DNA of 64,000 nt, from positions 1 through 64,000 of the forward strand of contig CAIOTH010000113.1 in the NCBI GenBank assembly GCA_903861145.1, in the 5' to 3' direction. This DNA comes from an uncultured Bacteroidota bacterium (lineage in GTDB: Bacteria; Bacteroidota; Bacteroidia; Chitinophagales; LD1). Shown here one piece after another: positions 1 through 64,000 of this stretch. A program made the position numbers and the translations under genes. How positions within the stretch are numbered: the stretch's first letter is position 1; every line of letters starts with the position of its first letter. The notes under the pieces were generated by a model that was given only the letters and a program-made list of their open reading frames with translations, was not told the origin of the DNA and did not search any database.

Positions 1-25
1 ATATAATAATTTATTTTTTATATAT

Positions 26-1243
26 TTATGCCATCCAGGTGCGTAAACTTTCGGGTAGTTTGGCAGAAACCCAGTCCCACACATCCCAACCTTTTTGGCC
101 GAAGCTGTGGTAGATGTGAATGAATGCCGGGGTGTGGCGGGTTAAAAAGGCATCGTCAGTTATTTGGTTGTTGGGTTTATCAAGCATTAAACGCGTGCTG
201 GTTATATCGGCAATGAAGTTGTATTTTTTAGACAGTAGGGGTGCTCCCTGCAAACCAAATTGCCATGCAGTGGCTATGAGCGTTCCCTGGTCGCGGGTTT
301 TCCATTTGGGGTCAGTAAAAATATCAAGCGTTTTTTGGTGCCATGCCTCTAAAAACGGGTGGCTGGCATCGTCAAACAGAAAAACACCACCGTTCCAGTG
401 CTGCCAGTTTTCATCCTTAATTGTTATGCCAAATTTTGTTGCTATATATTCTTTAAGGTGATTACAGGTTAGCTGGTAAATGTCTTCGCCGCGGGGGCCA
501 AGCCACCGGTACTTCAGGTAACTCCACCGAAGGTCGCTATTCTTTTCAATTTGTTTAATAACCTGGTCGCCTATGTCATATAAAATTGGCTTGCCCTGGC
601 TATCGAACCAATAGCGGTCTTTTTTGTGGTAGAAGGTATCGTGGTCTAACTTAAATGCTTTGGGAGATAGCATAAAACGGAAGGCCGTAAGCAAGTAACC
701 GGCGCGGTTGCGCTTGATAAAGACGAGTTTCTTTTGAAGCTCTTTTTGCTTTTCGACCTGAGTAGCATCGGTAACCTGTGTGTTGCTATCGAACTTCTCG
801 CGCAGTTCATTTAGCTGATGAATGTGCTTTGTGTTTTGCTCAATACAATCGCAATGCACTGCATTGGGGCTGAAGAGGGGCATAAGGCAGTGGTCGGGGG
901 CAAAGGTTATGACGGAGTTCTTCTGGCTGAAAATGGTGTCTGCCTCGTTGCTGCAAGCAATTACGTCGGTATCGAGATAGCAATAGAGATTGCCTTTAGG
1001 TAGAAACTTATGCAGACCGGTTTTAAGATATATGCTTGCCTGGTGATGATTGAAATGAACCGGTGTTTGAATGTTGATGATATTATCATGCACCACCTCC
1101 GTTTCGTTACGCGATTGGTCGGTAACGATTACAATGCCGGCTTTGGAAAAGTGCCTGAGTGCCGCCAGAGAAAAGTGCAGGGTTTCTACATGTTCGCGGG
1201 TGCCGCACACAACAAAAACAAAGGTGTTCTTTCTAATATCCAT
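26..1243 (-). CDS. GT-A-like glycosyltransferase, paralogue A
   Basis: A 405-residue cytoplasmic protein without signal peptide or membrane segment. It starts with a hydrophobic strand (FVFVVCGTREH) and has an Asp-Thr-Asp motif at residues 91-93 in the context YCYLDTDV, the expected nucleotide-sugar/metal site of a GT-A fold. Later it has WNGGVFLF (283-290) and RDQG (317-320), as in glycosyltransferases that scan for an acceptor near the sugar donor. The next gene upstream on the same strand is a full-length paralogue, and a methyltransferase precedes that, so the three probably form one operon. Donor and acceptor are unknown. Family call is by motif only; a nucleotidyl-sugar transferase role in glycan assembly is inferred from context. 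Confidence 0.7.
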   Translation of the reverse strand: MDIRKNTFVFVVCGTREHVETLHFSLAALRHFSKAGIVIVTDQSRNETEVVHDNIINIQTPVHFNHHQASIYLKTGLHKFLPKGNLYCYLDTDVIACSNEADTIFSQKNSVITFAPDHCLMPLFSPNAVHCDCIEQNTKHIHQLNELREKFDSNTQVTDATQVEKQKELQKKLVFIKRNRAGYLLTAFRFMLSPKAFKLDHDTFYHKKDRYWFDSQGKPILYDIGDQVIKQIEKNSDLRWSYLKYRWLGPRGEDIYQLTCNHLKEYIATKFGITIKDENWQHWNGGVFLFDDASHPFLEAWHQKTLDIFTDPKWKTRDQGTLIATAWQFGLQGAPLLSKKYNFIADITSTRLMLDKPNNQITDDAFLTRHTPAFIHIYHSFGQKGWDVWDWVSAKLPESLRTWMA

Positions 1244-1274
1244 TAACCGTTTTTCGCAGTAAAGGCTCCGGGCC

Positions 1275-2480
1275 TTAGGTTTTAACGCTCTTTAATTTCA
1301 AATCGATCCAATCCCAAACCTCCCATCCTTTCACGCCAAAATGGTGGAATACGTGAATAAACGCGGGCTCATATTTATCTACCAAAGCATTATCGGAAAT
1401 AGCACTTTTATCGGCGCTAATCATTAAAGCCGGGTTATAAAAGTAAGCAATGAAGTTGAACTTTTTTGACAGTAGCGTGGAGTTACGGAGGCCAAGTTGC
1501 CATACTGTAGCAATTAAGGTTCCCTGGTCGCGGGTTTGCCAGTAGGGGTCTATAAATATCTCAAGTGTATTTTGATGCCATGCCTGCATAAATTCATGGC
1601 TGGTATCATTAAACAAAAACACGCCACCGTTCCAGTGCTGCCAATATTCATTTATTGCAATATTAAACCTAGTAGCAATGGCATCTTTTAAGTGATCGCA
1701 CTCCAGCAATTGAATGTCTTTGCCTTCGGGGCTTCGCCAGCGGCGTTTAAGCCTGCTCCAACGCCAGGCAGTGCTTTGTTCAATCTGTTTAATCACACCG
1801 CTTGGTACCTCGTAAAGAATGACATTGCCGGCAACATCGGTCCAGTGATTATTTGACCGATGGTAGAAATAGTCTTTGTTCAACGCAAAAATGCCGGGTG
1901 AAAGCAAATAGCGAATGGCGGAAAGTAGAAGTTTGATATAACTGTGTTTAATTATTTCGAGTTGTCGCTTTAATCGCCTTTGCTTTTGCAACAATACAGG
2001 GTCAGTTACCTGATCATGGTAGCCAAATTTTGCCAGTAAAGCTTGTATTTCCCTACGGTCGCTTTGGTTCTTTTCAGCACAACCGCAATTTACTGCATGC
2101 GGGCTGAACTGGCGCAAACTGCAATGGTCGGCTGCAAAGGTTATTGCCCCCTTCTTTTGATTAAACACATCATCTACTTCTTTGCTCAGAGCAACTACGT
2201 CTGTATCCAAATAGCAATAGTTAAACCCTTTAGGTACAAAATTATGGAGACCAGTTTTTAGGTAAATAGCTGACTGTTGATTGTTTAAATGGGCCGGTGC
2301 CGATACGTTAAGCACTCGTGTGTGCTTAACAGGTATTTCATTTCTTGATTGATCGGTTACAACCAGTATTTCAAACGAGGTAAATTGCTTTAACGCCTCC
2401 AGAGAAAAATGGAGTGTATCGATATGCTCTCGTGCACCACATACCACAAAAACAAACCTGTTATTGCCTGGAGCCATCAT
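1275..2480 (-). CDS. GT-A-like glycosyltransferase, paralogue B
   Basis: A 401-residue paralogue of the following gene, collinear over its whole length: the same N-terminal strand, LDTD at residues 91-94, WQHWNGGVFLFND, and TRDQGTLIATVWQ. Two ATG codons stand in tandem (2480 and 2477), so either may be the start. The gene lies immediately behind the methyltransferase stop (2482) and 31 bases before the next start, which suggests one transcript. The two copies differ throughout, so this is an old duplication and probably gives two glycosidic linkages rather than redundancy. Sugar specificity cannot be read from the sequence. Confidence 0.7.
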   Translation of the reverse strand: MMAPGNNRFVFVVCGAREHIDTLHFSLEALKQFTSFEILVVTDQSRNEIPVKHTRVLNVSAPAHLNNQQSAIYLKTGLHNFVPKGFNYCYLDTDVVALSKEVDDVFNQKKGAITFAADHCSLRQFSPHAVNCGCAEKNQSDRREIQALLAKFGYHDQVTDPVLLQKQRRLKRQLEIIKHSYIKLLLSAIRYLLSPGIFALNKDYFYHRSNNHWTDVAGNVILYEVPSGVIKQIEQSTAWRWSRLKRRWRSPEGKDIQLLECDHLKDAIATRFNIAINEYWQHWNGGVFLFNDTSHEFMQAWHQNTLEIFIDPYWQTRDQGTLIATVWQLGLRNSTLLSKKFNFIAYFYNPALMISADKSAISDNALVDKYEPAFIHVFHHFGVKGWEVWDWIDLKLKSVKT

Positions 2481-2481
2481 A

Positions 2482-3378
2482 TTATTTTACCGGGCTATCA
2501 ATTATTTCAGGACGGTTCAAAAAGTAAAGATGCTTTTGTTGGCTAATATCGAAAGGTGGCTTCATCGCCTTTATTTCATAAAAGTCAACAGGGAAAATGT
2601 AGTCTTCCCAACTAATAATTTTTGCTATATCAAACAATTCCTGGAAATTATTTGATATAGTTAGGTGTTCAAACTCGCCCACCTTTATATCGGGAGTTTT
2701 TACAAAAAGTATAATAAAATTTAAGCGGCGAAGTGCGGCCAAAACCTCGTGCAAGTCGGCTACATGGTAACAATAAGCTTTGTCTATTTCCGCAACAATT
2801 TTGTCAATACGCTTTCCATCTTCAGCGTTGGGGTGTTCGCGCTTAAACAGGTCTTTAATGTATAAAACGCCACCGGGCTTTAGAACTTTGAGGGCCTTTT
2901 CAATCAATAAGGGCTTATTGTTTGAATGCCCAAACGATTCAAGAAAAACAACGCGGTCAAAAACTTCAGGGCCATATAATTCATCTATTAAATGGTAATC
3001 GCCTTGCGTGAAATGCGTTTTGCCAATAAGGGTTTGTGAGGGTTTGGCAGCGTTGGCCTTTTGAACCTGAAGTTCGGAAATCGTAACACCCTCCACATCC
3101 ACATTTAGCTTTGAGGCAAAGTATGAAGCGGGGCCACCTATGCCGCAGCCTGCGTCCAAAATTTTTTGTCCGTCCTTCAATTCTGCGTTTTGAATTGTGT
3201 AGTCCAGGTAATCGTAAACGTTGTTAGTTCTAAATGCTTGTATAATATCGCCGTATACTTCAATAAATTTATCGGTGTTTTTGTTATAAAACTCGCCCAC
3301 CTTTGCTGAGTTAAGAGCCACAGTTTTTGTTTGTGAGGGGCCTTGAGATTTAAACAGGTTAAGTATCTTCTTCAACAT
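2482..3378 (-). CDS. Class I SAM-dependent methyltransferase
   Basis: About 298 residues. Motif I is ILDAGCGIGG at residues 73-82, a classic Rossmann-fold SAM-binding loop. Acidic and hydrophobic strands characteristic of motifs II-IV follow (for example VLKPGGVLYIKDLF around 155-170). The closest recognisable type is the small-molecule/sterol/cyclopropane-type methyltransferase set rather than an RNA or protein one. I start it at ATG 3378; an in-frame TTG exists at 3390. It heads the three-gene minus-strand group with the two glycosyltransferases, so methylation of a sugar or lipid carrier is the natural guess. In ABC-exported O-antigens a terminal methyl group can act as a stop signal, but nothing here proves that role. 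Confidence 0.75.
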   Translation of the reverse strand: MLKKILNLFKSQGPSQTKTVALNSAKVGEFYNKNTDKFIEVYGDIIQAFRTNNVYDYLDYTIQNAELKDGQKILDAGCGIGGPASYFASKLNVDVEGVTISELQVQKANAAKPSQTLIGKTHFTQGDYHLIDELYGPEVFDRVVFLESFGHSNNKPLLIEKALKVLKPGGVLYIKDLFKREHPNAEDGKRIDKIVAEIDKAYCYHVADLHEVLAALRRLNFIILFVKTPDIKVGEFEHLTISNNFQELFDIAKIISWEDYIFPVDFYEIKAMKPPFDISQQKHLYFLNRPEIIDSPVK

Positions 3379-3593
3379 GATGTAAAACAAATTAAATACC
3401 CGGCAATAATAGTAAGAAGCGTATAACCTCCCGCATAAATTGTTTGAGCCGATTTGATGCGGAATTTAGTTAAGATATTTTTCCGCACCCTGATGATAAC
3501 TTGATACTCTTTTACAACCGAAGGTTGCCCGAAATTTTGTTATTTTGTATTGCTGATTTTAGCTAATAAAACAGCAGATTAAATTATGATTGA

Positions 3594-4424
3594 GTGAAGT
3601 TAGCTGAGCTAAAAAATCAAAGCGACGAGAGTTCGCTTAACAAGAATGGTTTTATTCTTTTCAGAAATTTTTTGACCGCCGAAGAGGTGGCTGAATTATT
3701 TGCGCTTTATAAAAGTTTGCACAAAAATGCTGACAGGGATAAGGGCATGTGGAACAGCTTAAACGATATTTTGCCCGAAGACGGGTTATATGTAAGCGAA
3801 AAAATTTTGGAAAAGCTTCGTCCCAAGCTGAATGAGTTATTTGTTTCGTACTGTGCGCCTATAGCTACTTTCATGTCGAAAAACTGTAATCCCAACAGCA
3901 CCTGCGACCTGCACCGGGATTTTAGCATACTTAACGAAAATGAATTTCAGTATCGCAACATTTGGATACCGTTGATTTCGACAACGCAAAACAATGGTGC
4001 ATTATATGTGTTACGCGGCAGCAATCATGTTTTTGATTATGTGCTGCCTTTGTTTAGCCCGTGGCCCTATAAAAACATGCAAAATGAACTGTTTCCAATG
4101 GTGGAAACCATTGACGCGGGGGCCGGCGATTTGGTGATATACCTGGATAAAACCCTGCACGGCTCGCACATCAATTTCTCTAACGATTCACGACCGGTTG
4201 TTCATTTTGGGGCTTTGCACCCGGATGTTGAATTGCAGTTTTACAACCTGGATGAAAAGAAGGAAAATGTAAGAGTTTATGCCGTGCCCTCGCGCTTTTA
4301 TTTTGATAAGGATTTTTCGCGTGTTGAAAGCAAATACCCTTTTGTTCGCGAATTTAAATTTGAACCTCCTCCCCTAAAAGTTGCCGAGGTTGTAGAAAAA
4401 CTAAAGGAATATAGCCCGGTTTAA
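3594..4424 (+). CDS. PhyH-family Fe(II)/2-oxoglutarate oxygenase 1
   Basis: 276 residues of phytanoyl-CoA-dioxygenase type, a double-stranded beta-helix oxygenase that uses Fe(II), O2 and 2-oxoglutarate. The metal triad is visible: His107 and Asp109 in LHRDF, and His189. Arg200, eleven residues after the distal His, is in the position that binds 2-oxoglutarate. The N-terminal NGFILFRNFL segment is typical of the family. The start is GTG at 3594; the nearby ATG 3586 runs into TGA after three codons, and the next in-frame ATG would cut off the family's N-terminal strand. It is convergent with the radical SAM gene (6 bases apart). It is the most divergent PhyH member here (HRD rather than HQD). 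Substrate unknown. Confidence 0.8.
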   Translation: MKLAELKNQSDESSLNKNGFILFRNFLTAEEVAELFALYKSLHKNADRDKGMWNSLNDILPEDGLYVSEKILEKLRPKLNELFVSYCAPIATFMSKNCNPNSTCDLHRDFSILNENEFQYRNIWIPLISTTQNNGALYVLRGSNHVFDYVLPLFSPWPYKNMQNELFPMVETIDAGAGDLVIYLDKTLHGSHINFSNDSRPVVHFGALHPDVELQFYNLDEKKENVRVYAVPSRFYFDKDFSRVESKYPFVREFKFEPPPLKVAEVVEKLKEYSPV

Positions 4425-4430
4425 TTAGTA

Positions 4431-5912
4431 TCAATACTCCTCTTCTGCAGTAACCTTGTTATCTAACAGCCGTTGACTTTGGTTAACTAAATATTCAACG
4501 GTGTTTCTCTTAAATGATTCAACTATAACGTTCGCCGGCCAACGACAAGCGTTTCGTAACAATAGTTCTTTGGCTTGTTGATCGGGACGAATATTTATAA
4601 CAACATTAAATTTACCCATAATATCATTGTAAGTCAATTCCTTTTCTTCCTCCGAATAGGCCAGGCCCGCAAGATGCGATTTTAGCTTGCTTTGAAAATA
4701 GGGGTATAGTTCTGTTTCAGATAAAAGTGCCACGCGGTTTTCTTCCTCTTTCTGTTGTATTTCTGCAGTTCTATCGGCTTCAGCCCATTGCTTAACCACT
4801 GCCGTAAAGTATTCATAATGCGCCACGTTTGCTTTTTGGATAACTGTTTGTGCACTGAATTTATGCCCGGCCAGGTATTCGTAAATTTCCTTAATCTGTT
4901 CCGCCGGTAAATTATCAAGGGCATATTTTTTAGGATACCATACTTTATGAAAAGTAGCTACGGCATTCATACCATTACAGAAGTTTACAAAATCAGGTAA
5001 TTCCCTCCAATTTTGCCGCATTACACAGGTAGAAATGCTAAACTTCATTTTCTTGTTTCTGCTATATTCCTGGAAATATTGGATGTTTTCCATTACCCTG
5101 TCAAAATTGGCATTCAATCGAATTGCCTCGTATGTCTCTTTTTTTAATGAGTCAAGCGATACCCCAATTTGGAAATTACCTCTACTCAAAAAGTCCTTAA
5201 TACGTGCATTCAAATAACTCCCGTTGGTTTGAACCATGATAACACATTTGGGGTTCTTTTCAATTATCATTTCCCAAATCTCATAGTTCATGTCAATAGC
5301 AAATGCTTCGCCCGAACCACTAAACCGTGTTTCGTGTAAATAAGGTATGAACTCTTCTAATTGCTTCAAAAAAGCTTTGTCGTAGGGACTGGAAAGCGCT
5401 GGTAATTTCTCCCTGTTTTTCCTGATGAGTGACGAGAACTCTCCTTTGCACATTACACACTCCAGGTTGCATGTGTTGGTCAACAAAAACTCCATCATGC
5501 TGGGATAAATACCTTGTTGCGGCATGTTGTCAAAGTGCCGGGCCCGAACCTCGTTATAACTTCCCATTCTTAAATCCGCTTCGCAAATCTGGCACCCATA
5601 ATTCAGGTTCCAGTCTTTCATATTTTGCCTTAGCGCTTCTGCTTTGGTACTATTCCATATTTCGGAAATACTTTGCTCGGGATACTTACCAATTGAAAAT
5701 TCAAGGTTATGGCAACAAACCCTAACATCGCCAGACTGTGAAAAAAGCATATTTACCGAGGGGGCATAGCAAAAGCTTTGACGGCTGGCACCAGCTAAAC
5801 GACTCTTATTATATTCTCTAATGTTAGTGGTTTCAATTTTACCCGGATTCAAAGGCATTGGCCCCTCCGATATAAATATTTGTTTAATCCTGTCAAGCAC
5901 ATTAATACTCAT
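4431..5912 (-). CDS. Radical SAM enzyme with N-terminal SPASM/twitch-like cysteine region
   Basis: 493 residues. The radical SAM cluster CxxxCxxC is Cys148, Cys152 and Cys155 (NTCNLECVMCKG), followed by a TIM-barrel-like region. A five-Cys region lies in front of it: FCYAPSV (Cys48), RVCCH (Cys66-67) and GCQIC (Cys107, Cys110). This resembles the auxiliary 4Fe-4S binding segment usually placed C-terminally in SPASM/twitch enzymes. The family cleaves SAM to a 5'-deoxyadenosyl radical. Members of this layout occur in glycan and natural-product loci with mostly unknown substrates. The neighbours are PhyH oxygenases, so two oxidative chemistries sit side by side. The substrate could be a sugar nucleotide, a carrier lipid or a peptide; I cannot tell. 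Confidence 0.75.
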   Translation of the reverse strand: MSINVLDRIKQIFISEGPMPLNPGKIETTNIREYNKSRLAGASRQSFCYAPSVNMLFSQSGDVRVCCHNLEFSIGKYPEQSISEIWNSTKAEALRQNMKDWNLNYGCQICEADLRMGSYNEVRARHFDNMPQQGIYPSMMEFLLTNTCNLECVMCKGEFSSLIRKNREKLPALSSPYDKAFLKQLEEFIPYLHETRFSGSGEAFAIDMNYEIWEMIIEKNPKCVIMVQTNGSYLNARIKDFLSRGNFQIGVSLDSLKKETYEAIRLNANFDRVMENIQYFQEYSRNKKMKFSISTCVMRQNWRELPDFVNFCNGMNAVATFHKVWYPKKYALDNLPAEQIKEIYEYLAGHKFSAQTVIQKANVAHYEYFTAVVKQWAEADRTAEIQQKEEENRVALLSETELYPYFQSKLKSHLAGLAYSEEEKELTYNDIMGKFNVVINIRPDQQAKELLLRNACRWPANVIVESFKRNTVEYLVNQSQRLLDNKVTAEEEY

Positions 5913-6037
5913 ACATCCATAAATTTACTTTACACCATTCGAAATTAAGCGATTTAAGCAACTTGCCCCGTGCAAATAAAGAGTGCCGCACAATGACCCG
6001 TGAACCTGCAAAACTTACCAATTTAGCCGATTAGTAC

Positions 6038-6045
6038 TATATTTG
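6038..6045 (+). promoter_or_regulatory. Candidate Bacteroidota -7 element
   Basis: TATATTTG matches the Bacteroidota -7 consensus TAnnTTTG. It lies only 7 bases before ATG 6053, so transcription would begin at or next to the start codon (leaderless). No convincing TTTG is found about 19 bases further upstream, so this is a weak call. Confidence 0.3.
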
Positions 6046-6052
6046 AAAAACG

Positions 6053-7033
6053 ATGTCGGGTAGTTTTTGGCGTAATCTTTTGGGTTCATCAATTAAGAGG
6101 GCCAGTTCATGGCAACCGGTTAAGCAGGTTGTGGTAAAGGATGCTATAATAGCCGATGCCCTGAATAATTTTGGCTATACAGTAGCGGGCAGACTAGAAG
6201 CGACGGCTCTTGAACAGCTCAAAAGCCTTTACCAATCGTTGCATAATTTTCAGAACCCACAGGGCGGTATGTTTTATAGCCTTTACTCTCATGACCTTGT
6301 TTATCGAAAGAAGGTTCACGAAGGCATAGGGCAAATTCTGCGCCCCATTTATGAGTCTCTTTTCACCAATTATAAATCGGTTCTAAACTCTTATATAGTT
6401 AAGGTTAGCGGACCGGAAAGTGAGTTTTCTTTGCACCAGGATTCAACCAGCCTGGATGAAATGAAATACTCATGCCTTAGTGTGTGGATACCATTACAAG
6501 ATACAGACCTGAATAATGGCTGCATGTGTGTAGTGCCGCACAGCCATAAAATGTTTAGCCCATATCGCGACATCTCGTTTCCGCAGCCGTTTGATGCCAT
6601 CAGCGATACAGTGCGCAAATACCTGAAACCCATTGTGCTAAAAGCAGGGGATATTTTACTTTTCGATAACCGGTTGGTTCACAATTCGGTGGTGAACTCT
6701 TCGGGACGTGACCGCGTAGTGGTTATGTCCGGCATCTTTCCGTCTGAGGCCAAAATCATCCGTTGCTACAAGGACACTTCAAAAGCAAATAACTCCATTG
6801 AAATTATTGAGCAGAAAGACGATTTTTTGCTAACCTTCGAAAACTTTTTTCATGACTGCACATGCCGCCCCGAAACCGGCCATAGTGTTGGGTTTGTTGA
6901 TTGGGATACTTCGGAGATGAGCAAAGAAATGTTTTTAAGCCTTTGTTCAAAATACGGGCTGAAGGAGTCGGATTACGAATTGGCAAACCATCTTCGGCAA
7001 GCCATTATAAGCGAGCCCGTGAAGGCCCATTGA
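6053..7033 (+). CDS. PhyH-family Fe(II)/2-oxoglutarate oxygenase 2
   Basis: 326 residues with an N-terminal extension of about 30 residues before the oxygenase core. His128 and Asp130 (SLHQD), distal His210 and Arg221 give a complete Fe(II)/2-oxoglutarate site. The core strand SVWIPLQDTDLNNG is the family's hallmark. A C-terminal tail of about 90 residues (260-326), also found in the later array members, may shape substrate binding. It is followed after 10 bases by the redoxin lipoprotein gene on the same strand. Substrate unknown; surface-glycan tailoring is inferred from the locus. Confidence 0.85.
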   Translation: MSGSFWRNLLGSSIKRASSWQPVKQVVVKDAIIADALNNFGYTVAGRLEATALEQLKSLYQSLHNFQNPQGGMFYSLYSHDLVYRKKVHEGIGQILRPIYESLFTNYKSVLNSYIVKVSGPESEFSLHQDSTSLDEMKYSCLSVWIPLQDTDLNNGCMCVVPHSHKMFSPYRDISFPQPFDAISDTVRKYLKPIVLKAGDILLFDNRLVHNSVVNSSGRDRVVVMSGIFPSEAKIIRCYKDTSKANNSIEIIEQKDDFLLTFENFFHDCTCRPETGHSVGFVDWDTSEMSKEMFLSLCSKYGLKESDYELANHLRQAIISEPVKAH

Positions 7034-7043
7034 AAATAGCACC

Positions 7044-7613
7044 ATGCAATTATTACCTCGCTACATTTGGTTGATTATAGTGGTGCCGTTGCTTCTATAC
7101 TCTTGCAAAGCAGGAAATAAGAACGGAACATATGAGAGCATTATTAAGCAGGCCGGGTTTTCGAATGAGAAAAAACTGCTGGTAGTTGTTTTTATAAATC
7201 CGGAATGCCCCATTACTCAAAAATATACGCGAACACTGAACGAGTTAAGCGATAGTTTGAACGAAAGCACGCTCTTTGTTGGCGTAATACCGGGTAAGCT
7301 TTTTAATGGCCGGAAGATTACAGACTTCAGAAAGGAATTTGCTTTTAAGATTCCGATAATTAAAGATGAGCAGTACGCTATTACTAAAACCCTTTCGGCA
7401 ACGGTTTACCCCGAAGTGGTTTTGTTAAACCAGAAGTCGGAAAAATTGTATAGCGGAAAAATAGATAATTGGTACGAAAGCGTTGGCAACTACCGGGCTG
7501 AACCTACCGAGTTTTATTTGAAAGAAGCGATTAAAGAGTACCTGCATAATGGAACCGTATCTACGAAGAGCACTAAAGCCGTGGGTTGTTTTATTAATTA
7601 TGAACGCAACTAG
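7044..7613 (+). CDS. Redoxin/thioredoxin-fold lipoprotein
   Basis: 189 residues. A hydrophobic N-terminus ends in a lipobox with Cys21 (LLYSC), so it is probably a lipoprotein facing the periplasm. The redoxin core shows VVVFINPECPITQKY with a single peroxidatic-type Cys55 followed by Pro, not CxxC. Near the end is VGCFI (Cys182), the motif that in many planctomycete and Bacteroidota proteins joins a redoxin domain to a cytochrome c/copper monooxygenase unit. Here that second unit is the separate gene at 10014. The last four bases overlap the convergent wzt gene. Likely role: electron or thiol partner of the downstream copper enzyme (inference). Confidence 0.7.
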   Translation: MQLLPRYIWLIIVVPLLLYSCKAGNKNGTYESIIKQAGFSNEKKLLVVVFINPECPITQKYTRTLNELSDSLNESTLFVGVIPGKLFNGRKITDFRKEFAFKIPIIKDEQYAITKTLSATVYPEVVLLNQKSEKLYSGKIDNWYESVGNYRAEPTEFYLKEAIKEYLHNGTVSTKSTKAVGCFINYERN

Positions 7614-8950
7614 TCCTTTTTTTCTACCGACCATTTAACGGCCGGCCTCACGGCCACCTTCATGTTATCGCCTACATAATCTATGTCGCCATCATTGCTT
7701 TTTAACCTGAAGTGAATGTTTTGTGGCAAAATAAACATGCCCATCTGGTTTCTTACCGAACCGATAGATGTTTCTTTCATGGGGTTTTTACCCACGTGAA
7801 GAACGGCATAGTAATTACCTGCTTTTAAAAACCTGGCAGGAATTTCACATGTAAACTCAATCATTCCCGTCTGGCCCTTTCCCTCTTGCGTAAAATCAAT
7901 CCTGTTTTCGTTGTTTAAAGGATGCATCAACAACACCGGTTCATTAAACATATCATGAAGCACCAGCATAATCACGATTGAGTTTTCCTTTTCCGGCTTA
8001 TCAACCAACACCTTCATTTGCACTATCTCCGATATATACAAATGCGCTATATTCCCCTGTTTATTCCCAACAAAAACACTTCGCACTTTAACAATTTCAT
8101 TGCCGGGTGCCTGGTCTGCATTCCATTCCTTTCGCACTCCATCATTGGCATTGTCAATAATGGCGGTAGCACTTCCTGTTTCAATCAACTTACTCTTTTG
8201 ATCTAATTCATAATGCTGTTTTTGGTCAGCATAGTACTCTGCAATCAAATCAAGCGGGGTGCCCATTTTTCTTATCTCCCCCTTGTCAAGCCAAAGGCAG
8301 CGGGTACTTAATTCAAGTATTTCGTTTTTACTGTGAGACACAAAAATGATTGACTTGCCCTTACTTTTTAATTCGCGAAAATGGTCATTGCACTTCATTC
8401 TGAAACTTTCATCTCCAACGGCTAATACCTCATCCAGAATCAAAATATCAGCATCGGTATTAAATGCCACCGAAAATGCCAGCCGCAAAAACATACCATT
8501 TGAGTAGTACTTTACCGGTTGGTCAAAAAAGTCATCTATACCGCTGAAGTTTCTGATTGTTTCTGTTTTCTCAGTAAATCTTGCTTTTGCAATATGGTTT
8601 AGCCGTAAGTGCATCAGGGTATTTTCGCGGCCCGTAAGTTCAGGATGAAAATTACTACCTATTTCAAGTATTGAAATTACACTGCCCCGTATTCTTATCT
8701 CACCTTCGGTGGGTTTGGTTACAGAGCTCAATATCTTAAGTAGCGTGCTTTTCCCCGAACCGTTACTACCTATTATGCCTATTATATCACCCTTCTGTAA
8801 ATCAAAGCTTACATTACGAAGGGCGTAGAATTCTGAGCCTTCGGTTTGGGCATGAACAGCCTTTCCGTTAGATATCTTATACCTTTTCGAAATATTGCTA
8901 ATAGAAATAACCGGAGGGTTATCAACCAGTGTCGGCGTCTCGTTTATCAT
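7610..8950 (-). CDS. wzt: Wzt-like ABC exporter ATPase with glycan-binding C-terminal domain
   Basis: 446 residues. Walker A GSNGSGKST is at 61-69, the signature region YSNGMFLRLAFS at 149-160, Walker B ILILDEVLAVGD at 169-180, and the switch His at 206. This order and the deviating signature are typical of Wzt/TagH polysaccharide exporters. A second domain of about 170 residues (roughly 275-445, beta-rich) corresponds to the Wzt carbohydrate-binding domain, which in known O-antigen systems recognises a terminal modification on the chain before export. The permease partner is the Wzm gene at 21397, 12 kb away. It overlaps the upstream PhyH gene by 4 bases, implying translational coupling. Confidence 0.9.
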   Translation of the reverse strand: MINETPTLVDNPPVISISNISKRYKISNGKAVHAQTEGSEFYALRNVSFDLQKGDIIGIIGSNGSGKSTLLKILSSVTKPTEGEIRIRGSVISILEIGSNFHPELTGRENTLMHLRLNHIAKARFTEKTETIRNFSGIDDFFDQPVKYYSNGMFLRLAFSVAFNTDADILILDEVLAVGDESFRMKCNDHFRELKSKGKSIIFVSHSKNEILELSTRCLWLDKGEIRKMGTPLDLIAEYYADQKQHYELDQKSKLIETGSATAIIDNANDGVRKEWNADQAPGNEIVKVRSVFVGNKQGNIAHLYISEIVQMKVLVDKPEKENSIVIMLVLHDMFNEPVLLMHPLNNENRIDFTQEGKGQTGMIEFTCEIPARFLKAGNYYAVLHVGKNPMKETSIGSVRNQMGMFILPQNIHFRLKSNDGDIDYVGDNMKVAVRPAVKWSVEKKD

Positions 8951-9768
8951 ACCAATACCTTAGCCAATAAATCTGCCGAAGTTACGACAGGGTGATTGTA
9001 ATGAATTTGTTCAAATACTTCTGCGTCCGGGTCGGCTCCGTTAGCTATTGTTTTCAGCTCCCGCAAAAATGCATCTTCATGCAAACAGAATGCCTTTACC
9101 ATTTTTTCTTGCTCATTATTTATGGCCTGAAAATACGTGAAGTTTGCACTTTCGGGCAAAACAATGGAGGTTACAATAGTGCGATGTCGATTACTGTTAT
9201 TGGGATAGGAGCCGTGAAAAACCGCCGGATGAAAAAGCAGCACATCTCCTTTTCTCATCGTTACCTTATGCAGTTTATTATCCGGCAATTCGGATGATGA
9301 AATGCGCGCCGTTGGCAAACTGAAACTTCGCAAATTATTGAACCAGGTATGGCTACGTGGTAGCAAAAATATGGCGCCATTATTTTCATCTACGTCGCAC
9401 AATGGCATCCACAGCGTAATTGAATGAAACTTATGTTCATCTGTATAACACCAATCCTGGTGCAATAATAGTTCGCTCGCGGTATTTGCCGGTTTTGTCA
9501 AAAATGATTCGTTAAGAGATTTGTAACCTGTTAGATACTCCTTGTAAAAGGGATTTAAATATCCCGTTATTTTATCCTTTATCCGTCTGTTATTCTCTAA
9601 ATCGTTAGCAATTAAGCTATAATAAAAATCAGTGCCAATACCCGAGAGATAGGGCTTAATAAACTGCTCTATCACATCTATCACATTTTCAAGGCCGGCC
9701 TCAATCACTACATATCCCAATTCGTTGAATTGTGCTTGATGAATGGAGGACTTGAAAATGTCTTTCAT
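8947..9768 (-). CDS. PhyH-family oxygenase 3, coupled to wzt
   Basis: 273 residues. His103 and Asp105 (LLHQDW), His185 and Arg196 complete the Fe(II)/2-oxoglutarate site, and SITLWMPLCDVDENNGA is the family core strand. It lacks the long C-terminal tail of the array members and ends soon after the fold. Its stop codon overlaps the wzt start (ATGA type), so the oxygenase and the export ATPase are probably made from one mRNA in a fixed ratio. This is the strongest contextual link in the window between a PhyH enzyme and glycan export. Confidence 0.85.
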   Translation of the reverse strand: MKDIFKSSIHQAQFNELGYVVIEAGLENVIDVIEQFIKPYLSGIGTDFYYSLIANDLENNRRIKDKITGYLNPFYKEYLTGYKSLNESFLTKPANTASELLLHQDWCYTDEHKFHSITLWMPLCDVDENNGAIFLLPRSHTWFNNLRSFSLPTARISSSELPDNKLHKVTMRKGDVLLFHPAVFHGSYPNNSNRHRTIVTSIVLPESANFTYFQAINNEQEKMVKAFCLHEDAFLRELKTIANGADPDAEVFEQIHYNHPVVTSADLLAKVLV

Positions 9769-9778
9769 AAATTAATAA

Positions 9779-9928
9779 GTAAACCTGGTGCCATTGGCAA
9801 ACCTTGAGCTGAACGGGTTGAAAGATACATCAGTTGCCGAAATTTTTAGTGAGTATGAGTTTTTAATTTTAGGAAGACGAAATCCGGAAGTCGCGTCTTT
9901 GTTAGAGCAACATAGTTGGTTTTATTAG
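9779..9928 (+). pseudogene. Possible 3' remnant of a coding sequence
   Basis: An open frame of 49 codons closed by TAG at 9926. It has no ATG, only GTG 9788 or TTG 9794. The amino-acid content looks like the tail of a real globular protein (for example EIFSEYEFLILGRRNPEV and LLEQHSWFY) rather than random translation. It sits exactly between the inverted wzt-PhyH pair and the cytochrome gene, so it could be the end of a gene destroyed when that pair was inserted. It could also be a short functional ORF or chance. I do not recognise the family. Confidence 0.25.
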
Positions 9929-9957
9929 CAATAAATGTTTCGGTTTTGCTGAACTGT

Positions 9958-9965
9958 TAAGTTTG
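9958..9965 (+). promoter_or_regulatory. Candidate -7 element for the cytochrome/monooxygenase gene
   Basis: TAAGTTTG fits TAnnTTTG and lies 48 bases before ATG 10014, leaving a leader of about 40 bases. A TTTC at 9938-9941, 16 bases upstream, is an imperfect -33 element. If real, the gene has its own promoter and is not dependent on the redoxin gene 2.4 kb away. Confidence 0.35.
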
Positions 9966-10013
9966 CGCTACCTATGCATGCAATAAAGAATTTCGTTGCT
10001 TTAATTTGCTTTA

Positions 10014-11387
10014 ATGGCCTCGCCCGCATTTTTCAATTTTTCTGTCAGCCGCCATTTAAATTGCTTTCGCGCAATAACAAAGTTTGCCTTTTTAATTGTA
10101 TTGGCAACTTTATTGTACTCCTGCAACCCCGATAAACGCGGACCTTCAGGCCGCCCTAACTCCGGCCAAGTCGATACATCAATATCCTATTACCATCAAA
10201 TAGCGGCAATTATTGCCACACGCTGCTTGAGTTGCCACAGTGAAAAGGGACCGGGCCCAATAAATCTTGCCTCGTACGCCAACGTAAGTTTTAACGCTGA
10301 AATGATAAGGTACGTAATAAACCGGCGCATTATGCCACCATGGTTGGCAGATGAGCATGGCTGGGATTTTGCAAACAAAAGAGTGCTTTCAAAACAGGAA
10401 ATTGGAACCATTAACAAATGGATTGATAATGGCTTGTATAAGGGAGATAGTATAGCTGGTGTTTCCCAGGCAAAACGTTTAATTACTGAAGGTCCGAAAC
10501 CGGATATAGTATTACACATGGATAAGCATTTCTTTATTAAGGGAGATAATAAAGAAAGTTTTCAAAAGGCTACTTTCAAATTCGAAAGCGATTCATTATT
10601 CCCGGTATGCGCAGTTGAAATTGTGTCAAAGCAACTGAAGGTAGCTCATCATGCCTCGTACGCCATAAAAGGTATAAGTAAATTCAGCCGCTCGGCTGAA
10701 GAGTTTTTATTGGGCAACGATTTATTCCATGATTCAAGTGTTGTAATGATTGGCGGTTGGGCGCCCGGTGCCGGGGCAACAAGGTTTCCTGAGGGATTTG
10801 GTTTCTTCCTTCCTAAAAAGGGCGAGGTTGATTTAGAGTTTCATTACGGCCCATCGCCGGTTGATTTAACCGACAGTATTGAGGTGGATATTTATACGGC
10901 AAGAAAACCTATTACGCGCAGCTGCACCTTTATAAGTATTTCTAATGGTGATAGTATATGCCGTTTGAGCCCTCCGCTTTTCGAAATTCAGCCCAATAGC
11001 TTTCAAAAATTTACGCTGCAGTACACGGTAAAAAAGGATTTTACTGTTTTGGCAGTTGGGCCACATATGCATTACCTGGGCAAAAGTTATCATGCATCCG
11101 TAATTGCACCCGACGGACAGGAGTCTTCAATCATTAATTTAGCTCACTGGAATTTTAGCTGGCAGGACCAGTATCTGTGCCAAACATTCCATCATATCGA
11201 AAAAGGTTCTGTATTAAAAGTGGAGGCTGAGTTTGATAACACTAAAGATAACTTGCGAAACCCTAGTAATCCGCCAAAACTGGTACGTTCCGGATGGGAA
11301 AGCAAGAGCGAAATGCTTGTTTTTATTTTGCTTGTAACCCAATACAAACTCGGTGACGAAACTATAAGATGGAATAGCGAATTTTAG
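10014..11387 (+). CDS. Cytochrome c / PHM-type copper monooxygenase lipoprotein
   Basis: 457 residues. A membrane-anchoring N-terminus has a lipobox Cys37 (LLYSC). The haem site is Cys71xxCys74His75, with RIMPPW (Met106) as likely axial ligand. The rest matches copper type II ascorbate-dependent monooxygenases: His212-His213 and His277 correspond to the CuH site, and His351, His353 and Met434 to the CuM site of peptidylglycine hydroxylating monooxygenase. The 64-residue spacing from His213 to His277 equals that of the rat enzyme (108 to 172). Related bacterial proteins carry an N-terminal redoxin; here that part is the gene at 7044. Likely an extracytoplasmic C-H oxidising enzyme with a built-in electron carrier; substrate unknown. 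Confidence 0.75.
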   Translation: MASPAFFNFSVSRHLNCFRAITKFAFLIVLATLLYSCNPDKRGPSGRPNSGQVDTSISYYHQIAAIIATRCLSCHSEKGPGPINLASYANVSFNAEMIRYVINRRIMPPWLADEHGWDFANKRVLSKQEIGTINKWIDNGLYKGDSIAGVSQAKRLITEGPKPDIVLHMDKHFFIKGDNKESFQKATFKFESDSLFPVCAVEIVSKQLKVAHHASYAIKGISKFSRSAEEFLLGNDLFHDSSVVMIGGWAPGAGATRFPEGFGFFLPKKGEVDLEFHYGPSPVDLTDSIEVDIYTARKPITRSCTFISISNGDSICRLSPPLFEIQPNSFQKFTLQYTVKKDFTVLAVGPHMHYLGKSYHASVIAPDGQESSIINLAHWNFSWQDQYLCQTFHHIEKGSVLKVEAEFDNTKDNLRNPSNPPKLVRSGWESKSEMLVFILLVTQYKLGDETIRWNSEF

Positions 11388-11389
11388 AG

Positions 11390-12538
11390 TTATTGTATTG
11401 CTTTGTCGTTTATAAGACGCGTATATAATCCATAGTCGCCATAGTCGTAACGGGCATCGGTGCTCAAAATAATTACCAGGTCAAATTGTCCCAGTGCGCT
11501 TTTCAAGTCAATGGTTGCAAGATCGTTGCCCTCTTTCATAATATCCGAAAAATCTTTTGCTGACCGCATATAAAACCAATATCTGCTGGCAGAATCAAAA
11601 ATTTGTATGGGTAGTTTTGTAAAGCCAAATACAAAAGTGTAGCTATCGCCAATAAAGAGAATTTTGGGCTTGCGAATATCGCCTGAATTTGCGTTTATGC
11701 AAACCGGTGCCGGTGTGGCCAAAGTATCCATTGGCCTGATCCTAAATATATTCATTGCTACAGCAAGGTCGTCATCAGGATATTTAGGTTCGCTTGAAAT
11801 AGTTACATGGCTTAGGTCTATCTTTAAAGGAGCAAATTGCAGAATAGAGGCCACCTTTTTGTAGATAGTATCCAATGCCACCGCAGCGCCATATGTGGTC
11901 CAGTGTAACCCCTGTTTAGGAAATAAAGGATAGGATGATGTTGTAGCTATTTTATCAAAGTACGTGGATAGGTTAATGTAATCCACTTGATGTGCCTCGA
12001 GCCGGTTACCCAATAACTCGTATCCGGTAATACTTCTTTTCAATGCCTTGTACTCATAGGGTAAATAAACCTGGTCAAAGCTGGTTTTACCGGGAGCCAT
12101 AACATATAACAACGGTATATTTCGCGCCGCAAGATATTTCTGCAACATAACAATTGTATCTGTTCTTCGACACAGTAATGCCGAATCAAAAGTTTGGCCT
12201 ATAAAACTTTTCATGCTTTCATCTAAAAAAAGATACCCGCCTTTACCATAAACAGTTGTTCCATGCGCAAGGTGGAAACACGAATAATCAATTTGATTTC
12301 TTAGGCGTACCAATAATGGCCTAAACCCCGCAGTTGCGTTAAACCAACTTACAACCGAATCCTGGTAGCTGCTTTCAAGAAAGGCTTTAAATGTTGGTTC
12401 GGGCAAAGCCGAAGCATCGGGAACTTTTACAAGGGCAAAGCTTGCTTCGGATATAAACTGAAATCTCCTTTGCAATGCCGGCACCAAAAGAAGTAGCACG
12501 AAAAGGCCCACCAGGAAATATTTATACTTTGTTCCCAT
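11390..12538 (-). CDS. AlgX/AlgJ-like SGNH acyltransferase-type protein
   Basis: 382 residues with one N-terminal membrane segment (about 8-22) and an extracytoplasmic body. GDSYTF with Ser299 is the SGNH nucleophile block, and GLHWTTYG with His212 lies ahead of it, the circularly arranged order seen in AlgJ/AlgX alginate O-acetylation proteins. In AlgX an Asp stands two residues before the His; here that position is Gly210, so the triad may use another acid. The gene directly follows the MBOAT gene (3 bases apart), the usual pairing in which MBOAT passes acyl groups across the membrane and the SGNH partner places them on the glycan. Confidence 0.75.
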   Translation of the reverse strand: MGTKYKYFLVGLFVLLLLVPALQRRFQFISEASFALVKVPDASALPEPTFKAFLESSYQDSVVSWFNATAGFRPLLVRLRNQIDYSCFHLAHGTTVYGKGGYLFLDESMKSFIGQTFDSALLCRRTDTIVMLQKYLAARNIPLLYVMAPGKTSFDQVYLPYEYKALKRSITGYELLGNRLEAHQVDYINLSTYFDKIATTSSYPLFPKQGLHWTTYGAAVALDTIYKKVASILQFAPLKIDLSHVTISSEPKYPDDDLAVAMNIFRIRPMDTLATPAPVCINANSGDIRKPKILFIGDSYTFVFGFTKLPIQIFDSASRYWFYMRSAKDFSDIMKEGNDLATIDLKSALGQFDLVIILSTDARYDYGDYGLYTRLINDKAIQ

Positions 12539-12541
12539 GGC

Positions 12542-13972
12542 CTAAAACTTATAATACATAAAGGGTTTAAAATCGGTTGATACTATTTCGGCAAGGCAAA
12601 GCCCAAAAAGAATAATACATAAAAGCATTTTTGAAGTAACAACCAGGGCAGACGAGTCGCTTACATCGAAAAATTGGTTTAGCCATTTTCGGATAGATTG
12701 ATTAACCCCTACGAACGAGAAAAAGATTGCAATTGCGATATAAAAAATAAATCTATTGGTGGGGTACAAACCCGGCGTTAGGGCCATACCATGAAAAGAG
12801 AATATTTTCTCTACTATTCTAAACGCCAGCTTTACATCATGAATTTTGAAGAACACCACACCAATCATAAACGAAATAAAAACGTAACCGATTCTAACTA
12901 CAGATGGAACTTTCTCCAAAAACTTCAACAAAAATAAAGCCTCCAACACCACTATAAAGCCGCACCAGGCTCCCCAACAAAAATCCGACCAGGTAGCCGC
13001 ATGCCAAAAGCCACATACAACAAAAACAAACCAAATATTGAAATAGGGCATTATGCCCCTTCCTCTGTTTCCTCCTATGGGTATGTACAAGTAATCTCTT
13101 AGCCAGTGGCCTAGTGTAATGTTCCATCGCCGCCAAAGCTCGGCAAAGCTTTTTGCCGAAAAAGGAAAGTCAAAATTGGTTGGAAAATCAAAGCCTAGTA
13201 ATTTGCCAATTCCAATAGCCATATCCGAGTAGCCGGCAAAATCAAAGTATAGTTGAAAGTTAGCAGCAATGGCCGCTAACCAACAATCCAGCGAACTTAA
13301 ATGATCTGGATTGGTAGCGTACACGTGGTCAATTTGAACACCAAGGGTATCGGCTATTAGTACCTTTTTGGCTAAGCCAATAAAAAAAAGTAAAAAGCCC
13401 TGCAACCTGTAATCATTATTTAGCTTTTGGCGCCTGTCTATTAAATCATCGGCCAGTGCACCATAGGTAACTATAGGCCCTGCGGTAATATGCGAGAACA
13501 AAAAGACAAACAATGCGTAGTCAGTAAATTTCTTTAACGGTGGATTTTTACCCCGGTATATATCAATGGTGTAACTCATTTCCTGAAAAGAGAAAAAGGA
13601 AATGCCCAGTGGAAGCGCCACTCTTACAAAATTGTTTTCATGCAGCCCAAGTGCCGTAAATATTACGTTCACATTATCAACAAAAAAGTTGAAGTATTTG
13701 AAATAGAATAAAAATGAAAGGTTCAATACCAAAGACGCAATCAGGTACCCCTTGCGCTTTTTACCGGTGCTTTCGTAAATCTTATCACCCAGCCAAAAAT
13801 CGATAATTAGAATGCCGAGTATAAGGAAAACAAATTTGGGGGCGCCCCATGCATAAAATAAAATGCTTGCAGCAAAGGCCATTAGGTTTTTAAACCGGGG
13901 TGGCGTTAAAAAGTACAGGATTAAAAAAACCGGAAAGAAATAAAGTAGAAAAAGGCTGGTGTTAAACGACAT
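12542..13972 (-). CDS. MBOAT O-acyltransferase (AlgI-like) 1
   Basis: 476 residues with about ten membrane segments. The AlgI/PatA signature is clear: FDFAGYSDMAIG (244-255), ELWRRWN (278-284), RDYLYIPIGGNRGRG and CGFWHAATW with the catalytic His324. Members move acyl groups from a cytoplasmic donor across the membrane to an extracytoplasmic glycan. In most relatives the residue after WRRW is His; here it is Asn284, whereas the second MBOAT of this window (52552) has the His. Operon with the SGNH partner downstream. Acetyl transfer is the default guess. Confidence 0.88.
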   Translation of the reverse strand: MSFNTSLFLLYFFPVFLILYFLTPPRFKNLMAFAASILFYAWGAPKFVFLILGILIIDFWLGDKIYESTGKKRKGYLIASLVLNLSFLFYFKYFNFFVDNVNVIFTALGLHENNFVRVALPLGISFFSFQEMSYTIDIYRGKNPPLKKFTDYALFVFLFSHITAGPIVTYGALADDLIDRRQKLNNDYRLQGFLLFFIGLAKKVLIADTLGVQIDHVYATNPDHLSSLDCWLAAIAANFQLYFDFAGYSDMAIGIGKLLGFDFPTNFDFPFSAKSFAELWRRWNITLGHWLRDYLYIPIGGNRGRGIMPYFNIWFVFVVCGFWHAATWSDFCWGAWCGFIVVLEALFLLKFLEKVPSVVRIGYVFISFMIGVVFFKIHDVKLAFRIVEKIFSFHGMALTPGLYPTNRFIFYIAIAIFFSFVGVNQSIRKWLNQFFDVSDSSALVVTSKMLLCIILFGLCLAEIVSTDFKPFMYYKF

Positions 13973-14045
13973 CTATAATTTGTGTTTAGCAATACTTGCT
14001 AAATATACTGTTTTCGAAAAATTCGACACCTCATTCTAAAATGAC

Positions 14046-16844
14046 TTATCGTTTAAGTTGCTTAAGTATTTGACTTGCAGTTTGGTTTGACGGGTCAATG
14101 GCCAATGCTTTATTGGCCCAAAGTGCTGCACTATCAGGCTTATTTAAGTTAAGATATACGTTGCCGATATTAACATAAGCAGCCGTGTTTAATGGAATAT
14201 TTTCTATCCCAAGTTGATTGACGGCAATTGATTTATAAAAATTATGAAGTTGAAAGTAACTATAGCTTAGGCTGCTGTATCCCCTATAATCTGTGGGCCG
14301 GTTCTTTATAGCATATTCAAGAAACGGAATAGCAGCCTGATATTCACCTCGTGCCAAATAAATATCGGCTATGTTGAAGGTTATTTCAATGAACGAAGGC
14401 TTTATCTTATTGGCCTTTAAAAACCAAACCAGTGCGCTATCGGGCTTATTGAGCACTAAGTACATCCGTCCTAAATCGTAATTAGCATTAAAAAAGCCGG
14501 GGTTTATTTCAACTGCCTTTTTTAAATGCACTACGGCTTCTTCTCTCAAATCCTTTTGTTCAATGGCGTCGTTAATATTCGTTGACCGGTGTATAAGATG
14601 TATAGCCAACAGGTTATTGGCTTGTGCAGATTCGCTGACATACAAAATATCATGCCGGAATAAGGTCAGGTCATCCTTCCAATTAAAATTGCGCGAAAAA
14701 GTAATGCCGCTATATAGAATCAGAATAACCACAAACACCACTTTTGGAACCGTGGCTACAGATGAAAACTGCTTAATAGCTAACTTGTTGTCAAACCGGA
14801 ATAGCATAAATAATAATGCGCCCAAAACGATGCTCCAACCCAATGTTGGAATAAACATAAACCTTTCAGCCACCAGCCCGGGTACGGGATAGAAAAAACC
14901 TGAAAAAACGGCAAGAGAGGATAAATAAATAAGTAAGCCAATACTCAACAATTTGTTTTTGCCGATTAGCACGATTGCCAAAAAGCCCAACGCTCCAAAA
15001 ATCAACAAACCAATTAGCGGCATCGCCTCAGTTATTGTTTCGGGTTTAATAAATCTGTAACCATAGTAAAAAGCCATGGGGTAGGGCAAAATTGTTTTAC
15101 TAAAATAATGGGCCATTACCTCCAGCGAAGTACCTATTCGTATGTTTAGTGGGTCTTGGTTAGAAACCGGCTGTTCTGCATAATCAAGCGGCCTCTGCTG
15201 TTTAGCTTCAATGAATCTGGGATCCAGTTTATTAACGGTATTCGTTATCTTGTTTTGAGCCTCAACTACATTGAGTGGCGAGTGATGGCCCTGGTAAAAT
15301 AACAGAACGCCGATTGCCATAACAACCATGCCGTTTACCAGGTGGCGGGTGCCTTTTTTAAAAATAAGCAGCAACATTAATGCAGTAACCAACAACGATG
15401 CTATTCCTATTGGACTTAATAGTTCATGGGCATTTAACAGGTTGCCAAATTGTAAGTGCTTAAAAAAATTGTGAACCATCATTGTTTGCCAAAGTATTGC
15501 CGGCCAACCAATAATTTTTAGCATAACCAGTCCAAACAACCTATCGGGCAAAACAATAAACTCTTTAAATTGAAGCGCCAGCAATGCGTAAATAACATAA
15601 ATTACGCTGGTAGGAATTAACAGCTTTCGGTTGCCAAAAAAAATATTATAAATAAGCACGGTTGAAACGAGCTCGCTATACAAGGTTTTGCCCCAAACAT
15701 ATTTTACGGGTGCAAAAGCAAGGCATGCAAAAAGTATTACGGTAGCCCACCACCGTATTGGCTCTTCTCCTCTCCAAATTAAAAAGCCCAAAACAAAGGC
15801 CGCTATCAAAACCGCGGGGGAAAAAGCAAAATAAACACCCAAAAAATACGCACCCCCCGTAGCCAGGGTTATCGCTATTGGCTTAAAACTAAAAATAGCG
15901 ACATCCGGTTTTATCCCAACAAAAAAATCCTTAAATCCCCGCGCCGATAAAACCGGGCTGAAACGGCTTAAATAGTTGTCCTGCCCTTTGCTCAAAAGTT
16001 TAAGCCTGCTAAGTTTCTCTTGAATAAATGTTGAATCGTGACAGACGAACACATAAAAAACCAGGAGGGCAATTATTAACAGCAGGCCCCCGATTAGTTT
16101 ATGCCATAAATCCATGTTTATTGACCACATCCCCGGAATGAGTAATAAAAGGCTTATAAGGATTATTTGCGCAAAGCTGGCTTCGGTAAAGAAAATTGCA
16201 ACTAAAGGGATTATCACAACAAAACTTATTGCGGTGTTTTTACTCAACAACGCCAACACAAAACAAACCGGAATCAGCAAAAACGGCCATTTTTTACCAC
16301 CGGTTAAAGCTCGAAATGCGAAATGAGTAGAAAACAAAGCAAAAAGCAGGCTCAATATTTCATCGCGGTTCTTTATGCTACATACCACTTCTGTATGCGT
16401 TGGGCTGGCCACAAAAAAAAGTGTAATGCATATGCTTAGCAATTGGCCCCGACCCGGTATTATTGAGTAAAGCACCCGGTACAAAGCCACGCAACAAAGT
16501 GCATACAGCAGCAAATTGAAAAAATGACTAACGTGCGGGTTATCCCCCAAAAACTGGTGTTCAATAGCAAAGCTTGAAAGCACCACCGGCCTATATTCGT
16601 AGCTATAACCGGCATCGTCAGTATAATATGGAGAAGAAAATATTTCCGGAATGGCAGAAATTCCTTGTGATGTAAGTTTATGCCCTCTGGTTACCAGCTC
16701 ATCATCCAGGTTATAATTGTTGAAGATTGAGTTGGCATAAAGCAAAAAGGCAAAGCAAAAAATGATAGCCTCGGGCAAATGCTTGCCGAAAAAAGAAGGA
16801 CCTTCTACCCGTTTATTCTGCTTACTGCCTCCGGCGTTTTTCAC
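14046..16844 (-). CDS. TMTC-like GT-C membrane glycosyltransferase with TPR tail
   Basis: 932 residues, GTG start at 16844 (no ATG is available before the conserved N-terminus). A first membrane segment (28-40) is followed by the acidic loop NNYNLDDELV, whose Asp47-Asp48 pair is the GT-C active-site type. About 14 further hydrophobic segments follow up to residue 700. The C-terminal 200 residues are tetratricopeptide repeats (repeats of YDLGRMYLVLNKPDSALVW type). The layout resembles TMTC protein O-mannosyltransferases and their bacterial relatives, which use polyprenyl-phosphate sugars. Role in glycoprotein or glycan decoration at the periplasmic face is inferred. Confidence 0.7.
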   Translation of the reverse strand: MKNAGGSKQNKRVEGPSFFGKHLPEAIIFCFAFLLYANSIFNNYNLDDELVTRGHKLTSQGISAIPEIFSSPYYTDDAGYSYEYRPVVLSSFAIEHQFLGDNPHVSHFFNLLLYALCCVALYRVLYSIIPGRGQLLSICITLFFVASPTHTEVVCSIKNRDEILSLLFALFSTHFAFRALTGGKKWPFLLIPVCFVLALLSKNTAISFVVIIPLVAIFFTEASFAQIILISLLLLIPGMWSINMDLWHKLIGGLLLIIALLVFYVFVCHDSTFIQEKLSRLKLLSKGQDNYLSRFSPVLSARGFKDFFVGIKPDVAIFSFKPIAITLATGGAYFLGVYFAFSPAVLIAAFVLGFLIWRGEEPIRWWATVILFACLAFAPVKYVWGKTLYSELVSTVLIYNIFFGNRKLLIPTSVIYVIYALLALQFKEFIVLPDRLFGLVMLKIIGWPAILWQTMMVHNFFKHLQFGNLLNAHELLSPIGIASLLVTALMLLLIFKKGTRHLVNGMVVMAIGVLLFYQGHHSPLNVVEAQNKITNTVNKLDPRFIEAKQQRPLDYAEQPVSNQDPLNIRIGTSLEVMAHYFSKTILPYPMAFYYGYRFIKPETITEAMPLIGLLIFGALGFLAIVLIGKNKLLSIGLLIYLSSLAVFSGFFYPVPGLVAERFMFIPTLGWSIVLGALLFMLFRFDNKLAIKQFSSVATVPKVVFVVILILYSGITFSRNFNWKDDLTLFRHDILYVSESAQANNLLAIHLIHRSTNINDAIEQKDLREEAVVHLKKAVEINPGFFNANYDLGRMYLVLNKPDSALVWFLKANKIKPSFIEITFNIADIYLARGEYQAAIPFLEYAIKNRPTDYRGYSSLSYSYFQLHNFYKSIAVNQLGIENIPLNTAAYVNIGNVYLNLNKPDSAALWANKALAIDPSNQTASQILKQLKR

Positions 16845-16933
16845 AAAGTAACCTTAATAATACTTTACCTTTTTGCAAGATAGTTAAATATGGAAATGTC
16901 GCGCAATCACGAATCGTTCAGTATGGTAAGCAA

Positions 16934-17920
16934 TTAATTTTGAGGTGCGTTTTTTACTATTAGGCGCACGAGGTTTTGAGCATATTTTTTTGAATCAATT
17001 ACACCCGACTTAAACCAACTTAAATAAAGCATTGAATAGGTTAGGCGTTCATACTTATGCCCGCTTTGCGGGTACGATAAATGGTATTCGCTTTTCTTAT
17101 CCGGCAAAACGTTACAATAAAAAGCATCGTCCATCAGGTTTCTCTTTTTATGTAGCTCTGTTTCCGGTATTGCTCTTATTTCGAAAGCACCGGTTTGGCT
17201 TAAATTAAGTGCGGCCCTTTGCTCGGCAATAGAGGGTATACTGTCCTTTCCTGTTTTAACCGGGCCCAGCATACCGTTTTGGCAATCGAGGGCCATGCCG
17301 TACCATTGCTTGTTTTCGCGGTAATATACCAGCGTAACAATGTGGTTTACCTCATCACCGGTTTTGCGCGATAGTTGTGCGGTTTTGCTTATATACTTTT
17401 TGTGCCCGAATGAATCCAGAAAAACCTTTGCCATTTCTGAATGCCCACCGCAATCAAAGGCCCATGCAGCGGTTGAAAGCGAGTCGAACAAGTTCTTGCA
17501 GGTTAAAGCGCGATTGTAATAATTAATGGCCTTGTTAATCTTAGGTTTAGTGCTTATAATAACAGGCTCGCCAATTAACTTATACAGGGTTGCAGTAAAC
17601 GCGGTTAATGATTTTAGCGTTCCGTTTTTTTGCAAGCTCTTTTCAATTTGCTTATAACTAAAAGTTAATCTTCCAAAAACAGGCACAGTGGCACTGCAGG
17701 TTTGGTCTTGCGGGACGTAAACATTTCGCTTTATGGCCAAAGCTACCCGGGCACTATCCAGGTGTTGGGCTTGCCAAAAGGCAGCAAAATCTGCCTTGCT
17801 TAATGGCTTGTTTTTTATATACGCCACAGCGCTATCGCCTACAGCATATATATAATTGTGCGGAACGAGAAAAACCGCCGCAAGTGCTATGATAAGTTTA
17901 ATTATTGGTCTGAAAAACAT
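16934..17920 (-). CDS. Secreted transglutaminase-like protein
   Basis: 328 residues with an N-terminal signal peptide (hydrophobic 6-20, likely cleavage near residue 26). I do not recognise a named family. The segments AFDCGGHSEMAKVFLDSFG (Cys157), NHIVTLVYY (His193) and YGMALDCQNG (Asp212) follow the Cys-His-Asp order and spacing of the transglutaminase-like fold, with the small-helix pattern after the Cys. It could be a protease, amidase or ligase, or an inactive relative. It stands alone on the minus strand with its upstream end facing the SGNH gene at 18068. Confidence 0.45.
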   Translation of the reverse strand: MFFRPIIKLIIALAAVFLVPHNYIYAVGDSAVAYIKNKPLSKADFAAFWQAQHLDSARVALAIKRNVYVPQDQTCSATVPVFGRLTFSYKQIEKSLQKNGTLKSLTAFTATLYKLIGEPVIISTKPKINKAINYYNRALTCKNLFDSLSTAAWAFDCGGHSEMAKVFLDSFGHKKYISKTAQLSRKTGDEVNHIVTLVYYRENKQWYGMALDCQNGMLGPVKTGKDSIPSIAEQRAALNLSQTGAFEIRAIPETELHKKRNLMDDAFYCNVLPDKKSEYHLSYPQSGHKYERLTYSMLYLSWFKSGVIDSKKYAQNLVRLIVKNAPQN

Positions 17921-18067
17921 AGGTTATAAGCCATCAAATTGAGTGGCCTAAGGTAGCCTTATTTTTGAATTAGGTTTACCTACGACCGCGGCCCGTTATT
18001 ATAGTAGTTCAACGCATTTCTGCTATTTTGCGGCCAACACTTCGCTATAAAAACCGAATACTTCGTT

Positions 18068-19186
18068 ATGTCAAAGCCCTGGATAAAAATACTGCTGTTA
18101 TTTATAGTAACAATATTGCTTCTTGAATTAGGCTTAAGGTTAGCCGGCTACCGTCCCGGGTATTTTTTTACCAAAAGTTTTTACGAAAAAACTCGATTCA
18201 AGCCGGTTGACTCACTGGAATATTTGAAGGTTTTTTACCCGGATTCCGACGGCATTACAAAAATAAACCAGGACTTTTGCAAAACTTTCAGTAGCAGTAA
18301 TAGCCCGGTTAACACCCGTTATTTCGATTACATTTGTGGTGCCCACCTTAATTCGGACGGATACCGCAACAGAGAGTTTACCGATACGGCTAACAAAGGA
18401 AAAAAGAAAGTCAAGCTGTTTCTTTTGGGTGATTCTTTTACTTACGGGTTCTCAGCAAAACCCATTACCCTATCGTTTGCCGACTTATTAGATAATGATC
18501 CCGATTTTGAAGTGTATAATGGCGGCGTTCCCGGCTCCGATCCGGTTACTTATCTGGCTATTGCCAAAAAGTATTTGCAGCAGGTTAGGCCTGACTTTGT
18601 TATTGTAAACTTCTTTCTGTACAACGATGAAGTCTACTATCCTAAAAAGTTGGTCCCCTATAAGTTCAATGATATTTTTGTTACTAATGCGGGTGGGCTT
18701 GTTCGTTTAAATTTTGAATCGTTAGACAGAGACTCGGTTGAAATTTTTGAAGGGCCATTGGATGCATACAAAAACGTGCACATGAAAAGCTCTTTGCTCT
18801 TTGCCGAAAACAAATGGGCGAAACTGGCTACACATTCCTGCATAACTACGCTGGCCTGGCGCTTTCTTAACCTTGACCAAAACGTGAAAATAAATGTGGT
18901 TAAATACAAAAAGGAAAACTATACGCCTTATCTGCTTAATGCTATTAAGGAAGAAGCGGAAAAGGTGAATGCCAAATTTATTTTATCGTTTATTCCAACC
19001 CGCGATGGTAAGGATGTAAAAGAGCTTCAACTCCATTTAGACACAATTACCAACAAGCAAATACCATACAATTTAATTAACACGTTGCACCCGGACGATT
19101 ACGCCCCATCACCCGATTCGCACTTTAATAATTCGGGTCATGCTAAATACGCGGAGTTTCTGAAAGGTATCATTCAGAAAAAATAA
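18068..19186 (+). CDS. SGNH/GDSL hydrolase-like protein, membrane anchored
   Basis: 372 residues. One N-terminal membrane segment (7-25) anchors an extracytoplasmic domain. Block I is LLGDSFTYGF with Ser123, block II has Gly in VYNGGVPGSD, block III Asn in YNDE, and the C-terminal block is PDSHFNNSGH with Asp350 and His352. All four SGNH blocks are therefore present, so an active esterase or acyltransferase is expected, probably acting on an acylated glycan. No MBOAT gene is adjacent, unlike the other two SGNH genes here. Confidence 0.75.
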   Translation: MSKPWIKILLLFIVTILLLELGLRLAGYRPGYFFTKSFYEKTRFKPVDSLEYLKVFYPDSDGITKINQDFCKTFSSSNSPVNTRYFDYICGAHLNSDGYRNREFTDTANKGKKKVKLFLLGDSFTYGFSAKPITLSFADLLDNDPDFEVYNGGVPGSDPVTYLAIAKKYLQQVRPDFVIVNFFLYNDEVYYPKKLVPYKFNDIFVTNAGGLVRLNFESLDRDSVEIFEGPLDAYKNVHMKSSLLFAENKWAKLATHSCITTLAWRFLNLDQNVKINVVKYKKENYTPYLLNAIKEEAEKVNAKFILSFIPTRDGKDVKELQLHLDTITNKQIPYNLINTLHPDDYAPSPDSHFNNSGHAKYAEFLKGIIQKK

Positions 19187-19204
19187 GGGCCGGCCTCAAT
19201 AGTA

Positions 19205-20386
19205 TCATTTGTCTGATTTAGATATTGATTGCTTTACTCCAAAGCGCTTTTTAAAGTAGTCCATTGCAGAAATATTTTCCCTCTTCAGATCAACCTTAAA
19301 TATCCTGAATAGGTAATAAATAAAATAATTGCCGGGGTAGGAAAGAATTATGCGCGCAGTAATTAGATTACCTTTAAAGGATATCGATTCCCACCAGCCA
19401 TAAATCCTATCGGCTGCCTGAGTATAAAATTCAAAATTAAATATCGTAAGATGCACTGCAATCAATATTGCAAATCTTATATCACCAACGGCTAGTATAA
19501 GGAGATAAGTTAGCGGCAGCCATTTTTCGTAAATGTTGTTTGGGAAAAAACTCCAGGTGCTCTTTAAAAAAGGAGGGGCTCCTTTTTCCATAAATAGCAT
19601 AAATGCCATGGCAGATAAACCCAAAATGACCAGCAAACAGATTGAAAACAACGGGTTAACAGATAGTAGGCTTGTAAAAAAACCAAGGCAGAAAATCCAC
19701 TCAACAACAATAAGTGCGCTAAGCAATAAATGAAATTTTGAAGGTGCCAGTCCGGCAACAAAATTTTTGCTGCCCGCTCTTTTATCAGCTTCTACATCCT
19801 CAGCAAGATGCAAAATGATGTTTCGGGCACCTGATATTGTTTGCCACGCAAACAATAGTAAAATCTCAACCGTAGAAAATAGATGATGCGCGGCCAACGC
19901 AAAAGTATAAGCGGCTAATACCGAAGGAATGCCATGTGCATATAGCGCATCTGTAATAATGCCCGCAAAGCCACGCTCTTTAAGCCGGACAGGAGGAACG
20001 GAGTAAACCATATATAATAACAGTTGTACTGCTATTAAAGCTAAACTTAGCCAGGTTTTAGGCAAAAAAAGCCAGGGCATTAAAACAAACGCTGCCGACA
20101 CTAAAAACAGGATTATGATGAGCCATCCCGGCTTCCCGGCCAAAAAATTTCTTTTGCCTGCAAGCGTATCCTTTTCAATATCGAACAAATCATTGAATAG
20201 ATAGCCCATGCCCGCGAAGCCGGTTATTGTTACAAGCGACAACAGAGAAAGGGGGATAAATGCGCGGAACGAAATTTTATACCACGCTGCAAATAAGTAC
20301 ACAAGCCCCATTAGCAAAGCTGCTTTGCTCCACCACCAGTCTTTCACTCTAAAAATCCCCTTATATGGGGGGGCTGCGCCTACCAT
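19205..20386 (-). CDS. UbiA-family prenyltransferase
   Basis: 393 residues with 8-9 membrane segments. The two Asp-rich motifs of the family are NDLFDIEKD (65-73) and AEDVEADKR (195-203); both coordinate Mg and the polyprenyl diphosphate. Family members attach prenyl chains to aromatic rings, haem, glycerol phosphate or, in DPPR synthase, phosphoribose. The C-terminus extends about 110 residues beyond the core. In this glycan locus, transfer to a sugar phosphate to make a lipid-linked donor is attractive, but quinone or pigment synthesis cannot be excluded. It diverges from the glycosyltransferase at 20454. Confidence 0.75.
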   Translation of the reverse strand: MVGAAPPYKGIFRVKDWWWSKAALLMGLVYLFAAWYKISFRAFIPLSLLSLVTITGFAGMGYLFNDLFDIEKDTLAGKRNFLAGKPGWLIIILFLVSAAFVLMPWLFLPKTWLSLALIAVQLLLYMVYSVPPVRLKERGFAGIITDALYAHGIPSVLAAYTFALAAHHLFSTVEILLLFAWQTISGARNIILHLAEDVEADKRAGSKNFVAGLAPSKFHLLLSALIVVEWIFCLGFFTSLLSVNPLFSICLLVILGLSAMAFMLFMEKGAPPFLKSTWSFFPNNIYEKWLPLTYLLILAVGDIRFAILIAVHLTIFNFEFYTQAADRIYGWWESISFKGNLITARIILSYPGNYFIYYLFRIFKVDLKRENISAMDYFKKRFGVKQSISKSDK

Positions 20387-20429
20387 AACTTAAACCAATT
20401 TACAATCTTCGAATCAATTTTGGCATTTT

Positions 20430-20437
20430 TACCTTTG
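20430..20437 (+). promoter_or_regulatory. Candidate -7 element for the GT-Wzm-PhyH run
   Basis: TACCTTTG matches TAnnTTTG and lies 16 bases upstream of ATG 20454, the first gene of the long plus-strand run to 27832. No properly spaced TTTG lies upstream, so the assignment is tentative. Confidence 0.35.
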
Positions 20438-20453
20438 GCAGCAAGCCTTTACC

Positions 20454-21365
20454 ATGAATCATTTTTGCACCATCACCACTTACGACCATCTCTATAAAGT
20501 CTTCGCCCTGCGCGATTCGCTACTGCAATATGATAATAATACCACGCTACATGTATTGATGGTTGATAATGGCAAATTATCCGTTACAGATAATGCGATT
20601 AAAATGTATTCCATTGCCGATTTGGGTAATGATGAGCTGGTTAAAAGCATACAAAAAAAATATGCCGTTCACAAGGACAAATTGCGTTGGAGCCTCAAGC
20701 CCTCGTTCTTAAAATTTTTATTGGGAAAAAGCGAAGTTGACAAAGTCATTTACCTTGATAACGATCTCTTTTTTTATAATGATTATCGGTTCCTTTTCGA
20801 TCATCTCGATGATCATGCCTTTTTGTTAACGCCTCATTATTACGACCGGTCGCCGGAGTATCATCAAAACTGGTTGGAGGCAAATTTCAGGGCAGGCTTG
20901 TTCAACGCCGGCTTTATTGGGGTAAACAAAAATGCCGTTAATACCTTACAATGGTGGGCAGAGTGCTGCTTATATCGTTGTAAAAAGAGCGCCTTTAGGG
21001 GAACTTTCGATGACCAAAAGTACCTGGATCTAATTCCTGTAATGCGCGAAGACGCCATGATACTTAGGCACCAGGGCTGCAACGTGGCAGAATGGAACCG
21101 TTTTTTATGTCTGCGCCAGGTTGTTAATGGCCAGGTTTTAATTAATGGAGTTTGGCCCATTGTATTTATTCACTTTAACATCACTACTATTCGCGAAATA
21201 ATGGATGGCACCGAACCTTTACTGGGTGATTATTTTAATGAATATATGGGCGCCTTACGAAAATACAAGCCCGGCATTAAACCCGGCGATGTATATCGTT
21301 CTCCCGCCACCATTGATTTAATAAAATATTCGGTTTGGAAATTTCTGACCGTTAGGGGAATATAA
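20454..21365 (+). CDS. GT-A-like glycosyltransferase, paralogue C
   Basis: 303 residues, soluble. DND at 102-104 (VIYLDNDLFFYNDY) is the metal/nucleotide site. NWLEANFRAGLFNAGFIG and FDDQKYLDLIP follow, the layout of glycogenin/LgtC-like enzymes. A close paralogue is at 32489, and the pair at 26 and 1275 is more distantly similar. It is the first gene of the plus-strand run leading into wzm and the PhyH array (31-base gap to wzm). Donor and acceptor are unknown. Confidence 0.7.
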   Translation: MNHFCTITTYDHLYKVFALRDSLLQYDNNTTLHVLMVDNGKLSVTDNAIKMYSIADLGNDELVKSIQKKYAVHKDKLRWSLKPSFLKFLLGKSEVDKVIYLDNDLFFYNDYRFLFDHLDDHAFLLTPHYYDRSPEYHQNWLEANFRAGLFNAGFIGVNKNAVNTLQWWAECCLYRCKKSAFRGTFDDQKYLDLIPVMREDAMILRHQGCNVAEWNRFLCLRQVVNGQVLINGVWPIVFIHFNITTIREIMDGTEPLLGDYFNEYMGALRKYKPGIKPGDVYRSPATIDLIKYSVWKFLTVRGI

Positions 21366-21396
21366 CCGGCTTTTGTGTTATTTTTCACGCCGCTAA

Positions 21397-22218
21397 ATGA
21401 ACGACGAGGTTAAATTAATCCGCCCCGGAACAACATCTTTAAATGCTTATATCAATAGCATTTGGAACTCACGTGCGCTTATCTACACGTTTGCCTGGCA
21501 AGAACTTAAAGTGCAATACTCACAAACCATGCTTGGCGTTTTATGGGCAGTACTAAGGCCCATGATTATACTGCTCATTTTTACATTAATTTTTGGCAGG
21601 CTTATAAAGGTACCTGGTATTACGATGCCATATGCACTGTTTGCATTCTCCGGCCTAATGGCCTGGAACTACTTCAATTTTATTGTGAACAATGGCAGCA
21701 GCGTTATTATAAACAACCAAAACCTCATTCGCAAGTTTTATTTTCCCAAAGTCATTTTATTGCTTTCAAAGTCGCTGGTGGGTTTGGTAGAGTTCTTTAT
21801 TTCCCTGGCGCTTCTGTTTGCCCTAATGGCAATTTTACGGTTTGAATTTACTCTGCACATAGCATGGTTTCTCTTTTTTATCATGTTAAACCTACTTTCG
21901 GGCTTAACCGTTGCCTTGTGGCTAAGCGCCTTAAGTGTGCGATATCGTGATATCAACCAGTTTGTTTTACCACTTATCGGTTTTGTTATTTGGCTGACCC
22001 CGGTTTTTTACCCCGTTACCTTAATTCCAAGCGCTTATTCCTTTGTTCTCTTTTTCAATCCTTTATCGGGTATCATACAGGGCTATCGGTTTGCGCTTTT
22101 AGGTGGCGAATTTCTACCCATTCAGTACTTTTACACCTTTGCCATAGTTGGGCTGCTTTTTTTTATTGGCTTATTGATTTTCATCAGGGTTGAAGACGAT
22201 ATGCCAGACTACCTTTAA
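21397..22218 (+). CDS. wzm: Wzm-like ABC polysaccharide export permease
   Basis: 273 residues with six membrane segments and a short N-terminal amphipathic stretch. FAWQELKVQYSQTMLGVLWAVLRP is the coupling-helix region typical of ABC-2 type O-antigen and teichoic-acid export permeases. It is the natural partner of the Wzt ATPase at 7610, though the two genes are 12 kb apart and on opposite strands, whereas they are usually adjacent. The next gene, 38 bases on, starts the PhyH array, which ties the array to export. Confidence 0.88.
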   Translation: MNDEVKLIRPGTTSLNAYINSIWNSRALIYTFAWQELKVQYSQTMLGVLWAVLRPMIILLIFTLIFGRLIKVPGITMPYALFAFSGLMAWNYFNFIVNNGSSVIINNQNLIRKFYFPKVILLLSKSLVGLVEFFISLALLFALMAILRFEFTLHIAWFLFFIMLNLLSGLTVALWLSALSVRYRDINQFVLPLIGFVIWLTPVFYPVTLIPSAYSFVLFFNPLSGIIQGYRFALLGGEFLPIQYFYTFAIVGLLFFIGLLIFIRVEDDMPDYL

Positions 22219-22256
22219 CCCTTGTTTTTTTACTACTTTTAATCGAATTTGATATT

Positions 22257-23177
22257 ATGAGAAAGGTGATGAATGATGCCCAACTGGAGGCTATGTTTCA
22301 ACGTGATGGTTACGTTGAGATTCCTTTTATTTCAAAAGAAGAGGTTGAGGGCCTAAAGCAAAAGTTTTACGATACACTACCCAAAAGCGGTGGCCAGATA
22401 ACAGCCGGAGAAACCGGTGTTGAAGGTGCCGGTTTTATTACCTACGATTTTACCTTTATCGATAGGAACATCGATTACAAAAAAGAAGTCTTCAAAATCA
22501 TTACTGAATATTTTCAACCACATGTAGAAAAATGGTTGGCAGATTACAAACCCATCATAGCTAATTATATCCGCAAAAAAACCGATACCGGCGAAGTGCC
22601 CCTGCATCAAAACTGGGCTTTTGCCGATGAAAAAAAGGTTTGCACCGTTTCCATCTGGTGCCCTTTGGTAGATTCGTTTGAAGAGAATGGCACATTGCAG
22701 GTTGTGCCCGGTAGCCATAAACGCTTTGGCGAAGTCCGCGGGCCTATGATACCATGGGAGCTCGACGACATTAAAAGCGAAATCATATCAGGTTACCTTA
22801 AACCACTTAATGTAAAAGCCGGTAATGCCATTGTGCTGGATGATAGTATAGTACACTACTCGGCCATTAACAAAACCAACGACTTAAGGCTTGCTATACA
22901 GCTGATATTAATACCCGGTGAGGAGCCGTCGATACATTACCACATGAACCCTGCCGAAAGTGCCGAACTGGTAAATGTATTGGAGGTAGACCGCGATTTT
23001 TATATGCAGTTTAACCCCTGGAAACAACCGGAAGGAGCAAAAGTGGTTAAGCAGTTTAAACATCAACCGCGTCGTATTGACATAAAGGAATTTAATGTGC
23101 GCATGAAGGGCCCACGGATAGACGAGGAAGCTAAATCGAAAAATTTTGTAGAGAAGCTTAAGGCAGTTTTCTCATGA
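22257..23177 (+). CDS. PhyH-family protein 4 with HxN in place of HxD
   Basis: 306 residues, clearly homologous to its neighbours (SIWCPLVDSFEENGTLQVVPGSH). The metal motif reads LHQNW: His117 and Asn119, with codon AAC at 22611-22613, where all other PhyH domains here have Asp. The distal His200 and 2-oxoglutarate Arg211 are kept. Asn is a poor substitute for the carboxylate ligand, so the enzyme may be inactive, use a different chemistry, or serve as a partner subunit. It is not the HxG/HxA pattern of Fe/2-oxoglutarate halogenases. First gene of the array behind wzm. Confidence 0.85.
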   Translation: MRKVMNDAQLEAMFQRDGYVEIPFISKEEVEGLKQKFYDTLPKSGGQITAGETGVEGAGFITYDFTFIDRNIDYKKEVFKIITEYFQPHVEKWLADYKPIIANYIRKKTDTGEVPLHQNWAFADEKKVCTVSIWCPLVDSFEENGTLQVVPGSHKRFGEVRGPMIPWELDDIKSEIISGYLKPLNVKAGNAIVLDDSIVHYSAINKTNDLRLAIQLILIPGEEPSIHYHMNPAESAELVNVLEVDRDFYMQFNPWKQPEGAKVVKQFKHQPRRIDIKEFNVRMKGPRIDEEAKSKNFVEKLKAVFS

Positions 23178-23196
23178 CACCAATAAACAGCAATTG

Positions 23197-25101
23197 ATGA
23201 CACCGATATTTAATGATACCAGGTTACAGCAGCAGTTTGAAAAAGATGGATTTGTAGTTATCCCGTTTTTGAATGAGGCAGAAGCAAATAAGCTTTCGTC
23301 GTTTTTTTATGAGTTGCATAATAACGTGCCCGAAAACTTTTACTCAACAACTTTTAATGCCAGCCCCGAATTTAAGGGTCGAATAAACGAGGAGACAAAC
23401 AATGTTTTCGGCAGCAAGATTGATGGACTACTTACCGGCATTAAAAAGTTGGGAAGCAGTTTTTTATGCAAGGCCCCGGGCGCAGGTGGTAAAATGCCGG
23501 TTCACCAGGATTGGACGGTGGTTGACGAATCGAAATTTTGCTCAGTTACCATTTGGATACCTTTGGTTGATACGAACGAAAAGAATGGCGCCATTAGGGT
23601 ATTGTGCGGAAGCCACAAATTTACCGACACGTTACGTGCACCTACTTTACCCAGCGAATACGCTGCCTTGCAAGATGAGATTTGGAACGAAATGGAACTG
23701 CTCCCGATGAAAGCGGGTGAGGCTTTTATTTTTAACCACGCCTTATTACACGCATCCTCCGTAAATACAACTGATAAAGAAAGGCTGGCCATTACCTACG
23801 GTGTTATACCCACCGAGGCACGCTTAATGCTTTACCACTTAAATGAAAATAAAAAGCTCGAAAAATACCTGATGCCCGATGATATGTTTCAACGGTACCA
23901 TAACATTGGGCAGCGCCCTGAATTTGGTGAGCGGGTAGAGGAGTTTGCTTACGAAGTAAAGCCCATGAGCAGTTTAAAGCTGCATTCGCTTATCAATAAA
24001 GAAATAAGGAGCCGCAAGATGAAGCCCTTATTTAAGGATGCCGAAGTTCAAAAGTTTTTTGATGCCGAAGGTTATGCCAAAGTGCCGGTTTTGAATAGTG
24101 AAGAGGTGCAGCTATTGCTTGATTACTATAAAGGCCTGCAACTAAAAGATGAGGCCGGTTTTGGTTTTCACATCAGTATGGATGTAAAGGACAAAACCCT
24201 CGTGCCAAAAATTTTGGAGAAGATTTACGAAGTTGCTTTGCCTAAGGTAAGTGCTCATTTTGAAAATGCTAAACCGTTTGTAGGTAGCTTCGTAATAAAA
24301 GAACCAAACCCGATGGGCGTTGTGCCGGTGCACCAGGATTGGAGTTTTGTAGAAGACGAAGAACAGCATTGTTCGGTTACTTGTTGGGTGCCATTAGTTG
24401 ATACCAATCTCGATAATGGAGCCTTAGGTGTAGTTAGGGGCAGCCATAACTTTTTTCGCAGTCACCGGCCATCGCCATCACCACAAGTGCCATCACCCAT
24501 TTCCGAACACATGTTTACTATCTTCCCTTATCTTAAATTGGTGGAGATGAAGGCTGGTGAAGCCTTGATATTTGATAACCGTACTTTCCATGGTTCTCCT
24601 CCCAACTCGTCCGATTCTCCACGTATTGCGTTTGGAATTGGCTTTACACAAAACGATGCACAGCTTTGCCATTTTTATTTAAAGCCCGATGGCAATAAAA
24701 ATAAAATACTGAAGTATAAAATTGATAGCTCGTTTTTCTTTAAATACGAAAACCCGGGCCTGGCTAAAATGTACGACAAGGGTGAGTTAATTGAGGGATA
24801 CGATATGGTTGAAGAATTGCCTTTTGTGCTTCCAAAATTTACTGCCGATGAACTGGTAGACCTGATAAAAGAAAACGGTAATGAGTTTAACGTGCCTATG
24901 TGCGAAAAGCTGGCCAAGCTGTTTAGTTATAATATGGATGGCAGCAAAAAAGAAGAAGCCCAAAACAAACTGGAAGAAGTTAAGCAGGTAATTGAAGAGC
25001 CTAACGAGCCTTATGTGTGGGTTGACGACCGTAGCTTCTTCCAAAAATATACCCCGTTAAATGTGGTTCGCGAAATCAAAAAAAGACTTCAGTCCAATTA
25101 A
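23197..25101 (+). CDS. Tandem double-domain PhyH oxygenase (5 and 6)
   Basis: 634 residues from ATG 23197 (a TTG directly in front is ignored). Two complete PhyH domains stand head to tail. Domain 1 (about 5-265) has His103, Asp105, His185 and Arg196. Domain 2 (about 275-525) has His379, Asp381, His465 and Arg476. Both retain the full Fe(II)/2-oxoglutarate set. A charged segment of about 100 residues follows domain 2. The residues around the metal differ (HQDWTVVDESK against HQDWSFVEDEE), so the halves are old duplicates and may act on different positions. Start lies 17 bases after the preceding stop; operonic. Confidence 0.88.
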   Translation: MTPIFNDTRLQQQFEKDGFVVIPFLNEAEANKLSSFFYELHNNVPENFYSTTFNASPEFKGRINEETNNVFGSKIDGLLTGIKKLGSSFLCKAPGAGGKMPVHQDWTVVDESKFCSVTIWIPLVDTNEKNGAIRVLCGSHKFTDTLRAPTLPSEYAALQDEIWNEMELLPMKAGEAFIFNHALLHASSVNTTDKERLAITYGVIPTEARLMLYHLNENKKLEKYLMPDDMFQRYHNIGQRPEFGERVEEFAYEVKPMSSLKLHSLINKEIRSRKMKPLFKDAEVQKFFDAEGYAKVPVLNSEEVQLLLDYYKGLQLKDEAGFGFHISMDVKDKTLVPKILEKIYEVALPKVSAHFENAKPFVGSFVIKEPNPMGVVPVHQDWSFVEDEEQHCSVTCWVPLVDTNLDNGALGVVRGSHNFFRSHRPSPSPQVPSPISEHMFTIFPYLKLVEMKAGEALIFDNRTFHGSPPNSSDSPRIAFGIGFTQNDAQLCHFYLKPDGNKNKILKYKIDSSFFFKYENPGLAKMYDKGELIEGYDMVEELPFVLPKFTADELVDLIKENGNEFNVPMCEKLAKLFSYNMDGSKKEEAQNKLEEVKQVIEEPNEPYVWVDDRSFFQKYTPLNVVREIKKRLQSN

Positions 25102-25110
25102 ATAAATACC

Positions 25111-26016
25111 ATGTTTTCTTTTCCTAAAATGCTGAAAGTTTTTCGTGACCAGGCGCTGCAAGATGCGTTTGAGAAGGATGGTTTTGTTGTGGTTCCGTTT
25201 TACAACGAAGCGGAAATAAAGGAACTCACCGAGCTGTACTACCGCATGCACCCTCAGGATGAAAAAGGCTTTTTCCCCAGTACTTTTTCAAAAGATAAAA
25301 ACTACCGCGCTGTTGCTGATACCGAAATACGCCGTGTTTGCGCTCGTGCAATGGAACAATACCTGCAGGATATAAAAGTGATTTGTGGGAGCTTTATCGT
25401 TAAATCTCCTGGGCCCGAAAGTGCCATGTGTGTGCACCAGGATATGACCCTGGTGGATGAATCGAAATACACCGGTATGAATATTTGGGTGCCATTGACC
25501 GATTTAACACCAGAAAATGGTGCGCTGCAAATATTAAGGGGTAGCCACAGGTTATTCCCAACATACAGAGGTTCAACTATTCCGGGCATTTATGAAGAAG
25601 TGAGCGAAGAAATAAAAACATACCTGGAGACGCTTTACTTAAAAGCCGGTGAGGCAGTGTTTTTTGACCAAAGCATTATTCATTATTCGGCGGCTAATCT
25701 TTCCGATAAAGTACGCATTGTTACCAATACCTTTTTTACCAATAAAGACGCGAATTTCAACATTGGCTACTGGCGAAAAGATTTCGGAAGTAAAATTGAG
25801 CTGTTTGAAGAGGATGATAATTTTATGACAGATTTTGAGCAGTTTGGGCATAATATAGCCGACCGGCCAAAAATTGGAAAGAGCCTGGGATTAGTGGATT
25901 ATAATTTTCCAAAAATATCTTTGGAGCAATTGCAACGTATTTATGGTAAATCCGAAGAAAAATTACCGGTAAAAAAACCTTTGTTGAAAAGGGTATTTGA
26001 AAGCTTGTTTCAATAA
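25111..26016 (+). CDS. PhyH-family Fe(II)/2-oxoglutarate oxygenase 7
   Basis: 301 residues. His109 and Asp111 (VHQDMTLVDESKY), His191 and Arg202 are all present, with NIWVPLTDLTPENGALQILRG as core. Unlike most array members, Met follows HQD where the others have Trp, which may alter the pocket. The C-terminal 80 residues form the tail shared by the array, ending in a basic amphipathic stretch (LLKRVFESLF) that could touch a membrane or a partner. It begins 9 bases after the previous stop. Confidence 0.87.
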   Translation: MFSFPKMLKVFRDQALQDAFEKDGFVVVPFYNEAEIKELTELYYRMHPQDEKGFFPSTFSKDKNYRAVADTEIRRVCARAMEQYLQDIKVICGSFIVKSPGPESAMCVHQDMTLVDESKYTGMNIWVPLTDLTPENGALQILRGSHRLFPTYRGSTIPGIYEEVSEEIKTYLETLYLKAGEAVFFDQSIIHYSAANLSDKVRIVTNTFFTNKDANFNIGYWRKDFGSKIELFEEDDNFMTDFEQFGHNIADRPKIGKSLGLVDYNFPKISLEQLQRIYGKSEEKLPVKKPLLKRVFESLFQ

Positions 26017-26021
26017 ACAGT

Positions 26022-26951
26022 ATGTCTATCAGGATTTTTAAAGACGACCAAATGCAGGCCCTTTTTGATAAACAGGGCTTTTTAACTGTGCAGTTTATTA
26101 ATGAGGCAGAAGTAAAACAACTGAACGACCTGTTTGACCAACTACATCCCTCATTGCCACTGCAAGGATTTGTTTCAGGAAGCTACTCCGCCGATTTTGA
26201 ATACAAAAAAAGGGCAAGCAATGCCATTGTGGAAGTGCTTAACAAGCATTATGAACGCCTGTTTACAAATTACCAGGCCTTCGGTGCTGCGTTCCTTTTT
26301 AAAATGCCTTCTAACGATAGCGAATTAGGTATACATCAGGATTGGACCATTGTTGACGAAAATAAATTTGTAGCCCTTAATTGCTGGATACCACTTACCG
26401 ATATCAACGAAGCCAATGGTGCATTACATGTTGTGCCCGGGAGTCATTTCCCCTCCTACAATACCCTAAGAGCCCCCACGGTTCCTTTTTTCTTTTCGGG
26501 CAATGAGGATGTTGTTATTGCCGAATCGGTACCTATGTATGTAAAGGCGGGCGAGGCAGTAATTTTGAATCAAAGCGTTATTCACTACTCGCCACCTAAC
26601 CGGTCCGACAAAATACGAAAAGCTATAACCGCAGGAGTAAAATCGCAGGGCGCTCCTATGCATTTTCATTATAAAGCACCCGCCGATACCCACAAACTTG
26701 AAGTATTTGAAATGCCCGAAGACTTTTTAATAAGCTTTGACGATTTTTATAAAGACATTTTTGAACGGCCAAAAATGGGGCGCAGCGTTGGTTACCTAAA
26801 TTATTCCTCACCTGTGTTGCCGCGTGTTGAAGTTATGAACCTGATTTCAAATTTGAAAGTGAGCACCGGTTTTGAAAAAAAGAAATATGGTGAAGCGACC
26901 CAGCGGCACAAAGGTTTTTTTAAACGGCTTGTTGAGGCTCTTCAATCATGA
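26022..26951 (+). CDS. PhyH-family Fe(II)/2-oxoglutarate oxygenase 8
   Basis: 309 residues. His105 and Asp107 (IHQDWTIVDENK), His188 and Arg199 complete the site. The tail ends in FFKRLVEALQS, the same basic-amphipathic ending as its neighbours. Only 5 bases separate it from the upstream gene, and it shares 4 bases (ATGA) with the downstream one, so translation is likely coupled through the array. Confidence 0.87.
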   Translation: MSIRIFKDDQMQALFDKQGFLTVQFINEAEVKQLNDLFDQLHPSLPLQGFVSGSYSADFEYKKRASNAIVEVLNKHYERLFTNYQAFGAAFLFKMPSNDSELGIHQDWTIVDENKFVALNCWIPLTDINEANGALHVVPGSHFPSYNTLRAPTVPFFFSGNEDVVIAESVPMYVKAGEAVILNQSVIHYSPPNRSDKIRKAITAGVKSQGAPMHFHYKAPADTHKLEVFEMPEDFLISFDDFYKDIFERPKMGRSVGYLNYSSPVLPRVEVMNLISNLKVSTGFEKKKYGEATQRHKGFFKRLVEALQS

Positions 26952-27832
26952 GTGTAGCGCAGAAAATATTACAAGATGACCAACTTGATAGCCTGTTGTT
27001 ACAACAAGGTTTTGTAGTAATTCCTTTTTTGAATAGCGATGAGGTTAAGTCTTTAGTTAATTTTTATTATGAACACCACTCCAAAAGTCAGGACGGCATG
27101 TATGCTACGGCCCATGTACCCGATGTGGCCTTCAGGATGAAAATGAACGATTACATTAAGCAGGTTTTTGCACGTGCAATTGAGCAAACCTTTATTAATC
27201 ATACTGCCTTGGGGGGCTCGTTTATTGCGAAGGGTAAGGGGTCGTTGGGAACATTGCATCCGCATCAGGACTGGAACATTGTTGATGAAGAAATTTTCCG
27301 TTCGTTCAACATTTGGGTTCCGTTGGTTGATTTGAATGACGACAATGGGGTAATAAAAATACTGCCTGGTAGCCACGCATGGTTAACCACTTACCGTAGC
27401 GCCAATATATCTTCAGCTTACGGAAATGTAAACGATTTGCTTTGGCAAAAAATGGAGCCCTTATACATGAAAAAGGGAGAGGCGTTGATTTACGATCACC
27501 GCTTGCTACACGCTTCCGGCGAAAACAAATCAGATGAAATAAGGCTTGCGGCGGTATACGGTGTCATTCCGGACAAAAGCGAAATGCGCTATTATCATAA
27601 AGCCGATGAAAAGACCATAGAGGTTTTTGAATCGAACCCTGAGTTTTTTCTTTACGGCAATATTTTTGAAGGGCCTAAAGGCTTAAAGAGTTTGCTCCGG
27701 TTTGAATTTGAATTTCCTGAAGTCACTAGCGATAGGCTCAATCGGTTTATCAATCCAAATTACATAGCTCCGCAAAATGATTTGCCACCACCCTCGCTGT
27801 TCAATAGAATAAAATCCTTTTTAACCAGGTAG
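26948..27832 (+). CDS. PhyH-family Fe(II)/2-oxoglutarate oxygenase 9
   Basis: 294 residues and the last member of the array. His106 and Asp108 (HPHQDWNIVDEE), His188 and Arg199 are present. Ends with FNRIKSFLTR, again amphipathic and basic. It overlaps its upstream neighbour by 4 bases. Three bases after its stop lies the stop of the convergent arylsulfotransferase-like gene, so the plus-strand transcript ends here, with no obvious hairpin terminator. Confidence 0.87.
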   Translation: MSVAQKILQDDQLDSLLLQQGFVVIPFLNSDEVKSLVNFYYEHHSKSQDGMYATAHVPDVAFRMKMNDYIKQVFARAIEQTFINHTALGGSFIAKGKGSLGTLHPHQDWNIVDEEIFRSFNIWVPLVDLNDDNGVIKILPGSHAWLTTYRSANISSAYGNVNDLLWQKMEPLYMKKGEALIYDHRLLHASGENKSDEIRLAAVYGVIPDKSEMRYYHKADEKTIEVFESNPEFFLYGNIFEGPKGLKSLLRFEFEFPEVTSDRLNRFINPNYIAPQNDLPPPSLFNRIKSFLTR

Positions 27833-27835
27833 CAT

Positions 27836-29323
27836 TTATTGATTAAACAAAAAGGGTTCGGATACGGCATAGCCCATACCCACCTTGCCGGCTACGTAAT
27901 AAGTGCCGTTTATGCCGGGCTTAAAGTCAAGTCCCTGGGCTACCTTAATCACGGAATTGTCATTCTCCAGTCGGTACCATATCCATCCCGTCATATTACC
28001 ATGCGCCGATAAAACATTGCCCTTTCTGCTTACCATTGGCCTTGTAACAGGAGGTGCTTTTAACTTTGAAATCTTAAAGGCAAATACATTTTTTGGTAAA
28101 CTGTACGAGGCAAAAACATGGCCATCGCTTTGGGCCATTTCGCAAAAGGTGTGGCTAGGTTTATCCGAGCCGTCCGGTGTTACGCCATAATTTAAAATAT
28201 AATTTCCATGCTCGTCAACCTCGTAATTCCCCGCACCGGTCGATGGCAAATTGCAAGTGCTGTATCTCTTTCTGATAAATTTTATTGAGCCGTCTTTATT
28301 ATTCGCTTTAAAGTCTAATCCAAACGCTTTAGGATGAGCAAAATCGCCATTAGAGAATAGGCTATACCGGGTATAGTCTCCTTCCTCATTCACCGGTTCA
28401 ATATCATGTTGCAGATAAAACACCAGCGTGTCTTTCCGGTTGTCGGTATAAATACTTTTGTTATCCAGTCGCCATATAACATGGCCATCAGCCCTCGAAA
28501 TTTTACCAACCCCAATGTGCCTGAACGAGTACAGAATATTTCCGTCTAAATCCCATACAATCGAATTGCCATGCGACCAATCCACTTTATCACCACTCAC
28601 GCTTGCACTTGGTGCATGTATGTACAATGGATTTACAGCCTCAAGACCCAACGCCTTAACGGGGTTCCATTTAAAAATCACCTTATCGGTAGAGTCGTAT
28701 ATTGCGATTACGTCAATCAGCGCTGCAATAGGCTTCTTCAGGGGGTTATCGGGCGTTTTTATTGCAAGCACAGTATCCAATTGCAGCATAACCAGCCTTT
28801 CCTTTTTGTCATTAATAGCCATGCAATGAAAGTTGAATGGAAGCCTGGATGGTTTGAGCGTTTCTAAAACTTTAAGCGTTGGTGAGCAGATAACGTAGTT
28901 AGCCGAAATAACATGCTTATTGGTAAAGTCAATTTTATGATGGGCAATATCTCCTTTCAACAAAGCTTGCTCCTTATAAAAGCTGTAAAGCCCTGACTGG
29001 TAGCTAAAATTCGTTATTAAATTCAGTGTTGCCTGTTTCGAAATGGTGTCCGCCCTAAATAATGGTGCTGCACTAAACCAAATAGGCGGCCATGGCTTGG
29101 CGGCATCTATTATTTCAATGCAATCTGCATAGCGGCAACCGCCATTTTTAAAAAACTTCTCAAAGTCGCTTACACTTATTATCAAATTGCCCTCAGACGG
29201 TTTAGATCCTGCATCTAACCTAATTGGCGGCAATGTTTCAAGTCCCTGGGCAAAAATATTACAGCCCACTGTTTGAATAAAAAACAAGAAGAACAATCTA
29301 AAGAAAAACGCCTCCATACTCAT
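27836..29323 (-). CDS. Secreted arylsulfotransferase (ASST)-like beta-propeller
   Basis: 495 residues with a signal peptide (hydrophobic 5-20, cleavage near GCNIFAQG). The central part matches the ASST family: DWSHGNSIVWD (His251), ILYSFRHIG (Arg268, His269), KISRADGHVIWRL, and YLQHD (His306) before SLFSNG. ASST enzymes form a six-bladed propeller and transfer sulfate between phenolic donors and acceptors in the periplasm by a phospho-His-like sulfo-His intermediate, without PAPS. Several bacterial homologues are of unknown activity. The divergent neighbour (29608) is a PAPS-dependent sulfotransferase, so both sulfation types are present. Confidence 0.7.
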   Translation of the reverse strand: MSMEAFFFRLFFLFFIQTVGCNIFAQGLETLPPIRLDAGSKPSEGNLIISVSDFEKFFKNGGCRYADCIEIIDAAKPWPPIWFSAAPLFRADTISKQATLNLITNFSYQSGLYSFYKEQALLKGDIAHHKIDFTNKHVISANYVICSPTLKVLETLKPSRLPFNFHCMAINDKKERLVMLQLDTVLAIKTPDNPLKKPIAALIDVIAIYDSTDKVIFKWNPVKALGLEAVNPLYIHAPSASVSGDKVDWSHGNSIVWDLDGNILYSFRHIGVGKISRADGHVIWRLDNKSIYTDNRKDTLVFYLQHDIEPVNEEGDYTRYSLFSNGDFAHPKAFGLDFKANNKDGSIKFIRKRYSTCNLPSTGAGNYEVDEHGNYILNYGVTPDGSDKPSHTFCEMAQSDGHVFASYSLPKNVFAFKISKLKAPPVTRPMVSRKGNVLSAHGNMTGWIWYRLENDNSVIKVAQGLDFKPGINGTYYVAGKVGMGYAVSEPFLFNQ

Positions 29324-29607
29324 AATCTCGCTCTGGTAATTTACCTAAAAATGATGGCAACAATATAGACGTTTTAGGTTATAGCGATATATCGCCTACC
29401 ACCAGCGCCCCAACAATTGAGTTGAGCCCAATGTTAAAAGTGCAGAACCAGAGCCTCGTTTGAATTGCAAAACCTTGTAGGTGTTTAGTGTAACCCAATA
29501 AAATCAATATTTTAGGCGCGCCTTTATAATTGGTGGTGAGGTATTTATATAGGCGTTTCATGTAAATTAATGTTTGGAGTTTTGTGTTATAACCCACGTT
29601 TAAAAAA

Positions 29608-30615
29608 ATGTACAAGGCAATACAGTTCATAGGCACTCAAAGATCGGGCTCTAATTTATTACGAGTAATGCTCGATCAGTTTCCCGAAGTATTTGGACCT
29701 CATCCCCCTCATGTACTTATCACTTTTTATCCCTTGCTTAAATATTACGGCAATCTTGAAGACACTACAAACTTCAAAAAGCTTATTGAGGATATTTGCC
29801 GACTAATTGAGGTAAACCCCGTGCCATGGGATGGCTCTCCCCTTAACCGCGAGAAGATTTTTAAGCGCTGCAGAAGGCGCACTTTGCTCGAAGTTTTCAT
29901 TCAAATAAACGAGTTTGAGTGCGAGGAGAGCGGAAAGACAATATGGTGCTGCAAAAGCATGGAGTCGCTGTATCTGCTTGATAAATTCCGCGAAGAAGGA
30001 TTTGAGCCCTTATATCTGTACCTGTATCGCGATGGGCGCGATGTCGCCCTATCGTTTAAAAAAGCAATAGTTGGCGAGAAACACATTTACAACCTTGCGG
30101 TAAAGTGGAAGGCCGATCAGGATACCTGCTTAAGGGAGTTAGAAAAAATTGATGCCGGCCGGTACGTAAAAGTCAAGTACGAAGATTACATTGGCGATTC
30201 AGACATTTTTATAAAAGAGATTTGTAATCGGGTCGGCATAAAATATCAAAACGTTGCTAACGATTTTTATAAATCTGAGGAGTCAAAACGTACCGCCGCC
30301 GGGGGAAAGATGTGGGAGAATGTTACAAAGCCGGTAATGAAAAATAACTATGGCAAGTTTTTGAAAGAGCTATCAGCAGAAGAAATATTGATTTTTGAAC
30401 AGGTAGCCGGAGATACACTGGTTGAGCTTGGTTATCAATTACACGTGATAAAGCCGGGAGAAACCAGGGTTTTTACACCCGAAGAAATTGCGTCGTTCAA
30501 TGCTGAAAACGATCGCTTAAAAAAACAAATCGTCCATCAATTACCACCGGAAGATATACTGAAAAGAAAATTGCAGTCGGATATTATTGCCGAAATAAAG
30601 CATTACGCACATTAA
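29608..30615 (+). CDS. PAPS-dependent sulfotransferase
   Basis: 335 residues, cytoplasmic. The 5'-phosphosulfate loop is IGTQRSGSNLLR (8-19) and the 3'-phosphate site is YRDGRDVALSF (140-150), both as in the Sulfotransfer family. The enzyme would move sulfate from PAPS to a hydroxyl, here most likely a sugar or lipid precursor. The last 35 residues are charged and may form a coiled coil. No sulfate-activation genes (cysDN/cysC) are in the window. Diverges from the ASST-like gene with 284 bases between them. Confidence 0.85.
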   Translation: MYKAIQFIGTQRSGSNLLRVMLDQFPEVFGPHPPHVLITFYPLLKYYGNLEDTTNFKKLIEDICRLIEVNPVPWDGSPLNREKIFKRCRRRTLLEVFIQINEFECEESGKTIWCCKSMESLYLLDKFREEGFEPLYLYLYRDGRDVALSFKKAIVGEKHIYNLAVKWKADQDTCLRELEKIDAGRYVKVKYEDYIGDSDIFIKEICNRVGIKYQNVANDFYKSEESKRTAAGGKMWENVTKPVMKNNYGKFLKELSAEEILIFEQVAGDTLVELGYQLHVIKPGETRVFTPEEIASFNAENDRLKKQIVHQLPPEDILKRKLQSDIIAEIKHYAH

Positions 30616-30670
30616 TTTAAGTGCCTCATTGTTGTATATTTAATGCACGTTGAATATTGAAACAGGCACC

Positions 30671-31549
30671 ATGATTACCGACGCTGATAAAAATTTCCCG
30701 GGTTCATCTTTTTCCGCAAACACAGAAGCGCACCGGCATTCGTTTTTTGCAGGTATAATTTATAATGGCAATCAGGTACAATTAACTAATACTATTAACT
30801 CAGTCTTAAGGCAAAAATCTTCAGGGTTAAATGTTGCAATTTCTATTTTTTATGGCCCGGGGCAAGTGCCACAACCAATTGCTTCCTCTGGTATAGTATG
30901 GATTCCATTCAGGCAAAAGGAAGATTTCTTTAAAACGATAGTGCATGAAATTGAGCTATGCACTGCCGATTATTGTACCATTGTTTGGAATGGTGAAGAA
31001 TTGTTTGATGGTGCTTTTGACTCGGCATGTCAAATATTCAACAAATATGCAGAGGTAAACTGGCTCACCGGTATTCAAACTTTACGCACGGAAAGTGGAT
31101 TTAATATTGCCCTGGGTAGCACCGCCATACGGCGGTGGAGCTATCAACTATATGAGCGCAATCTTTATAAAAACTCCGGAAGGTACATTGCTCCGGCATC
31201 AACCTTCTGGCGAAAGAGTATTTGGAAATCAATATCTCCGCAATTATATTTTATTAGCCAAAATGATTTTTGCGAGGATTTGTGGGTCGCCTTTTTTAAA
31301 ACTCAAAAATTGTACACTTGCAAAATATACTTCTCTACTGTTGCTAATTACGATAAGCTCAACAAGCACAGCTTTAAGCAACCTAATTATTCCGAGTTAA
31401 TTGAGGATAGCGTATTGAATAGGGTTAAAGAGTTCTTTTTCATAAATAATGTCCCCTATTTACGTTTGTTTTACCGAAGTGCAATTGGCTTTGCCCCGGT
31501 CATACGTTTCGACCTGAACACCCAATCCTTTTTTCTAAGCCCATATTGA
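30671..31549 (+). CDS. GT2-like protein with degenerate catalytic motif
   Basis: 292 residues from ATG 30671 (an upstream TTG at 30650 is less likely). It aligns over most of its length with the GT2 enzyme that follows: NTINSVLRQ for the first helix, a donor-loop region, and STFWRKSIWK against SVFWRKSLWE. Where the neighbour has LNSDD, this protein has WNGEE (107-110), and the VDGGSTDGT loop is missing. It is therefore a diverged GT2 fold whose metal/nucleotide site has changed from Asp to Glu. It may be inactive, a partner of the next gene, or use another donor. Confidence 0.6.
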   Translation: MITDADKNFPGSSFSANTEAHRHSFFAGIIYNGNQVQLTNTINSVLRQKSSGLNVAISIFYGPGQVPQPIASSGIVWIPFRQKEDFFKTIVHEIELCTADYCTIVWNGEELFDGAFDSACQIFNKYAEVNWLTGIQTLRTESGFNIALGSTAIRRWSYQLYERNLYKNSGRYIAPASTFWRKSIWKSISPQLYFISQNDFCEDLWVAFFKTQKLYTCKIYFSTVANYDKLNKHSFKQPNYSELIEDSVLNRVKEFFFINNVPYLRLFYRSAIGFAPVIRFDLNTQSFFLSPY

Positions 31550-31550
31550 T

Positions 31551-32471
31551 ATGCACTATCCTAAAATAAGCATAGTAACCGTTTCCTTTAACAGCGCTCA
31601 ATATATTGAGGCCGGTATTCTATCAATTTTAGAGCAAGGGTACCCCGCATTAGAGTATATTATTGTAGATGGTGGCAGCACCGATGGAACCAGAGACATA
31701 ATTGATAAATACCGCGACCGGATTGCAAAAGTTATTTACGAACCCGATAATGGCCCCGGCGAGGCATTGAATAAAGGGTTTAAAATAGCAACCGGTGAAA
31801 TTATGGGATGGCTAAACAGCGATGACCGGTTACACTCAAAATCGCTATTTGCAATTGCCGAAATATTCAATAGTCTTAACGAGGTTGAATGGGTAATGGG
31901 TTTCCCTACATGGTTTAGTGCTAACGGTACCTGCATCAACGAAATATATTACAACCGTGGCAAGCCTTACTATTTTCCACAGTACATTGGCGACAACCTA
32001 CACTTAAAATTTGCCCGGTGGAGCAAATGGCGATTTGCAATGGGCGATTTTAGTGCAATACAACAAGAAAGTGTGTTTTGGCGGAAATCGTTATGGGAAA
32101 AGGCAGGCGCCCACATTAAAGAAGAATTCATCGCCTTTGACCTTGAACTATGGACTCGCTTTTTTGAGTTCAGCCAGCTTTACACTGCCCAGGTATTGGT
32201 TGGTGGCTTTAGGGTACATGGAAATCAGATAAGCTTTAACCAGCAGCAGCGTTATAAACTGGAGTCGAAAAGGTTTATTGATATTTTTCGCAAAAGGCTT
32301 TTTGCCCAAAACTTTGGATACACCCTGCGCACTTTACTTGCCCGTGCTACCAAGCCTTTTTATTACTACGAAATACCGGTATTGAAAAAAATATATCCCT
32401 ATCTCTTAAATCTTCCTCCACATATTGTTTATGACTTTTTTAATCATCGGTTCGAAATTGCGGACAAGTAG
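31551..32471 (+). CDS. Family 2 glycosyltransferase
   Basis: 306 residues. KISIVTVSFNSAQYIE at the N-terminus, VDGGSTDGT (39-47) and LNSDD (88-92) are the GT2 donor and metal motifs; FWRKSLWEKAG and ELWTRFF belong to the acceptor half. Inverting glycosyltransferase using an NDP-sugar, acting at the cytoplasmic membrane face. One base separates it from the degenerate paralogue upstream, so the two are one operon and possibly a heteromer. The next gene, on the other strand, is a further glycosyltransferase. Confidence 0.88.
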   Translation: MHYPKISIVTVSFNSAQYIEAGILSILEQGYPALEYIIVDGGSTDGTRDIIDKYRDRIAKVIYEPDNGPGEALNKGFKIATGEIMGWLNSDDRLHSKSLFAIAEIFNSLNEVEWVMGFPTWFSANGTCINEIYYNRGKPYYFPQYIGDNLHLKFARWSKWRFAMGDFSAIQQESVFWRKSLWEKAGAHIKEEFIAFDLELWTRFFEFSQLYTAQVLVGGFRVHGNQISFNQQQRYKLESKRFIDIFRKRLFAQNFGYTLRTLLARATKPFYYYEIPVLKKIYPYLLNLPPHIVYDFFNHRFEIADK

Positions 32472-32488
32472 CACCGCACTTTAAGCTT

Positions 32489-33397
32489 CTAAATTTCAAG
32501 CCAGGTAAGCATTTTCCATATACTTAGTTTTAATCTATCGGTTAAGCGTGGTTCAAAATAAAACTCTCTCTTTTCTAAATTATCCCGGTAATGCTTCAGG
32601 GTTTCTATATAAGCCCTATAATGATTGAACAGGATAAAATCCGAACCCGAAACAATTTCGCGGATGGTGTTTTCATTAAAGTGTATAAATACGATTTCGT
32701 ATTTGCCTTCTATCAATAGTCTATGGTTCACTATTTCCCTGGGGCATATTTCCGTATTCCAACCGGCCACGTTACATCCTTTATGCCTTATGATTAATGC
32801 AGACTCCTCAATTATCGGTATAATATCCAGGTATTTCTGATCATCAAATAGCCCTCTGAACGAGTTCTTTTCGCACCGGTATAAACAACAATCGGCCCAC
32901 CATCGCAGCGTGGTTACCGCTCCTTTATTGGCACCCACAAAACCTGCATTATAAAGCCCGATTCTGAAATTCGCCTCTAGCCAGTTCTGGTTCTTATTCG
33001 GGTCGTTTTTATAAAAGTGAGGCGTAAGGATGAACCGGTGTTTATTCAATAGCTCAAACAAAAACCCATAGTCCGAAAAAAAGAAAAGGTCATTATCCAG
33101 GTAAATGAGTTGTTCTGTTTCCGGTTGTAAAAGTAAATGCTTCATCAACACCGGTTTCAAGCTCCATCTCAGCTTATCCTTGTTTGTGCGGTATTTGGTT
33201 ATAATTTGCGCAGCGGTATGTTGGTTATTAATGTCCGATAGCTTCAAAAAGTTGCAGTTCTCAAGCTCAAAACTACTATCATCATCAATCACAAGCACAT
33301 TCAGTACAAACTGGTGGCCTTGGTTTTTAAGCGATTTTGAAAGCGCCGAAACCTTATACAAATGGCTAACGGTAGTAATAGTGCAGAATTGATACAT
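32489..33397 (-). CDS. GT-A-like glycosyltransferase, paralogue D
   Basis: 302 residues, collinear with the gene at 20454: FCTITTVSHLYKVSALSKSL, DND at 101-103 (IYLDNDLFFFSDY), NWLEANFRIGLYNAGFVG, DDQKYLDIIP and HKGCNVAGWN. The close match shows a duplication inside the locus, 12 kb apart and in opposite orientation. Probably transfers a related sugar. Five bases downstream of the antiporter start on the same strand, but the two functions are unrelated. Confidence 0.7.
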   Translation of the reverse strand: MYQFCTITTVSHLYKVSALSKSLKNQGHQFVLNVLVIDDDSSFELENCNFLKLSDINNQHTAAQIITKYRTNKDKLRWSLKPVLMKHLLLQPETEQLIYLDNDLFFFSDYGFLFELLNKHRFILTPHFYKNDPNKNQNWLEANFRIGLYNAGFVGANKGAVTTLRWWADCCLYRCEKNSFRGLFDDQKYLDIIPIIEESALIIRHKGCNVAGWNTEICPREIVNHRLLIEGKYEIVFIHFNENTIREIVSGSDFILFNHYRAYIETLKHYRDNLEKREFYFEPRLTDRLKLSIWKMLTWLEI

Positions 33398-33402
33398 TTC
33401 TT

Positions 33403-34821
33403 TTAGGCTGCCTGATTATGTAATCCGGCTGGTTGCTTATTCAGAGTCAAATTTAACAGCGGCCCGGTCATAAACGTAGTGATAATTGCCATCAGTACCA
33501 GCAGCGTAAAAATGGGGCCCGAAATTACACCCATATCATAGCCTATGTTAAGTGCTATTAACTCCATCAATCCCCTGGTATTCATTAAAATTCCCAGCGT
33601 AAAAGCATCGCGCCAACTAATCTTGCTAAACCTTGCTGCCAATATTACGCCCACAAGTTTACCGGCAACGGCAACAAATAACACCAGCCCGAAAATGCAC
33701 CATAAGTATGGACTGTTTAATAGGCCAAATTGCGTTCGCAATCCCGTGAGGGCAAAAAAAATGGGCAATAATATAACCGAGGTAAAGTCCTCCAGTTTCA
33801 CTTTTATAAGTGGGCCCGACTTAACCTTTTCAGGCATTATCAGGCCTGCAATAAATGCCCCAAAAACTGCATGCACACCTAAAATGTCGGTAGCTATAGA
33901 TGATAACAACAGAAGTGCAATAATAAATGTTATTCCAAAAATATCCGACCGGTTTGAGCTAAATAAATAACCTTGATATTTTTGCAACAATGGCCTTACT
34001 ATTAAAAGCATAACCCCAAGAAACAAAACAACCATTAACAACGAAACGACGGATGTAGCAATAGACGTTGATTTTGCTACAGCTATCACAAGCGCTAAAA
34101 CTGACCACGCCGTTACATCTTCAATTGCGGCGCTTGATAAGCTAACAATGCCTACCATCGTTCCCGATAGCTTCTTTTCCTTAACAATCCGCGCCAATAC
34201 CGGAAAAGCAGTTATGCTCATGGCAACACCTATAAATAATGCAAATGGCAAAAAACGAACCCCGGCAGGGCTAAATTCTTTATAAAGAAACAGGCTTAAA
34301 CATATGCCAAAGAAGAATGGAAATACAATACCCGATTGCCCAATTAAAAAAGCCTCCGACGCCTTGGCTTTCAATTTGCTAAAGTCAATTTCCATACCAA
34401 CAATAAACATGTAAACTATAAGGCCTAGCTGGCTTAGCGATTGCAAACGGCCAAGAGACTCGACCGGGAAAAGAAAGTGGCTCGCCGTTGGGGCCAATGC
34501 GCCCAATAATGAAGGTCCCAGCAAAATGCCGCCAATAATTTCTCCCATAACCGCGGGCTGTCCTATAAAGCCAAAACCGAAAGCAGTTAATCTCGACACT
34601 AGCAGGATAACAACAATTTGTAAGATAAGGATACTGGTAGGTTGCTTTAAGTTTTGTAATCCCTGGCTCCATAAAGATGCCATGAAGGTTTGATTGGCAA
34701 AATAGGTTATAGGTAATGGCGAATGCATCTGGACATCAAACACCTGGTTAAAATAAAGGGCCAACCCAATCATCGTTGCAACAATCGTCATCAAAAAAAA
34801 ATAGAAAACAAAGCTCTTCAT
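33403..34821 (-). CDS. CPA2-family cation:proton antiporter
   Basis: 472 residues from ATG 34821; an in-frame TTG at 34839 is possible but less likely. About 13 membrane segments. GQPAVMGEIIGGILLGPSLLG and LSSAAIEDVTAWSVLALVIA are hallmark CPA2 (KefB/NapA type) segments, and GAFIAGLIMP follows. It exchanges Na+ or K+ for H+ in the inner membrane. No C-terminal RCK/TrkA domain is present, unlike KefB/KefC. It is probably a housekeeping gene at the end of the glycan locus. Confidence 0.85.
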   Translation of the reverse strand: MKSFVFYFFLMTIVATMIGLALYFNQVFDVQMHSPLPITYFANQTFMASLWSQGLQNLKQPTSILILQIVVILLVSRLTAFGFGFIGQPAVMGEIIGGILLGPSLLGALAPTASHFLFPVESLGRLQSLSQLGLIVYMFIVGMEIDFSKLKAKASEAFLIGQSGIVFPFFFGICLSLFLYKEFSPAGVRFLPFALFIGVAMSITAFPVLARIVKEKKLSGTMVGIVSLSSAAIEDVTAWSVLALVIAVAKSTSIATSVVSLLMVVLFLGVMLLIVRPLLQKYQGYLFSSNRSDIFGITFIIALLLLSSIATDILGVHAVFGAFIAGLIMPEKVKSGPLIKVKLEDFTSVILLPIFFALTGLRTQFGLLNSPYLWCIFGLVLFVAVAGKLVGVILAARFSKISWRDAFTLGILMNTRGLMELIALNIGYDMGVISGPIFTLLVLMAIITTFMTGPLLNLTLNKQPAGLHNQAA

Positions 34822-34841
34822 ACTTTCATATTGGTTCAAAG

Positions 34842-34849
34842 CAAAAATA
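34842..34849 (-). promoter_or_regulatory. Candidate -7 element for the antiporter gene
   Basis: On the minus strand this reads TATTTTTG, matching TAnnTTTG, 20 bases upstream of ATG 34821. It overlaps the alternative TTG start region, which favours the ATG. No clear -33 TTTG is seen. Confidence 0.3.
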
Positions 34850-34910
34850 TCATTTCTTGCTCATTGGTACCGGTTTTGCTCATCGAAAAGTCCTTGTTCG
34901 GATAGCACAA

Positions 34911-34958
34911 AAAACACAAAAGCCCGCAGAGAGCTTTCTCTGCGGGCTTTTGTGTTTT
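34911..34958 (-). terminator. Strong rho-independent terminator
   Basis: A perfect 21-base inverted repeat (34911-34931 and 34938-34958) with a 6-base loop and a GC-rich core (AGCCCGCAGAG). On the minus strand it begins 9 bases after the stop of the lipoprotein gene and ends in a T-rich run. It isolates that gene from the antiporter. Confidence 0.85.
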
Positions 34959-34967
34959 TGATTGTTC

Positions 34968-35837
34968 TTATTGATTTTGTATTGAAGTAACCCCATTATG
35001 CGTTACTGCCATTTGGCCGCTACAACCACCGGGGGTGCCGTAATCTGTTAGCTTAACATGGTTAGTGCCATTTACGCTTGAATACTTGGTGCCCTGAATA
35101 TAGTAGTTGCAGCCGGTGGTTCTTGCATTTTTAATAAGTGGTGAAGTGATAGAATCGATAGCATAATTTCCTTCTGCAGACCCATACATGCTACCGGTAA
35201 TTTTAAACTGAAGGTTTGAAAGAGGTGAAGAGCTCTCGCCTGCCACCCATTCATACTGGTAATTCACATTAACGGTATCAAGAAACGAACCGGTCATACC
35301 AACATAACCACCGGTTTCAGCAATAACCAGGTTACCGTTCGAGTTAGTGCCCGTATTGGTATAGCTGATGCTACCATTAAGCCCCGTTACCTGGAAACCC
35401 GAAATGGTATAATTCTGTAGTGTTAATGAGTAAACATCATTTACCGTACGTATATCCTGGTTGTCATACGAAATTGTCGCAACACCTGATCTTGTTCTGC
35501 CATCACTTCCTACACAGCCCGCACCGTAATCATATCTTACAGTATGTGGTTTGCTAATGGTATCTATTGCAACAATAACACCACCGGTGGTATCGGACAA
35601 ATTAAAGTTCTGGCCCATTCCTTTCGAGTTTTTTGAACCCGAAGAGGCAAAAATCATATTATTAACCTCATTCATAATTGCCTCCGATGATGCCATTGGG
35701 TCGTTAGCCGATGCTAAACCGGTTGAGGTTTTAGGCTTTATTACTTCTTTCTGGCAAGAGTTTAGAGTAACTGCTGTTATTACAGACATTGCAAATATTA
35801 TAAGCAGGGTAACTTTTGTAAGCGATTTGGTTTTCAT
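34968..35837 (-). CDS. Hypothetical lipoprotein
   Basis: 289 residues with a lipoprotein signal (lipobox Cys28 in TLNSCQKE). The mature part is Thr/Ser/Gly/Asn-rich, with beta-type repeats such as YDYGAGCVGSDGRTRSG and LTLQNYTISGFQVTGLNGSISY. A Cys pair occurs near the C-terminus (GCNYY and GGCSG). The DYG..GC..DGR.R.G pattern recurs in secreted Bacteroidota lipoproteins of unknown function. Monocistronic, followed by the strong terminator at 34911. No enzyme motif is visible. Confidence 0.7.
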   Translation of the reverse strand: MKTKSLTKVTLLIIFAMSVITAVTLNSCQKEVIKPKTSTGLASANDPMASSEAIMNEVNNMIFASSGSKNSKGMGQNFNLSDTTGGVIVAIDTISKPHTVRYDYGAGCVGSDGRTRSGVATISYDNQDIRTVNDVYSLTLQNYTISGFQVTGLNGSISYTNTGTNSNGNLVIAETGGYVGMTGSFLDTVNVNYQYEWVAGESSSPLSNLQFKITGSMYGSAEGNYAIDSITSPLIKNARTTGCNYYIQGTKYSSVNGTNHVKLTDYGTPGGCSGQMAVTHNGVTSIQNQ

Positions 35838-36066
35838 TTGGATTTCTTTAGTTTCTACATCACCTTACGCACCCATTATTAAAATGTTGCGGTTCCATTG
35901 CCAATGACCCAACATATCGCGCTTTGTTCTGTAAAAGCGCTCCCAAAAAGATAAATATACGGCTTGCAAATACCTGAAAATGAGGCTCTTTAAGGGTATT
36001 TATTCTCCATATAAAAATACCACAAGGCGTAGGTTGTTCTTCACCAATAAACGAAGTATAGCTATT

Positions 36067-37506
36067 CTACTGCTCTTTATATATCCTAAATTGGTGTAGC
36101 CCGGCATTCACCTGTTGGTATTTGTCAGTAACCATATTTCCGGGGTAAGTAATCAAATACTTACACGTATCCTGCTCACTAAACGAGATTGAATTATACC
36201 GCATCATATAGCATCTAAAGCTCCAGTTGCGCCACATTATATCCGGTGTAACACTTACAAAAGCGTTTTCAGGCACTATCTTTCTTATGGCATAAACATC
36301 CTGCAACATCTCTATATCGCGTTTAGCTTTTCCTGCCTGCATTGTTGTATAGCCTACACCACTCAATAATGCAACAAGCGCAAACATGGCGAAAGCATTT
36401 TTCCATTTCACTTGTTCGTTTAACCTCTCTATTGCAACATTTAATCCGTCAACAACCGACATGGCCCAGCCTATTGCAAAAAATGGCAGTCCTGGTATAA
36501 AATAGAAGTTACGTTGCACAAGGGTTAGCATCAAGGGCAGCGAAGCTGTAAATCCTAAAAGCAGAAACAACAACACGTAATCCTTCCTAATTTCATTTTT
36601 AATTGCTTTTAATCTGAGCGCAATAAGCGCCAGCACCGTAATAATTAGCGTAGGTATTTGCTCTGTAAAAAGCCCTTCAAGAATATAAAAGTGACTCTGC
36701 GCTACCGGATCTGCCGATATGCGGTGCAGCATTCTGTCAAAAAACCAGGTGTGCAGAGCACCGTAGGCGGTTTGGTTCTGCAAAATCAAAAACAGTATCG
36801 CCGCTATTAAAGCAACAGCGGCAATACTAGTAATAACAACATATTTGAATTCAACCTTTCTAACCGAAAGCCAATAAACAAAAAAGAACCCCAACGGAAA
36901 CAGCCCGGGCACACCCTTCGATAGCACCGCAAATAGTACACATGCGCAACCAAGGTAAAAATGTATCGAACGCAAAGCATTGCGACCACTAACGGCTAAC
37001 AAAAACAAGTAAACCGCAGCAGTAGTAAAAACGCCCATCGTGTTTTCCTGTATGTCGTTGGTATACGCCCAAAAAACAATAGGCATAATTACCCACAGCA
37101 ATATTGGCAACCACCATAGCTGGCGCGCGGTTTGTCCTTCAAAAATTTTGCGCCACATAAGCGCTATAAACAAAGCCGTTAGCAGAAAAGTAAAAAGGCA
37201 AAATATCCGTTCAGGATAAATATTGTTTAAGCCGAACACCCTAAAAAATAAAGCCTGTATAAAAAACACCAATGGCGGATGCTCATGAAACGTATTTAAA
37301 CCCGCTACCGAGTTTTGTGCCAACACCGGGTTCCAGAAAGAACCAACACCCCGCGCAAGGTTGCGTGCCACCGCTGCATACTGAATGCCATCAATAAACA
37401 TTCCATCCTCAAACAAAGGCAGGCACAGTAACCACACTACCGCAGCAGCAGTTATAATTATAAATGGCGATTGTCGCCCGGTAAATAGCCGCCTGATTCT
37501 ATCCAT
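36067..37506 (-). CDS. GT39/ArnT-like membrane glycosyltransferase
   Basis: 479 residues with about 12 membrane segments. The first extracytoplasmic loop carries FEDGMFIDGIQYAAVARNL with Asp34 and Asp39, the acidic catalytic motif of polyprenyl-phosphate-dependent GT-C enzymes. The next loop has EHPPLVFFIQALFF, typical of the PMT/ArnT family. It probably moves a sugar from a lipid phosphate donor to a protein, lipid A or glycan at the periplasmic face. The gene follows the GT51 gene on the same strand with an 87-base gap. Confidence 0.75.
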   Translation of the reverse strand: MDRIRRLFTGRQSPFIIITAAAVVWLLCLPLFEDGMFIDGIQYAAVARNLARGVGSFWNPVLAQNSVAGLNTFHEHPPLVFFIQALFFRVFGLNNIYPERIFCLFTFLLTALFIALMWRKIFEGQTARQLWWLPILLWVIMPIVFWAYTNDIQENTMGVFTTAAVYLFLLAVSGRNALRSIHFYLGCACVLFAVLSKGVPGLFPLGFFFVYWLSVRKVEFKYVVITSIAAVALIAAILFLILQNQTAYGALHTWFFDRMLHRISADPVAQSHFYILEGLFTEQIPTLIITVLALIALRLKAIKNEIRKDYVLLFLLLGFTASLPLMLTLVQRNFYFIPGLPFFAIGWAMSVVDGLNVAIERLNEQVKWKNAFAMFALVALLSGVGYTTMQAGKAKRDIEMLQDVYAIRKIVPENAFVSVTPDIMWRNWSFRCYMMRYNSISFSEQDTCKYLITYPGNMVTDKYQQVNAGLHQFRIYKEQ

Positions 37507-37593
37507 TCAATCTTATAACACCAAAGTTATATCATTTCGCTATTACCTCTCCAATTACTCGTACAGGCCCGAAATCAAAGCGGATAACTTCTT

Positions 37594-39531
37594 CTATTCG
37601 TTATCTATAACAGGCAAGTTATCCTCACCTCCGGGCAAAACACTATCCATTGGCATTACCATCTGCAGCGCAGGTCCGTTCAGCTTTACGTGAGGTACAA
37701 AATTAAAGGTATCGCGCTCGCTCAGGTAACCCCGCATCACCATCCGGTTGGCAATAATTTTAAAAAAGTCACCCATATATCCTTTAAGCTCACCGCTTTT
37801 GTCAAACTGGTATTTAAAATATTTGGGGTTAGGAATAATAGCTGCTAAAAAAATACATTCCTGCAAGGTAAGCTCCACCGGTCGTTCATTAAAATAAAAC
37901 CTTGCAGCTTCTGTAACACCATAAACATTAGGCCCCCACTCAATTACATTCAGGTAAACCTCCATCATTCTTTCTTTAGGCACCAGTCCAAGGTTTTCTA
38001 TCAGGTAAACAATCAGCGCCTCTTCCGCCTTACGGGAAATAGTCTTGTTCCGCGTTAAAAAAACATTTTTAACCAATTGCATGCTTATGGTGCTTCCCCC
38101 TCTGGCAAACCGGTGCTGCTTATAATTTTGGGCTATCGATTCTCTAAACGATTCAGGTACAAACCCCCTATGCACCATAAACGAAGGGTCTTCGCTTTGC
38201 ATAATAGCCACCAGTAGGTTAGGGCTTATATGGTTTAACGGCGTAAATTCCGGGTTCTCCGGCCCCACTACAATATGTCTTACAAATTGCTCTCCGCTAA
38301 AAGCATCGTACACAAACGGTTCATTAATGCGTGCGTAATCTTCAGCACCGGTTTGTATAATATGAAAGTTCTTACGCCTTAGCTGCGACTCAAATATCAG
38401 CGAATCGGGTTGACGCGTATTAATCAAAAACTGCAAATCATATGCCAGTGTGCCGCTACACTTTATGCCCTTTAAGGTATTAAACATGCCACCGGGCAAC
38501 GCATTAAAAAAAGTATCCGATCCGGTTTCGGGCATGTGCAGGCTAAAAGCAAAAACAGTATCCGGCATTGTTTGATAGCTGGTGAAAACCCTAAAGCTGG
38601 CGTGGTTGAATGTCCCCGTTGATGACGAGTCCAACTCAAAACCATCCTCCTTAATTTTAATAAGCCCTCTAAATTGCGCCGAAGGCAAAACGACATCCTC
38701 CTTTGCCAACCGCCAGTGCCGCACATGAAAATTCTCTACCGCAACAGTGGGTGAAATTTGTAAACCACCACCGGCTTCCTCTAATTTCACCTCAGCAGTT
38801 ACCGATTGAAACCGACATTTAAATCCACGCTCGGCATTCAAAAACGGCAAATAGACAAGCATGATGCCGCGATGTTTAATGGTTAGCTGGTAACTCTTGT
38901 TCCTCTCCAACACCTCCGCATTCACATCCAGCGTATCGCTTAGCTGCTCATTAATAATTGCACCCGAACAATGATGCCCATCGTAAACCAAGTGCGGCAC
39001 AAATACCTGCTCAACAAAAGTGGTATCCCGGTAACTTAAATGCATGTCACTAATTTCAACCGCAGTATTCAATAGCCTGAATAGATTGCTTTTCAAATCT
39101 TCGGCGCGCTCATAAAAATTGTGCTTGGCGCTTCCGCTACTTTCTCCGGTTGCCTGGCGGCCCCTTAAAAATAAAAGGTTGTTTCGCTCTGTCGAATTAA
39201 ACGCAGTAATCACCGCGCTATCTATCTTCAACTCGTTAAAATTTAATTTACCGGTCAACAGGCTCAATAGCGCCGGTTTAATTTCCAGGCTTTGAATAAT
39301 CGCCAAAGTATCGGCCCCCTCGGGTTGCGCGGTAATGCCATGCAATTGCACCCTGTTCCACTTAATAAATTTTATGCTGCCTACGTTAAGGTTTAAGTGG
39401 TAGCTCGCCTTTAGGTGTGCCTGTTCCCGCTTAAATGCCCACTGCAAAATACTGTCGCGGCCAATTGCAATTAATACAAGCAACGCTATTAAAAAAATCA
39501 ACCATAGCCCAAAGGCCCGCTCGCGTTTCAT
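37594..39531 (-). CDS. AsmA-like / GT51 peptidoglycan glycosyltransferase fusion
   Basis: 645 residues from ATG 39531. One N-terminal membrane segment is followed by about 390 residues of AsmA/TamB-type pattern at the start (short beta repeats such as VGSIKFIKWNRVQLHGI and LEIKPALLSLLTGKLNFNEL). The C-terminal domain (about 425-620) is a GT51 glycosyltransferase: QSEDPSFMVHRGF (Glu447), RGGSTISMQLVKNVFL, RKAEEA, YLNVIEWG and GVTEAARFYF. No transpeptidase domain follows. The enzyme would polymerise lipid II. An upstream ATG at 39615 is possible but lies beside a palindrome and adds no conserved sequence. Confidence 0.75.
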   Translation of the reverse strand: MKRERAFGLWLIFLIALLVLIAIGRDSILQWAFKREQAHLKASYHLNLNVGSIKFIKWNRVQLHGITAQPEGADTLAIIQSLEIKPALLSLLTGKLNFNELKIDSAVITAFNSTERNNLLFLRGRQATGESSGSAKHNFYERAEDLKSNLFRLLNTAVEISDMHLSYRDTTFVEQVFVPHLVYDGHHCSGAIINEQLSDTLDVNAEVLERNKSYQLTIKHRGIMLVYLPFLNAERGFKCRFQSVTAEVKLEEAGGGLQISPTVAVENFHVRHWRLAKEDVVLPSAQFRGLIKIKEDGFELDSSSTGTFNHASFRVFTSYQTMPDTVFAFSLHMPETGSDTFFNALPGGMFNTLKGIKCSGTLAYDLQFLINTRQPDSLIFESQLRRKNFHIIQTGAEDYARINEPFVYDAFSGEQFVRHIVVGPENPEFTPLNHISPNLLVAIMQSEDPSFMVHRGFVPESFRESIAQNYKQHRFARGGSTISMQLVKNVFLTRNKTISRKAEEALIVYLIENLGLVPKERMMEVYLNVIEWGPNVYGVTEAARFYFNERPVELTLQECIFLAAIIPNPKYFKYQFDKSGELKGYMGDFFKIIANRMVMRGYLSERDTFNFVPHVKLNGPALQMVMPMDSVLPGGEDNLPVIDNE

Positions 39532-39590
39532 AAATTCAAAAGTAGTGTGATTACTTACGGGTTTGAAGAAATGTTTAAAGACAACCGTAG

Positions 39591-39610
39591 GGGCGAAAAT
39601 TTTTTCGCCC
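39591..39610. repeat. Intergenic palindrome
   Basis: GGGCGAAAA, two bases, TTTTCGCCC: nine paired bases with runs of A and T at the centre. It lies 17 bases after the stop of the lytic transglycosylase gene (minus strand) and before the GT51 gene. It may act as a terminator or attenuator, or be one copy of a dispersed palindromic repeat (flanks GTAGG and TGC). Its presence argues against the GT51 start at 39615. Confidence 0.55.
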
Positions 39611-39627
39611 TGCATTCACTATTTGTA

Positions 39628-40647
39628 CTACACTCCCTCCATAATCTTAATCTCATACTTCCGGTGCTCCTTATTGGTTAGGTGCGCATCGCGCAACCAG
39701 GGGTTCAGTATTTTAATGTGTTTGTATTTTAACCCAAACTGCGCTGCAAAATCAGCTATGCTGGCAATGCTGGTGTCAACGCTAACCACTCTGTATTTAT
39801 ACGGCGTATACAGCTCATCCGGTTGCATTACATAACCGGCCTTTTTAGGGTTCGAAAAAATAATTTTCAAAGCCAGCATCCTGAAAACATAGCGCGATGT
39901 TTCGGGGTTAAAATACATGTCGTAGTAATTATCCATTTTCTGCTCTTTGGCTCGCTGCATAGCACCGGCTAGTCCCATGTTATACGATGCCGCCGCCAGT
40001 GTCCAGGTGCCCAGTCTTTCTTTCGCATCCTTTAAATAAACACACGCTGCCGAAGTGGATTTCTCAACATTGTAACGCTCATCTACCTCATCATTAACCA
40101 GTAAATCGTACTTTTTAGCGGTCCCTTTTACAATCTGCCAAAAGCCAACTGCCCCTGCCGGGGAGGGTTCTAATCTAAATCCGCTTTCTATCAATGCCAG
40201 GTACTTAAAATCAGTAGGCACGCCACTATCTGCAAGAGTTTTTTCAATGTCCGGAAAATACCGGTTCGCCATTTTCATAAACAAAAGCGTATTCGAGTGC
40301 CAGTTGGCATTTATCAGCAATTCCCGGTCCAATCGCTCCTTCACATCAGGGTCCTCAAGCGGTACACGCTCACCGGCAAAATAAAGTTCGCCCTCAACAT
40401 GTATTGGATAGCTTAAATGGTTTGAGTCAATGGCGTTGATCCATCTAATTCCCGGTGCCTCGTTTTTGGTTTGAATAAATATGTTGGTTGCGTTTGGCAC
40501 CAAAAACGCTTTGCCTGCTATAATAGCAGCGCCAACAATTAAAAGACACGCCGCCAATAATGGTAAGCGGTATTGTTTACTAAAGTTCAATATGGAAAGT
40601 TTAGTCAATCGATTTTTTAAAAACGGGCACAGTCGAGCAAGGCTCAC
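39628..40647 (-). CDS. Lytic transglycosylase (SLT/MltD-like)
   Basis: 339 residues. One membrane segment or signal anchor (about 29-47) and then a GH23 domain: ALIESGFRLEPSPAGAVGFWQIV (catalytic Glu in LIESGF), AAASYNMGLAGA and SRYVFRMLALK. The last 55 residues (YRVVSVDTSIASIADFAAQ...LNPWLRD) look like one LysM repeat that binds peptidoglycan. It cleaves glycan strands to anhydromuramyl ends. The start is uncertain: GTG 40647 overlaps the upstream DUF2480 gene by 47 bases, while TTG 40608, just ahead of that gene's stop, gives an overlap of 8. Confidence 0.82.
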   Translation of the reverse strand: MSLARLCPFLKNRLTKLSILNFSKQYRLPLLAACLLIVGAAIIAGKAFLVPNATNIFIQTKNEAPGIRWINAIDSNHLSYPIHVEGELYFAGERVPLEDPDVKERLDRELLINANWHSNTLLFMKMANRYFPDIEKTLADSGVPTDFKYLALIESGFRLEPSPAGAVGFWQIVKGTAKKYDLLVNDEVDERYNVEKSTSAACVYLKDAKERLGTWTLAAASYNMGLAGAMQRAKEQKMDNYYDMYFNPETSRYVFRMLALKIIFSNPKKAGYVMQPDELYTPYKYRVVSVDTSIASIADFAAQFGLKYKHIKILNPWLRDAHLTNKEHRKYEIKIMEGV

Positions 40648-41125
40648 CGTACATTACCGAACTGGCAATATTACTTAATTGCCGGGTTATTTCTACAAAG
40701 GCAGCCTCAGGTATCTTGCGCTCACCACAGCCCTTTATTACAATGCGCTTACCGGCAAATTGCTCTTTATCCATTCTATCGAGCCTGCGCAGCAAAAAAG
40801 CATCGGCGGCACGTTGGGCATGACTATTAATTACATCATTAGCATAAGGGGCCAGTTCAGCACTTAAAACCATATATGCCCACATGGGTATAATGGCATC
40901 ATTGCTACAGTATATGGCCACGTATTTATTTTGGTACTGGCTCCAATCGGTTGCCTTTACCGTCTCCCTAAAATCTGCCTCGCGCAGTATCAGGCCCTTA
41001 AATAGAAAGTCCTTTAAATCAATAAAGGCAATGTCCTCCTCTTTTGGAAAATACTCTTCCAAATCAAGCGTTATCAGCGCGCTTTGCGCAACCCGGTTTA
41101 CAAGCGGTTTAGGTGTATCTGCCAT
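40601..41125 (-). CDS. DUF2480 family protein
   Basis: 174 residues from ATG 41125, chosen because the conserved family sequence begins there (LVNRVAQSALITLDLEEYFP) and a -7 promoter element lies just upstream. Other family landmarks are DIAFIDLKDFLFKGLILRE, DWSQYQ, YCSNDAIIPMWAYM and GCGERKIPEAAF. The function of DUF2480 is unknown; it is common and single-copy in Bacteroidota. A small soluble protein with a conserved Cys-Ser-Asn-Asp and Gly-Cys-Gly. Overlaps the lytic transglycosylase gene. Confidence 0.82.
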   Translation of the reverse strand: MADTPKPLVNRVAQSALITLDLEEYFPKEEDIAFIDLKDFLFKGLILREADFRETVKATDWSQYQNKYVAIYCSNDAIIPMWAYMVLSAELAPYANDVINSHAQRAADAFLLRRLDRMDKEQFAGKRIVIKGCGERKIPEAAFVEITRQLSNIASSVMYGEPCSTVPVFKKSID

Positions 41126-41149
41126 AATTATTTGCCTTGCAATGTAGCG

Positions 41150-41157
41150 CAAAGGTA
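41150..41157 (-). promoter_or_regulatory. Candidate -7 element for the DUF2480 operon
   Basis: Minus strand TACCTTTG matches TAnnTTTG and is 24 bases upstream of ATG 41125. It lies downstream of the longer possible start (41188), which supports the shorter protein. -33 element not evident. Confidence 0.4.
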
Positions 41158-41205
41158 AACAACAATTATCCACCTTATGTTTAATCAACTGCGCCTGCCT
41201 TAAAT

Positions 41206-41239
41206 AACAAAGGCACTAAGTTTCCTTAGTGCCTTTGTT
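41206..41239 (-). terminator. Rho-independent terminator after the foldase gene
   Basis: A 15-base perfect inverted repeat (AACAAAGGCACTAAG) with a TTTC loop, starting 20 bases after the stop of the PpiD-like gene. The stem is followed on the minus strand by an A/T-rich run. It separates the foldase from the DUF2480 operon. Confidence 0.75.
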
Positions 41240-41259
41240 GTAAGCTTTACTTCTTTCAA

Positions 41260-43389
41260 TTAAAAGAAATCAAAACGGTTATCGTCAATCTTAGCTAGTT
41301 TCTTTTCAACCTCGGCAGCATTTCTGGCTTTGCCTTGTAGTTGTTGTTTTAGACCCATGTTATACATGCTGTAATCAGTAGTTTTAACCGGCTCTTGTAT
41401 AGCCAGCGTTTGCACTACAAATACACCACCGTTTCCTTCAACCGCTGCCGATAGCTTTCCAACAGGGCTTGCAAGTGCTGTAGCCACAACCTTAGGCTCA
41501 TAAGCACCATTTACCGCCGGGCGGCCAAACGAAGATTTATCGGCCTGCATAGCCACTTTAGACAGCTTAGAGGCAAGCTCATCAATATTAGCAGCTTTTG
41601 CATCAGCTACTTTCTTCGAAAGTATTTCAAACTTCTTATTCTTAACAACCTCTGGCTTTATCGCATCGCGCACAGCATCCAGGTCTGGCAGGCCTTTGCC
41701 ATGCACACTTTCAAGCAATGCCACCACGTGTTTTTTCTCCACAGTATAAATAGGCGAAACGTCCCCTTTCTTGGCATTGTAAGCCCATTTAATCAATTCG
41801 CGCGCCGAGCCTAATCCTCTTATTTCAAATTCGTCCTTCTTAACCGCAGGCACCGATTTCATTTGCATTTTCTCTCCGGCTGCTTTAAACTTCGCATCGC
41901 TTTGGTTATCGGCTGCAAAATTGGTTGCTGTTCCGTAAATCTGCTTTTCTGTTTCCGGGCTTGGTAAAATCTCTTTTGTAAAGTAGGTCACCAAAACTGC
42001 CGGGTTAGTCGGCTTGTCTTCTATTACCTGTAAAATATGTATTGCGTTTTCAGCTTGAACCGGCAATCTGTAAGTTTTGCCTTTTTGTGCATGGAAGAAA
42101 ACAAGGTCGTTAAAAGCCTTATCTCTGTCACCTTGCTTAATCCAACCCAAATCGCCACCGCGCATTTTGCTGTTTTGGTCAACCGAGAAGGTCATTGCAA
42201 ATTGCGCAAAGTCGCCATGTAAAGAATCTATTGCCTTAAATACGCTATCTATTTGTAGGAACAATACGTTAGCTGCTTCCTGAGAGCCAACATTGGCAAA
42301 AGAGAATACAATGTCGCGCACTCTTACCGAATCCGAAATCAATTTACGGTCGCTCACCTTTGCAAGTTTGTACGATCCACCATCTATATAAGGCCCTACA
42401 ACCGTGCCTACCTTAACCTGGAACAACGAATCCTTTACCGGCGATAACACTTTATCCTTCTCATAATAAGCAGCATCATAAGGAGTTTCAGAGTACAACC
42501 TTACAAAAACTGAATCATCCGATGCTGTTTTGCCTGCGGCAAAGTCGGCGCGCTTTCCTGCCAGGTAATCAACAGTTTTTGTCGAATCTGTAGCTGCAGC
42601 AACAATATCAAATGTTACATAATCAATTTTGCGGGTTTCTTCTTCCTGCTTAAACATGGCAGCATGTTCGTCCATGTATTTCTTCAGGTCTTCATCAGTT
42701 ACTTTAACATCAGCATCATTAACATCGCTGTATGGCAGTTGAACATATTTAAAGTCTACCAGGCGGTTTTGGTCGTTATAAGTCATTTCGCCCATCCAAT
42801 TAGGTATGTACAGGCCTTTAGTAATTAGGGTGCTGTATTTTTCCTGAAACTGGCCTTGTTTCAAAGCGGTTTCAAACCTAAGCCAGCTTTTGCGGCGGGT
42901 GCCGGGTTCTGTGCCTTCCTGGTCCTGATCCAAAGCGCTTAAAAACTGGCGCACGTTGTTAGGGTCGTACTGGCCTGTCTTCTGGTTTCTGAACGCCTGT
43001 ACTATTGCCGGCGAAACGTTTTGGCCGGTAGCCAGTTCGTTCATTTCATCCGAAGTAACGTTTATGCCCAGGTTTTGATAAATCTTATCGAAAATGATGT
43101 TGCTCACCATTTCGTTCCAGGTTTGGGTGCGCAAATCGTTACGCTGCTGGTCGCTCACTGGTTGGCCACGCATCTGGTCTTCCGTCGATTTTACGTTCTC
43201 TTCGTATTTCTTGGTAAAGTCATTGTAAGTGATTTTTTCACCGTTTACTTTACCCACCGAATCTTTTCTACCCTTCAGCACGCTGAACTGAGAATTAGTA
43301 GCGTCCATAACAAGGAACCCCACTATTGAAGCACCAATCAGAAAGATGAGCAATCCTGAGCGCTGACGTATTTTACCTATTACTGCCAT
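41260..43389 (-). CDS. ppiD: PpiD/SurA-like periplasmic peptidyl-prolyl isomerase
   Basis: 709 residues. One membrane segment (about 12-30) anchors a large periplasmic part. The N-terminal SurA-like chaperone region includes VGKVNGEKITYNDFTKKYE. A PPIC/parvulin domain follows with MRGGDLGWIKQGD and LPVQAENAIHILQVIEDKPT near 400-460, and a second degenerate parvulin-like region may lie further on. It assists folding of outer membrane proteins. Lone transcription unit closed by the terminator at 41206. The family assignment is firm; isomerase activity is not proven. Confidence 0.85.
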   Translation of the reverse strand: MAVIGKIRQRSGLLIFLIGASIVGFLVMDATNSQFSVLKGRKDSVGKVNGEKITYNDFTKKYEENVKSTEDQMRGQPVSDQQRNDLRTQTWNEMVSNIIFDKIYQNLGINVTSDEMNELATGQNVSPAIVQAFRNQKTGQYDPNNVRQFLSALDQDQEGTEPGTRRKSWLRFETALKQGQFQEKYSTLITKGLYIPNWMGEMTYNDQNRLVDFKYVQLPYSDVNDADVKVTDEDLKKYMDEHAAMFKQEEETRKIDYVTFDIVAAATDSTKTVDYLAGKRADFAAGKTASDDSVFVRLYSETPYDAAYYEKDKVLSPVKDSLFQVKVGTVVGPYIDGGSYKLAKVSDRKLISDSVRVRDIVFSFANVGSQEAANVLFLQIDSVFKAIDSLHGDFAQFAMTFSVDQNSKMRGGDLGWIKQGDRDKAFNDLVFFHAQKGKTYRLPVQAENAIHILQVIEDKPTNPAVLVTYFTKEILPSPETEKQIYGTATNFAADNQSDAKFKAAGEKMQMKSVPAVKKDEFEIRGLGSARELIKWAYNAKKGDVSPIYTVEKKHVVALLESVHGKGLPDLDAVRDAIKPEVVKNKKFEILSKKVADAKAANIDELASKLSKVAMQADKSSFGRPAVNGAYEPKVVATALASPVGKLSAAVEGNGGVFVVQTLAIQEPVKTTDYSMYNMGLKQQLQGKARNAAEVEKKLAKIDDNRFDFF

Positions 43390-43583
43390 GTACCTGTTTT
43401 TTTAAAAGGACGGCAAATTAAAGGTAAAAAGTCCGAAAATGAAAGGGGATAAGGGATTTGCTTCATGTTTAGGCATTATTGAGGCCATTACTTAGCACAA
43501 ATAATCAATGTGTTAATACAAAGGGGGTTTTACTGCCATACGATGAAACCCGCACTTATCAACACTTTCAGCCTATCCGCAAA

Positions 43584-43614
43584 TTTGGAAAAGTGAACTG
43601 CACCATTATCTTTG
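43584..43614 (+). promoter_or_regulatory. Bacteroidota promoter of the HU gene
   Basis: TTTG at 43584-43587, 19 bases, then TATCTTTG at 43607-43614: an exact match to the -33/-7 consensus with the preferred spacing. Transcription should begin near 43620, giving a leader of about 32 bases before ATG 43652. Fits a highly expressed gene. Confidence 0.75.
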
Positions 43615-43651
43615 TTACACAAATTTTTAACCCACACAAAAAAACAAAGTC

Positions 43652-43927
43652 ATGAACAAAGGAGAATTGATAGACAAAATTGCGAAAGACACCAAACTTA
43701 CCAAAGGACAAGCAGGCGATGCACTAGATGCAGTATTAGGCGCTGTTACAGGTACCCTTGCAAAAGGCGGAAAAGTTACCCTGGTAGGTTTCGGAACTTT
43801 TTCAGTTTCTGCGCGTGCTAAACGCAAGGGCCGTAACCCCCGTACTGGTAAAGAAATCAATATCAAGGCTAAAAAAGTTGCCAAGTTTAAAGCAGGCGCC
43901 GAACTAGCCAAAAAAGTAAATAAATAA
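43652..43927 (+). CDS. hup: HU family DNA-binding protein
   Basis: 91 residues. MNKGELIDKIAKDTKLTKGQ starts a canonical HU helix pair, VTLVGFGTFSV leads into the arm, and GRNPRTGKEI is the DNA-contacting arm with its intercalating Pro. It bends and compacts DNA as a dimer. The gene has a perfect promoter and a strong terminator, so it is a single highly expressed unit. Its neighbour THX is also a small basic protein. Confidence 0.97.
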   Translation: MNKGELIDKIAKDTKLTKGQAGDALDAVLGAVTGTLAKGGKVTLVGFGTFSVSARAKRKGRNPRTGKEINIKAKKVAKFKAGAELAKKVNK

Positions 43928-43942
43928 GCTCTAACCAAGTTT

Positions 43943-43980
43943 TTAAAAGCCCTGAAGCCTCCGCTTCGGGGCTTTTTGTT
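43943..43980 (+). terminator. Rho-independent terminator after HU
   Basis: Stem AAAAGCCCTGAAGC with GCTTCGGGGCTTTT (one T-G wobble), loop CTCC, then TTTTTGTTTT. It starts 16 bases after the HU stop. Confidence 0.9.
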
Positions 43981-44047
43981 TTGGGCCATTTCCGTCGTCA
44001 TTTCTCCTTCCGCATCAATCTGGTCTTCCATATGTTTCAAAAACCAT

Positions 44048-44055
44048 TACATTTG
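44048..44055 (+). promoter_or_regulatory. Candidate -7 element for THX
   Basis: TACATTTG matches TAnnTTTG, 24 bases upstream of ATG 44079. A well-spaced -33 TTTG is not present. Confidence 0.4.
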
Positions 44056-44078
44056 CCCCACTAAAAAAATCAACACAA

Positions 44079-44294
44079 ATGGGAAGAGGAGATAAAAGAA
44101 CCGCAAAAGGAAAAAGATTTAAAGGTTCGTATGGTAAGTCAAGGCCACACAAAGAAGAATCAACTGTAAAAGCTGATATCGCTGCTGCCGCTGCTAAAAA
44201 AGCAAAAGAGCCTAAAGTTGAAAAAGTTGCTGCGCCTACCGTTAAAAAAGCACCTGCTAAAAAAGCCGCTGCTAAGAAGAAAACAGAAGAATAA
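44079..44294 (+). CDS. 30S ribosomal protein THX with basic Ala/Lys tail
   Basis: 71 residues. MGRGDKRTAKGKRFKGSYGK is the THX signature, the small basic peptide that sits in the 30S head. Classical THX ends after about 25-30 residues; here about 45 more follow, rich in Ala, Lys and Pro (KKAPAKKAAAKKKTEE), like a histone H1/Hc1 tail. The tail may bind RNA or DNA. Such extensions occur in Bacteroidota THX but their role is unknown to me. Follows HU with its own promoter candidate. Confidence 0.85.
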   Translation: MGRGDKRTAKGKRFKGSYGKSRPHKEESTVKADIAAAAAKKAKEPKVEKVAAPTVKKAPAKKAAAKKKTEE

Positions 44295-44343
44295 TCTGTA
44301 GAGATGCATTGATTGTGTCTCTGTATTTTGGCAATACGCCAAC

Positions 44344-46500
44344 CTACAAATCCATCATTTTGTTGTAGGTTTTAATAAATATAGCTCCAAGGTTTTTGTG
44401 AGGTGGTATGTAATCCATAAACCTCTCATAGGCCTTGGGGTTATCTTTTACAGCCGCGTCCAAATCATTCCAAAGCAGCTGCCAATCCACATCCTTTCCC
44501 TCTCTTATATACTCGGCCATTAATTTCAGCATAGGGTTGTTTACCGCCCTGGTGCCAATCTGTTTGCTCGAAATGATACTTACTTCCGGCGACCGCTCAA
44601 TAATGCCCGATATACTATGATAGCCCCCGCACGAGCCCAAAACAAATATCTGCGTGTTCTCCCTTACCTTTTCAATCGTTTTAAAAGCGTAGTAGCTATG
44701 GCCGCGGTGTACCATTACATTGGGCTCGTAATCATTATTGGCAAACACCTGCTCTAAAGCAGCCTGTCCGTCGTACTCATCTTTCGATTTGTTGGCGTAT
44801 ATGTGCACCGACTTACCCATTTTCGATTGAATGATTACATAGGTGCCCGAGTCAACAACATTCCAGTTTTCGTCCTTAAACGTTTTAATAAATGTCGAGA
44901 ACGAAGCGTCTCCGTCCTCATCGTTGTAAAAATAAATAAGCCACCGGTCTATGCTATCGCGCCCAAATAACTTCGAGTTACTTATTTTATCAAACCTGGT
45001 TACAGCATATTGTTTCGAAACTGACGAAAACCAATCCGAGCTCCCCACGCTACGGTCAACAAATAAATTCGATAGCAAGCCATAAATAGCTGCACCCCGC
45101 GTATTGCCCTGCGATTTTTGCTTAATATATTCAAGCTTAATGGTGCCCCTCAAAATTTTTAGCACCAAGGGGTCGGTAATACTTCCAAAAGCATCAGCCA
45201 CCTCTACCGATTGCGACAAATCGCCATAATCGCCCAAACCGCTGGCAAAGTTTATCATCATCATTTGCTGGTATACCGGTGTCATGCTTTGCAAAAAGGT
45301 GCTTAGCTTACCAAACCCGGCGCACATTTTTATAAACGTGCGGAAACGGTTATCTCCCAAATCCTGCAAAAACTCAAAACCCGAAATAGGCGCCATTTTC
45401 ACCATCATTCGGTTAAACAATCCATTAAAGGTCGAAGTAAAAATTTCTTCTTCACTATATACCACCATGGTATATAGCTCCTGCGCCGAAAATCTTTCTA
45501 TCGAGGCAAACCTTACTTTATCCGGTTCATTGTGTAAGTCGTTTAAAACACGCACAAATTTGAGCGAGTAAATGGTAAGGTCATCTTCCAGCGAGTGAAC
45601 CCCCAATGGGTTTTTCCGCGCACGTATCCGCAACATGGCCTGTAAAAATTTGGCGGGGTCACTGCCTATCTCATCTGCCTGTTCAATGGTGCACCGTCCA
45701 TTGGCAATATCATCTATCAAAGTAAAGGCATTCGACCGCCGCGTATATTTTGCCATTATCTCAAGTACGATTTTCACTACGGTATCATCACTTGTTTTAA
45801 GCGCCTTAAAAATTACATCGCTCGGGTTAAAATATCGCTTTACAGTTACCGGTGCGGCTTTAGTAGCAAGCTCAAGCACAGGCAGCGCGTAATCCTTATT
45901 CCTGAAATTTCTGAAATTCAAAAAAACAAGGTCGGGCCGCGTCTTTGCGGCAAACAACAAAAAGGTATCTACGCAGGCCTCATTTTGTATTAAACTAAAC
46001 GTGTTGAATCCCTGAACAACATTATTGTTCAAATACCCACAAAGTTGGTGCTGCCTTATGGCATTCAACTCACCCAGCATAAACCTGAAAATATTATCAA
46101 AGCGCTTTACCGAATAAATATTGGCACGGTTTACTTTATGCAATTGTGTGTACAAGTACTCGCGCAGTTCGTTTTTCCGGGTAACATCAAAGTCGGGCTT
46201 TTCAATTACGCGCTGTATAGAATCGACCAACTTAAAATAAACCCTTTGCGCATAGGCATTGATAGCCGAGTCGCCCAAATCAACCATTCCATCTTCAGCG
46301 CCATCAAACAAATCAATTCTCTTTTGTTCTCCATCCACTATGTCTCCATCGGCCTCATTACTGCCTGCATAAATTGGTAAATTAGGGTTGGCTTTTATTG
46401 TAGTACAAAAGCAAAACAAAAGCAACGCTGCAAATAAAATTTTTGCAACGGTTAGCCAGCGGGGCACGTACAACAATTTATTTGCAGCGTTTAATGGCAT
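44344..46500 (-). CDS. Secreted protein of unknown family with His/Cys dyad, shorter paralogue
   Basis: 718 residues, N-terminal hydrophobic signal segment (about 19-36). I recognise no named family. An alpha-helical module (ALPVLELATKAAPVTVKRYF from about residue 205 onward, then LIDDIANGRC) is shared with the upstream paralogue. The C-terminal 170 residues hold an acidic loop (YNDEDGDASF), then VMVHRGHSYY with His598 and His601, FVLGSCGGY with Cys624, and IISSKQIGTRAVNN. A His then Cys after short hydrophobic strands, with GSCGG before ISS, recalls clan CD peptidases (caspase, gingipain, CHAT). The gene lies 3 bases behind its paralogue, one operon. Protease function is inference. Confidence 0.65.
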   Translation of the reverse strand: MPLNAANKLLYVPRWLTVAKILFAALLLFCFCTTIKANPNLPIYAGSNEADGDIVDGEQKRIDLFDGAEDGMVDLGDSAINAYAQRVYFKLVDSIQRVIEKPDFDVTRKNELREYLYTQLHKVNRANIYSVKRFDNIFRFMLGELNAIRQHQLCGYLNNNVVQGFNTFSLIQNEACVDTFLLFAAKTRPDLVFLNFRNFRNKDYALPVLELATKAAPVTVKRYFNPSDVIFKALKTSDDTVVKIVLEIMAKYTRRSNAFTLIDDIANGRCTIEQADEIGSDPAKFLQAMLRIRARKNPLGVHSLEDDLTIYSLKFVRVLNDLHNEPDKVRFASIERFSAQELYTMVVYSEEEIFTSTFNGLFNRMMVKMAPISGFEFLQDLGDNRFRTFIKMCAGFGKLSTFLQSMTPVYQQMMMINFASGLGDYGDLSQSVEVADAFGSITDPLVLKILRGTIKLEYIKQKSQGNTRGAAIYGLLSNLFVDRSVGSSDWFSSVSKQYAVTRFDKISNSKLFGRDSIDRWLIYFYNDEDGDASFSTFIKTFKDENWNVVDSGTYVIIQSKMGKSVHIYANKSKDEYDGQAALEQVFANNDYEPNVMVHRGHSYYAFKTIEKVRENTQIFVLGSCGGYHSISGIIERSPEVSIISSKQIGTRAVNNPMLKLMAEYIREGKDVDWQLLWNDLDAAVKDNPKAYERFMDYIPPHKNLGAIFIKTYNKMMDL

Positions 46501-46503
46501 CAG

Positions 46504-49500
46504 TTATACTCCCAAAATTTTGTAATACGCCCTTATAAAAATTGCCTCTAGGTTTTTGTGGGGAGGCACATAGTCACCAAAGTACTGATTGTGGCCAAGT
46601 TTCTCACTCATTTTTCCCCAAAACTCATTCCAGTCAATGTCTTTTCCGCTTCGTATGTTTTCGTTCAGCGCATAAAGCATTACATCATTAACCGATTTTG
46701 TGCCCACCTGCTTGGTTGATATGATATGTGCATCGGGTGCGTTTTCAAGGGCTACAGATATTTTATAAAATCCTCCGCACGAGCCTACAAACAACAGCCT
46801 TGTAGTAGCCGGTATCCTTTGTAAAGTTGATTCAGTATGAAAGCTATGCCCTCTATGCACTACTACCGTAGGCACCAGGTTGTTGGCCTTAAAATAATCG
46901 TTAATAGCACTTACCCCGTTTTCTTCCGAGCCGGGTTTGTTAGCCAGAATTTCAACCTTTTTTTGCAGCCTGGAATAAATACGCACATAACTGTTTTTAT
47001 CTTCTACACCCCAGGCGTTTTGGTTTTTATAGCTGTTCATAAAGTTGATAAATGAACTGCGGCCGTCATCATCATCGTAAAAAAACATTTGCTCGGCGCA
47101 AACATTGCCATCATTAAACAATGCAGTGGATGCCAGGGTATTAACCGGCGATATTTTAAACTGTTGTGCTATTGACTTATACCAAGGAGCCTCAACCTTC
47201 GCGTTGCCCGATATCATACTCGAAAGCACACCGTAAATCGAAATGCCAAACTGGTCTCTGGCTGATTTTACGCGCTCATACTCCTTCTTAATACTTTCCT
47301 GCAAAACAGTCAATAATGAATTATCCCTCAGGTTCGAAATAGCTTCTGCCACAAGCACTATCGATGACAGGTCATCCTTTTGGGCTTCAAGCTTGCTAAC
47401 GTATGCCTGTAAAAGTTTCTCCTTTGCCACAGGCGAAAACTTGGTTAAAAACTCCTCCAGCGTACCATAGTTGGCGCAAAGCGAAATAAAATCCCTAAAC
47501 TGGTTATAGTTAACGGCGCCCAAAAAAGCCTCTCCGTTATCCTTTGGCAGCTTTTGAATAAACCGGTTAAACAACCCCGTAAACGTTGAAGTAAAAACTT
47601 CATCCCTGCCGTACAGCATTAAAAAATAAAGGTCGGCCGAGCCAAAATTTTCTACCGACGAAAACGGCTGCTGCGCACCGGTGGCTATCTTCTCGTTTAT
47701 TTCTCGTATAAACCTTAAGCTATAGTCGCGCATTTCGCGGTTAATGCTATACTTGCCTATGTACTTGGGCCGCGATATTATTTTAACAACGGTACTAAAA
47801 AGCAAGTTGGGGTCGTTGCTTACAGTTATTGCTTCGGCGGTACTCATTTTGCCAGCTACAATATCATCCAGCAAAAGCAATGGTTTACTTTGGTAGCCCA
47901 GGGTTGGGTTTATTTCAAATATCTTTTTTACAACCGGGTTTTGGCTGTATTGTAATATATAGTTGTTAGCCTCGTGCGGGTTGTATAAATATCTCTTTAT
48001 AGATACCGGTGCGTTAATAGCGCACTCTTCCAGTACTTTTTTGCAGAAAAATTTGCCCTTAAAGGCTCCTATTTTCTTTAATAACTCATCGGGCTCTTTT
48101 TGTGCAGCATATAGCAACACTTCCTCGGCATAATCCTTATTAATAAATGCCGGAATATTTTGGATAGTCTGTAGTATGTTCTTCTTCAATGCTACCACTG
48201 CCCTTGTGCGCTCATCCAAATTCACTTTAAACGATTCAATGGCTTCTGGTATGGGTACTGGAACTAAGTCCTTGTTAACCACCTCCGGCTCCTTGGTTTT
48301 TACAGGGGTTACCGGGGCCGGGGCAATATCCGGGGTTAATATTTCTTTCCGTGGTTTTTCGCTCACCAACACCGGCTCCTCTGTTGCTTTACGCGTATTA
48401 ATAATCGGTGCAGATACCTGTACCGGTTCTTCTTTCTTTTGGTTTACCGGTTGCGATTGAACTACCGTTGTCGGCTCTGGTTGTGGTACGGGTTTCTCTG
48501 TGGCTGGTTTTACCGGCTGGTTTATTACTGGAACAACCGCCACCTTTTGGTCGGCCGTTACTTCGGCTTTTGTTTGCGGTGTCGTTGGTTTAATCGGCTC
48601 CGCCACCTGGGTTTTCATCTCGGGTACGGGTTGAATTTCCTTTTTCGCAACAGTCATTTCTGCCGCCGGTCTGGCTATGGTATCGTGTGTAACACTTGTT
48701 TCCGGTTTCACTTCAGTCGTTGAGGGTTTTACTGATGGCGGTTCAGGCGATACCACGTCGGGTGCAACAGCCTTAGGCGGCCGGGCTTGCACAATTCCCT
48801 TCAGGCTTTGGTCTTCGGGCTTGCCGTTCCCAATATCCGCCTGCCGGTTAAAATTCATAAATGGCGGGGTAAGTGTTTCTTTGCGGGTGTAAGTGGTTAG
48901 GGCAAGCAAATACTCTTTCCTGTTATCATCAACCAGTGCCAGTAATTGATCAAGCACCTTGTTTTTGTAGCAAAAAATCACAAAATCCTTTAGCTTCTCT
49001 TTGTCCATATTGGCAATCATCACACTGCTAATAGTTGCACCCTTTGCTTTGGTGCGCAGTATTTCGAAGAAGCCCGGAAAAGTTCTTGGCGTGGTTTCCT
49101 TAAACCCATAATTCAGTAACTGAAACATTTCTTCTGTTGAGTTTCTGCTGAATGCTTCGAAGTTGTAACCAGGCCCGGCAATAAGCGCATCCTGGTTTAT
49201 TTTCCGCATTGTTTCAACACAATACATATCAATAAACCGGTTTGATGAATATGTTATGGGGGCATCGTATTTCATGCACAAGCCTACCTGCAAGCTAAAC
49301 ATCAGGTTGGGATGAATGCCAAATGAATCTGCAACCTGCATACTCATATTGTTCTTTACAATTTCATCCAGCAACAAATAAGCACGTGACCTAAGCCCAA
49401 AACGGTCATAAATATCAAGCGACTTTTTTACGTACGGGTCTTTGCTCGTTCGCAACAAATCGCTTACTGTATTGCCCGAGGTATAGTATCTTTTGGCCGA

Positions 49501-50094
49501 TTCCGGGGCCAGTTTAGTAGCTTTCTCCAACACCCTAAGCGCAAATTTGCGGTCATCAAACTCCTCGGCATATCTAAATACATCATCGGGGTTGTCGTTC
49601 ATGTAGTCCACCAAAAAGTCTTCAGCAGCAATTTCGTTGGGTATTAACCTGGCGGCCTTAATTGTAAAGTCCGAATAACGTTTAATGTTGTTCGTAAGGT
49701 CATCATTCTCATCCCACTCAATCATTACCGAAAAATAGCTCAGCACTGCCAGGTAAGTGCCCGATTTAAAGTAACTGTCGGAGTAATACCTGTTTACATT
49801 ACTCAAAAACATTTGCAGCCTGTTTAGGTAAATGTTTCTTTTGTCCTTAGTTACCGGCTGGCGCATAATAAACGCAATTACGCTATCGGTCATGGCAAAA
49901 AAGCGGCTGTCGGCACTCTTAAAATCGTGGGCAATGCGGGTCTTTTCAAAGCTTATCCGCTTAAGCAAATTAATCCTCTCGTCTTCATACAAATCATAGG
50001 CCGATGAGTCGGGTGGGGTTAGCGTGGCGGCGCTTAAATCCTTTGCAAAAAGAAAAGCAACAAACAGAAATAATATTTTCGGAACCGCCTTCAA
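46504..50094 (-). CDS. Secreted protein of unknown family with His/Cys dyad, duplicated and Pro-rich paralogue
   Basis: 1196 residues, TTG start at 50094 followed by a clear signal peptide (KILFLFVAFLFAKDLSA). No ATG is available upstream in frame. Layout: helical module copy A (about 150-400), a Pro/Glu/Val/Thr-rich linker (about 425-616), helical module copy B (about 620-1000, collinear with the 718-residue paralogue), then the C-terminal signature VVVHRGHSFH (His1080, His1083), FVGSCGGF (Cys1106) and IISTKQVGTKSVND. The His-to-Cys spacing of 26 is identical in both paralogues. Probably exported to the periplasm or cell surface. The activity is unknown; a clan CD-like peptidase is the leading guess. 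Confidence 0.65.
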   Translation of the reverse strand: MKAVPKILFLFVAFLFAKDLSAATLTPPDSSAYDLYEDERINLLKRISFEKTRIAHDFKSADSRFFAMTDSVIAFIMRQPVTKDKRNIYLNRLQMFLSNVNRYYSDSYFKSGTYLAVLSYFSVMIEWDENDDLTNNIKRYSDFTIKAARLIPNEIAAEDFLVDYMNDNPDDVFRYAEEFDDRKFALRVLEKATKLAPESAKRYYTSGNTVSDLLRTSKDPYVKKSLDIYDRFGLRSRAYLLLDEIVKNNMSMQVADSFGIHPNLMFSLQVGLCMKYDAPITYSSNRFIDMYCVETMRKINQDALIAGPGYNFEAFSRNSTEEMFQLLNYGFKETTPRTFPGFFEILRTKAKGATISSVMIANMDKEKLKDFVIFCYKNKVLDQLLALVDDNRKEYLLALTTYTRKETLTPPFMNFNRQADIGNGKPEDQSLKGIVQARPPKAVAPDVVSPEPPSVKPSTTEVKPETSVTHDTIARPAAEMTVAKKEIQPVPEMKTQVAEPIKPTTPQTKAEVTADQKVAVVPVINQPVKPATEKPVPQPEPTTVVQSQPVNQKKEEPVQVSAPIINTRKATEEPVLVSEKPRKEILTPDIAPAPVTPVKTKEPEVVNKDLVPVPIPEAIESFKVNLDERTRAVVALKKNILQTIQNIPAFINKDYAEEVLLYAAQKEPDELLKKIGAFKGKFFCKKVLEECAINAPVSIKRYLYNPHEANNYILQYSQNPVVKKIFEINPTLGYQSKPLLLLDDIVAGKMSTAEAITVSNDPNLLFSTVVKIISRPKYIGKYSINREMRDYSLRFIREINEKIATGAQQPFSSVENFGSADLYFLMLYGRDEVFTSTFTGLFNRFIQKLPKDNGEAFLGAVNYNQFRDFISLCANYGTLEEFLTKFSPVAKEKLLQAYVSKLEAQKDDLSSIVLVAEAISNLRDNSLLTVLQESIKKEYERVKSARDQFGISIYGVLSSMISGNAKVEAPWYKSIAQQFKISPVNTLASTALFNDGNVCAEQMFFYDDDDGRSSFINFMNSYKNQNAWGVEDKNSYVRIYSRLQKKVEILANKPGSEENGVSAINDYFKANNLVPTVVVHRGHSFHTESTLQRIPATTRLLFVGSCGGFYKISVALENAPDAHIISTKQVGTKSVNDVMLYALNENIRSGKDIDWNEFWGKMSEKLGHNQYFGDYVPPHKNLEAIFIRAYYKILGV

Positions 50095-50196
50095 TGTTTT
50101 AGTAAACGTAAATTTGTACTTATTGTTTAGCTTGTAGCCCGTAAAGATTGGGTTATATAATCGTTAAAACTCATTATTCAACTTAAAGTATTTCAC

Positions 50197-50694
50197 ATGA
50201 AAAATACACGTGTCCTTTTTTCTGCTTTAGCAGTTATAATGCTTTTTACCGCATGCAATCAAAAAGCCAAACGCGCAAAGGAGTATCACGATAACTTGCT
50301 ACACTCCGTACAGGTGGTAATTGATAGCTCGCTGGAGTATGGCGATGCCATACAAAGCCACGATAAAGACCGTGCATTAAGGGCCCAGCAGCAATACTCA
50401 AGTTTGGTAGATAAAACAATTGAGAAGATCAATACCACCGGAAATTTTGATGATGATACCCTCCTAAAACATTACTCGCTCGAACTTTTAGGCTTTTATC
50501 GCACCTCGCTCGACAAGGATTTTACCCCTTTTTTGAATGGACTTAAATCGAATGAGCTTTCGGAACAGGAAAGTATGATTGCCGATTCGCTGTACAGCAA
50601 ACTCACCATGACCGAAAACAACTATTGGGAAAGATTTGATTGGGCTGAGAAGAAATTCTCGAAACAATATGAGTTAAGCAAGCTGGAAAAGTAG
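50197..50694 (+). CDS. Small lipoprotein of unknown function
   Basis: 165 residues. Signal peptide with lipobox Cys20 (LFTACNQK). The mature part is helical and charged, with pairs of Leu/Tyr heptads (YHDNLLHSVQVVIDSSLEYGDAI, split by Asp/Lys), resembling small helical-bundle lipoproteins of Bacteroidota and Leptospira. No catalytic motif. It diverges from the His/Cys paralogue operon, 102 bases apart, and converges with the response regulator gene, four bases apart. Confidence 0.7.
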   Translation: MKNTRVLFSALAVIMLFTACNQKAKRAKEYHDNLLHSVQVVIDSSLEYGDAIQSHDKDRALRAQQQYSSLVDKTIEKINTTGNFDDDTLLKHYSLELLGFYRTSLDKDFTPFLNGLKSNELSEQESMIADSLYSKLTMTENNYWERFDWAEKKFSKQYELSKLEK

Positions 50695-50698
50695 GCTA

Positions 50699-51379
50699 TT
50701 AAGCATCAAACTTATAGCCAATACCTTTAATGGTTTTAAAATATTCGTCGCCTATTTTTTCGCGTAATTTGCGAATGTGTACATCAATCGTTCTATCGCC
50801 TACAATAGTATCATTGCCCCAAACGCGGCTCAATATTTCCTCGCGCTTAAAAACCCTTCCCGGCTTTGAGGCCAGCAGGTTCATTAATTCGAACTCTTTA
50901 CGCGGCAGGCTTATTTCTCTACCTGCTTTTAATACCAGGTAGCGTTCACGGTCAATTTCAATGTCGCCAATGTTTAGTTTGGTGCCGCTTTCGCTGGTTT
51001 CAAGCCTGCGTAACAGGGCACGAATCCGGCTAATAAAAACACGCGGTTTAATTGGCTTGGTTATATAATCATCAGCCCCAACTTCAAAGCCCGCTATTTG
51101 CGAGTAATCCTCATCTCGTGCGGTAAGAAAAGTAATAAGTGTGTTTTTAAACTCGGGCATAGCGCGCAATTCACGGCAAGTTTCAATACCATCAAGCTTA
51201 GGCATCATCAGGTCAAGAATAATCAGGTGCGGGCTTACTTTTTTAGCAAGTTGTATGGCTTCCACTCCGTCTCTTGCAGTATAAACCCAAAAGCCTTCTT
51301 TTTCAAGATTATACTTCATAAAATCAAGTACATCAACCTCATCATCAACCAATAAAATCTTTACGTCAGTTACCTCCAT
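50699..51379 (-). CDS. OmpR/PhoB-family response regulator
   Basis: 226 residues. Receiver domain with Asp12-Asp13, phospho-acceptor Asp56 (IILDLMMPKLDG) and Lys in ITKPIKP; winged-helix DNA-binding domain from about 130 with SLPRKEFELMNLLASKPGRVFKREEI (motif in two parts) and RTIDVHIRKLREKIGD. Close to PhoB in layout. No histidine kinase is encoded within the window, so the partner is elsewhere or this is an orphan. Likely regulates envelope genes; which ones cannot be read from the sequence. Confidence 0.93.
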   Translation of the reverse strand: MEVTDVKILLVDDEVDVLDFMKYNLEKEGFWVYTARDGVEAIQLAKKVSPHLIILDLMMPKLDGIETCRELRAMPEFKNTLITFLTARDEDYSQIAGFEVGADDYITKPIKPRVFISRIRALLRRLETSESGTKLNIGDIEIDRERYLVLKAGREISLPRKEFELMNLLASKPGRVFKREEILSRVWGNDTIVGDRTIDVHIRKLREKIGDEYFKTIKGIGYKFDA

Positions 51380-51499
51380 GTAAACTTTAATTTGATGCGA
51401 AGGTATGATTGCTGTGTTAAGCTAAAGTTATACAAAACTTAAGCTTCGTTACGTTTTAATCATTATACCCTTGCTTTTTAGGCCCTTCGGAATGTTACC

Positions 51500-51507
51500 C
51501 AAAGGTA
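51500..51507 (-). promoter_or_regulatory. Candidate -7 element upstream of the response regulator
   Basis: Minus strand TACCTTTG fits TAnnTTTG, 120 bases upstream of ATG 51379. The spacing to the start is long and the -33 element is poor (TTTC, about 15 bases). Confidence 0.25.
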
Positions 51508-51628
51508 TATTTATATCGAATTGAAACAGCACAATTAACTTAAATCCGGTTTTCAATTGAAACTCAAACAAGGAAACAGCCTTTGACTTATTGAACAACA
51601 ACCTCTGTGGCAAAAATTAATTAAAACA

Positions 51629-51640
51629 GCCCGGAAGGGC
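51629..51640 (-). terminator. Weak hairpin after the SGNH gene
   Basis: GCCC, GGAA loop, GGGC (four-base stem), followed on the minus strand by TGTTTTAATTAATTTTT. It lies a few bases past the stop of the SGNH gene at 51644. The stem is short, so termination efficiency is doubtful. Confidence 0.35.
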
Positions 51641-51643
51641 GAC

Positions 51644-52552
51644 TTATAACAGTTTATTAATCTTCGAAATCATATTCGCGGTTTCCTGCTGCTGGCCACA
51701 CAAATTAAGGTGATACCATTGATCGTAAAACAATGTTGAATCCATCAAAAATGGATCATTAAGCATGGTTATGGACTTAAAGGTAGATTTAATTTTCACG
51801 AGGCCCTTCAAACTTACCCTGTTCTCGGCGATATCAGGTATTGGGGTAAACAGAATAAATATTTTTTGCTTTTCGCTTCTTAAAGAGTTAACAAATTTCA
51901 AATCATCTGCGGTATAGACTACATCTTTAATAATGTGCTTTTCTATTTCAAATTTTTCGTTGCAATTAGAGTACGTGGTTGAATGCGTATTTAGCGAGTC
52001 CATGACCCTGTCCCTGTCTGTATGAGCGATATAATCGCGCGGCAAAAACGGTGTGCGATACTTGCTTATTGAGTCGTAATAACTGTTCCAATTAAAGAAA
52101 ATGAGCTTGGGGTTATGAATAATTACATTTTTGCTATAGGCATAACAACCCACACATAAAAAGTGGTACCGGCTTTCGTTTACAAAAGTTGACCTTACCA
52201 AAATATTATACGGTACATATAAAATTATCTCATCATAATTTTTTGTAAGATTTTGATCATTTAAAAATTGAAGAAATGATGAGTTTTCGCTACCTGAAAA
52301 ATACAGGAAATCTACATCCGCATTAGCTTCCTTTTGCACCTTCTTGAAATCAATGTTATGCTGTAGATTAGAACACCCTATCACAACCACCTTTTTCGAG
52401 TGTCTTCGTTCCGCAGAAATTAATTTAACCGAACCGTAGGTTGGGCTATAATACCTGGTGTATAATCTATACAGCCCAAAGGCAGGCAGGCCTATATTAA
52501 TAAGCACAACTGCTAACAATGGTATTGATATTTTAAAGAAAAACTTTCTCAT
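51644..52552 (-). CDS. SGNH/DltD-like partner of MBOAT
   Basis: 302 residues with one N-terminal membrane segment (about 7-24). VVVIGCSNLQHN has the nucleophile Ser61 in G-C-S-N, where typical members read G-D-S; a Cys next to the Ser is unusual. The C-terminal block FYDQWYHLN (Asp277, His281) supplies the likely Asp/His. The start overlaps the MBOAT stop by one base (TAATG), so the two are translationally coupled. Acyl transfer to the extracellular glycan is inferred from the pair. Confidence 0.7.
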   Translation of the reverse strand: MRKFFFKISIPLLAVVLINIGLPAFGLYRLYTRYYSPTYGSVKLISAERRHSKKVVVIGCSNLQHNIDFKKVQKEANADVDFLYFSGSENSSFLQFLNDQNLTKNYDEIILYVPYNILVRSTFVNESRYHFLCVGCYAYSKNVIIHNPKLIFFNWNSYYDSISKYRTPFLPRDYIAHTDRDRVMDSLNTHSTTYSNCNEKFEIEKHIIKDVVYTADDLKFVNSLRSEKQKIFILFTPIPDIAENRVSLKGLVKIKSTFKSITMLNDPFLMDSTLFYDQWYHLNLCGQQQETANMISKINKLL

Positions 52553-54012
52553 TAAAATTGGAAATATATAAATGTCTGAACTTTCCTTTCAATGCGGTTT
52601 TGATAAAGTTTCATAAAACAGCATTGCATAACACATACGTAAATTATCAGTCTAAAGGCATAAGGGATTTTAGGCATTCTTATTTTCCGTTCATCTCTTC
52701 TTAACCACCAGTCTATTATCAATAAAAGGGTAATTAAAAAAAATGCCCAATAACATGAAGGCGAAAGCTGAAATTGTCCAAAAGGGTGAAAAATTCCCGT
52801 TACAATTCGCTTAATGTAATCCAAGGCAATTCGCACGCCGTGCGCTCTAAAAAATATCCAGGCAAATGTAACAAACACAAAGGTTGATGCCATTTGCACA
52901 AGTTCCTTAATGGTAGGATATTTTCTGTTTTGCGCAACTATTTCCGACCCATATTTTCTGTTCCGATTTAATAGCAGCAACGGAAGAAATCCGCATGCAT
53001 GAATAAATCCCCATGCAATGAAGCTCCAACTTGCCCCATGCCAAAAGCCGCTTACAATAAAAATGATAAACGTATTTCGCACGGCAGTCAGCTTACTACC
53101 CCTTGAACCTCCCAAAGGGATATACAGGTAATCCCGGAACCAGGATGACAGGGATATGTGCCAGCGCCGCCAAAATTCGGCAATGTCACGAGAAAAATAG
53201 GGGTATTTAAAGTTACTCAGCAATTCAAATCCAAACAACTTAGCCGTACCCAAGGCAATGTCTGAATAACCGCTAAAATCTCCGTATATCTGAAAACTGA
53301 AGGCAAATGCCCCAACAATAAGCATTAGGGCATTTTGAGATTGATAGTGCTCAAAAACGGAATCTGCCGTTACGGCCAGTCCATCGGCAATCACCATTTT
53401 TTTAAACAGGCCCCACAGAATCAAGCGACAACCATCGGCTGCGTCATCATAATTAAAGTTTCGCTTGCGCTGCACCTGGGGCAGCAAATGATGTGCCCTT
53501 TCAATTGGCCCTGCCACCAAAAGTGGGAAAAAGCTTACAAATACGGCGTAATCAATAAATTCAGTTATCGGTTTTTGTCTGTTTCGATAAATATCAAAAA
53601 CGTAAGACATGCCATGGAAGGTATAAAACGAAATACCTATTGGCAAGGCAATATGAAGCAAAACCGCATCGGCGTGCAGCCCGAACCCCTGCAACCCGTG
53701 TTGCAATTGTAATGCAAAGAAATTATAATATTTGAACACCCCTAAAATCCCCAGGTTATTCACAATGCCTAGCAACAAAAAAAAGCGCGCCTTTTTTCTG
53801 TTCGGTGAGGCTACGCCGAATCCATAGGCATAATCGAGAAAAGTGCTTAATGCCAAAAGTCCAAGAAACTTATAACTCCACCAACCATAAAAAAAATAAC
53901 TGGCCGCAAGAATTAATAAATTCTGAATTCGTAAAGTTCGGTTAAACACAAGCCAATAAAGGCAGAATACGATTGGCAGGAATACGAAAAACTCGATTGA
54001 ATTAAATAGCAT
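52552..54012 (-). CDS. MBOAT O-acyltransferase (AlgI/PatA-like) 2
   Basis: 486 residues, about ten membrane segments. IYGDFSGYSDIALGTAKLFG (242-261), EFWRRWHISLSSWFRDYLY with His285, IPLGGSRG and SGFWHGASW with catalytic His325 give the complete signature. In contrast to the first MBOAT in this window (WRRWN), the motif WRRWH is canonical. Works with the SGNH protein encoded one base downstream. Located at the edge of the Wza/Wzc locus, so it probably acylates that polysaccharide. Confidence 0.9.
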   Translation of the reverse strand: MLFNSIEFFVFLPIVFCLYWLVFNRTLRIQNLLILAASYFFYGWWSYKFLGLLALSTFLDYAYGFGVASPNRKKARFFLLLGIVNNLGILGVFKYYNFFALQLQHGLQGFGLHADAVLLHIALPIGISFYTFHGMSYVFDIYRNRQKPITEFIDYAVFVSFFPLLVAGPIERAHHLLPQVQRKRNFNYDDAADGCRLILWGLFKKMVIADGLAVTADSVFEHYQSQNALMLIVGAFAFSFQIYGDFSGYSDIALGTAKLFGFELLSNFKYPYFSRDIAEFWRRWHISLSSWFRDYLYIPLGGSRGSKLTAVRNTFIIFIVSGFWHGASWSFIAWGFIHACGFLPLLLLNRNRKYGSEIVAQNRKYPTIKELVQMASTFVFVTFAWIFFRAHGVRIALDYIKRIVTGIFHPFGQFQLSPSCYWAFFLITLLLIIDWWLRRDERKIRMPKIPYAFRLIIYVCVMQCCFMKLYQNRIERKVQTFIYFQF

Positions 54013-54228
54013 TTATAAACAACTTATTATGGTTTTCGTATCTGTTAACCATAAATCAAATGGCAACAATCCTTCTTTTGCACCCAACAAATAATACTGT
54101 TGGCAAAGCAGCTGAAAATTCACGGGCTTTGCAAATCAACCCGGTTCTTAATGGACTTTAAGTGCGCTGCGTCTTCGGGCTAAATATTGCCGAAGATAAC
54201 CAGGCGACAGTTATGTACTGGTCCGCAA

Positions 54229-54717
54229 TTAAACCACTTTATTGGCACAACAGCTGGCCGCATGCGCATCGGGTTTAGCCTTAAAGGTAAAGCCCATAGA
54301 TAGAATATACCCCATGGCCTCAGTAAGCGCCGTATTCGACCCAAAACGAGGATTGGTATTAATATCCGCATGCACCTCCAATTCTGTTCCGTATTTATCA
54401 AACAACGGACATAAATGGTAAGCAATGTCTATAGAGCGTGAAACCTCAATAAGCAGGCGTTCTTTAAGGCTCATCTTGTTTCGGGTTTTATCGTTATTAA
54501 TAAACATAAAACCCCCTCTGCCTTTTCGTAACAGAACAATTACCGTGGCAAATTCCGTTTCAAGCCCCCTTACCTGCGAATCTGTGCCTATGCAAACCTT
54601 AATCTGGTTGCCTAGTTCCCTTTCATTAATAAGTGCATTTTCAACAGCTGTAATGATGGGCCGTTCTATTCTGGTTCCATCTAATTTTCGCCATTTCGAC
54701 TGAAGTATTGGTTCCAT
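54229..54717 (-). CDS. YkuK-type RNase H-like protein (DUF458)
   Basis: 162 residues from ATG 54717; the longer reading to 54750 starts at another codon without conserved sequence. KVCIGTDSQV, HADINTNPRFGSN and YILSMGFTFKAKPDAHAASCCA are the family landmarks, with Asp residues at the positions expected for an RNase H-like fold. The family's substrate is not established. It lies alone between the two polysaccharide modules and is probably not part of them. Confidence 0.82.
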   Translation of the reverse strand: MEPILQSKWRKLDGTRIERPIITAVENALINERELGNQIKVCIGTDSQVRGLETEFATVIVLLRKGRGGFMFINNDKTRNKMSLKERLLIEVSRSIDIAYHLCPLFDKYGTELEVHADINTNPRFGSNTALTEAMGYILSMGFTFKAKPDAHAASCCANKVV

Positions 54718-54804
54718 ATAAGTTGTTTGGTTTACTAAAAATAGCAACAACTTTTACTCGCTCATGGGTTTTTTAAATTTCAATTTTCAACATTTATTAT
54801 GCAC

Positions 54805-54822
54805 ATGTACACCCTTGTACAT
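54805..54822. repeat. Perfect 7-base inverted repeat
   Basis: ATGTACA, CCCT loop, TGTACAT, between the WecA-like stop (54854) and the YkuK-type start (54717), both on the minus strand. It could be a weak terminator for the former (no T-run) or an operator for the latter. I cannot decide. Confidence 0.4.
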
Positions 54823-54853
54823 CATAACTCCTGAAAATGGATGGCGGTTGAAA

Positions 54854-55996
54854 CTAAAACGAGGCCTGGGTTTTGGCGGCGGCGACCTTTTCCCTAAGTT
54901 TTATGGTGTGCTTTTTGGCACCTAAGTTGTATAGCAGTTGAAACAATAAAAACACCACTGCAAAATATACAAAAGCTAAAAATGTTACCCATCCTGTCCA
55001 CTCTATTACATTCAGCACCAACAACAACACTAGTGGAAGTGAAGCAAGCGAAGTAAAAATGAGAGTAAGAGCCACCATTTTATCCGACAATCCAAGATAA
55101 GCAAGATGATGTGTTATATGGTCTTTGCCACCTACAAAAGGCGACTGGCGCCGCATTATTCTGCGTATAGTAACAGTGGTTGTATCTATTAACGGAATAA
55201 TAAACAACAGCATCGGCACTACAAATTGCTTAAACTGTATAAACCCGGTTACCACTCCCTGCTCTTTAAAGTTCCAAAAGAAAAGTATACTGGTAGACGC
55301 GAAAAACACGCCTAAAAACTGGCTACCGGTATCCCCCATAATAATGCGCGAAGGGTGCCAGTTAAAAAACAAAAATCCCGATAGCGCACCCAACACACCA
55401 ACCAGCATTACCAGGTAAAATGTACTTAAGGCCGGTCCGCTAAGTGCAATTATTGCTATTAAACCAATAATAATGCACATGGAAATGGTAGTGGTAATGG
55501 CGTCCATATTGTCAAGCATATTAATTGAGTTCATCAACCCTATTACCCAAACAATGGTAACAATAAAATCAACGGCCTGATTACCTGAAATTTTGATATA
55601 CACATCCGAAATGATGAGTATAAATGCGCAGCTTAACTGTAAAATAAATTTAGCTAACGGATTGGTATTATAAGCGTCATCGGCCAAACCCAAAATAAAG
55701 CCCAGGCTTGTTGAAGCAATAATGCCTATCAGGTGTTTATCAAGCAAGTAGTCGGTTTGACGAGGCAAGGTGCCAATTACCGAAATGGAGATAAGAAAAA
55801 CGATAAAGAATGAAATACCACCAATCGCTGGCTTTATGTTACTCGACCAACGCACCTGGTTCATCTCACCATCATTTCGGGCTCCTAAATTGAATGAGAA
55901 TTTCAAAAAAAGCCAGTTAATCAGAAACGAAAAGAAACCACTAATCAAAAAGAAAAGCGCCAGGAACGTAATTAAATATTGTTGATCAATAATCAT
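54854..55996 (-). CDS. WecA/MraY-family phosphoglycosyltransferase
   Basis: 380 residues with 11 membrane segments. GLADDAYN (Asp106, Asp107), MLDNMDAIT (Asp162, Asp165) and RIIMGDTGSQF (Asp222) are the conserved acidic sites; HLAYLGLSDKM resembles the HIHH-type loop region. It transfers HexNAc-1-phosphate from UDP-sugar to undecaprenyl phosphate, starting polysaccharide synthesis. Last gene of a Wza-Wzc-WecA operon, 6 bases after wzc. Confidence 0.9.
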   Translation of the reverse strand: MIIDQQYLITFLALFFLISGFFSFLINWLFLKFSFNLGARNDGEMNQVRWSSNIKPAIGGISFFIVFLISISVIGTLPRQTDYLLDKHLIGIIASTSLGFILGLADDAYNTNPLAKFILQLSCAFILIISDVYIKISGNQAVDFIVTIVWVIGLMNSINMLDNMDAITTTISMCIIIGLIAIIALSGPALSTFYLVMLVGVLGALSGFLFFNWHPSRIIMGDTGSQFLGVFFASTSILFFWNFKEQGVVTGFIQFKQFVVPMLLFIIPLIDTTTVTIRRIMRRQSPFVGGKDHITHHLAYLGLSDKMVALTLIFTSLASLPLVLLLVLNVIEWTGWVTFLAFVYFAVVFLLFQLLYNLGAKKHTIKLREKVAAAKTQASF

Positions 55997-56002
55997 GCTC
56001 TG

Positions 56003-58462
56003 TTATTTCTCACCAAAAATCCGCGATAACCAGGATTTAGACTTTTTCTTTTCTTCTGAAGTATAATATCCTTCGCCATATTTATTTCCATAGTAGCTAT
56101 AGCCATAGCCGTAACCATAACCGTAATTGTAACCATAATTACTGCCATAGCCATAACCGTAACCTGATGCGCCGCGGCCAAAATCGTTAAGTATTATTGA
56201 AATATTTTTTACTTTATGTTCACTTATTGTGCGGTTAATCGACTGAACAAAGCTTCTGTTTGAGTACGCGGCCCTTAAAATATATATCGGATAATCAGAT
56301 AGCTTAAGCAGTTCCAGGGCATCTGTAACCAAACCAATTGGAGGGGTGTCGAGTATAACGTAATCATATTTTGTTTTCAAATATTCAAGCACTTCGGGCA
56401 GCTTAGGAAGAAGTATGAGTTCTGATGGGTTAGGTGGTACCGGCCCCGACGTAATAAAATCCAGGTTGGGTATTCCTGACTCCATTATGCATTCATCAAT
56501 CTTGCTCTGCCCACTCAAAATAGTGCTTACTCCTTTATGGCTTTCCACATCAAAAATTTTATCCAGCCTTGGCTTACGCATATCAAAGTCAAGAATGATA
56601 ACCTTTTTATTTAGCAGCGTAAGAATGGCAGCAATGTTAAGCGATACAAAAGTTTTTCCTTCGCCGGGTATGGTAGATGTAGTTGACAGAATCTTTGCCC
56701 CTGGTGTATTTGAGATAAATTGAAGATTAGTTCGCACGGCTCTAAACGATTCAGTAATCGCCGATTTGGGGTCTTGAGTTACAACTACCTGAGAACGTTG
56801 CAATTCCTCTTTGTAACGAGGTATAACTCCCAAAAGCGAAGCGTTTGTTTTCTTAACAACTTCGTCAACTGATGTTATAGTACTGTGTAACAAGTACCTT
56901 ATAGCTATCATTATTAAGCCCAAAATAAGGCCAATAACTAGTCCCGAAAGCTTGATTTTCGTCTCGTTCGGCGATATGGGATTAGGGTCTGCCGAGGCCG
57001 CATCTATAACCACGTAGTCCGAAACCACGGCAGCTCCTGCAATTAAATAGTTGGATTTTTGAGAAAATAGGTTATTTACAAAATCGTTGCGCATGGCGGC
57101 CATTTTTTCCAGGCGCCCATACTTAGCTTGTAAGCCGGGCATCCGAATAATCTCGTCAAGATACTTTTGATATTCTTGCTTCAATAAAGAATACTGATCT
57201 TGTAATGCCACAACCGCGTTCTCTATATTTTTATTAAGCCTTATCTTGTACTCATCAATTTGCCTATCAAGAAGCCGCACTTGCGGATGTTCGGGTGTGG
57301 CATCCAGTAGCATACCGTTTCGTTGTTGCTGCAGGTCATTAATAGCCTTAACATCGCCGTCAAAAGTCAACGATGTGGTTTTAAATTTTATAGCTGGCAG
57401 ATTTGAATACTCTTTACTCGCAATAAGCAATTGCTTTAATGCCTTCATGAGTGAAATGTCGTATTCAAAATCACTAAACCGCGACTCAAAACCGGTTGCT
57501 TTATCCGATAAGCCATTTACATAGCTATCACCATAATTAAGATAACCATCCTTAATGCGCTGCATGGTAACGGAATCCTGAAACTTGTCAAATACCATAC
57601 CGAAGGTATCTATTTGGCTATCAATAAACTTTAGCACATTTTGAAAGCTCTCGCTTTTTAAAACGATATCGTATTTAATAAACTCATCGCACACCGTTGC
57701 CATAATATCCCTGGCTTTGTTGGGGTTCCCGTCTTTGTAAGCCAGGCCAATCATTCTGGTTGATGGATCAAGGGGCTGAACTTCAATTTTATCAACCACC
57801 TCATCAACCACAGCACTTTTATCCAGAAATCTGAAATTATAAATATCGCCTGTAGGGGCTTTATCCATCGTCCCTTTTATCCGGATCTTAATCGAAAAAA
57901 ACTTATTTGAAAACTGCTGGTCCGCCTCAATTGCTTTGTCGTAATCTATACCATTCATGGTAAAGCTTATCATTAGCTTATTGCCACCCAACATCTTTAC
58001 ATAAATTGGGGCATTAATAATTTCATCGTTCTTTATTGAATCTATAACCACCTCAAACGGAGACGAGGTGTACAACTCTGAAGCAATAAGTTTTGTTTTA
58101 CCTTCTTTGTAATAACCTATTTGCAGCGGCAACCTATTTACTACCCGCTGAATAAACAAACTTGACTTTATTAGCAGAATTTCGCGATTAATATCAGCGG
58201 CATCCTGGTTCTCAAGGGGTGTTTTTACATTTAAAATCTGAGTTGTTTTGCGTACCTTAAGTAACAGAGTTGTGCTGGCCTGGTAAACGCGTGGCGTATA
58301 GCGCAAATAAATAATCGACAGCGAAAAAGAAATTATAACAATCAAAAAAAGCCAGATTATCGACTTATTTATTATATACAATAACAAGCCAATGCTTATA
58401 TCATCAACAGGGCTTGACGACGGTGCGGCCTGTGATTCAGATGTCAGCGCGCTATTTTCCAT
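56003..58462 (-). CDS. wzc: Wzc-like polysaccharide co-polymerase and tyrosine kinase
   Basis: 819 residues. Wzz-type N-terminal domain with two membrane segments (33-53 and about 505-530), a periplasmic coiled-coil part, and a cytoplasmic BY-kinase domain: STIPGEGKTFVSLNIA Walker A (about 600-610), VIILDFDMRKPR Walker A', YVILDTPPIG Walker B. The C-terminus is a tyrosine cluster of about 15 Tyr within 34 residues of Gly-Tyr repeats, the autophosphorylation tail. It controls chain length and export with Wza. Overlaps wza by 11 bases. Confidence 0.93.
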   Translation of the reverse strand: MENSALTSESQAAPSSSPVDDISIGLLLYIINKSIIWLFLIVIISFSLSIIYLRYTPRVYQASTTLLLKVRKTTQILNVKTPLENQDAADINREILLIKSSLFIQRVVNRLPLQIGYYKEGKTKLIASELYTSSPFEVVIDSIKNDEIINAPIYVKMLGGNKLMISFTMNGIDYDKAIEADQQFSNKFFSIKIRIKGTMDKAPTGDIYNFRFLDKSAVVDEVVDKIEVQPLDPSTRMIGLAYKDGNPNKARDIMATVCDEFIKYDIVLKSESFQNVLKFIDSQIDTFGMVFDKFQDSVTMQRIKDGYLNYGDSYVNGLSDKATGFESRFSDFEYDISLMKALKQLLIASKEYSNLPAIKFKTTSLTFDGDVKAINDLQQQRNGMLLDATPEHPQVRLLDRQIDEYKIRLNKNIENAVVALQDQYSLLKQEYQKYLDEIIRMPGLQAKYGRLEKMAAMRNDFVNNLFSQKSNYLIAGAAVVSDYVVIDAASADPNPISPNETKIKLSGLVIGLILGLIMIAIRYLLHSTITSVDEVVKKTNASLLGVIPRYKEELQRSQVVVTQDPKSAITESFRAVRTNLQFISNTPGAKILSTTSTIPGEGKTFVSLNIAAILTLLNKKVIILDFDMRKPRLDKIFDVESHKGVSTILSGQSKIDECIMESGIPNLDFITSGPVPPNPSELILLPKLPEVLEYLKTKYDYVILDTPPIGLVTDALELLKLSDYPIYILRAAYSNRSFVQSINRTISEHKVKNISIILNDFGRGASGYGYGYGSNYGYNYGYGYGYGYSYYGNKYGEGYYTSEEKKKSKSWLSRIFGEK
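56095..56164 (-). repeat. Hexamer-type coding repeat in the Wzc tail
   Basis: A run of GGN-TAY codons on the minus strand (CCATAACCGTAA-like units on the plus strand), encoding alternating Gly and Tyr. The units are degenerate six-base repeats. Slippage would change the tail length but keep the frame. Confidence 0.7.
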
Positions 58463-59210
58463 AAGTCTTGACTAAAAGTATAACAGTAGCGATAGTCGTA
58501 ACAAAAGATAGGTAGGGGCCCACCTCTGCAAGTATCTGAGCCGGAACACTCGCTCTTTTTTCTTCAATATATATTATATCGTTTGATTGAACAATCAAAT
58601 CGGCCCTTCTCATCCCTTCTAAAGTTGAAAGGTCAATCAAAATAACCTGCGGGTTTTTTATATCCCCTCGTAAAATCTTAATTTTATAGGCCTTTTCACC
58701 GCCCCCTATTCCTCCTGCTTTCGCAATCACCTCTAACAGGTTTGTCGGACCATTGTTTAGACCAAGCACCGAAGCACTGGAACCCTTAAACATTATAACC
58801 CTTCTATTTGCTACGTTTAGAACAACAAACGGATCAACAAAAAGTCCTGAAAACTTATCAGCAAGAATTCGGTTTAGCTCTTTTTCTGTATATCCCTTAA
58901 CAAATAATTCCCCTAATACCGGAAACCGAGCAAATCCCTCATTATCAACTAAATAAGAGAGCCCGCCGCCGGAGCCAGAACCCCCCGCGTTACCTGACGA
59001 GACATCTATTAATTTGAATCCATCACGGGTGTAAATACGCAGGGTAAGTTCATCTCCCGGTTGAATAACGTATTGATCAATTTGCTTTTGCGCCAACTCA
59101 AAATACTGATACTGCTTTTGCTGAAACATCAGGTTTGGATAAAGCACCCTGCATGAGGGGATTGAAATAAGCAAAACGGCAATCAAAAATATTCCGACGA
59201 AGTGTTTCAT
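58452..59210 (-). CDS. wza: Wza-like polysaccharide export lipoprotein
   Basis: 252 residues, lipobox Cys20 (SIPSCRVLYP). Polysaccharide export domain from about 46 (YVIQPGDELTLRIYTRDGF), then a SLBB-type domain with VLGELFVKGYTEKELNRIL and a second beta-grasp region (VIMFKGSSASVLGLNNGPTN). A C-terminal hydrophobic helix (about 232-248) could span the outer membrane as in Wza. It forms the export channel together with Wzc. The Gly/Ser stretch SGNAGGSGSGGG near 76 is an unusual loop. Confidence 0.88.
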   Translation of the reverse strand: MKHFVGIFLIAVLLISIPSCRVLYPNLMFQQKQYQYFELAQKQIDQYVIQPGDELTLRIYTRDGFKLIDVSSGNAGGSGSGGGLSYLVDNEGFARFPVLGELFVKGYTEKELNRILADKFSGLFVDPFVVLNVANRRVIMFKGSSASVLGLNNGPTNLLEVIAKAGGIGGGEKAYKIKILRGDIKNPQVILIDLSTLEGMRRADLIVQSNDIIYIEEKRASVPAQILAEVGPYLSFVTTIATVILLVKTYGK

Positions 59211-59225
59211 GTAGTTTGTTACCTA

Positions 59226-59233
59226 CAAACCTA
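59226..59233 (-). promoter_or_regulatory. Candidate -7 element of the wza-wzc-wecA operon
   Basis: Minus strand TAGGTTTG fits TAnnTTTG and ends 16 bases before the wza start. No good -33 TTTG. Confidence 0.4.
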
Positions 59234-59277
59234 TGAAAAAAAAGGATAGGCATTTAAATTTTGGATGTAATTAGCTT

Positions 59278-60456
59278 TCAAAGTAGTGATTTATAAAGTA
59301 ATGCGGTATCACTGCACAGTCTACGGTAACTATATTTGTTGCGTACAAAATCCGCTCCGAGCTTAGACATACGGGTTCTAAGCTCATAGTCTTCAATTAA
59401 TCTAAGCAAGTTATCAGCAAATTCGTTTTCATTGTTTATTGTTGAAAGAAGTGCCGTTTGGTTTCTAATCACAATATCCTCAATTCCCCCAATTAAGGTA
59501 GAAACAATCGGTTTGCCTGATGCCTGCGCTTCTATAAGACTTACGGGAGTTCCTTCATTGTTTGATGTAAGGGCAATGATATCCATACCAGCGTTCGAAA
59601 TATCAATATCCTTTATCCAGCTTGTAAAGGTTAACAGCCCTTTCGGACAGGTATCTTTATTATACAATGGCAAGTTAAGGCCTTGCGCGTAGCTTTCTAT
59701 GCTAATTCTCTCCTCACCATCTCCAATTATAAATGCCCTTATACGTTTGCTTGTTTTAGCCGAAACGATGCTCAACGCTTTTAAAAAGAGCTTATGGTTT
59801 TTAATTGGCACTAACCTGCCCACAATACCTATAGCAATTTCGTCCTCGTCAATATTATACGCTCGCCTGAATTTTTGTCTTTTCTCCACTTGCCCCAACT
59901 CAAATTTTTCAAGATCGAAACCTAACGGGATGATCTCAAATTTGTTAGCCGGTGCAATTTTATAAATGTTGCTCAGCTCATTTTTTTGGGTTTCGCTAAG
60001 CGTAATAATTTTGGTGGTTTTGCGCGCCAGGTATCGCTCTATTTCAAGAAAAACCCTGGTTTTGGCGGGGCCGAAATATGAGTGAAAAACATGGCCATGA
60101 AACGTATGAATAATAACCGGCACCCCTTCATGCGCGGCGGCAAGGCGCCCTATGGCGCCGGCTTTTGCAGCATGCGTGTGAACAATATCGGGTTTAAACT
60201 TTCTTATTATCTCCCTTATCTTGTAATACGACTTGTAATCACGAAAAGGATTTAATTCCCGGTACATTTCAGGAATATAAATGGGGTGCAAATCCAGGTT
60301 TTTCACTATAAACTCTGAACTCTCCTCACTATCCTCTTTCATGCCCGATATCAGCAATGTCTCAAAATCGGGTGCAAGGTACTTACTCAGGTAAGCGGCA
60401 TTAAATGTTGGCCCGCCCAAGTTTAACCGATTAATAATTCTAAGGACTTTAGGCAT
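59278..60456 (-). CDS. Family 4 glycosyltransferase
   Basis: 392 residues from ATG 60456 (TTG at 60465 rejected). GT-B fold: KVLRIINRLNLGGPTFNA (N-terminal glycine loop), HTHAAKAGAIGR, IVGRLVPIKNH and SNNEGTPVSLIEAQASGKPIV, the EX7E-type motif that holds the NDP-sugar. Retaining glycosyltransferase using an activated hexose. It overlaps the asparagine synthase-like gene by 8 bases, so the two are co-translated. Sugar unknown. Confidence 0.9.
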   Translation of the reverse strand: MPKVLRIINRLNLGGPTFNAAYLSKYLAPDFETLLISGMKEDSEESSEFIVKNLDLHPIYIPEMYRELNPFRDYKSYYKIREIIRKFKPDIVHTHAAKAGAIGRLAAAHEGVPVIIHTFHGHVFHSYFGPAKTRVFLEIERYLARKTTKIITLSETQKNELSNIYKIAPANKFEIIPLGFDLEKFELGQVEKRQKFRRAYNIDEDEIAIGIVGRLVPIKNHKLFLKALSIVSAKTSKRIRAFIIGDGEERISIESYAQGLNLPLYNKDTCPKGLLTFTSWIKDIDISNAGMDIIALTSNNEGTPVSLIEAQASGKPIVSTLIGGIEDIVIRNQTALLSTINNENEFADNLLRLIEDYELRTRMSKLGADFVRNKYSYRRLCSDTALLYKSLL

Positions 60457-62356
60457 TGGTAGCAAAATATTTTTTAAACCAATATTGAAATACCAATAAA
60501 CTCCAAACGGTGGCGTGCGTATCGCCCGGGTTATCAGAAAAAAGCTTCTTCTTCAGCACATCGATCTGCGCATAATCAAAAATGTTCTGTGTTTCAACAA
60601 AGTCCCTTGCTAGCAAATCATCTTCAATCAGGCTTTTTAGCCCGGTACGCATCCATCTAATCAACGGCACTTCAAATCCATGCTTCGGTCGGTTGAATAT
60701 CTCCGAAGGCAGCTCATCGATAAAAGCGTCTTTAAGAATCCTTTTTGTTATTTCTCCCGATATTTTAAAACCAGCGGGCAAAGAAAAGGCAAAGTCTACA
60801 ACCTTATAATCAAGCAAAGGAACCCTGATTTCAAGACTGTTTGCCATGCTCATCAAATCAACTTTAGTAAGCATATCGCCAGGCAAAATCAATTTTGTGT
60901 CTGCAAATAGTACATCATTTATATCTCCATCATCATTTATCAAACTCACAAATTGTTGCCGTATTTTTACCATTTCACCTTCATCAATAACTACGGGGTT
61001 TTTTAAAAGCCCTTTAGCTACACCCGATGGTGTTAATGTGCACCACTTCCAATATCTTTCGGCAACCGTTAATTGCAAGCCCTCGCTGTATCGTTCAAGC
61101 TGGCGAAATAAATTAGTGGTTTTCGACTGCCGCGATTGCGGAAGTAATTTGAAAAACGGTAAACCTGCCTTAAGAATTAAATTTATCGCACTACTCTGCC
61201 TGGCCTTAAGTTCGGCGGCATGTTTGTTATAGCCGGCAAACAGTTCATCACCACCATCGCCCGAAAGAGCTACGGTAACCTTTTGCTTTGTTTTTTGGCT
61301 CAAAAGATAAACCGCTATAGCCGATGAGTCTGCAAATGGTTCGTCAATATAATCAAGCACTGAGAAAATATTTTCGAACATTTCATCGGTGCTTACGGAA
61401 AAAACCGTGTGGTTTGTTTTTAGTCGCTTTGCAACTAGGTTAGCATACCGGGTTTCGTCAAAAAAAGGATCGTCCTTATAACCCAACGAAAATGTATTAA
61501 GCTGCGGCACGTGCTTAACCGCGCAAGCACTTATTATTGAGGAATCAATGCCTCCGCTTAAAAACGTGCCCAGCGGCACATCGGAAACAAGCCTTCGTTC
61601 AACAGCCTCTTCAATCAGCTGCCTTAATCTGATTTTGGATTTGTCATAATCAAAAGCTTTGTCGCTTATTTTGCAGCCCGGTTCGTAAGGCACCGAATAA
61701 TACTTATCAATCTGTAACTCACCGTTTTTGTTTATTACCGCACAATGTCCGGGGGCAAGTTTCTGAACGTTTTTAAGTATAGAGCCGTTTCCCGGCACAT
61801 AATTGAGCTGAAGGTAAAGGTTTAGGTTAGCAAAGTCTATTTCCTTTTTGATTGGAAACCGGAATAAAGCTTTAAGTTCTGATGCGAACAAAACCATTTT
61901 TTCATCTTGGTAAATGTGCAGGGGCTTTATACCAAAACGGTCGCGCGCTAAAAAAACTTCGCTCTTATGATGATCAAAAATTGCGAAGGCAAAAAAACCA
62001 TTCAGGTGTTGGAGACATTCTTTGCCAAGCTTTATGTACAGGTGTAATAGTATTTCTGTGTCCGACCCGGAATGTAATTGGATATCGCTTAAAAAGGCCT
62101 TGGCCAGTTCTCGGAAGTTGAAAATTTCGCCGTTAAAAACTATTGTAAAATTCTTCCGTTCATTTTGCATTGGTTGATTTCCGGCAGGCGAAACATCAAT
62201 AATGGACAACCGTGCATGGGCAAAACCAACTTTGTCTGAAAGCCTAAGGGTGGTTTGATTATCAGGACCCCGCTTTGAAAGAGTTTTTATCGCTTCCTCT
62301 AAAAAAGCATCGTATTGGTTTTCGGTTTTTGAAAAATACCCTGCAATTCCACACAT
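60449..62356 (-). CDS. asnB: Glutamine-hydrolysing asparagine synthase-like amidotransferase
   Basis: 635 residues, starting MCGIAGYF: Cys2 is the nucleophile of the class II glutaminase domain. The synthetase half has GTFLSGGIDSSIISA (PP-loop, about 260-275) and LSGDGGDELFAGYN. In free-living bacteria asnB makes asparagine, but AsnB-like enzymes inside polysaccharide loci (WbpS type) amidate uronic or other sugar acids. Given the location next to a GT4 gene, the latter is plausible here. Diverges from the polymerase-like gene at 62419. Confidence 0.88.
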   Translation of the reverse strand: MCGIAGYFSKTENQYDAFLEEAIKTLSKRGPDNQTTLRLSDKVGFAHARLSIIDVSPAGNQPMQNERKNFTIVFNGEIFNFRELAKAFLSDIQLHSGSDTEILLHLYIKLGKECLQHLNGFFAFAIFDHHKSEVFLARDRFGIKPLHIYQDEKMVLFASELKALFRFPIKKEIDFANLNLYLQLNYVPGNGSILKNVQKLAPGHCAVINKNGELQIDKYYSVPYEPGCKISDKAFDYDKSKIRLRQLIEEAVERRLVSDVPLGTFLSGGIDSSIISACAVKHVPQLNTFSLGYKDDPFFDETRYANLVAKRLKTNHTVFSVSTDEMFENIFSVLDYIDEPFADSSAIAVYLLSQKTKQKVTVALSGDGGDELFAGYNKHAAELKARQSSAINLILKAGLPFFKLLPQSRQSKTTNLFRQLERYSEGLQLTVAERYWKWCTLTPSGVAKGLLKNPVVIDEGEMVKIRQQFVSLINDDGDINDVLFADTKLILPGDMLTKVDLMSMANSLEIRVPLLDYKVVDFAFSLPAGFKISGEITKRILKDAFIDELPSEIFNRPKHGFEVPLIRWMRTGLKSLIEDDLLARDFVETQNIFDYAQIDVLKKKLFSDNPGDTHATVWSLLVFQYWFKKYFATNA

Positions 62357-62418
62357 ACTTCGCTCTTAGTTCATTTATAGACAAAGATGAAATAATCCTT
62401 TAACTTCGTTTACTCAAT

Positions 62419-63753
62419 ATGACCATTTTTGACGTTTTTCTGATTCCTCTTTACCTCGCAATATTTTATTTTCTTGCACGAAGAACGGTAAGCGCCAATT
62501 ACAACGACCCTCTTTATAGGATATATTACATGAAGGGCCTTAACTATAAGTTCATAGGCACCTTTGCTTTTACTTTCATTTATTTGTTTTACTACAAGGG
62601 CGGCGATACCCTGGAGTATTTCTATGCCGCCCGGCCTATGATTAAGTTGCTTATAATTGACCCCATTTGGTACTTTAAGTTTATCACCGGCATTTATAAT
62701 CATTATCCTGAGTACCTGGGCTATGATATAAGTGCAAGTCAGGGTGTATACCTTACGCACGGTAGCGCTACGTTAACTACTATCCGCATTGCCTCAGTTC
62801 TTGCTATTGTATGTTGTAACTCATTCGTTGTAGTATCGCTCGCATTCGCCTATATCTGTTATCAATTTGTTTGGCGGGCCTTTAGGCTAATGGTTTCATT
62901 ATACCCCGTTTTGCACAAACAACTTGCCTTTGCTTTTCTTATGATTCCGTCTGTTTTATTCTGGGGTTCCGGAATTGGCAAGGACACTGTCATGTTGGGC
63001 GCCATTATGCTCATTTTTTATTGTTATTACATGATCTTTATAAGAAAAAACATACGCGCCAAATACGTTCTGTTTTTTCTTGTTGCAATGTATACTACAG
63101 CCCTTATTCGCGGGTTTATCCTTTTTACTATTATTCCCTGCTTAATGCTTATGACTGTGGTTTATTACCAAAAGCAAATCAAAAGCTCAATGCTAAGATT
63201 TCTGGTTGGGCCAATAATTTTGGCGGGCGGTTTGGGCGCCTCGGTTTTTTTTGTAAAAAGTTTGGGCGATAGCGTTGAATCTTACAAAATCGATTCCCTT
63301 GCGAAAAAAGCCGAAGGTTTCAGAAGCTGGCACACTACCCTTAATAAATATGAGGGCGGATCTGGTTATACTATTGGAGAAAATTTTTCTTATACACCAA
63401 TGGGGGTTTTAACTCACTCACCCATTGCCGCTGCCATTGCCCTTTTTGGGCCATTCCCCTGGCAAATACGTAATGCGGTAATGCTTCTTTCGGGTATTGA
63501 AAGTCTCGCTTTTCTTTATTTCACCATTAAAATTATTTTTAATAAGCGGATTTACAAGCTGGCCAGTGTACTTTCGGGCGATCCAATTATCGTTTTCTGC
63601 ATTCCTTTTACACTAATACTTGCGGTTGCTATTGGCCTTACAAGTTTTAACTACGGCTCGTTAGTAAGATACAAAATACCGGTTCTTCCGTTTTTTGCCG
63701 TAAGCATTATACTAATCAATTATCATCTCGATAAAAAAAGTCCTGCTAGATGA
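62419..63753 (+). CDS. EpsG/Wzy-like integral membrane protein
   Basis: 444 residues with about 11 membrane segments and no soluble domain. IPSVLFWGSGIGKDTVMLG and LTSFNYGSLVRYKIPVLPFF are patterns seen in EpsG/Wzy-type polymerases of Bacteroidota, as is the long loop after the sixth helix (SLAKKAEGFRSWHTTLNKYE). It would join repeat units at the periplasmic face. Function is inferred from membrane layout and locus. Its stop overlaps the next start (ATGA). Confidence 0.65.
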   Translation: MTIFDVFLIPLYLAIFYFLARRTVSANYNDPLYRIYYMKGLNYKFIGTFAFTFIYLFYYKGGDTLEYFYAARPMIKLLIIDPIWYFKFITGIYNHYPEYLGYDISASQGVYLTHGSATLTTIRIASVLAIVCCNSFVVVSLAFAYICYQFVWRAFRLMVSLYPVLHKQLAFAFLMIPSVLFWGSGIGKDTVMLGAIMLIFYCYYMIFIRKNIRAKYVLFFLVAMYTTALIRGFILFTIIPCLMLMTVVYYQKQIKSSMLRFLVGPIILAGGLGASVFFVKSLGDSVESYKIDSLAKKAEGFRSWHTTLNKYEGGSGYTIGENFSYTPMGVLTHSPIAAAIALFGPFPWQIRNAVMLLSGIESLAFLYFTIKIIFNKRIYKLASVLSGDPIIVFCIPFTLILAVAIGLTSFNYGSLVRYKIPVLPFFAVSIILINYHLDKKSPAR

Positions 63754-64000
63754 GTATTGCGCGTAAAAAGCGAGTTCTGTTTATAGTTCAACATCGTTTT
63801 AATCGGGCACCCGGGCAGAGATATCGTTGCGAGCAGTACATTAAATACCTGGAGGCAAATGGGTTTGAATGCGTCTATTCACCATTAATTGCTACTGCCG
63901 AAGAAGACTTTGCCCTTTACAACTCAAAAAATTTATTTGCTAAAGCCTACCTTTTTTTGAAGGGATTTGCACGGAGGGTAAAGGATGTACTAAGGGCAAA
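63750..64000 (+). CDS. Glycosyltransferase, 5' part only
   Basis: Begins with ATG 63750 overlapping the upstream stop and stays open to the window edge (83 codons). VLFIVQHRFNRAPGQRYR and EQYIKYLEANGFECVYSP are the N-terminal GT-B pattern (beta strand, glycine/arginine loop, helix) of GT4-like enzymes. The catalytic half lies beyond the window. Likely in one transcript with the polymerase-like gene. Confidence 0.65.
   Translation, partial: MSIARKKRVLFIVQHRFNRAPGQRYRCEQYIKYLEANGFECVYSPLIATAEEDFALYNSKNLFAKAYLFLKGFARRVKDVLRA

Follow-up and report, generated by a model that had tools for sequence, protein, structure and literature searches.

The Locus

In the window, meaning the whole 64,000-nucleotide stretch of DNA that was analyzed, two co-oriented genes flank a pair of genes on the opposite strand. 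A plus-strand open reading frame (ORF) at 7044..7613 encodes a thioredoxin-like redoxin lipoprotein, and another at 10014..11387, also on the plus strand, encodes a putative heme-c/type-2 copper monooxygenase lipoprotein of the PHM/DBH fold, so named from its ORF, metal ligands, structural model and structure matches. On the minus strand between them lie the genes for a wzt-like polysaccharide ABC-transporter ATPase (7610..8950; Pfam ABC_tran, E 1.8e-23) and a PhyH-type 2OG-Fe(II) oxygenase (8947..9768; Pfam PhyH, E 1.6e-22). The ORFs put all four genes in the places, strands and order given by the original prediction, and the 2.4 kb of opposite-strand wzt and PhyH that it described comes to 2,400 bases from the redoxin stop (7613) to the copper-gene start (10014), including a divergent intergenic region of 245 bases (9769..10013).

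The 3′ ends of the redoxin and wzt ORFs share 4 bases, and the overlap of wzt with PhyH is also 4 bases. A second PhyH-type oxygenase gene (6053..7033, plus strand; Pfam PhyH, E 5.1e-20) ends 10 bases before the start of the redoxin gene, and this short spacing on the same strand makes it the likely transcript partner of the redoxin, the two genes probably sharing one transcript. The intergenic region upstream of the copper gene holds a candidate −7-like site, TAAGTTTG, at 9958 on the plus strand, which resembles the −7 promoter element of Bacteroidota; since a single strand of 245 bases would carry the −7 motif by itself 0.117 times by chance, the site is weak evidence for a promoter belonging to the copper gene itself. 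The wider setting in the window, as read with Pfam, includes UbiA, an ABC-2 permease and several PhyH genes.

The Redoxin

The window redoxin scores 19.8 bits against the Pfam Redoxin family, below the cut-off of 26.6, and its AlphaFold model (pLDDT 91.6) has a thioredoxin-like fold with 2ywo, 2cvb, 3u5r and 2ywi as the best PDB matches. Cys55 and Cys182 are present in all 44 rows of alignment A4. Position 58, a cysteine in 28 of those rows, is threonine in the window, so that the CxxC motif is absent (the segment reads ECPIT) and the active-site Cys55 is kept. The names given here to the redoxin and the copper protein stand in spite of sub-threshold Pfam scores because the alignments, the profile match and the fold matches agree.

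The original prediction had the redoxin ending in VGCFI and took this segment for the point at which, in fused relatives, the cytochrome c part begins. The motif is indeed there, with Cys182 inside its GCFI, but the protein actually ends VGCFINYERN. A GC-x-I segment occurs in all 15 separate redoxins of alignment A2, including one that has no copper partner (L071), and lies near the C-terminal end in the rows of A2 except L070, which continues for about 25 residues more. The VGCFI segment is thus a normal C-terminal part of unfused redoxins, of the form GC-x-[I/L]. Because it is found in an unpaired redoxin and in 2cvb, and because Cys182 is kept in 44 of 44 rows, the motif is more plausibly a functional element of the redoxin than a linker.

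The segment LLYSC stands close to the N-terminus of the window redoxin and of the window copper protein alike, giving each its own N-terminal signal. A crude pattern finds a lipobox-like segment in 13 of 44 redoxin rows and 14 of 44 copper rows, few enough to suggest that lipoprotein anchoring is not general among the relatives.

The Copper Protein

Against Pfam Cu2_monoox_C the window copper protein reaches 19 bits (21 in a second run) with a gathering cut-off of 23; it is one of six matches to this family in its own genome, and the other five are above the cut-off. Its score against Cytochrome_CBB3 is 17 bits, the cut-off being 27. The six copper ligands named in the original prediction, H212, H213, H277, H351, H353 and M434, are all present and are conserved in 18 of 18 rows of alignment A1 and 44 of 44 rows of A3, where the heme motif C71-C74-H75 (CxxCH) and M107 are equally invariant.

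Structural evidence points the same way. The AlphaFold model has a pLDDT of 85.7; in a Foldseek search with it, PHM/DBH entries filled the first 31 places, and with VIA-align they filled the first 26 (Z 19.8 to 15.3), the next row falling to 8.7. Used as a profile, alignment A3 found human DBH (E 6.1e-5) over a span that includes the HY and HxH ligand segments, and the equivalence of the remaining copper ligands to those of PHM/DBH was assigned by order and spacing. A phmmer search found no solved relative. On sequence and model together, the copper protein is a heme-c domain followed by a domain of the PHM/DBH fold, with the binding of heme and copper predicted.

Arrangement of the Pair in Relatives

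As a single query against genome contigs the window copper protein found no relative, and the plasmid records searched held no match. Relatives of the copper gene were therefore drawn from a profile search of genome contigs with alignment A1, of which the best 80 of 584 matches, in 78 loci, were retained. In 58 of the 78 loci, six-frame profile scans placed a co-oriented redoxin directly upstream of the copper gene (an earlier pass, which dropped overlapped ORFs, had given 54 of 78). The gene order is swapped in one (L199), and the remaining 19 loci contain no redoxin; four of these (L178, L204, L207 and L211) start at the locus edge. Copper genes with no redoxin nearby in 19 of 78 loci suggest that a redoxin in cis can sometimes be dispensed with. 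Two unpaired loci of one genome (L071 and L073 of G024) were left out of this count.

Similar proportions were obtained from either side of the pair, in a subset of the matched rows; the samples overlap in part. Starting from the redoxin, the copper gene lies directly downstream in 35 of 40 loci, and the five others comprise a convergent pair (L051, the same place as L072), a contig edge (L053), a locus without a copper gene (L054), a swapped pair (L132) and L128, in which about 0.8 kb and a small ORF separate the redoxin from a partial copper-domain match. Starting from the copper gene, the redoxin is adjacent in 26 of 29 loci; L112 is swapped, L118 has no redoxin in its flank, and L007 is the second of two tandem copper copies in G027, with the redoxin further upstream. 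The rearranged pairs are thus convergent in L072 and swapped in L112, L132 and L199. A redoxin match was present in 19 other genomes and was adjacent to a copper match in 16 of them; of the other three, one has a convergent copper gene (G022), one reaches a contig edge (G049) and one has no copper gene beside the redoxin (G024). Seventeen further "order-relatives" loci, 16 of them adjacent, had been preselected for closeness of both matches, and the conclusion does not rest on them.

Within the genus, high-scoring redoxins of this type (196 to 166 bits, with 104 for the next match) are confined to 4 of 18 genomes, and in the other three carriers (G001, G004 and G014) the redoxin lies beside a copper gene. 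In Bacteroidota, then, the two genes usually stand side by side in the same orientation, with the redoxin first. This bears out the suggestion that relatives might have adjacent redoxin and cytochrome-copper genes without the inserted pair, as in the 58 loci above, while lineages in which the two genes are always unlinked were looked for and did not turn up. No description of a redoxin-copper module was found in searches of the open-licence papers of PMC.

The same two proteins as in the window, encoded side by side, are found in Flavihumibacter cheonanensis (L147); across the aligned sets, identity to the window redoxin and copper protein is 24–37%. In L147, a TonB-plug (SusC-like) receptor and SusD come before the pair, and FG-GAP/ASPIC and PAP2 genes come after it, as read with Pfam in that locus alone, in contrast to the polysaccharide-export setting of the window. 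In many Chitinophagaceae and Pedobacter loci, ORFs of similar length, compared by length only, occupy the positions of the L147 neighbours.

The Question of a Fused Gene

The claim that fused relatives exist was not borne out in this phylum, as none of the Bacteroidota loci scanned showed an open frame that combines the redoxin and the copper domain. In a phylum search of 395 genomes, every open frame among the matches listed was of 442 aa or less. One redoxin row (G229) had appeared as a 624-aa open frame with an internal TAG; it resolved into separate redoxin and copper ORFs in L126 and L109.

The original prediction had offered two readings, a natural split enzyme or a fused gene broken by insertion. 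A fused redoxin–cytochrome–copper gene would fit the gene order and strand in the window, and such fused architectures may exist in other phyla. Against it, the proposed break point is the normal C-terminus of a redoxin, complete as it stands, the copper protein has an equally complete N-terminal signal so that each protein carries its own, and there is no fused counterpart among the Bacteroidota loci scanned; a broken fusion is accordingly very improbable. The natural split enzyme is supported in the sense of separate and commonly adjacent genes in Bacteroidota.

The wzt–PhyH Pair

For the wzt protein, the best NCBIfam matches are of the Wzt/TagH type, below their cut-offs, and its homologues in relatives have 38–50% identity. 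The surroundings of same-family wzt or PhyH homologues were read in 14 stretches, each 4 to 20 kb long. In six of them (L265–L268, L271 and L272) the PhyH homologue precedes a co-oriented wzt at a distance of 1 to 7 kb, with mostly other PhyH-type genes in between; L277 is a weaker seventh case, and in G025 (L269 and L270) a single contig carries both, some 25 kb from each other. The next same-strand genes in L265 and L267 are homologues of the window genes starting at 2482, 19205 and 26. The minus-strand genes of the window at 8947, 7610, 2482, 1275 and 26 follow an order comparable to that in relatives, except that 4431 intervenes and 1275 stands where relatives have a homologue of 19205. 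At E 1e-12, no redoxin or copper homologue was found in the 14 stretches.

The co-occurrence of wzt and PhyH in the clusters of relatives is most simply explained if they are resident DNA. They are thus probably resident genes of a polysaccharide cluster, in which the redoxin, with its PhyH gene, and the copper gene would most simply be plus-strand islands. An intruding wzt–PhyH pair becomes doubtful, as both genes share clusters in relatives, with no redoxin or copper homologue in the stretches that were read. Around the joints, nine families of direct repeats and twelve inverted pairs were found, all short and imperfect, and none pairs both joints as an insertion would leave them.

Histories of the Two Genes

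In a mirror-tree comparison, the distances of the window redoxin and of the window copper protein to 70 pairs correlate weakly, with a Spearman coefficient of 0.15 (p 0.23), where the other rows have a median of 0.44. The branch of the window copper protein is long, 2.26 against a median of 0.3 and, in a second tree, 2.13 against 0.53, which makes an altered function of this protein possible. Maximum-likelihood trees leave the diverged window proteins unplaced, and a larger redoxin tree suggests a grouping of the window with L055 (SH-aLRT 82). In AU tests on the copper data, that grouping was rejected (p-AU 0.00014), as was a grouping with the six rows around L055 (p 3e-9), and a grouping with the best-scoring relatives, L056 and L143, was marginally rejected (p 0.0435); groupings with the first G027 copper gene (p 0.0525), the second (p 0.254) or all three together (p 0.093) were not. 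On the redoxin data none of four groupings was rejected (p 0.37–0.62), including that with G027 of the same family (p 0.616). As far as the trees can tell, the window redoxin and copper protein have no clear shared history.

The reading favored here, with somewhat better than even confidence, is that the redoxin and copper genes form a two-gene module that is separated in the window and not a broken fusion. How the separation arose is less certain. An adjacent redoxin–copper cassette may have entered the cluster and later been split by insertion or rearrangement of wzt and PhyH, a history compatible with the two-gene module and given a little short of an even chance. Adjacency is, after all, the usual state in relatives, both window genes keep the strand and order expected of it, and L128, with its small extra ORF before the partial copper match, is a possible similar case; this has to be set against the joint occurrence of wzt and the PhyH homologue in the clusters of relatives, the short imperfect repeats that are all the joints have to offer, and trees that do not reveal a shared history.

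Those same trees, which are weakly discordant between the copper protein and the redoxin, would suit separate additions of the redoxin (with the PhyH gene at 6053–7033) and of the copper gene, in which case a hotspot of gene exchange would account for their closeness and the two may not cooperate. The strands alternate across 3594–11387, and it is with the PhyH gene, not the copper gene, that the redoxin is tightly spaced. This history is possible but held with some doubt: a high-scoring redoxin is present in just 4 of 18 genomes of the genus and is beside a copper gene in the other three carriers, and a redoxin so rare and otherwise paired is unlikely to lie within 2.4 kb of a copper gene by chance. 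That both genes are decaying, functionless remnants, with relaxed selection behind the long copper branch, is improbable. Branch length is what speaks for decay, while the frames are intact, the metal and heme residues and the two invariant cysteine positions are kept, and both models are confident (pLDDT 91.6 for the redoxin and 85.7 for the copper protein).

A Proposed Function for the Module

On the reading as a two-gene module, the redoxin gene would make an exported thioredoxin-like lipoprotein. The product of the copper gene would be an exported lipoprotein too, in which a heme-c domain precedes a two-copper monooxygenase domain of the PHM/DBH type, and it would carry out O2-dependent hydroxylation outside the cytoplasm. 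PHM and DBH are the textbook ascorbate enzymes of animals, in which one copper binds O2 and an aliphatic C–H bond is hydroxylated, the other copper supplies an electron, and ascorbate reduces both. In the window protein, electrons may reach the coppers through heme c and not from free ascorbate: a heme-c motif domain and the PHM fold follow each other within a single chain, so the protein probably differs from PHM and DBH in taking electrons directly from an exported donor. Cys55 and Cys182, the invariant cysteines of the redoxin, suggest that it may serve the enzyme by delivering copper or by reducing thiols. With both frames and the key residues intact, the module is probably still functional in the window, as two proteins that would meet after export.

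The SusC-like/SusD, FG-GAP/ASPIC and PAP2 neighbours in L147 point to work at the cell surface, and the UbiA, ABC-2 permease and PhyH genes of the window would fit a surface polymer as substrate. The full proposal, a self-sufficient PHM-type enzyme fed by heme c, dependent on a dedicated redoxin for copper loading or reduction through Cys55/Cys182, and recruited here to modify a surface polysaccharide or glycolipid in a cluster rich in 2OG-Fe(II) oxygenases, is speculative and, taken whole, unlikely to be right in every part. A bacterial form of PHM with built-in heme c and a redoxin would be a different answer to the electron supply of two distant coppers, and the natural arrangements of the pair, adjacent, swapped, convergent and separated, offer ready tests of the need for the redoxin. 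The window is one unusual arrangement of a widespread module, and it is the module, more than its separation, that is worth study.

Comparison with Known Systems

The window redoxin shares its fold with the Thermus proteins 2cvb and 2ywo, SMc02350 (3u5r) and Geobacillus 2ywi, at TM-scores of 0.64–0.70 by query length, and with 2cvb it also shares the C-terminal GC-x-I segment (GCTI in 2cvb). Unlike these four, it has a single active-site cysteine (ECPIT) and a lipobox-like segment. The copper model aligns with PHM (6ala_C) at Z 19.8 over 244 residues and with DBH (4zel_A) at Z 19.7 over 266 residues, with 14–20% identity in the structural alignments. The window protein has the same six ligand residues as PHM and DBH, and the step from the second histidine of the pair to the next copper histidine is 64 residues in PHM, from 108 to 172 (numbers from entry titles), as it is in the window, from 213 to 277. 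In contrast to PHM and DBH, the window protein is bacterial and exported, begins with an N-terminal heme-c domain and has a redoxin gene nearby.

Redoxin and Copper Monooxygenase Loci in Relatives

At a locus of a genome from the same family (L062, 3345-8554), a single redoxin gene is followed by three diverged copper genes, all on the same strand, and two of the three carry the long-branch flag, as does the window copy. In the window's genus, ORFs 790-1242 aa in length have copper monooxygenase domains towards their N-termini; one is at L076 13752-17243, with further examples at L079, L080, L081, L083, L086 and L092. Locus L128 (1360-2886) has a small ORF, by eye presumably MazF-like, between the redoxin gene and a partial copper-domain match, and is possibly another redoxin-copper pair split by insertion. 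Directly after the pair at locus L147 (7262-11928) come two genes, one encoding an FG-GAP/ASPIC protein and the other a PAP2 protein that could be vanadium-haloperoxidase-like; in other loci, ORFs of similar length lie downstream of the pair.

Oxygenase and Transporter Genes in the Window

PhyH-type 2OG-Fe(II) oxygenases are multiplied between 3594 and 27832 of the window and elsewhere in the source genome, which has 12 matches at an E-value cut-off of 1e-15, counting among these oxygenases a 635-aa ORF with two PhyH stretches (23194-25101); another genome of the same genus has up to 18 at that cut-off. The polysaccharide transporter ATPase-like gene wzt (7610-8950) lies about 12 kb from a wzm-like ABC-2 permease gene (21397-22218, Pfam), on the opposite strand; wzt and wzm-like permease genes adjoin each other as a rule.

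Follow-up and report, generated by a model that had tools for sequence, protein, structure and literature searches.

Downstream of the exporter gene wzm, a Bacteroidota genome carries an array of PhyH oxygenase genes that is a conserved gene set: it recurs in the home family, and its lead gene is found in at least six families. In the clade of the lead protein, Ph22257, the aspartate of the HxD metal-binding motif is replaced by an asparagine that is fixed and selected, not a product of decay. We see an even chance that the array encodes a paired, membrane-tethered set of 2-oxoglutarate (2OG) oxygenases that modifies a lipid-linked glycan ahead of its export by Wzm/Wzt, with the asparagine (HxN) protein as a partner subunit.

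Layout and spread of the PhyH array

The window, i.e., the whole 64,000-nucleotide stretch analysed, comes from contig C113 of a 4.7 Mb Bacteroidota genome. In it the ABC-2 permease gene wzm (21397..22218, + strand; Pfam ABC2_membrane, E 1.2e-14) is followed by five + strand genes (22257-27832), with successive gaps of 38, 16, 9, 5 and -4 bases. These are Ph22257 (22257..23177), the tandem two-domain Ph23194 (23194..25101; H104-Q-D in domain a and H380-Q-D in domain b), Ph25111 (25111..26016), Ph26022 (26022..26951) and Ph26948 (26948..27832), the last three each with HQD. All five match Pfam PhyH (E 8e-44 to 2e-18). Three further PhyH genes lie elsewhere in the window: Ph3594 (3594..4424, + strand; HRD), Ph6053 (6053..7033, + strand; HQD) and Ph8947 (8947..9768, - strand), which adjoins the Wzt gene. 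The eight genes score 49-151 bits, above the curated PF05721 cut-off of 22 bits, and nine of the 13 PhyH domains of the genome are found here. Strands, gaps and Pfam matches agree with the preliminary description, which had reported six domains in five co-directional genes past wzm, the three additional genes, and a full HxD...H...R set in eight of the nine domains. The exception is Ph22257, with HQN; the distal histidine is kept in all nine.

An arginine is found 11 residues past the distal histidine in every one of these domains. As a count this spacing, remarked on earlier, is correct, but it is a trait of the PhyH family rather than of the locus; nearly all domains examined share the register, as does human PHYH (H264/R275), and it was dropped as special evidence. 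The nine domains are only 24-38% identical pairwise, which, as had been stated earlier, speaks against a recent duplication. With gene order conserved as well, recent tandem duplication and assembly artefact were both rejected. A gene for a GT8-like glycosyltransferase (20454..21365, + strand; Pfam Glyco_transf_8 below cut-off, DxD-type motif IYLDNDLFF) lies 31 bases before wzm on the same strand, so GT8-wzm-PhyH x5 is a likely operon with the glycosyltransferase gene first. The next gene past the array is convergent with it; it encodes an arylsulfotransferase-like protein (27836-29323) and stands beside the sulfotransferase gene at 29608.

PhyH proteins are not abundant in the phylum at large. 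They were detected in 33 of 99 Bacteroidota genomes (completeness >=90%), never with more than five per genome, compared with 27 of 30 genomes of the home family, mostly at 9-23 copies each; the expansion is thus a property of the lineage. All five array orthologues occur in unchanged order at L001, L002, L004, L005, L011 and L014-L017. In L007 and L008 the order is retained with two genes inserted ahead of the last member, and other loci retain part of the array. Among the 249 genomes of the order that were searched with a profile of the lead gene (cut-off E 1e-45), 51 carry it, from families f1, f6, f12, f18, f19 and f22; among 395 genomes across the phylum, the same profile gave a single weak match apart from the home genome.

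Conservation of the array behind wzm had been put forward as a test of its significance. The order of the array is indeed conserved, but the link to wzm is not obligatory. Of 40 loci in relatives, 15 have wzm directly upstream of the HxN gene on the same strand; the gene directly downstream of it encodes a PhyH protein in 30 of 39. The array is away from wzm in at least seven relatives (L006, L009, L010, L011, L014, L015 and L017). It adjoins a dihydrouridine synthase (dus) gene in L011, with an upstream gene of equal length in L014 and L017, and a desaturase gene in L009; the array is thus often, but not tightly, linked to the exporter. Genome G006 has retained the HxN gene although the remaining array lies on a separate contig. 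The HxN gene of bog_950 (L002:7134-8223, on a contig shared with L071) is split into two overlapping reading frames, by a frameshift or a sequencing error.

The asparagine protein and its partners

In Ph22257 the motif reads H117-Q118-N119, with H200 and R211 kept. A first alignment of 16 sequences (Ph22257 and 15 orthologues) had only H-Q-N or H-E-N at this site. Among 271 PhyH domains over all loci, 41 have H[QE]N, 228 have the aspartate, one has HQG, and one is a fragment short of the motif; the distal histidine and the arginine are present in all 41 HxN domains. In a tree built with the D/N column left out, 39 HxN sequences group together in a single clade (support 1.0), and the remaining two make up a small neighbouring group. 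Comparisons of close relatives give Ph22257 a dN/dS of 0.029-0.038, among the lowest in the array (0.034-0.076 for the other genes). With the asparagine fixed across the clade, the other ligands kept and dN/dS at 0.03-0.04, the lead gene is not decaying, and a pseudogene was rejected. The earlier view of its motif set as merely incomplete does not hold, since the D-to-N change is fixed clade-wide. The single HQG protein (L069:11838-12689) has a halogenase-like triad and belongs to a PhyH-rich locus of family f19.

The AlphaFold model of Ph22257 (pLDDT 80.7) has the double-stranded beta-helix fold, and its best structural matches are FtmOx1, SnoK, SnoN and PHYHD1 (Z 15.4-16.1 over 191-219 residues). 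It shares the superfamily and a changed facial-triad aspartate with 2OG halogenases of the SyrB2, CurA and WelO5 types, but these have Gly or Ala at that position and Ph22257 and its orthologues have Asn. To our knowledge no known 2OG halogenase has Asn there, and a SyrB2-type halogenase is unsupported for Ph22257. Literature searches for '2-His-1-Asn' and for PhyH pseudoenzymes found nothing.

A parallel is also offered by the TlxI/TlxJ and TlxA/TlxC proteins of talaromyolide biosynthesis (PMC12141560), PhyH-like in fold, where a canonical and an altered member belong together. In the TlxI/TlxJ heterodimer the non-catalytic subunit makes the other one more active (PMC12141560). The 2OG arginine is missing from TlxI; in contrast, the HxN protein keeps R211, as do all HxN domains, and differs in the metal ligand (Asp to Asn). 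With this arginine in place, the HxN protein may have kept the ability to bind 2OG and metal. The Tlx proteins also belong to a fungal meroterpenoid pathway, whereas the array is part of a putative bacterial surface-glycan locus in which gene fusions suggest pairing. Ph22257 is best read as either a subunit resembling a pseudo-oxygenase or a catalyst of an unusual kind.

Natural fusions suggest which domains might pair. In L059, L060 and L061 (families f18 and f12), directly behind wzm, the HxN domain is fused to an orthologue of 23194b; the partner domains show 53% and 42% identity to 23194b. In L052 the orthologue of Ph25111 is fused to that of Ph26022. The two profile lists for HxN and Ph23194 were also compared over 249 genomes, home genome included: 40 have both, 11 have HxN without the tandem protein (several of these incomplete or with a contig end at the locus) and two have the tandem protein without HxN. 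The AlphaFold model of the L060 fusion has both domains folded (pLDDT 82.8), but with pTM 0.49 their orientation is undefined and the model lends no support to a fixed pair.

Exporter, glycan genes and membrane tails

The ABC-2 permease Wzm and a Wzt/TagH-type ATPase make up the exporter of the locus. Wzt (7610..8950, - strand) matches TarH / Wzt chains over residues 16-254 (E 1e-55 to 1e-53). Its C-terminal part (~residues 255-446, ~190 residues) occupies the position of the carbohydrate-binding domain; no such domain was identified in it by sequence, with no family or PDB sequence match. Genes that recur across loci include those for Wzm, Wzt, a UbiA-family membrane prenyltransferase (19205..20386, - strand), a methyltransferase (2482..3390, - strand), two paralogous glycosyltransferase-like proteins (26..2480, as 26-1243 and 1275-2480, - strand), AsnB, and a radical SAM protein of twitch/SPASM type (4431..5912, - strand). 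A PDB sequence search with the UbiA protein, considered as a candidate polyprenyl phosphoribosyl transferase, gave no match. The paralogous pair carries YLDTDV motifs and has no Pfam match, nor does the 26-1243 protein have one in the PDB; by eye, GT-A DxD-type motifs are present in proteins 26, 1275, 20454 and 32489. A Sulfotransfer_3 sulfotransferase (29608..30615, + strand) is 85% identical to an orthologue encoded next to the bog_950 array.

The exporter core also exists alone. The PhyH-free relatives G003 and G011 keep Wzm-Wzt-rSAM (L080 and L081), and G003 has methyltransferase-UbiA-AsnB-rSAM-GT in a single stretch, so the oxygenases are a layer added to a core exporter pathway. Close orthologues of the methyltransferase co-occur with the HxN gene: in the home family 22 genomes have both, two and one have just one or the other, and five have neither (Fisher p 8e-4, an overstated value, as orthologues are not independent samples). 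A homologue of the methyltransferase is also fused to two PhyH domains in L065 and L067, and L066 encodes a protein that agrees with these in length and motifs. Hydroxylation followed by methylation would be the simplest reading of this link. These fusion proteins (L065:10589-13141, L066:6054-8606, L067:6659-9214) are 850-851 aa long with HSD and HFD motifs, and a carbamoyltransferase gene is near the one in L065.

All five array proteins end, after a linker, in a short basic amphipathic segment (KNFVEKLKAVFS in Ph22257, FFQKYTPLNVVREIKKRL in Ph23194, KPLLKRVFESLFQ in Ph25111, KGFFKRLVEALQS in Ph26022 and PSLFNRIKSFLTR in Ph26948). The maximal hydrophobic moment, measured on the last 16 residues, is 0.61 for array orthologues, against 0.50 for the remaining PhyH proteins at these loci and 0.44 for other proteins (array vs. 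other PhyH, p 8e-8; vs. other proteins, p 3e-26; both overstated by the same dependence among orthologues). Similar tails are found on some PhyH proteins of second, Wzt-linked arrays, and are absent from Ph6053 and Ph8947. In type the array tails resemble the membrane-targeting sequence of MinD, and the proteins are predicted to be membrane-tethered through this helix. No signal peptide was seen by eye at their N-termini, so the proteins probably work from the cytosol, at the inner surface of the membrane.

A second conserved array occurs in L012, L013, L020, L021 and L022, with a Ph8947-like gene (orthologous to Ph8947 in L012 and L020-L022), several PhyH genes, a 565-aa two-domain PhyH protein and Wzt; in L020 and L021 the methyltransferase and UbiA are nearby. 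Inside this array are WelO5-like proteins (L013:9125-9997, L020:10016-10888, L021:7166-8083, L022:6514-7431; PF22814, E 2.5e-51 in L013) with H-C-G, a halogenase signature, and halogenation of a surface glycan is possible there. The window genome has another Wzm/Wzt-UbiA-methyltransferase-AsnB locus, with one PhyH gene (L023:8927-15636, G000:C23).

Proposed function and alternatives

The preliminary description proposed multi-step oxidative tailoring (putatively +16 Da) of an exported glycan or its lipid carrier. A battery tied to glycan export is supported by conservation of the array, by neighbouring glycosyltransferases, by a methyltransferase that is both fused to PhyH domains and co-inherited, and by the membrane-type tails; the loose link to wzm, the HxN lead gene and a core that exists without PhyH are the points on which the proposal has to be amended. 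In the mechanism we favour, the array would be a conserved operon whose products, PhyH oxygenases dependent on Fe(II) and 2OG, stay in the cytosol and modify a lipid-linked surface glycan on the inner side of the membrane, ahead of Wzm/Wzt export, each anchored there by its C-terminal helix. Domains would pair as in the fusions: 22257 with 23194b, 23194a with 23194b, and 25111 with 26022. Ph22257, with its 2-His-1-Asn site, would most likely be a conserved partner with little or no catalysis of its own, shaping the active site of Ph23194 or the binding of substrate, much as TlxI acts for TlxJ. The products may be hydroxyls, or rings as with the orthosomycin and nogalamycin oxygenases, then partly methylated by the co-inherited methyltransferase.

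Several known systems resemble parts of this scheme. The nearest solved relatives by sequence include SnoK, SnoN, EvdO2 (distant, E 2e-5), MysH and PHYHD1. EvdO2, SnoK and SnoN tailor glycosylated natural products, with several oxygenases per cluster, but they have canonical metal ligands and are soluble enzymes of secondary metabolism without Wzm/Wzt; SnoK and SnoN are merely 16-19% identical to the Ph22257 model in structural alignment. The WbdD and Wzt cap systems (E. coli O9a; A. aeolicus, PMC9445017) resemble the proposed scheme in that a methyltransferase takes part and enzymes modify the chain terminus in the cytosol before a Wzt with a C-terminal domain exports it. In A. aeolicus this Wzt domain reads a methylated cap (PMC9445017). 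They differ in that no kinase is seen at the window locus and the modifications proposed here are oxidative. In the literature searched, one paper, a Xanthomonas mutant screen, mentions both 'phytanoyl-CoA dioxygenase' and 'wzm'.

The HxN protein could itself be catalytic: its 2-His-1-Asn iron centre, with arginine-bound 2OG, would then carry out a reaction different from simple hydroxylation, such as epimerisation, ring closure, or transfer of a halide or pseudohalide. We consider this unlikely. A pure scaffold would be expected to drop other residues too; here the distal histidine and arginine persist in every HxN domain, the asparagine is fixed, and purifying selection is very strong. The halogenase-type WelO5-like HCG genes of sister arrays make halogenation plausible in this class of pathway. 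On the other side are the Gly or Ala of the 2OG halogenases we know of, the empty search for a 2-His-1-Asn centre, and the fusion with an intact HxD domain, which fits a partner role better. There is a small chance of a bolder version in which an active, 2OG-binding 2-His-1-Asn enzyme forms a membrane-tethered complex with its HxD partners and makes an uncommon modification that licenses export of the lipid-linked glycan. Whichever holds, a clade with all other ligands kept raises the question of whether 2OG oxygenases can use an asparagine ligand in nature, and also whether pseudo-oxygenase partners, so far described in fungal pathways, occur in bacteria.

The array might instead modify a lipid (an acyl chain, the polyprenyl carrier or part of lipid A), its place behind wzm being a convenience of the operon. 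The family is named after a fatty-acyl-CoA hydroxylase, the tails are of membrane type, a fatty acid desaturase gene immediately precedes the array in L009 and lies no more than 10 kb away in L007, and wzm is unlinked to the array in several genomes; but the recurrent neighbours are glycosyltransferase-like genes, Wzm and Wzt rather than desaturases, and the closest PDB sequence relatives are not for the most part fatty-acyl hydroxylases, which leaves a lipid substrate improbable. Very improbable is a lineage-wide expansion in which each enzyme works alone on its own substrate and the operon order is inherited, not functional. High PhyH numbers throughout these genomes and the divergence of the members would fit it; an order conserved over several families, fusions between neighbours, a common type of tail and co-occurrence would not.

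For a tailored glycan, five to six oxygenase domains serving one substrate would imply a structurally unusual polymer with extensive oxidation or cyclisation, in environmental Bacteroidota whose surface-glycan chemistry is little known. The window also has two MBOAT genes (11390-13972 and 51644-54012); an AlgX/SGNH-like partner accompanies one of them, the other adjoins the gene of an unassigned 302-aa protein, and a polysaccharide may receive acyl decoration besides.

Follow-up and report, generated by a model that had tools for sequence, protein, structure and literature searches.

The locus studied here, in a window of 64,000 nucleotides (the whole stretch of DNA analysed), raises the question which function is encoded by two adjacent genes for large proteins that share the motifs HRGHS and GSCGG. 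A sequence-only reading had described neighbouring open reading frames (ORFs) of 718 and 1196 residues with a common C-terminal domain, and both points were confirmed (proteins A and B; Table 1). The genes are read on the minus strand, the stop codon of B and the ATG of A being separated by three bases, and the ORF of B begins with TTG. Residues 156-716 of A match B with 35% identity (E 3.9e-114), and the motif IIS(S/T)KQ(I/V)GT noted in that reading occurs in both proteins (IISSKQIGT and IISTKQVGT). An observation that goes beyond the sequence-only reading is that B contains the N-terminal helical part twice. B arose by tandem duplication and acquired its second solenoid by fusion.

Table 1. 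Coordinates, in the window, of proteins A and B and of their parts and motifs
Feature	Positions	Strand	Basis
Protein A, 718 aa: alpha-solenoid between a signal-like N-terminus and a clan CD-like domain at the C-terminus	44344..46500	-	ORF; full-length model pLDDT 91.0, pTM 0.83
A residues 1-38, putative hydrophobic export signal (type I-like)	46387..46500	-	Hydropathy 3.06; model helix 14-32
A residues 53-497, all-helical solenoid	45010..46344	-	DSSP of model; no Pfam match
A residues 515-718, alpha/beta catalytic-type domain	44347..44958	-	Domain model (residues 500-718) pLDDT 94.4, pTM 0.91
A D527-x-D529, invariant acidic loop after first strand	44914..44922	-	Invariant across family alignments
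A HRGHS 598-602, end of the His strand	44695..44709	-	Motif search, alignments, model
A GSCGG 622-626, Cys624, end of strand after the His strand	44623..44637	-	Motif search, alignments, model
A IISSKQIGT 642-650, next strand and its loop	44551..44577	-	Alignments
Protein B, 1196 aa: signal-like N-terminus, two solenoid copies joined by a linker, and a catalytic-type domain	46504..50094	-	ORF and self-comparison
B solenoid copy 1, without catalytic domain; matches A84-394	48967..49914	-	E 1.4e-20
B Pro/Val/Thr/Lys-rich linker, about residues 421-640	48175..48834	-	Composition
B solenoid copy 2 and catalytic-type domain; matches A156-716	46513..48192	-	35% identity, E 3.9e-114
B HRGHS 1080-1084	46843..46857	-	Motif search
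B GSCGG 1104-1108, Cys1106	46771..46785	-	Motif search

Export of both proteins, as had been proposed, is suggested by their hydrophobic, signal-like N-termini (12-residue Kyte-Doolittle maxima of 3.06 and 2.58 for A and B, respectively). The possibility that they are T9SS cargo was rejected by reasoning, since the catalytic domain reaches the C-terminus, so that a C-terminal sorting domain would not fit behind it.

The family of A and B is widespread and conserved. A contig scan with A alone as query found no relative; the same type of scan with the family alignment retrieved 581. The family is present in 186 of the 195 genomes of a Chitinophagaceae-like group (163 of its 167 good genomes), and relatives were found in all 30 genomes of the family to which the window belongs (30/30), in two further families of Bacteroidia that lie outside the order, and on four plasmids of Azospirillum (soil bacteria). 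At an overall identity of 18-20%, all four proteins from Azospirillum retain HRGHSYH, GSCGG, and the His/His/Cys spacing, and IISSKQIGT, kept in Bacteroidota, is replaced in them. Three further matches were rejected, namely G486 (3.1e-4), which was gone under the improved profile, G107, a 46-residue frame with stops inside the match, and G1045 (6.3e-4), the latter two being taken as chance; these remain counted in the tallies 129/298, 15/395, and 24/395. H598, H601, and C624 were invariant in 17 of 17 members of the family, which had been selected for their similarity and ORF length and not by the motif. Similarly, D527, D529, HRGHS, G622, S623, C624, and G625 were invariant in a 28-row cross-phylum set. 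Together with the match between A and B, the invariance of the two His and the Cys in 17 relatives indicates that the observation is not due to chance. Loss of the His or the Cys among homologues, which had been named as an argument against a clan CD peptidase, did not occur, both residues being kept out to Azospirillum. No relative was found in phage records and viral contigs. A role in anti-phage defence was rejected in view of the core-gene distribution and the lack of a PADLOC match for the A protein of the window.

As the sequence-only reading had stated, A and B belong to no recognised family, neither Pfam nor NCBIfam containing one that matches. The sole match of A and B to all Pfam models at E up to 5 was Recombinase (0.21), 17 members scanned against Pfam, NCBIfam, and PADLOC had scattered weak matches only, and PDB sequence searches with the domain and with the whole family gave chance-level matches only. 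Separase (C50) and gingipain (C25; PF01364 in the Pfam scans) were without profile match, both for A and B (E up to 5) and for the 17 members (E up to 0.1). At the curated cut-offs, CHAT (PF12770), Peptidase_C11 (PF03415), and Peptidase_C14 (PF00656) had no match in the genome of the window, and CHAT was absent among the 25 families listed for 122 members. In the profile alignments, Cys624 falls on the Cys of CHAT and on that of C14, at E values (0.035-0.078) that are not significant; this Cys alignment was reached by 3 of 150 column shuffles for CHAT, 9 of 150 for C14, and 136 of 150 for the FeoB control. The unconstrained CHAT path places His601 on the CHAT His, the C14 path leaves the His unaligned, and with the full-length profile the alignment lies elsewhere. 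The open PMC literature yielded no paper on peptidases of this kind from Chitinophagaceae and none on the HRGHS-GSCGG motif.

The AlphaFold model consists of a helical solenoid followed by an alpha/beta domain (pLDDT 91 for A and 94 for the domain). In the structure re-ranking with full-length A, clan CD proteins made up eight of the best ten rows (rows 1-5, 7, 8, and 10), namely separase (Z 9.8, 210 residues), DdvA (9.5 and 8.9), the C11 peptidase iotapain (8.6 and 8.1), Csx29 (7.9), and the TPR-CHAT of Craspase (7.8 and 7.5), the other two being Gtr1p GTPase entries, and with the domain only, the top rows included iotapain (8.5 over 179 of the 219 domain residues), Csx29 (8.2), and caspase-6 (7.7), whereby a Z of 8-10 is close to the usual background. 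Gingipain and legumain were absent among the 50 rows listed for each structure list, which excludes neither. The predicted fold thus ranks with separase, CHAT, C11, and Csx29 structures, and the unlike fold that would speak against clan CD did not appear in the model. Foldseek's own ranking was led by small GTPases (E 3.2e-4 and above), which have the same strand-helix order, and had no clan CD entry among its best 50; the matches in the viral structure library were unnamed proteins and GTPases. However, a binding domain without catalysis, be it a degenerate GTPase-like one or another, is very improbable, given that 1 of 155 members has a Walker A pattern at any position of the C-terminal domain, that the proteins look exported, and that conservation is centred on His, Cys, and Asp, not on nucleotide motifs. 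GTPase identity as such was rejected for want of Walker A.

In clan CD, as characterised in PMC4357240, the third and fourth core strands carry the His and the Cys at their C-terminal ends, a glycine adjoins the catalytic His, and the core sheet has six strands, of which only the sixth, following the fifth helix, is antiparallel. In the domain model (domain numbering), strand 96-100 leads to H99/H102 and strand 119-123 to C125; these strands are consecutive in sequence, the acidic loop comes after the first strand, and A has the third and fourth strand arrangement as judged by the sequence order of DSSP elements only. The His precedes the Cys, both being invariant, and G600, invariant in the 28-row set, lies beside H601. 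The model contains seven strands in the domain, with only two-residue bridges after helix 152-167 and no strand of at least three residues at the position of the sixth caspase strand. The family is therefore named clan CD-like and is not filed as a clan CD member; of the clan CD reading, the fold ranking and the conserved His and Cys stand, but the canonical sixth strand is not seen.

The distance of 26 residues given earlier from the first His to the Cys was found in both proteins (His598-Cys624 and His1080-Cys1106), but the catalytic His is likelier the second one of HRGHS (His601), which corrects the distance to Cys624 to 23 residues. Alternatively, His598, His601, Cys624, and the D527/D529 loop may hold a metal ion, as in a metalloenzyme or sensor domain. 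Indeed, two His, one Cys, and two Asp are invariant in loops after strands of one domain, and weak EF-hand-like matches occurred in a few members. A metal site is nevertheless improbable, as none of the EF-hand models matches more than 5 of 122 members, and the CHAT domains of Bacteroidia also keep two invariant His (H148 and H152) before the Cys, as in A, so that the second His needs no metal. Judged from the sequence, a His-Cys spacing of 23 is unusually short for a clan CD-like family. This short spacing and the lack of a significant match to any peptidase profile favour a His-Cys enzyme that has a similar alpha/beta sheet but is not a peptidase, for instance an acyl- or amide-transferring envelope enzyme with Cys624 as nucleophile, as does the location of GSCGG directly before a helix, which also resembles a generic nucleophile elbow. 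Such an enzyme seems unlikely, however, since clan CD families of several separate kinds come together in the re-ranking and the Cys and His are in register with those of CHAT.

Among the known systems, the TPR-CHAT proteins (Csx29/Craspase; CHAT, PF12770) have, like A, an alpha-solenoid followed by a C-terminal His...Cys domain, with Cys624 and His601 in register in the weak CHAT alignment. A solenoid-plus-peptidase layout is indeed that of Csx29 and separase, as described in PMC10028731. In contrast, Csx29/Craspase is CRISPR-bound and A and B look exported, the His-Cys spacing is 23 in A versus 45 in CHAT and, according to PMC10028731, 43 in Csx29 (H615/C658), and A and B have neither a PF12770 match nor an identified pseudo-caspase domain. 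Separase (C50) combines a long helical region with a C-terminal catalytic domain, as in A, whereas A and B are bacterial, apparently exported, and far smaller, and no sequence similarity was found. Clostripain-type C11 peptidases (iotapain and clostripain) are bacterial, secreted, and possess extra strands before the His strand, as in A, but A and B lack a PF03415 match and a processing linker between His and Cys; the C11 spacings given in PMC11296011 are 55 for clostripain and 49 for iotapain (residues 134/183). The transmembrane anti-sigma factor DdvA (PDB 8rot and 8rw5; no paper found in the open literature) aligns with A through its CHAT-type domain, confirmed by profile (E 7.9e-9), but its anti-sigma part has no counterpart identified in A or B. 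The catalytic pair of gingipain is printed as His221/Cys244 in PMC4357240, for which the spacing would be 23, but the flanking glycines 210 and 212 given there imply His211 and a spacing of 33; the same text describes gingipain (C25) as a secreted clan CD peptidase of Bacteroidota, with a Gly beside the catalytic His and a first-helix Asp that reads a P1 Arg. A and B differ from gingipain by the lack of a PF01364 match and of room for a T9SS C-terminal domain.

Hence, A and B are best explained, with a fair degree of likelihood that extends to the mechanism proposed here, as cysteine peptidases of a new family, exported and probably located in the periplasm, in which a clan CD-like (caspase/separase/CHAT) catalytic domain lies behind an alpha-helical solenoid. 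The solenoid would bind a partner or substrate and position or gate the C-terminal domain, His601 would activate Cys624, and the latter would attack the peptide bond beside the residue read by the invariant D527/D529 loop, which may be the substrate (S1) pocket or an ion site, a basic P1 being the simplest guess. As the genes are adjacent, B may work together with A. The secreted protease or signalling pair that had been proposed is lineage-specific, most relatives being single genes. A wider reading, put forward tentatively, is that of an envelope-located, solenoid-gated class of separase/CHAT-like proteases, core in Chitinophagaceae and also occurring in Azospirillum. Its catalytic core would be compact, without the usual His-Cys insertion or the canonical sixth strand, and in one lineage it would have been duplicated to an A-B system, possibly a sensor-protease pair outside the cytoplasm. 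If true, the caspase-separase-gingipain group gains a family that is located in the envelope throughout an entire bacterial family and is not visible to the domain libraries searched here, and its compact core may be a useful reference for the requirements of clan CD chemistry. The near-universality in the Chitinophagaceae-like group would then point to a basic envelope task, not to optional defence or scavenging. The gene neighbourhoods vary by lineage, no partner or substrate gene being conserved nearby. Depending on the lineage, the neighbours are an LIC11966 lipoprotein and a response regulator (profile-checked in the window, the other labels being read from sequence), TrmH and MutS, or GlyA and a PPK2-like protein.

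Proteins A and B belong to a new, apparently exported and solenoid-bearing family, for which a fold and dyad like those of clan CD are favoured but not proven. The sequence-only reading had described their open reading frames and motifs exactly (table), and the two genes are separated by a gap of 3 bases. The C-terminal part of B is 35% identical to A across A156-716 (E 3.9e-114), and its first half matches A84-394 (E 1.4e-20). This double match indicates that B consists of a signal, a first solenoid copy, a linker (at about residues 421-640, enriched in Pro, Val, Thr, and Lys), a second solenoid copy, and a catalytic-type domain. A Pfam search of A and B at E values up to 5 retrieved nothing except a chance match to Recombinase in B (0.21), and NCBIfam gave nothing but one stray match (0.027). 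A joint scan of 17 members against domain libraries gave scattered weak matches only.

Coordinates of the A and B genes, their motifs and the adjoining lipoprotein gene
Feature	Position	Strand	Remark
A	44344-46500	minus	718 aa, downstream of B
B	46504-50094	minus	1196 aa, upstream of A
HRGHS	A598, B1080	minus	residue positions
GSCGG	A622, B1104	minus	residue positions
LIC11966-family surface lipoprotein	50197-50694	plus	NCBIfam E 7e-15; divergent from B

A first line of evidence comes from structure prediction. The model of domain A500-718 (pLDDT 94.4, pTM 0.91; domain numbering) starts with strand 18-25, a helix, strands 47-51, 55-60, and 65-71, and a helix, continues with strand 96-100, which has the first His at its end, a helix, and strand 119-123 leading to the Cys, and closes with a helix, strand 142-146, and helices. 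In the model of full-length A (pLDDT 91.0, pTM 0.83), this domain is preceded by a hydrophobic helix at the N-terminus and by a stretch made up of helices alone (53-497). Foldseek itself ranked small GTPases on top (best E 3.2e-4), and no clan CD entry occurred among its best 50 rows. When a second structure aligner was applied to the Foldseek top 1000, iotapain headed the list for the domain (Z 8.5, rmsd 4.1, 179 residues), followed by Csx29 (Z 8.2, rmsd 3.5, 142 residues), a Gtr1p-Gtr2p chain (7.9), and caspase-6 (7.7). For full-length A, the ranked rows were separase (Z 9.8, rmsd 5.0, 210 residues), DdvA (Z 9.5, rmsd 3.6, 156 residues; and 8.9), iotapain (8.6 and 8.1), Gtr1p (8.0), Csx29 (7.9), Craspase (7.8), Gtr1p (7.8), and Craspase (7.5). 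Within the PDB, DdvA (838-968, E 7.9e-9) and the Craspase proteins were matched by a CHAT profile derived from 23 domains of Bacteroidia; DdvA was therefore counted as clan CD, so that this clan took up eight of the top ten rows for full-length A. Since background Z values commonly reach 7-8, this ranking is support rather than proof. The re-ranked comparison favours the proposed clan CD fold, but the sixth strand of the textbook fold was not seen in the A domain model, for which reason the family is not filed as a formal clan member.

Secondly, profile comparison set Cys624 on the catalytic Cys in the best local alignments with both CHAT (E 0.054) and C14 (E 0.078), whereas the FeoB GTPase control aligned over one column. 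These profiles used 25 of 30 fetched CHAT domains, 25 of 30 C14 domains, and 29 of 30 FeoB domains, the remainder being cut or frame-ambiguous and dropped. Column-shuffled profiles reached the observed score in 3 (CHAT), 9 (C14), and 136 (FeoB) of 150 cases; as a yardstick, CHAT matched C14 at E 3.9e-6. A C11 profile of two sequences only gave no strong match to any profile. Once the confidence threshold was lifted, His601 too fell on the CHAT His in the CHAT path, the His being unaligned in the C14 path. With the full-length family profile, the best local CHAT match fell elsewhere. In Bacteroidia CHAT domains, two His (H148 and H152) ahead of the Cys are invariant, much like H598 and H601 of A.

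Thirdly, the His and Cys are conserved in homologues. In a set of A, B, and 15 relatives, picked by similarity and ORF length and not by motif, H598, R599, G600, H601, S602, G622, C624, and G625 were invariant. A search for further HRGHS-GSCGG proteins, with a pattern fixing the first His, Gly, and Cys, harvested 193 ORFs, including overlapping copies, in 155 of the 157 loci; the other two (L003 and L078) contain the N-terminal part only. Although neither the Arg nor the second His was fixed by the pattern, and the spacing could range from 15 to 40 residues, all three were constant in the 193 ORFs, as in the 155 unique sequences among them. Four Azospirillum proteins share 18-20% overall identity with A and retain FYDDPDG, HRGHSYH, and GSCGG at unchanged spacing, the Trp pair, and a terminal Tyr-x-x-Pro, indicating that the universal core comprises D527, D529, both His, and the Cys; they lack the SSKQ motif, so the Lys-Gln of IISSKQ falls outside this core.

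According to a review (PMC4357240), clan CD peptidases have their His and Cys where the third and fourth core strands end, with a Gly next to that His, and P1 is read with the help of residues in the first loop and helix. Invariant residues of A occupy all three places (D527/D529, G600-H601, and C624). We infer that A is a cysteine peptidase, in which H601 and C624 would form the catalytic dyad, and the family most likely works like a clan CD member. Like Asp163 of gingipain, the acidic first loop (D527/D529) suggests that P1 is basic; equally possibly, this loop is an ion site. The solenoid may gate the enzyme, by analogy with Csx29, whose TPR region passes activation on to the protease (PMC10028731). 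As the sequence-only reading had remarked, the His-Cys distance is shorter than usual, namely 23 (His601-Cys624) versus 46 in PmC11, 45 in Bacteroidia CHAT domains, 43 in Csx29 (PMC10028731), and 55 in clostripain and 49 in iotapain (PMC11296011). The gingipain spacing is 33, although the numbering printed in the review (PMC4357240) would give 23.

The proposed secretion holds as apparent export only, a crude hydropathy measure finding a strongly hydrophobic N-terminal stretch in 113 of the 129 unique members of at least 640 aa; an equally crude lipobox-like pattern occurred in five. A periplasmic location is the best guess from these sequences. T9SS cargo was rejected, as the catalytic domain occupies the extreme C-terminus, leaving no space for a sorting domain.

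Protein A alone matched 14 of 395 genomes of the phylum. With the alignment as query, 129 of 298 genomes of the order matched, a count including one genome (G486) dismissed on a later check. All 30 genomes of the window's own family matched, as did 186 of 195 (163 of 167 good genomes) of bacterial family f2, which probably corresponds to Chitinophagaceae; Chitinophaga and Taibaiella are among the named relatives. A cross-phylum profile matched 24 of 395 genomes of the class, two of them weakly and discarded, the other 22 at E 3.2e-74 or better, including families f120 and f125, both outside the order. Scanning public genome contigs yielded 581 relatives, from which a set of 79 loci was retained, and tblastn of plasmid records found the four Azospirillum proteins, annotated as hypothetical. 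No relative was found in the phages and viral contigs searched. The Azospirillum homologues (L271-L274) are encoded on large plasmids, with DUF1194 and ethanolamine utilisation genes adjoining in three of the four loci.

The proposed pairing of A and B stands as regards their adjacent genes, but the gene is single in most other lineages. A tree built from 122 domains groups 18 of 19 upstream pair copies in a single clade of 23 (support 0.93), which also takes in four cut-off loci and locus L124; the remaining copy belongs to a distinct tandem pair in Taibaiella koreensis (L133). Within the window's family, most B-type frames are 1,020-1,280 residues long. The A-B pair is an old yet local elaboration, not the basic unit.

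A LIC11966 relative adjoins family genes in 11 of 80 loci compared, window counted. A putative subtilisin-like secreted protease, named by eye, lies near MutS and a family gene in 13 loci, mostly with TrmH (L094, L096-L099, L101, L102, L104, L108, L110, L114, L115, and L130). Elsewhere in the window, an unusual tandem array of five successive phytanoyl-CoA dioxygenase (PhyH) family genes (22257-27832, plus strand) includes a 635-aa member with two matched stretches and adjoins an ABC-2 transporter gene. A 673-aa protein (37594-39615, minus strand) combines weak AsmA/DUF748-like matches at its N-terminus with a peptidoglycan transglycosylase (GT51) domain, clearly matched at 452-602, possibly representing an unusual fusion of the two. 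Finally, at 51644-54012 (minus strand), an MBOAT acyltransferase adjoins a 302-aa protein without Pfam match, and the two look like an exopolysaccharide acetylation pair; genes for a glycosyltransferase and for polysaccharide export come next.
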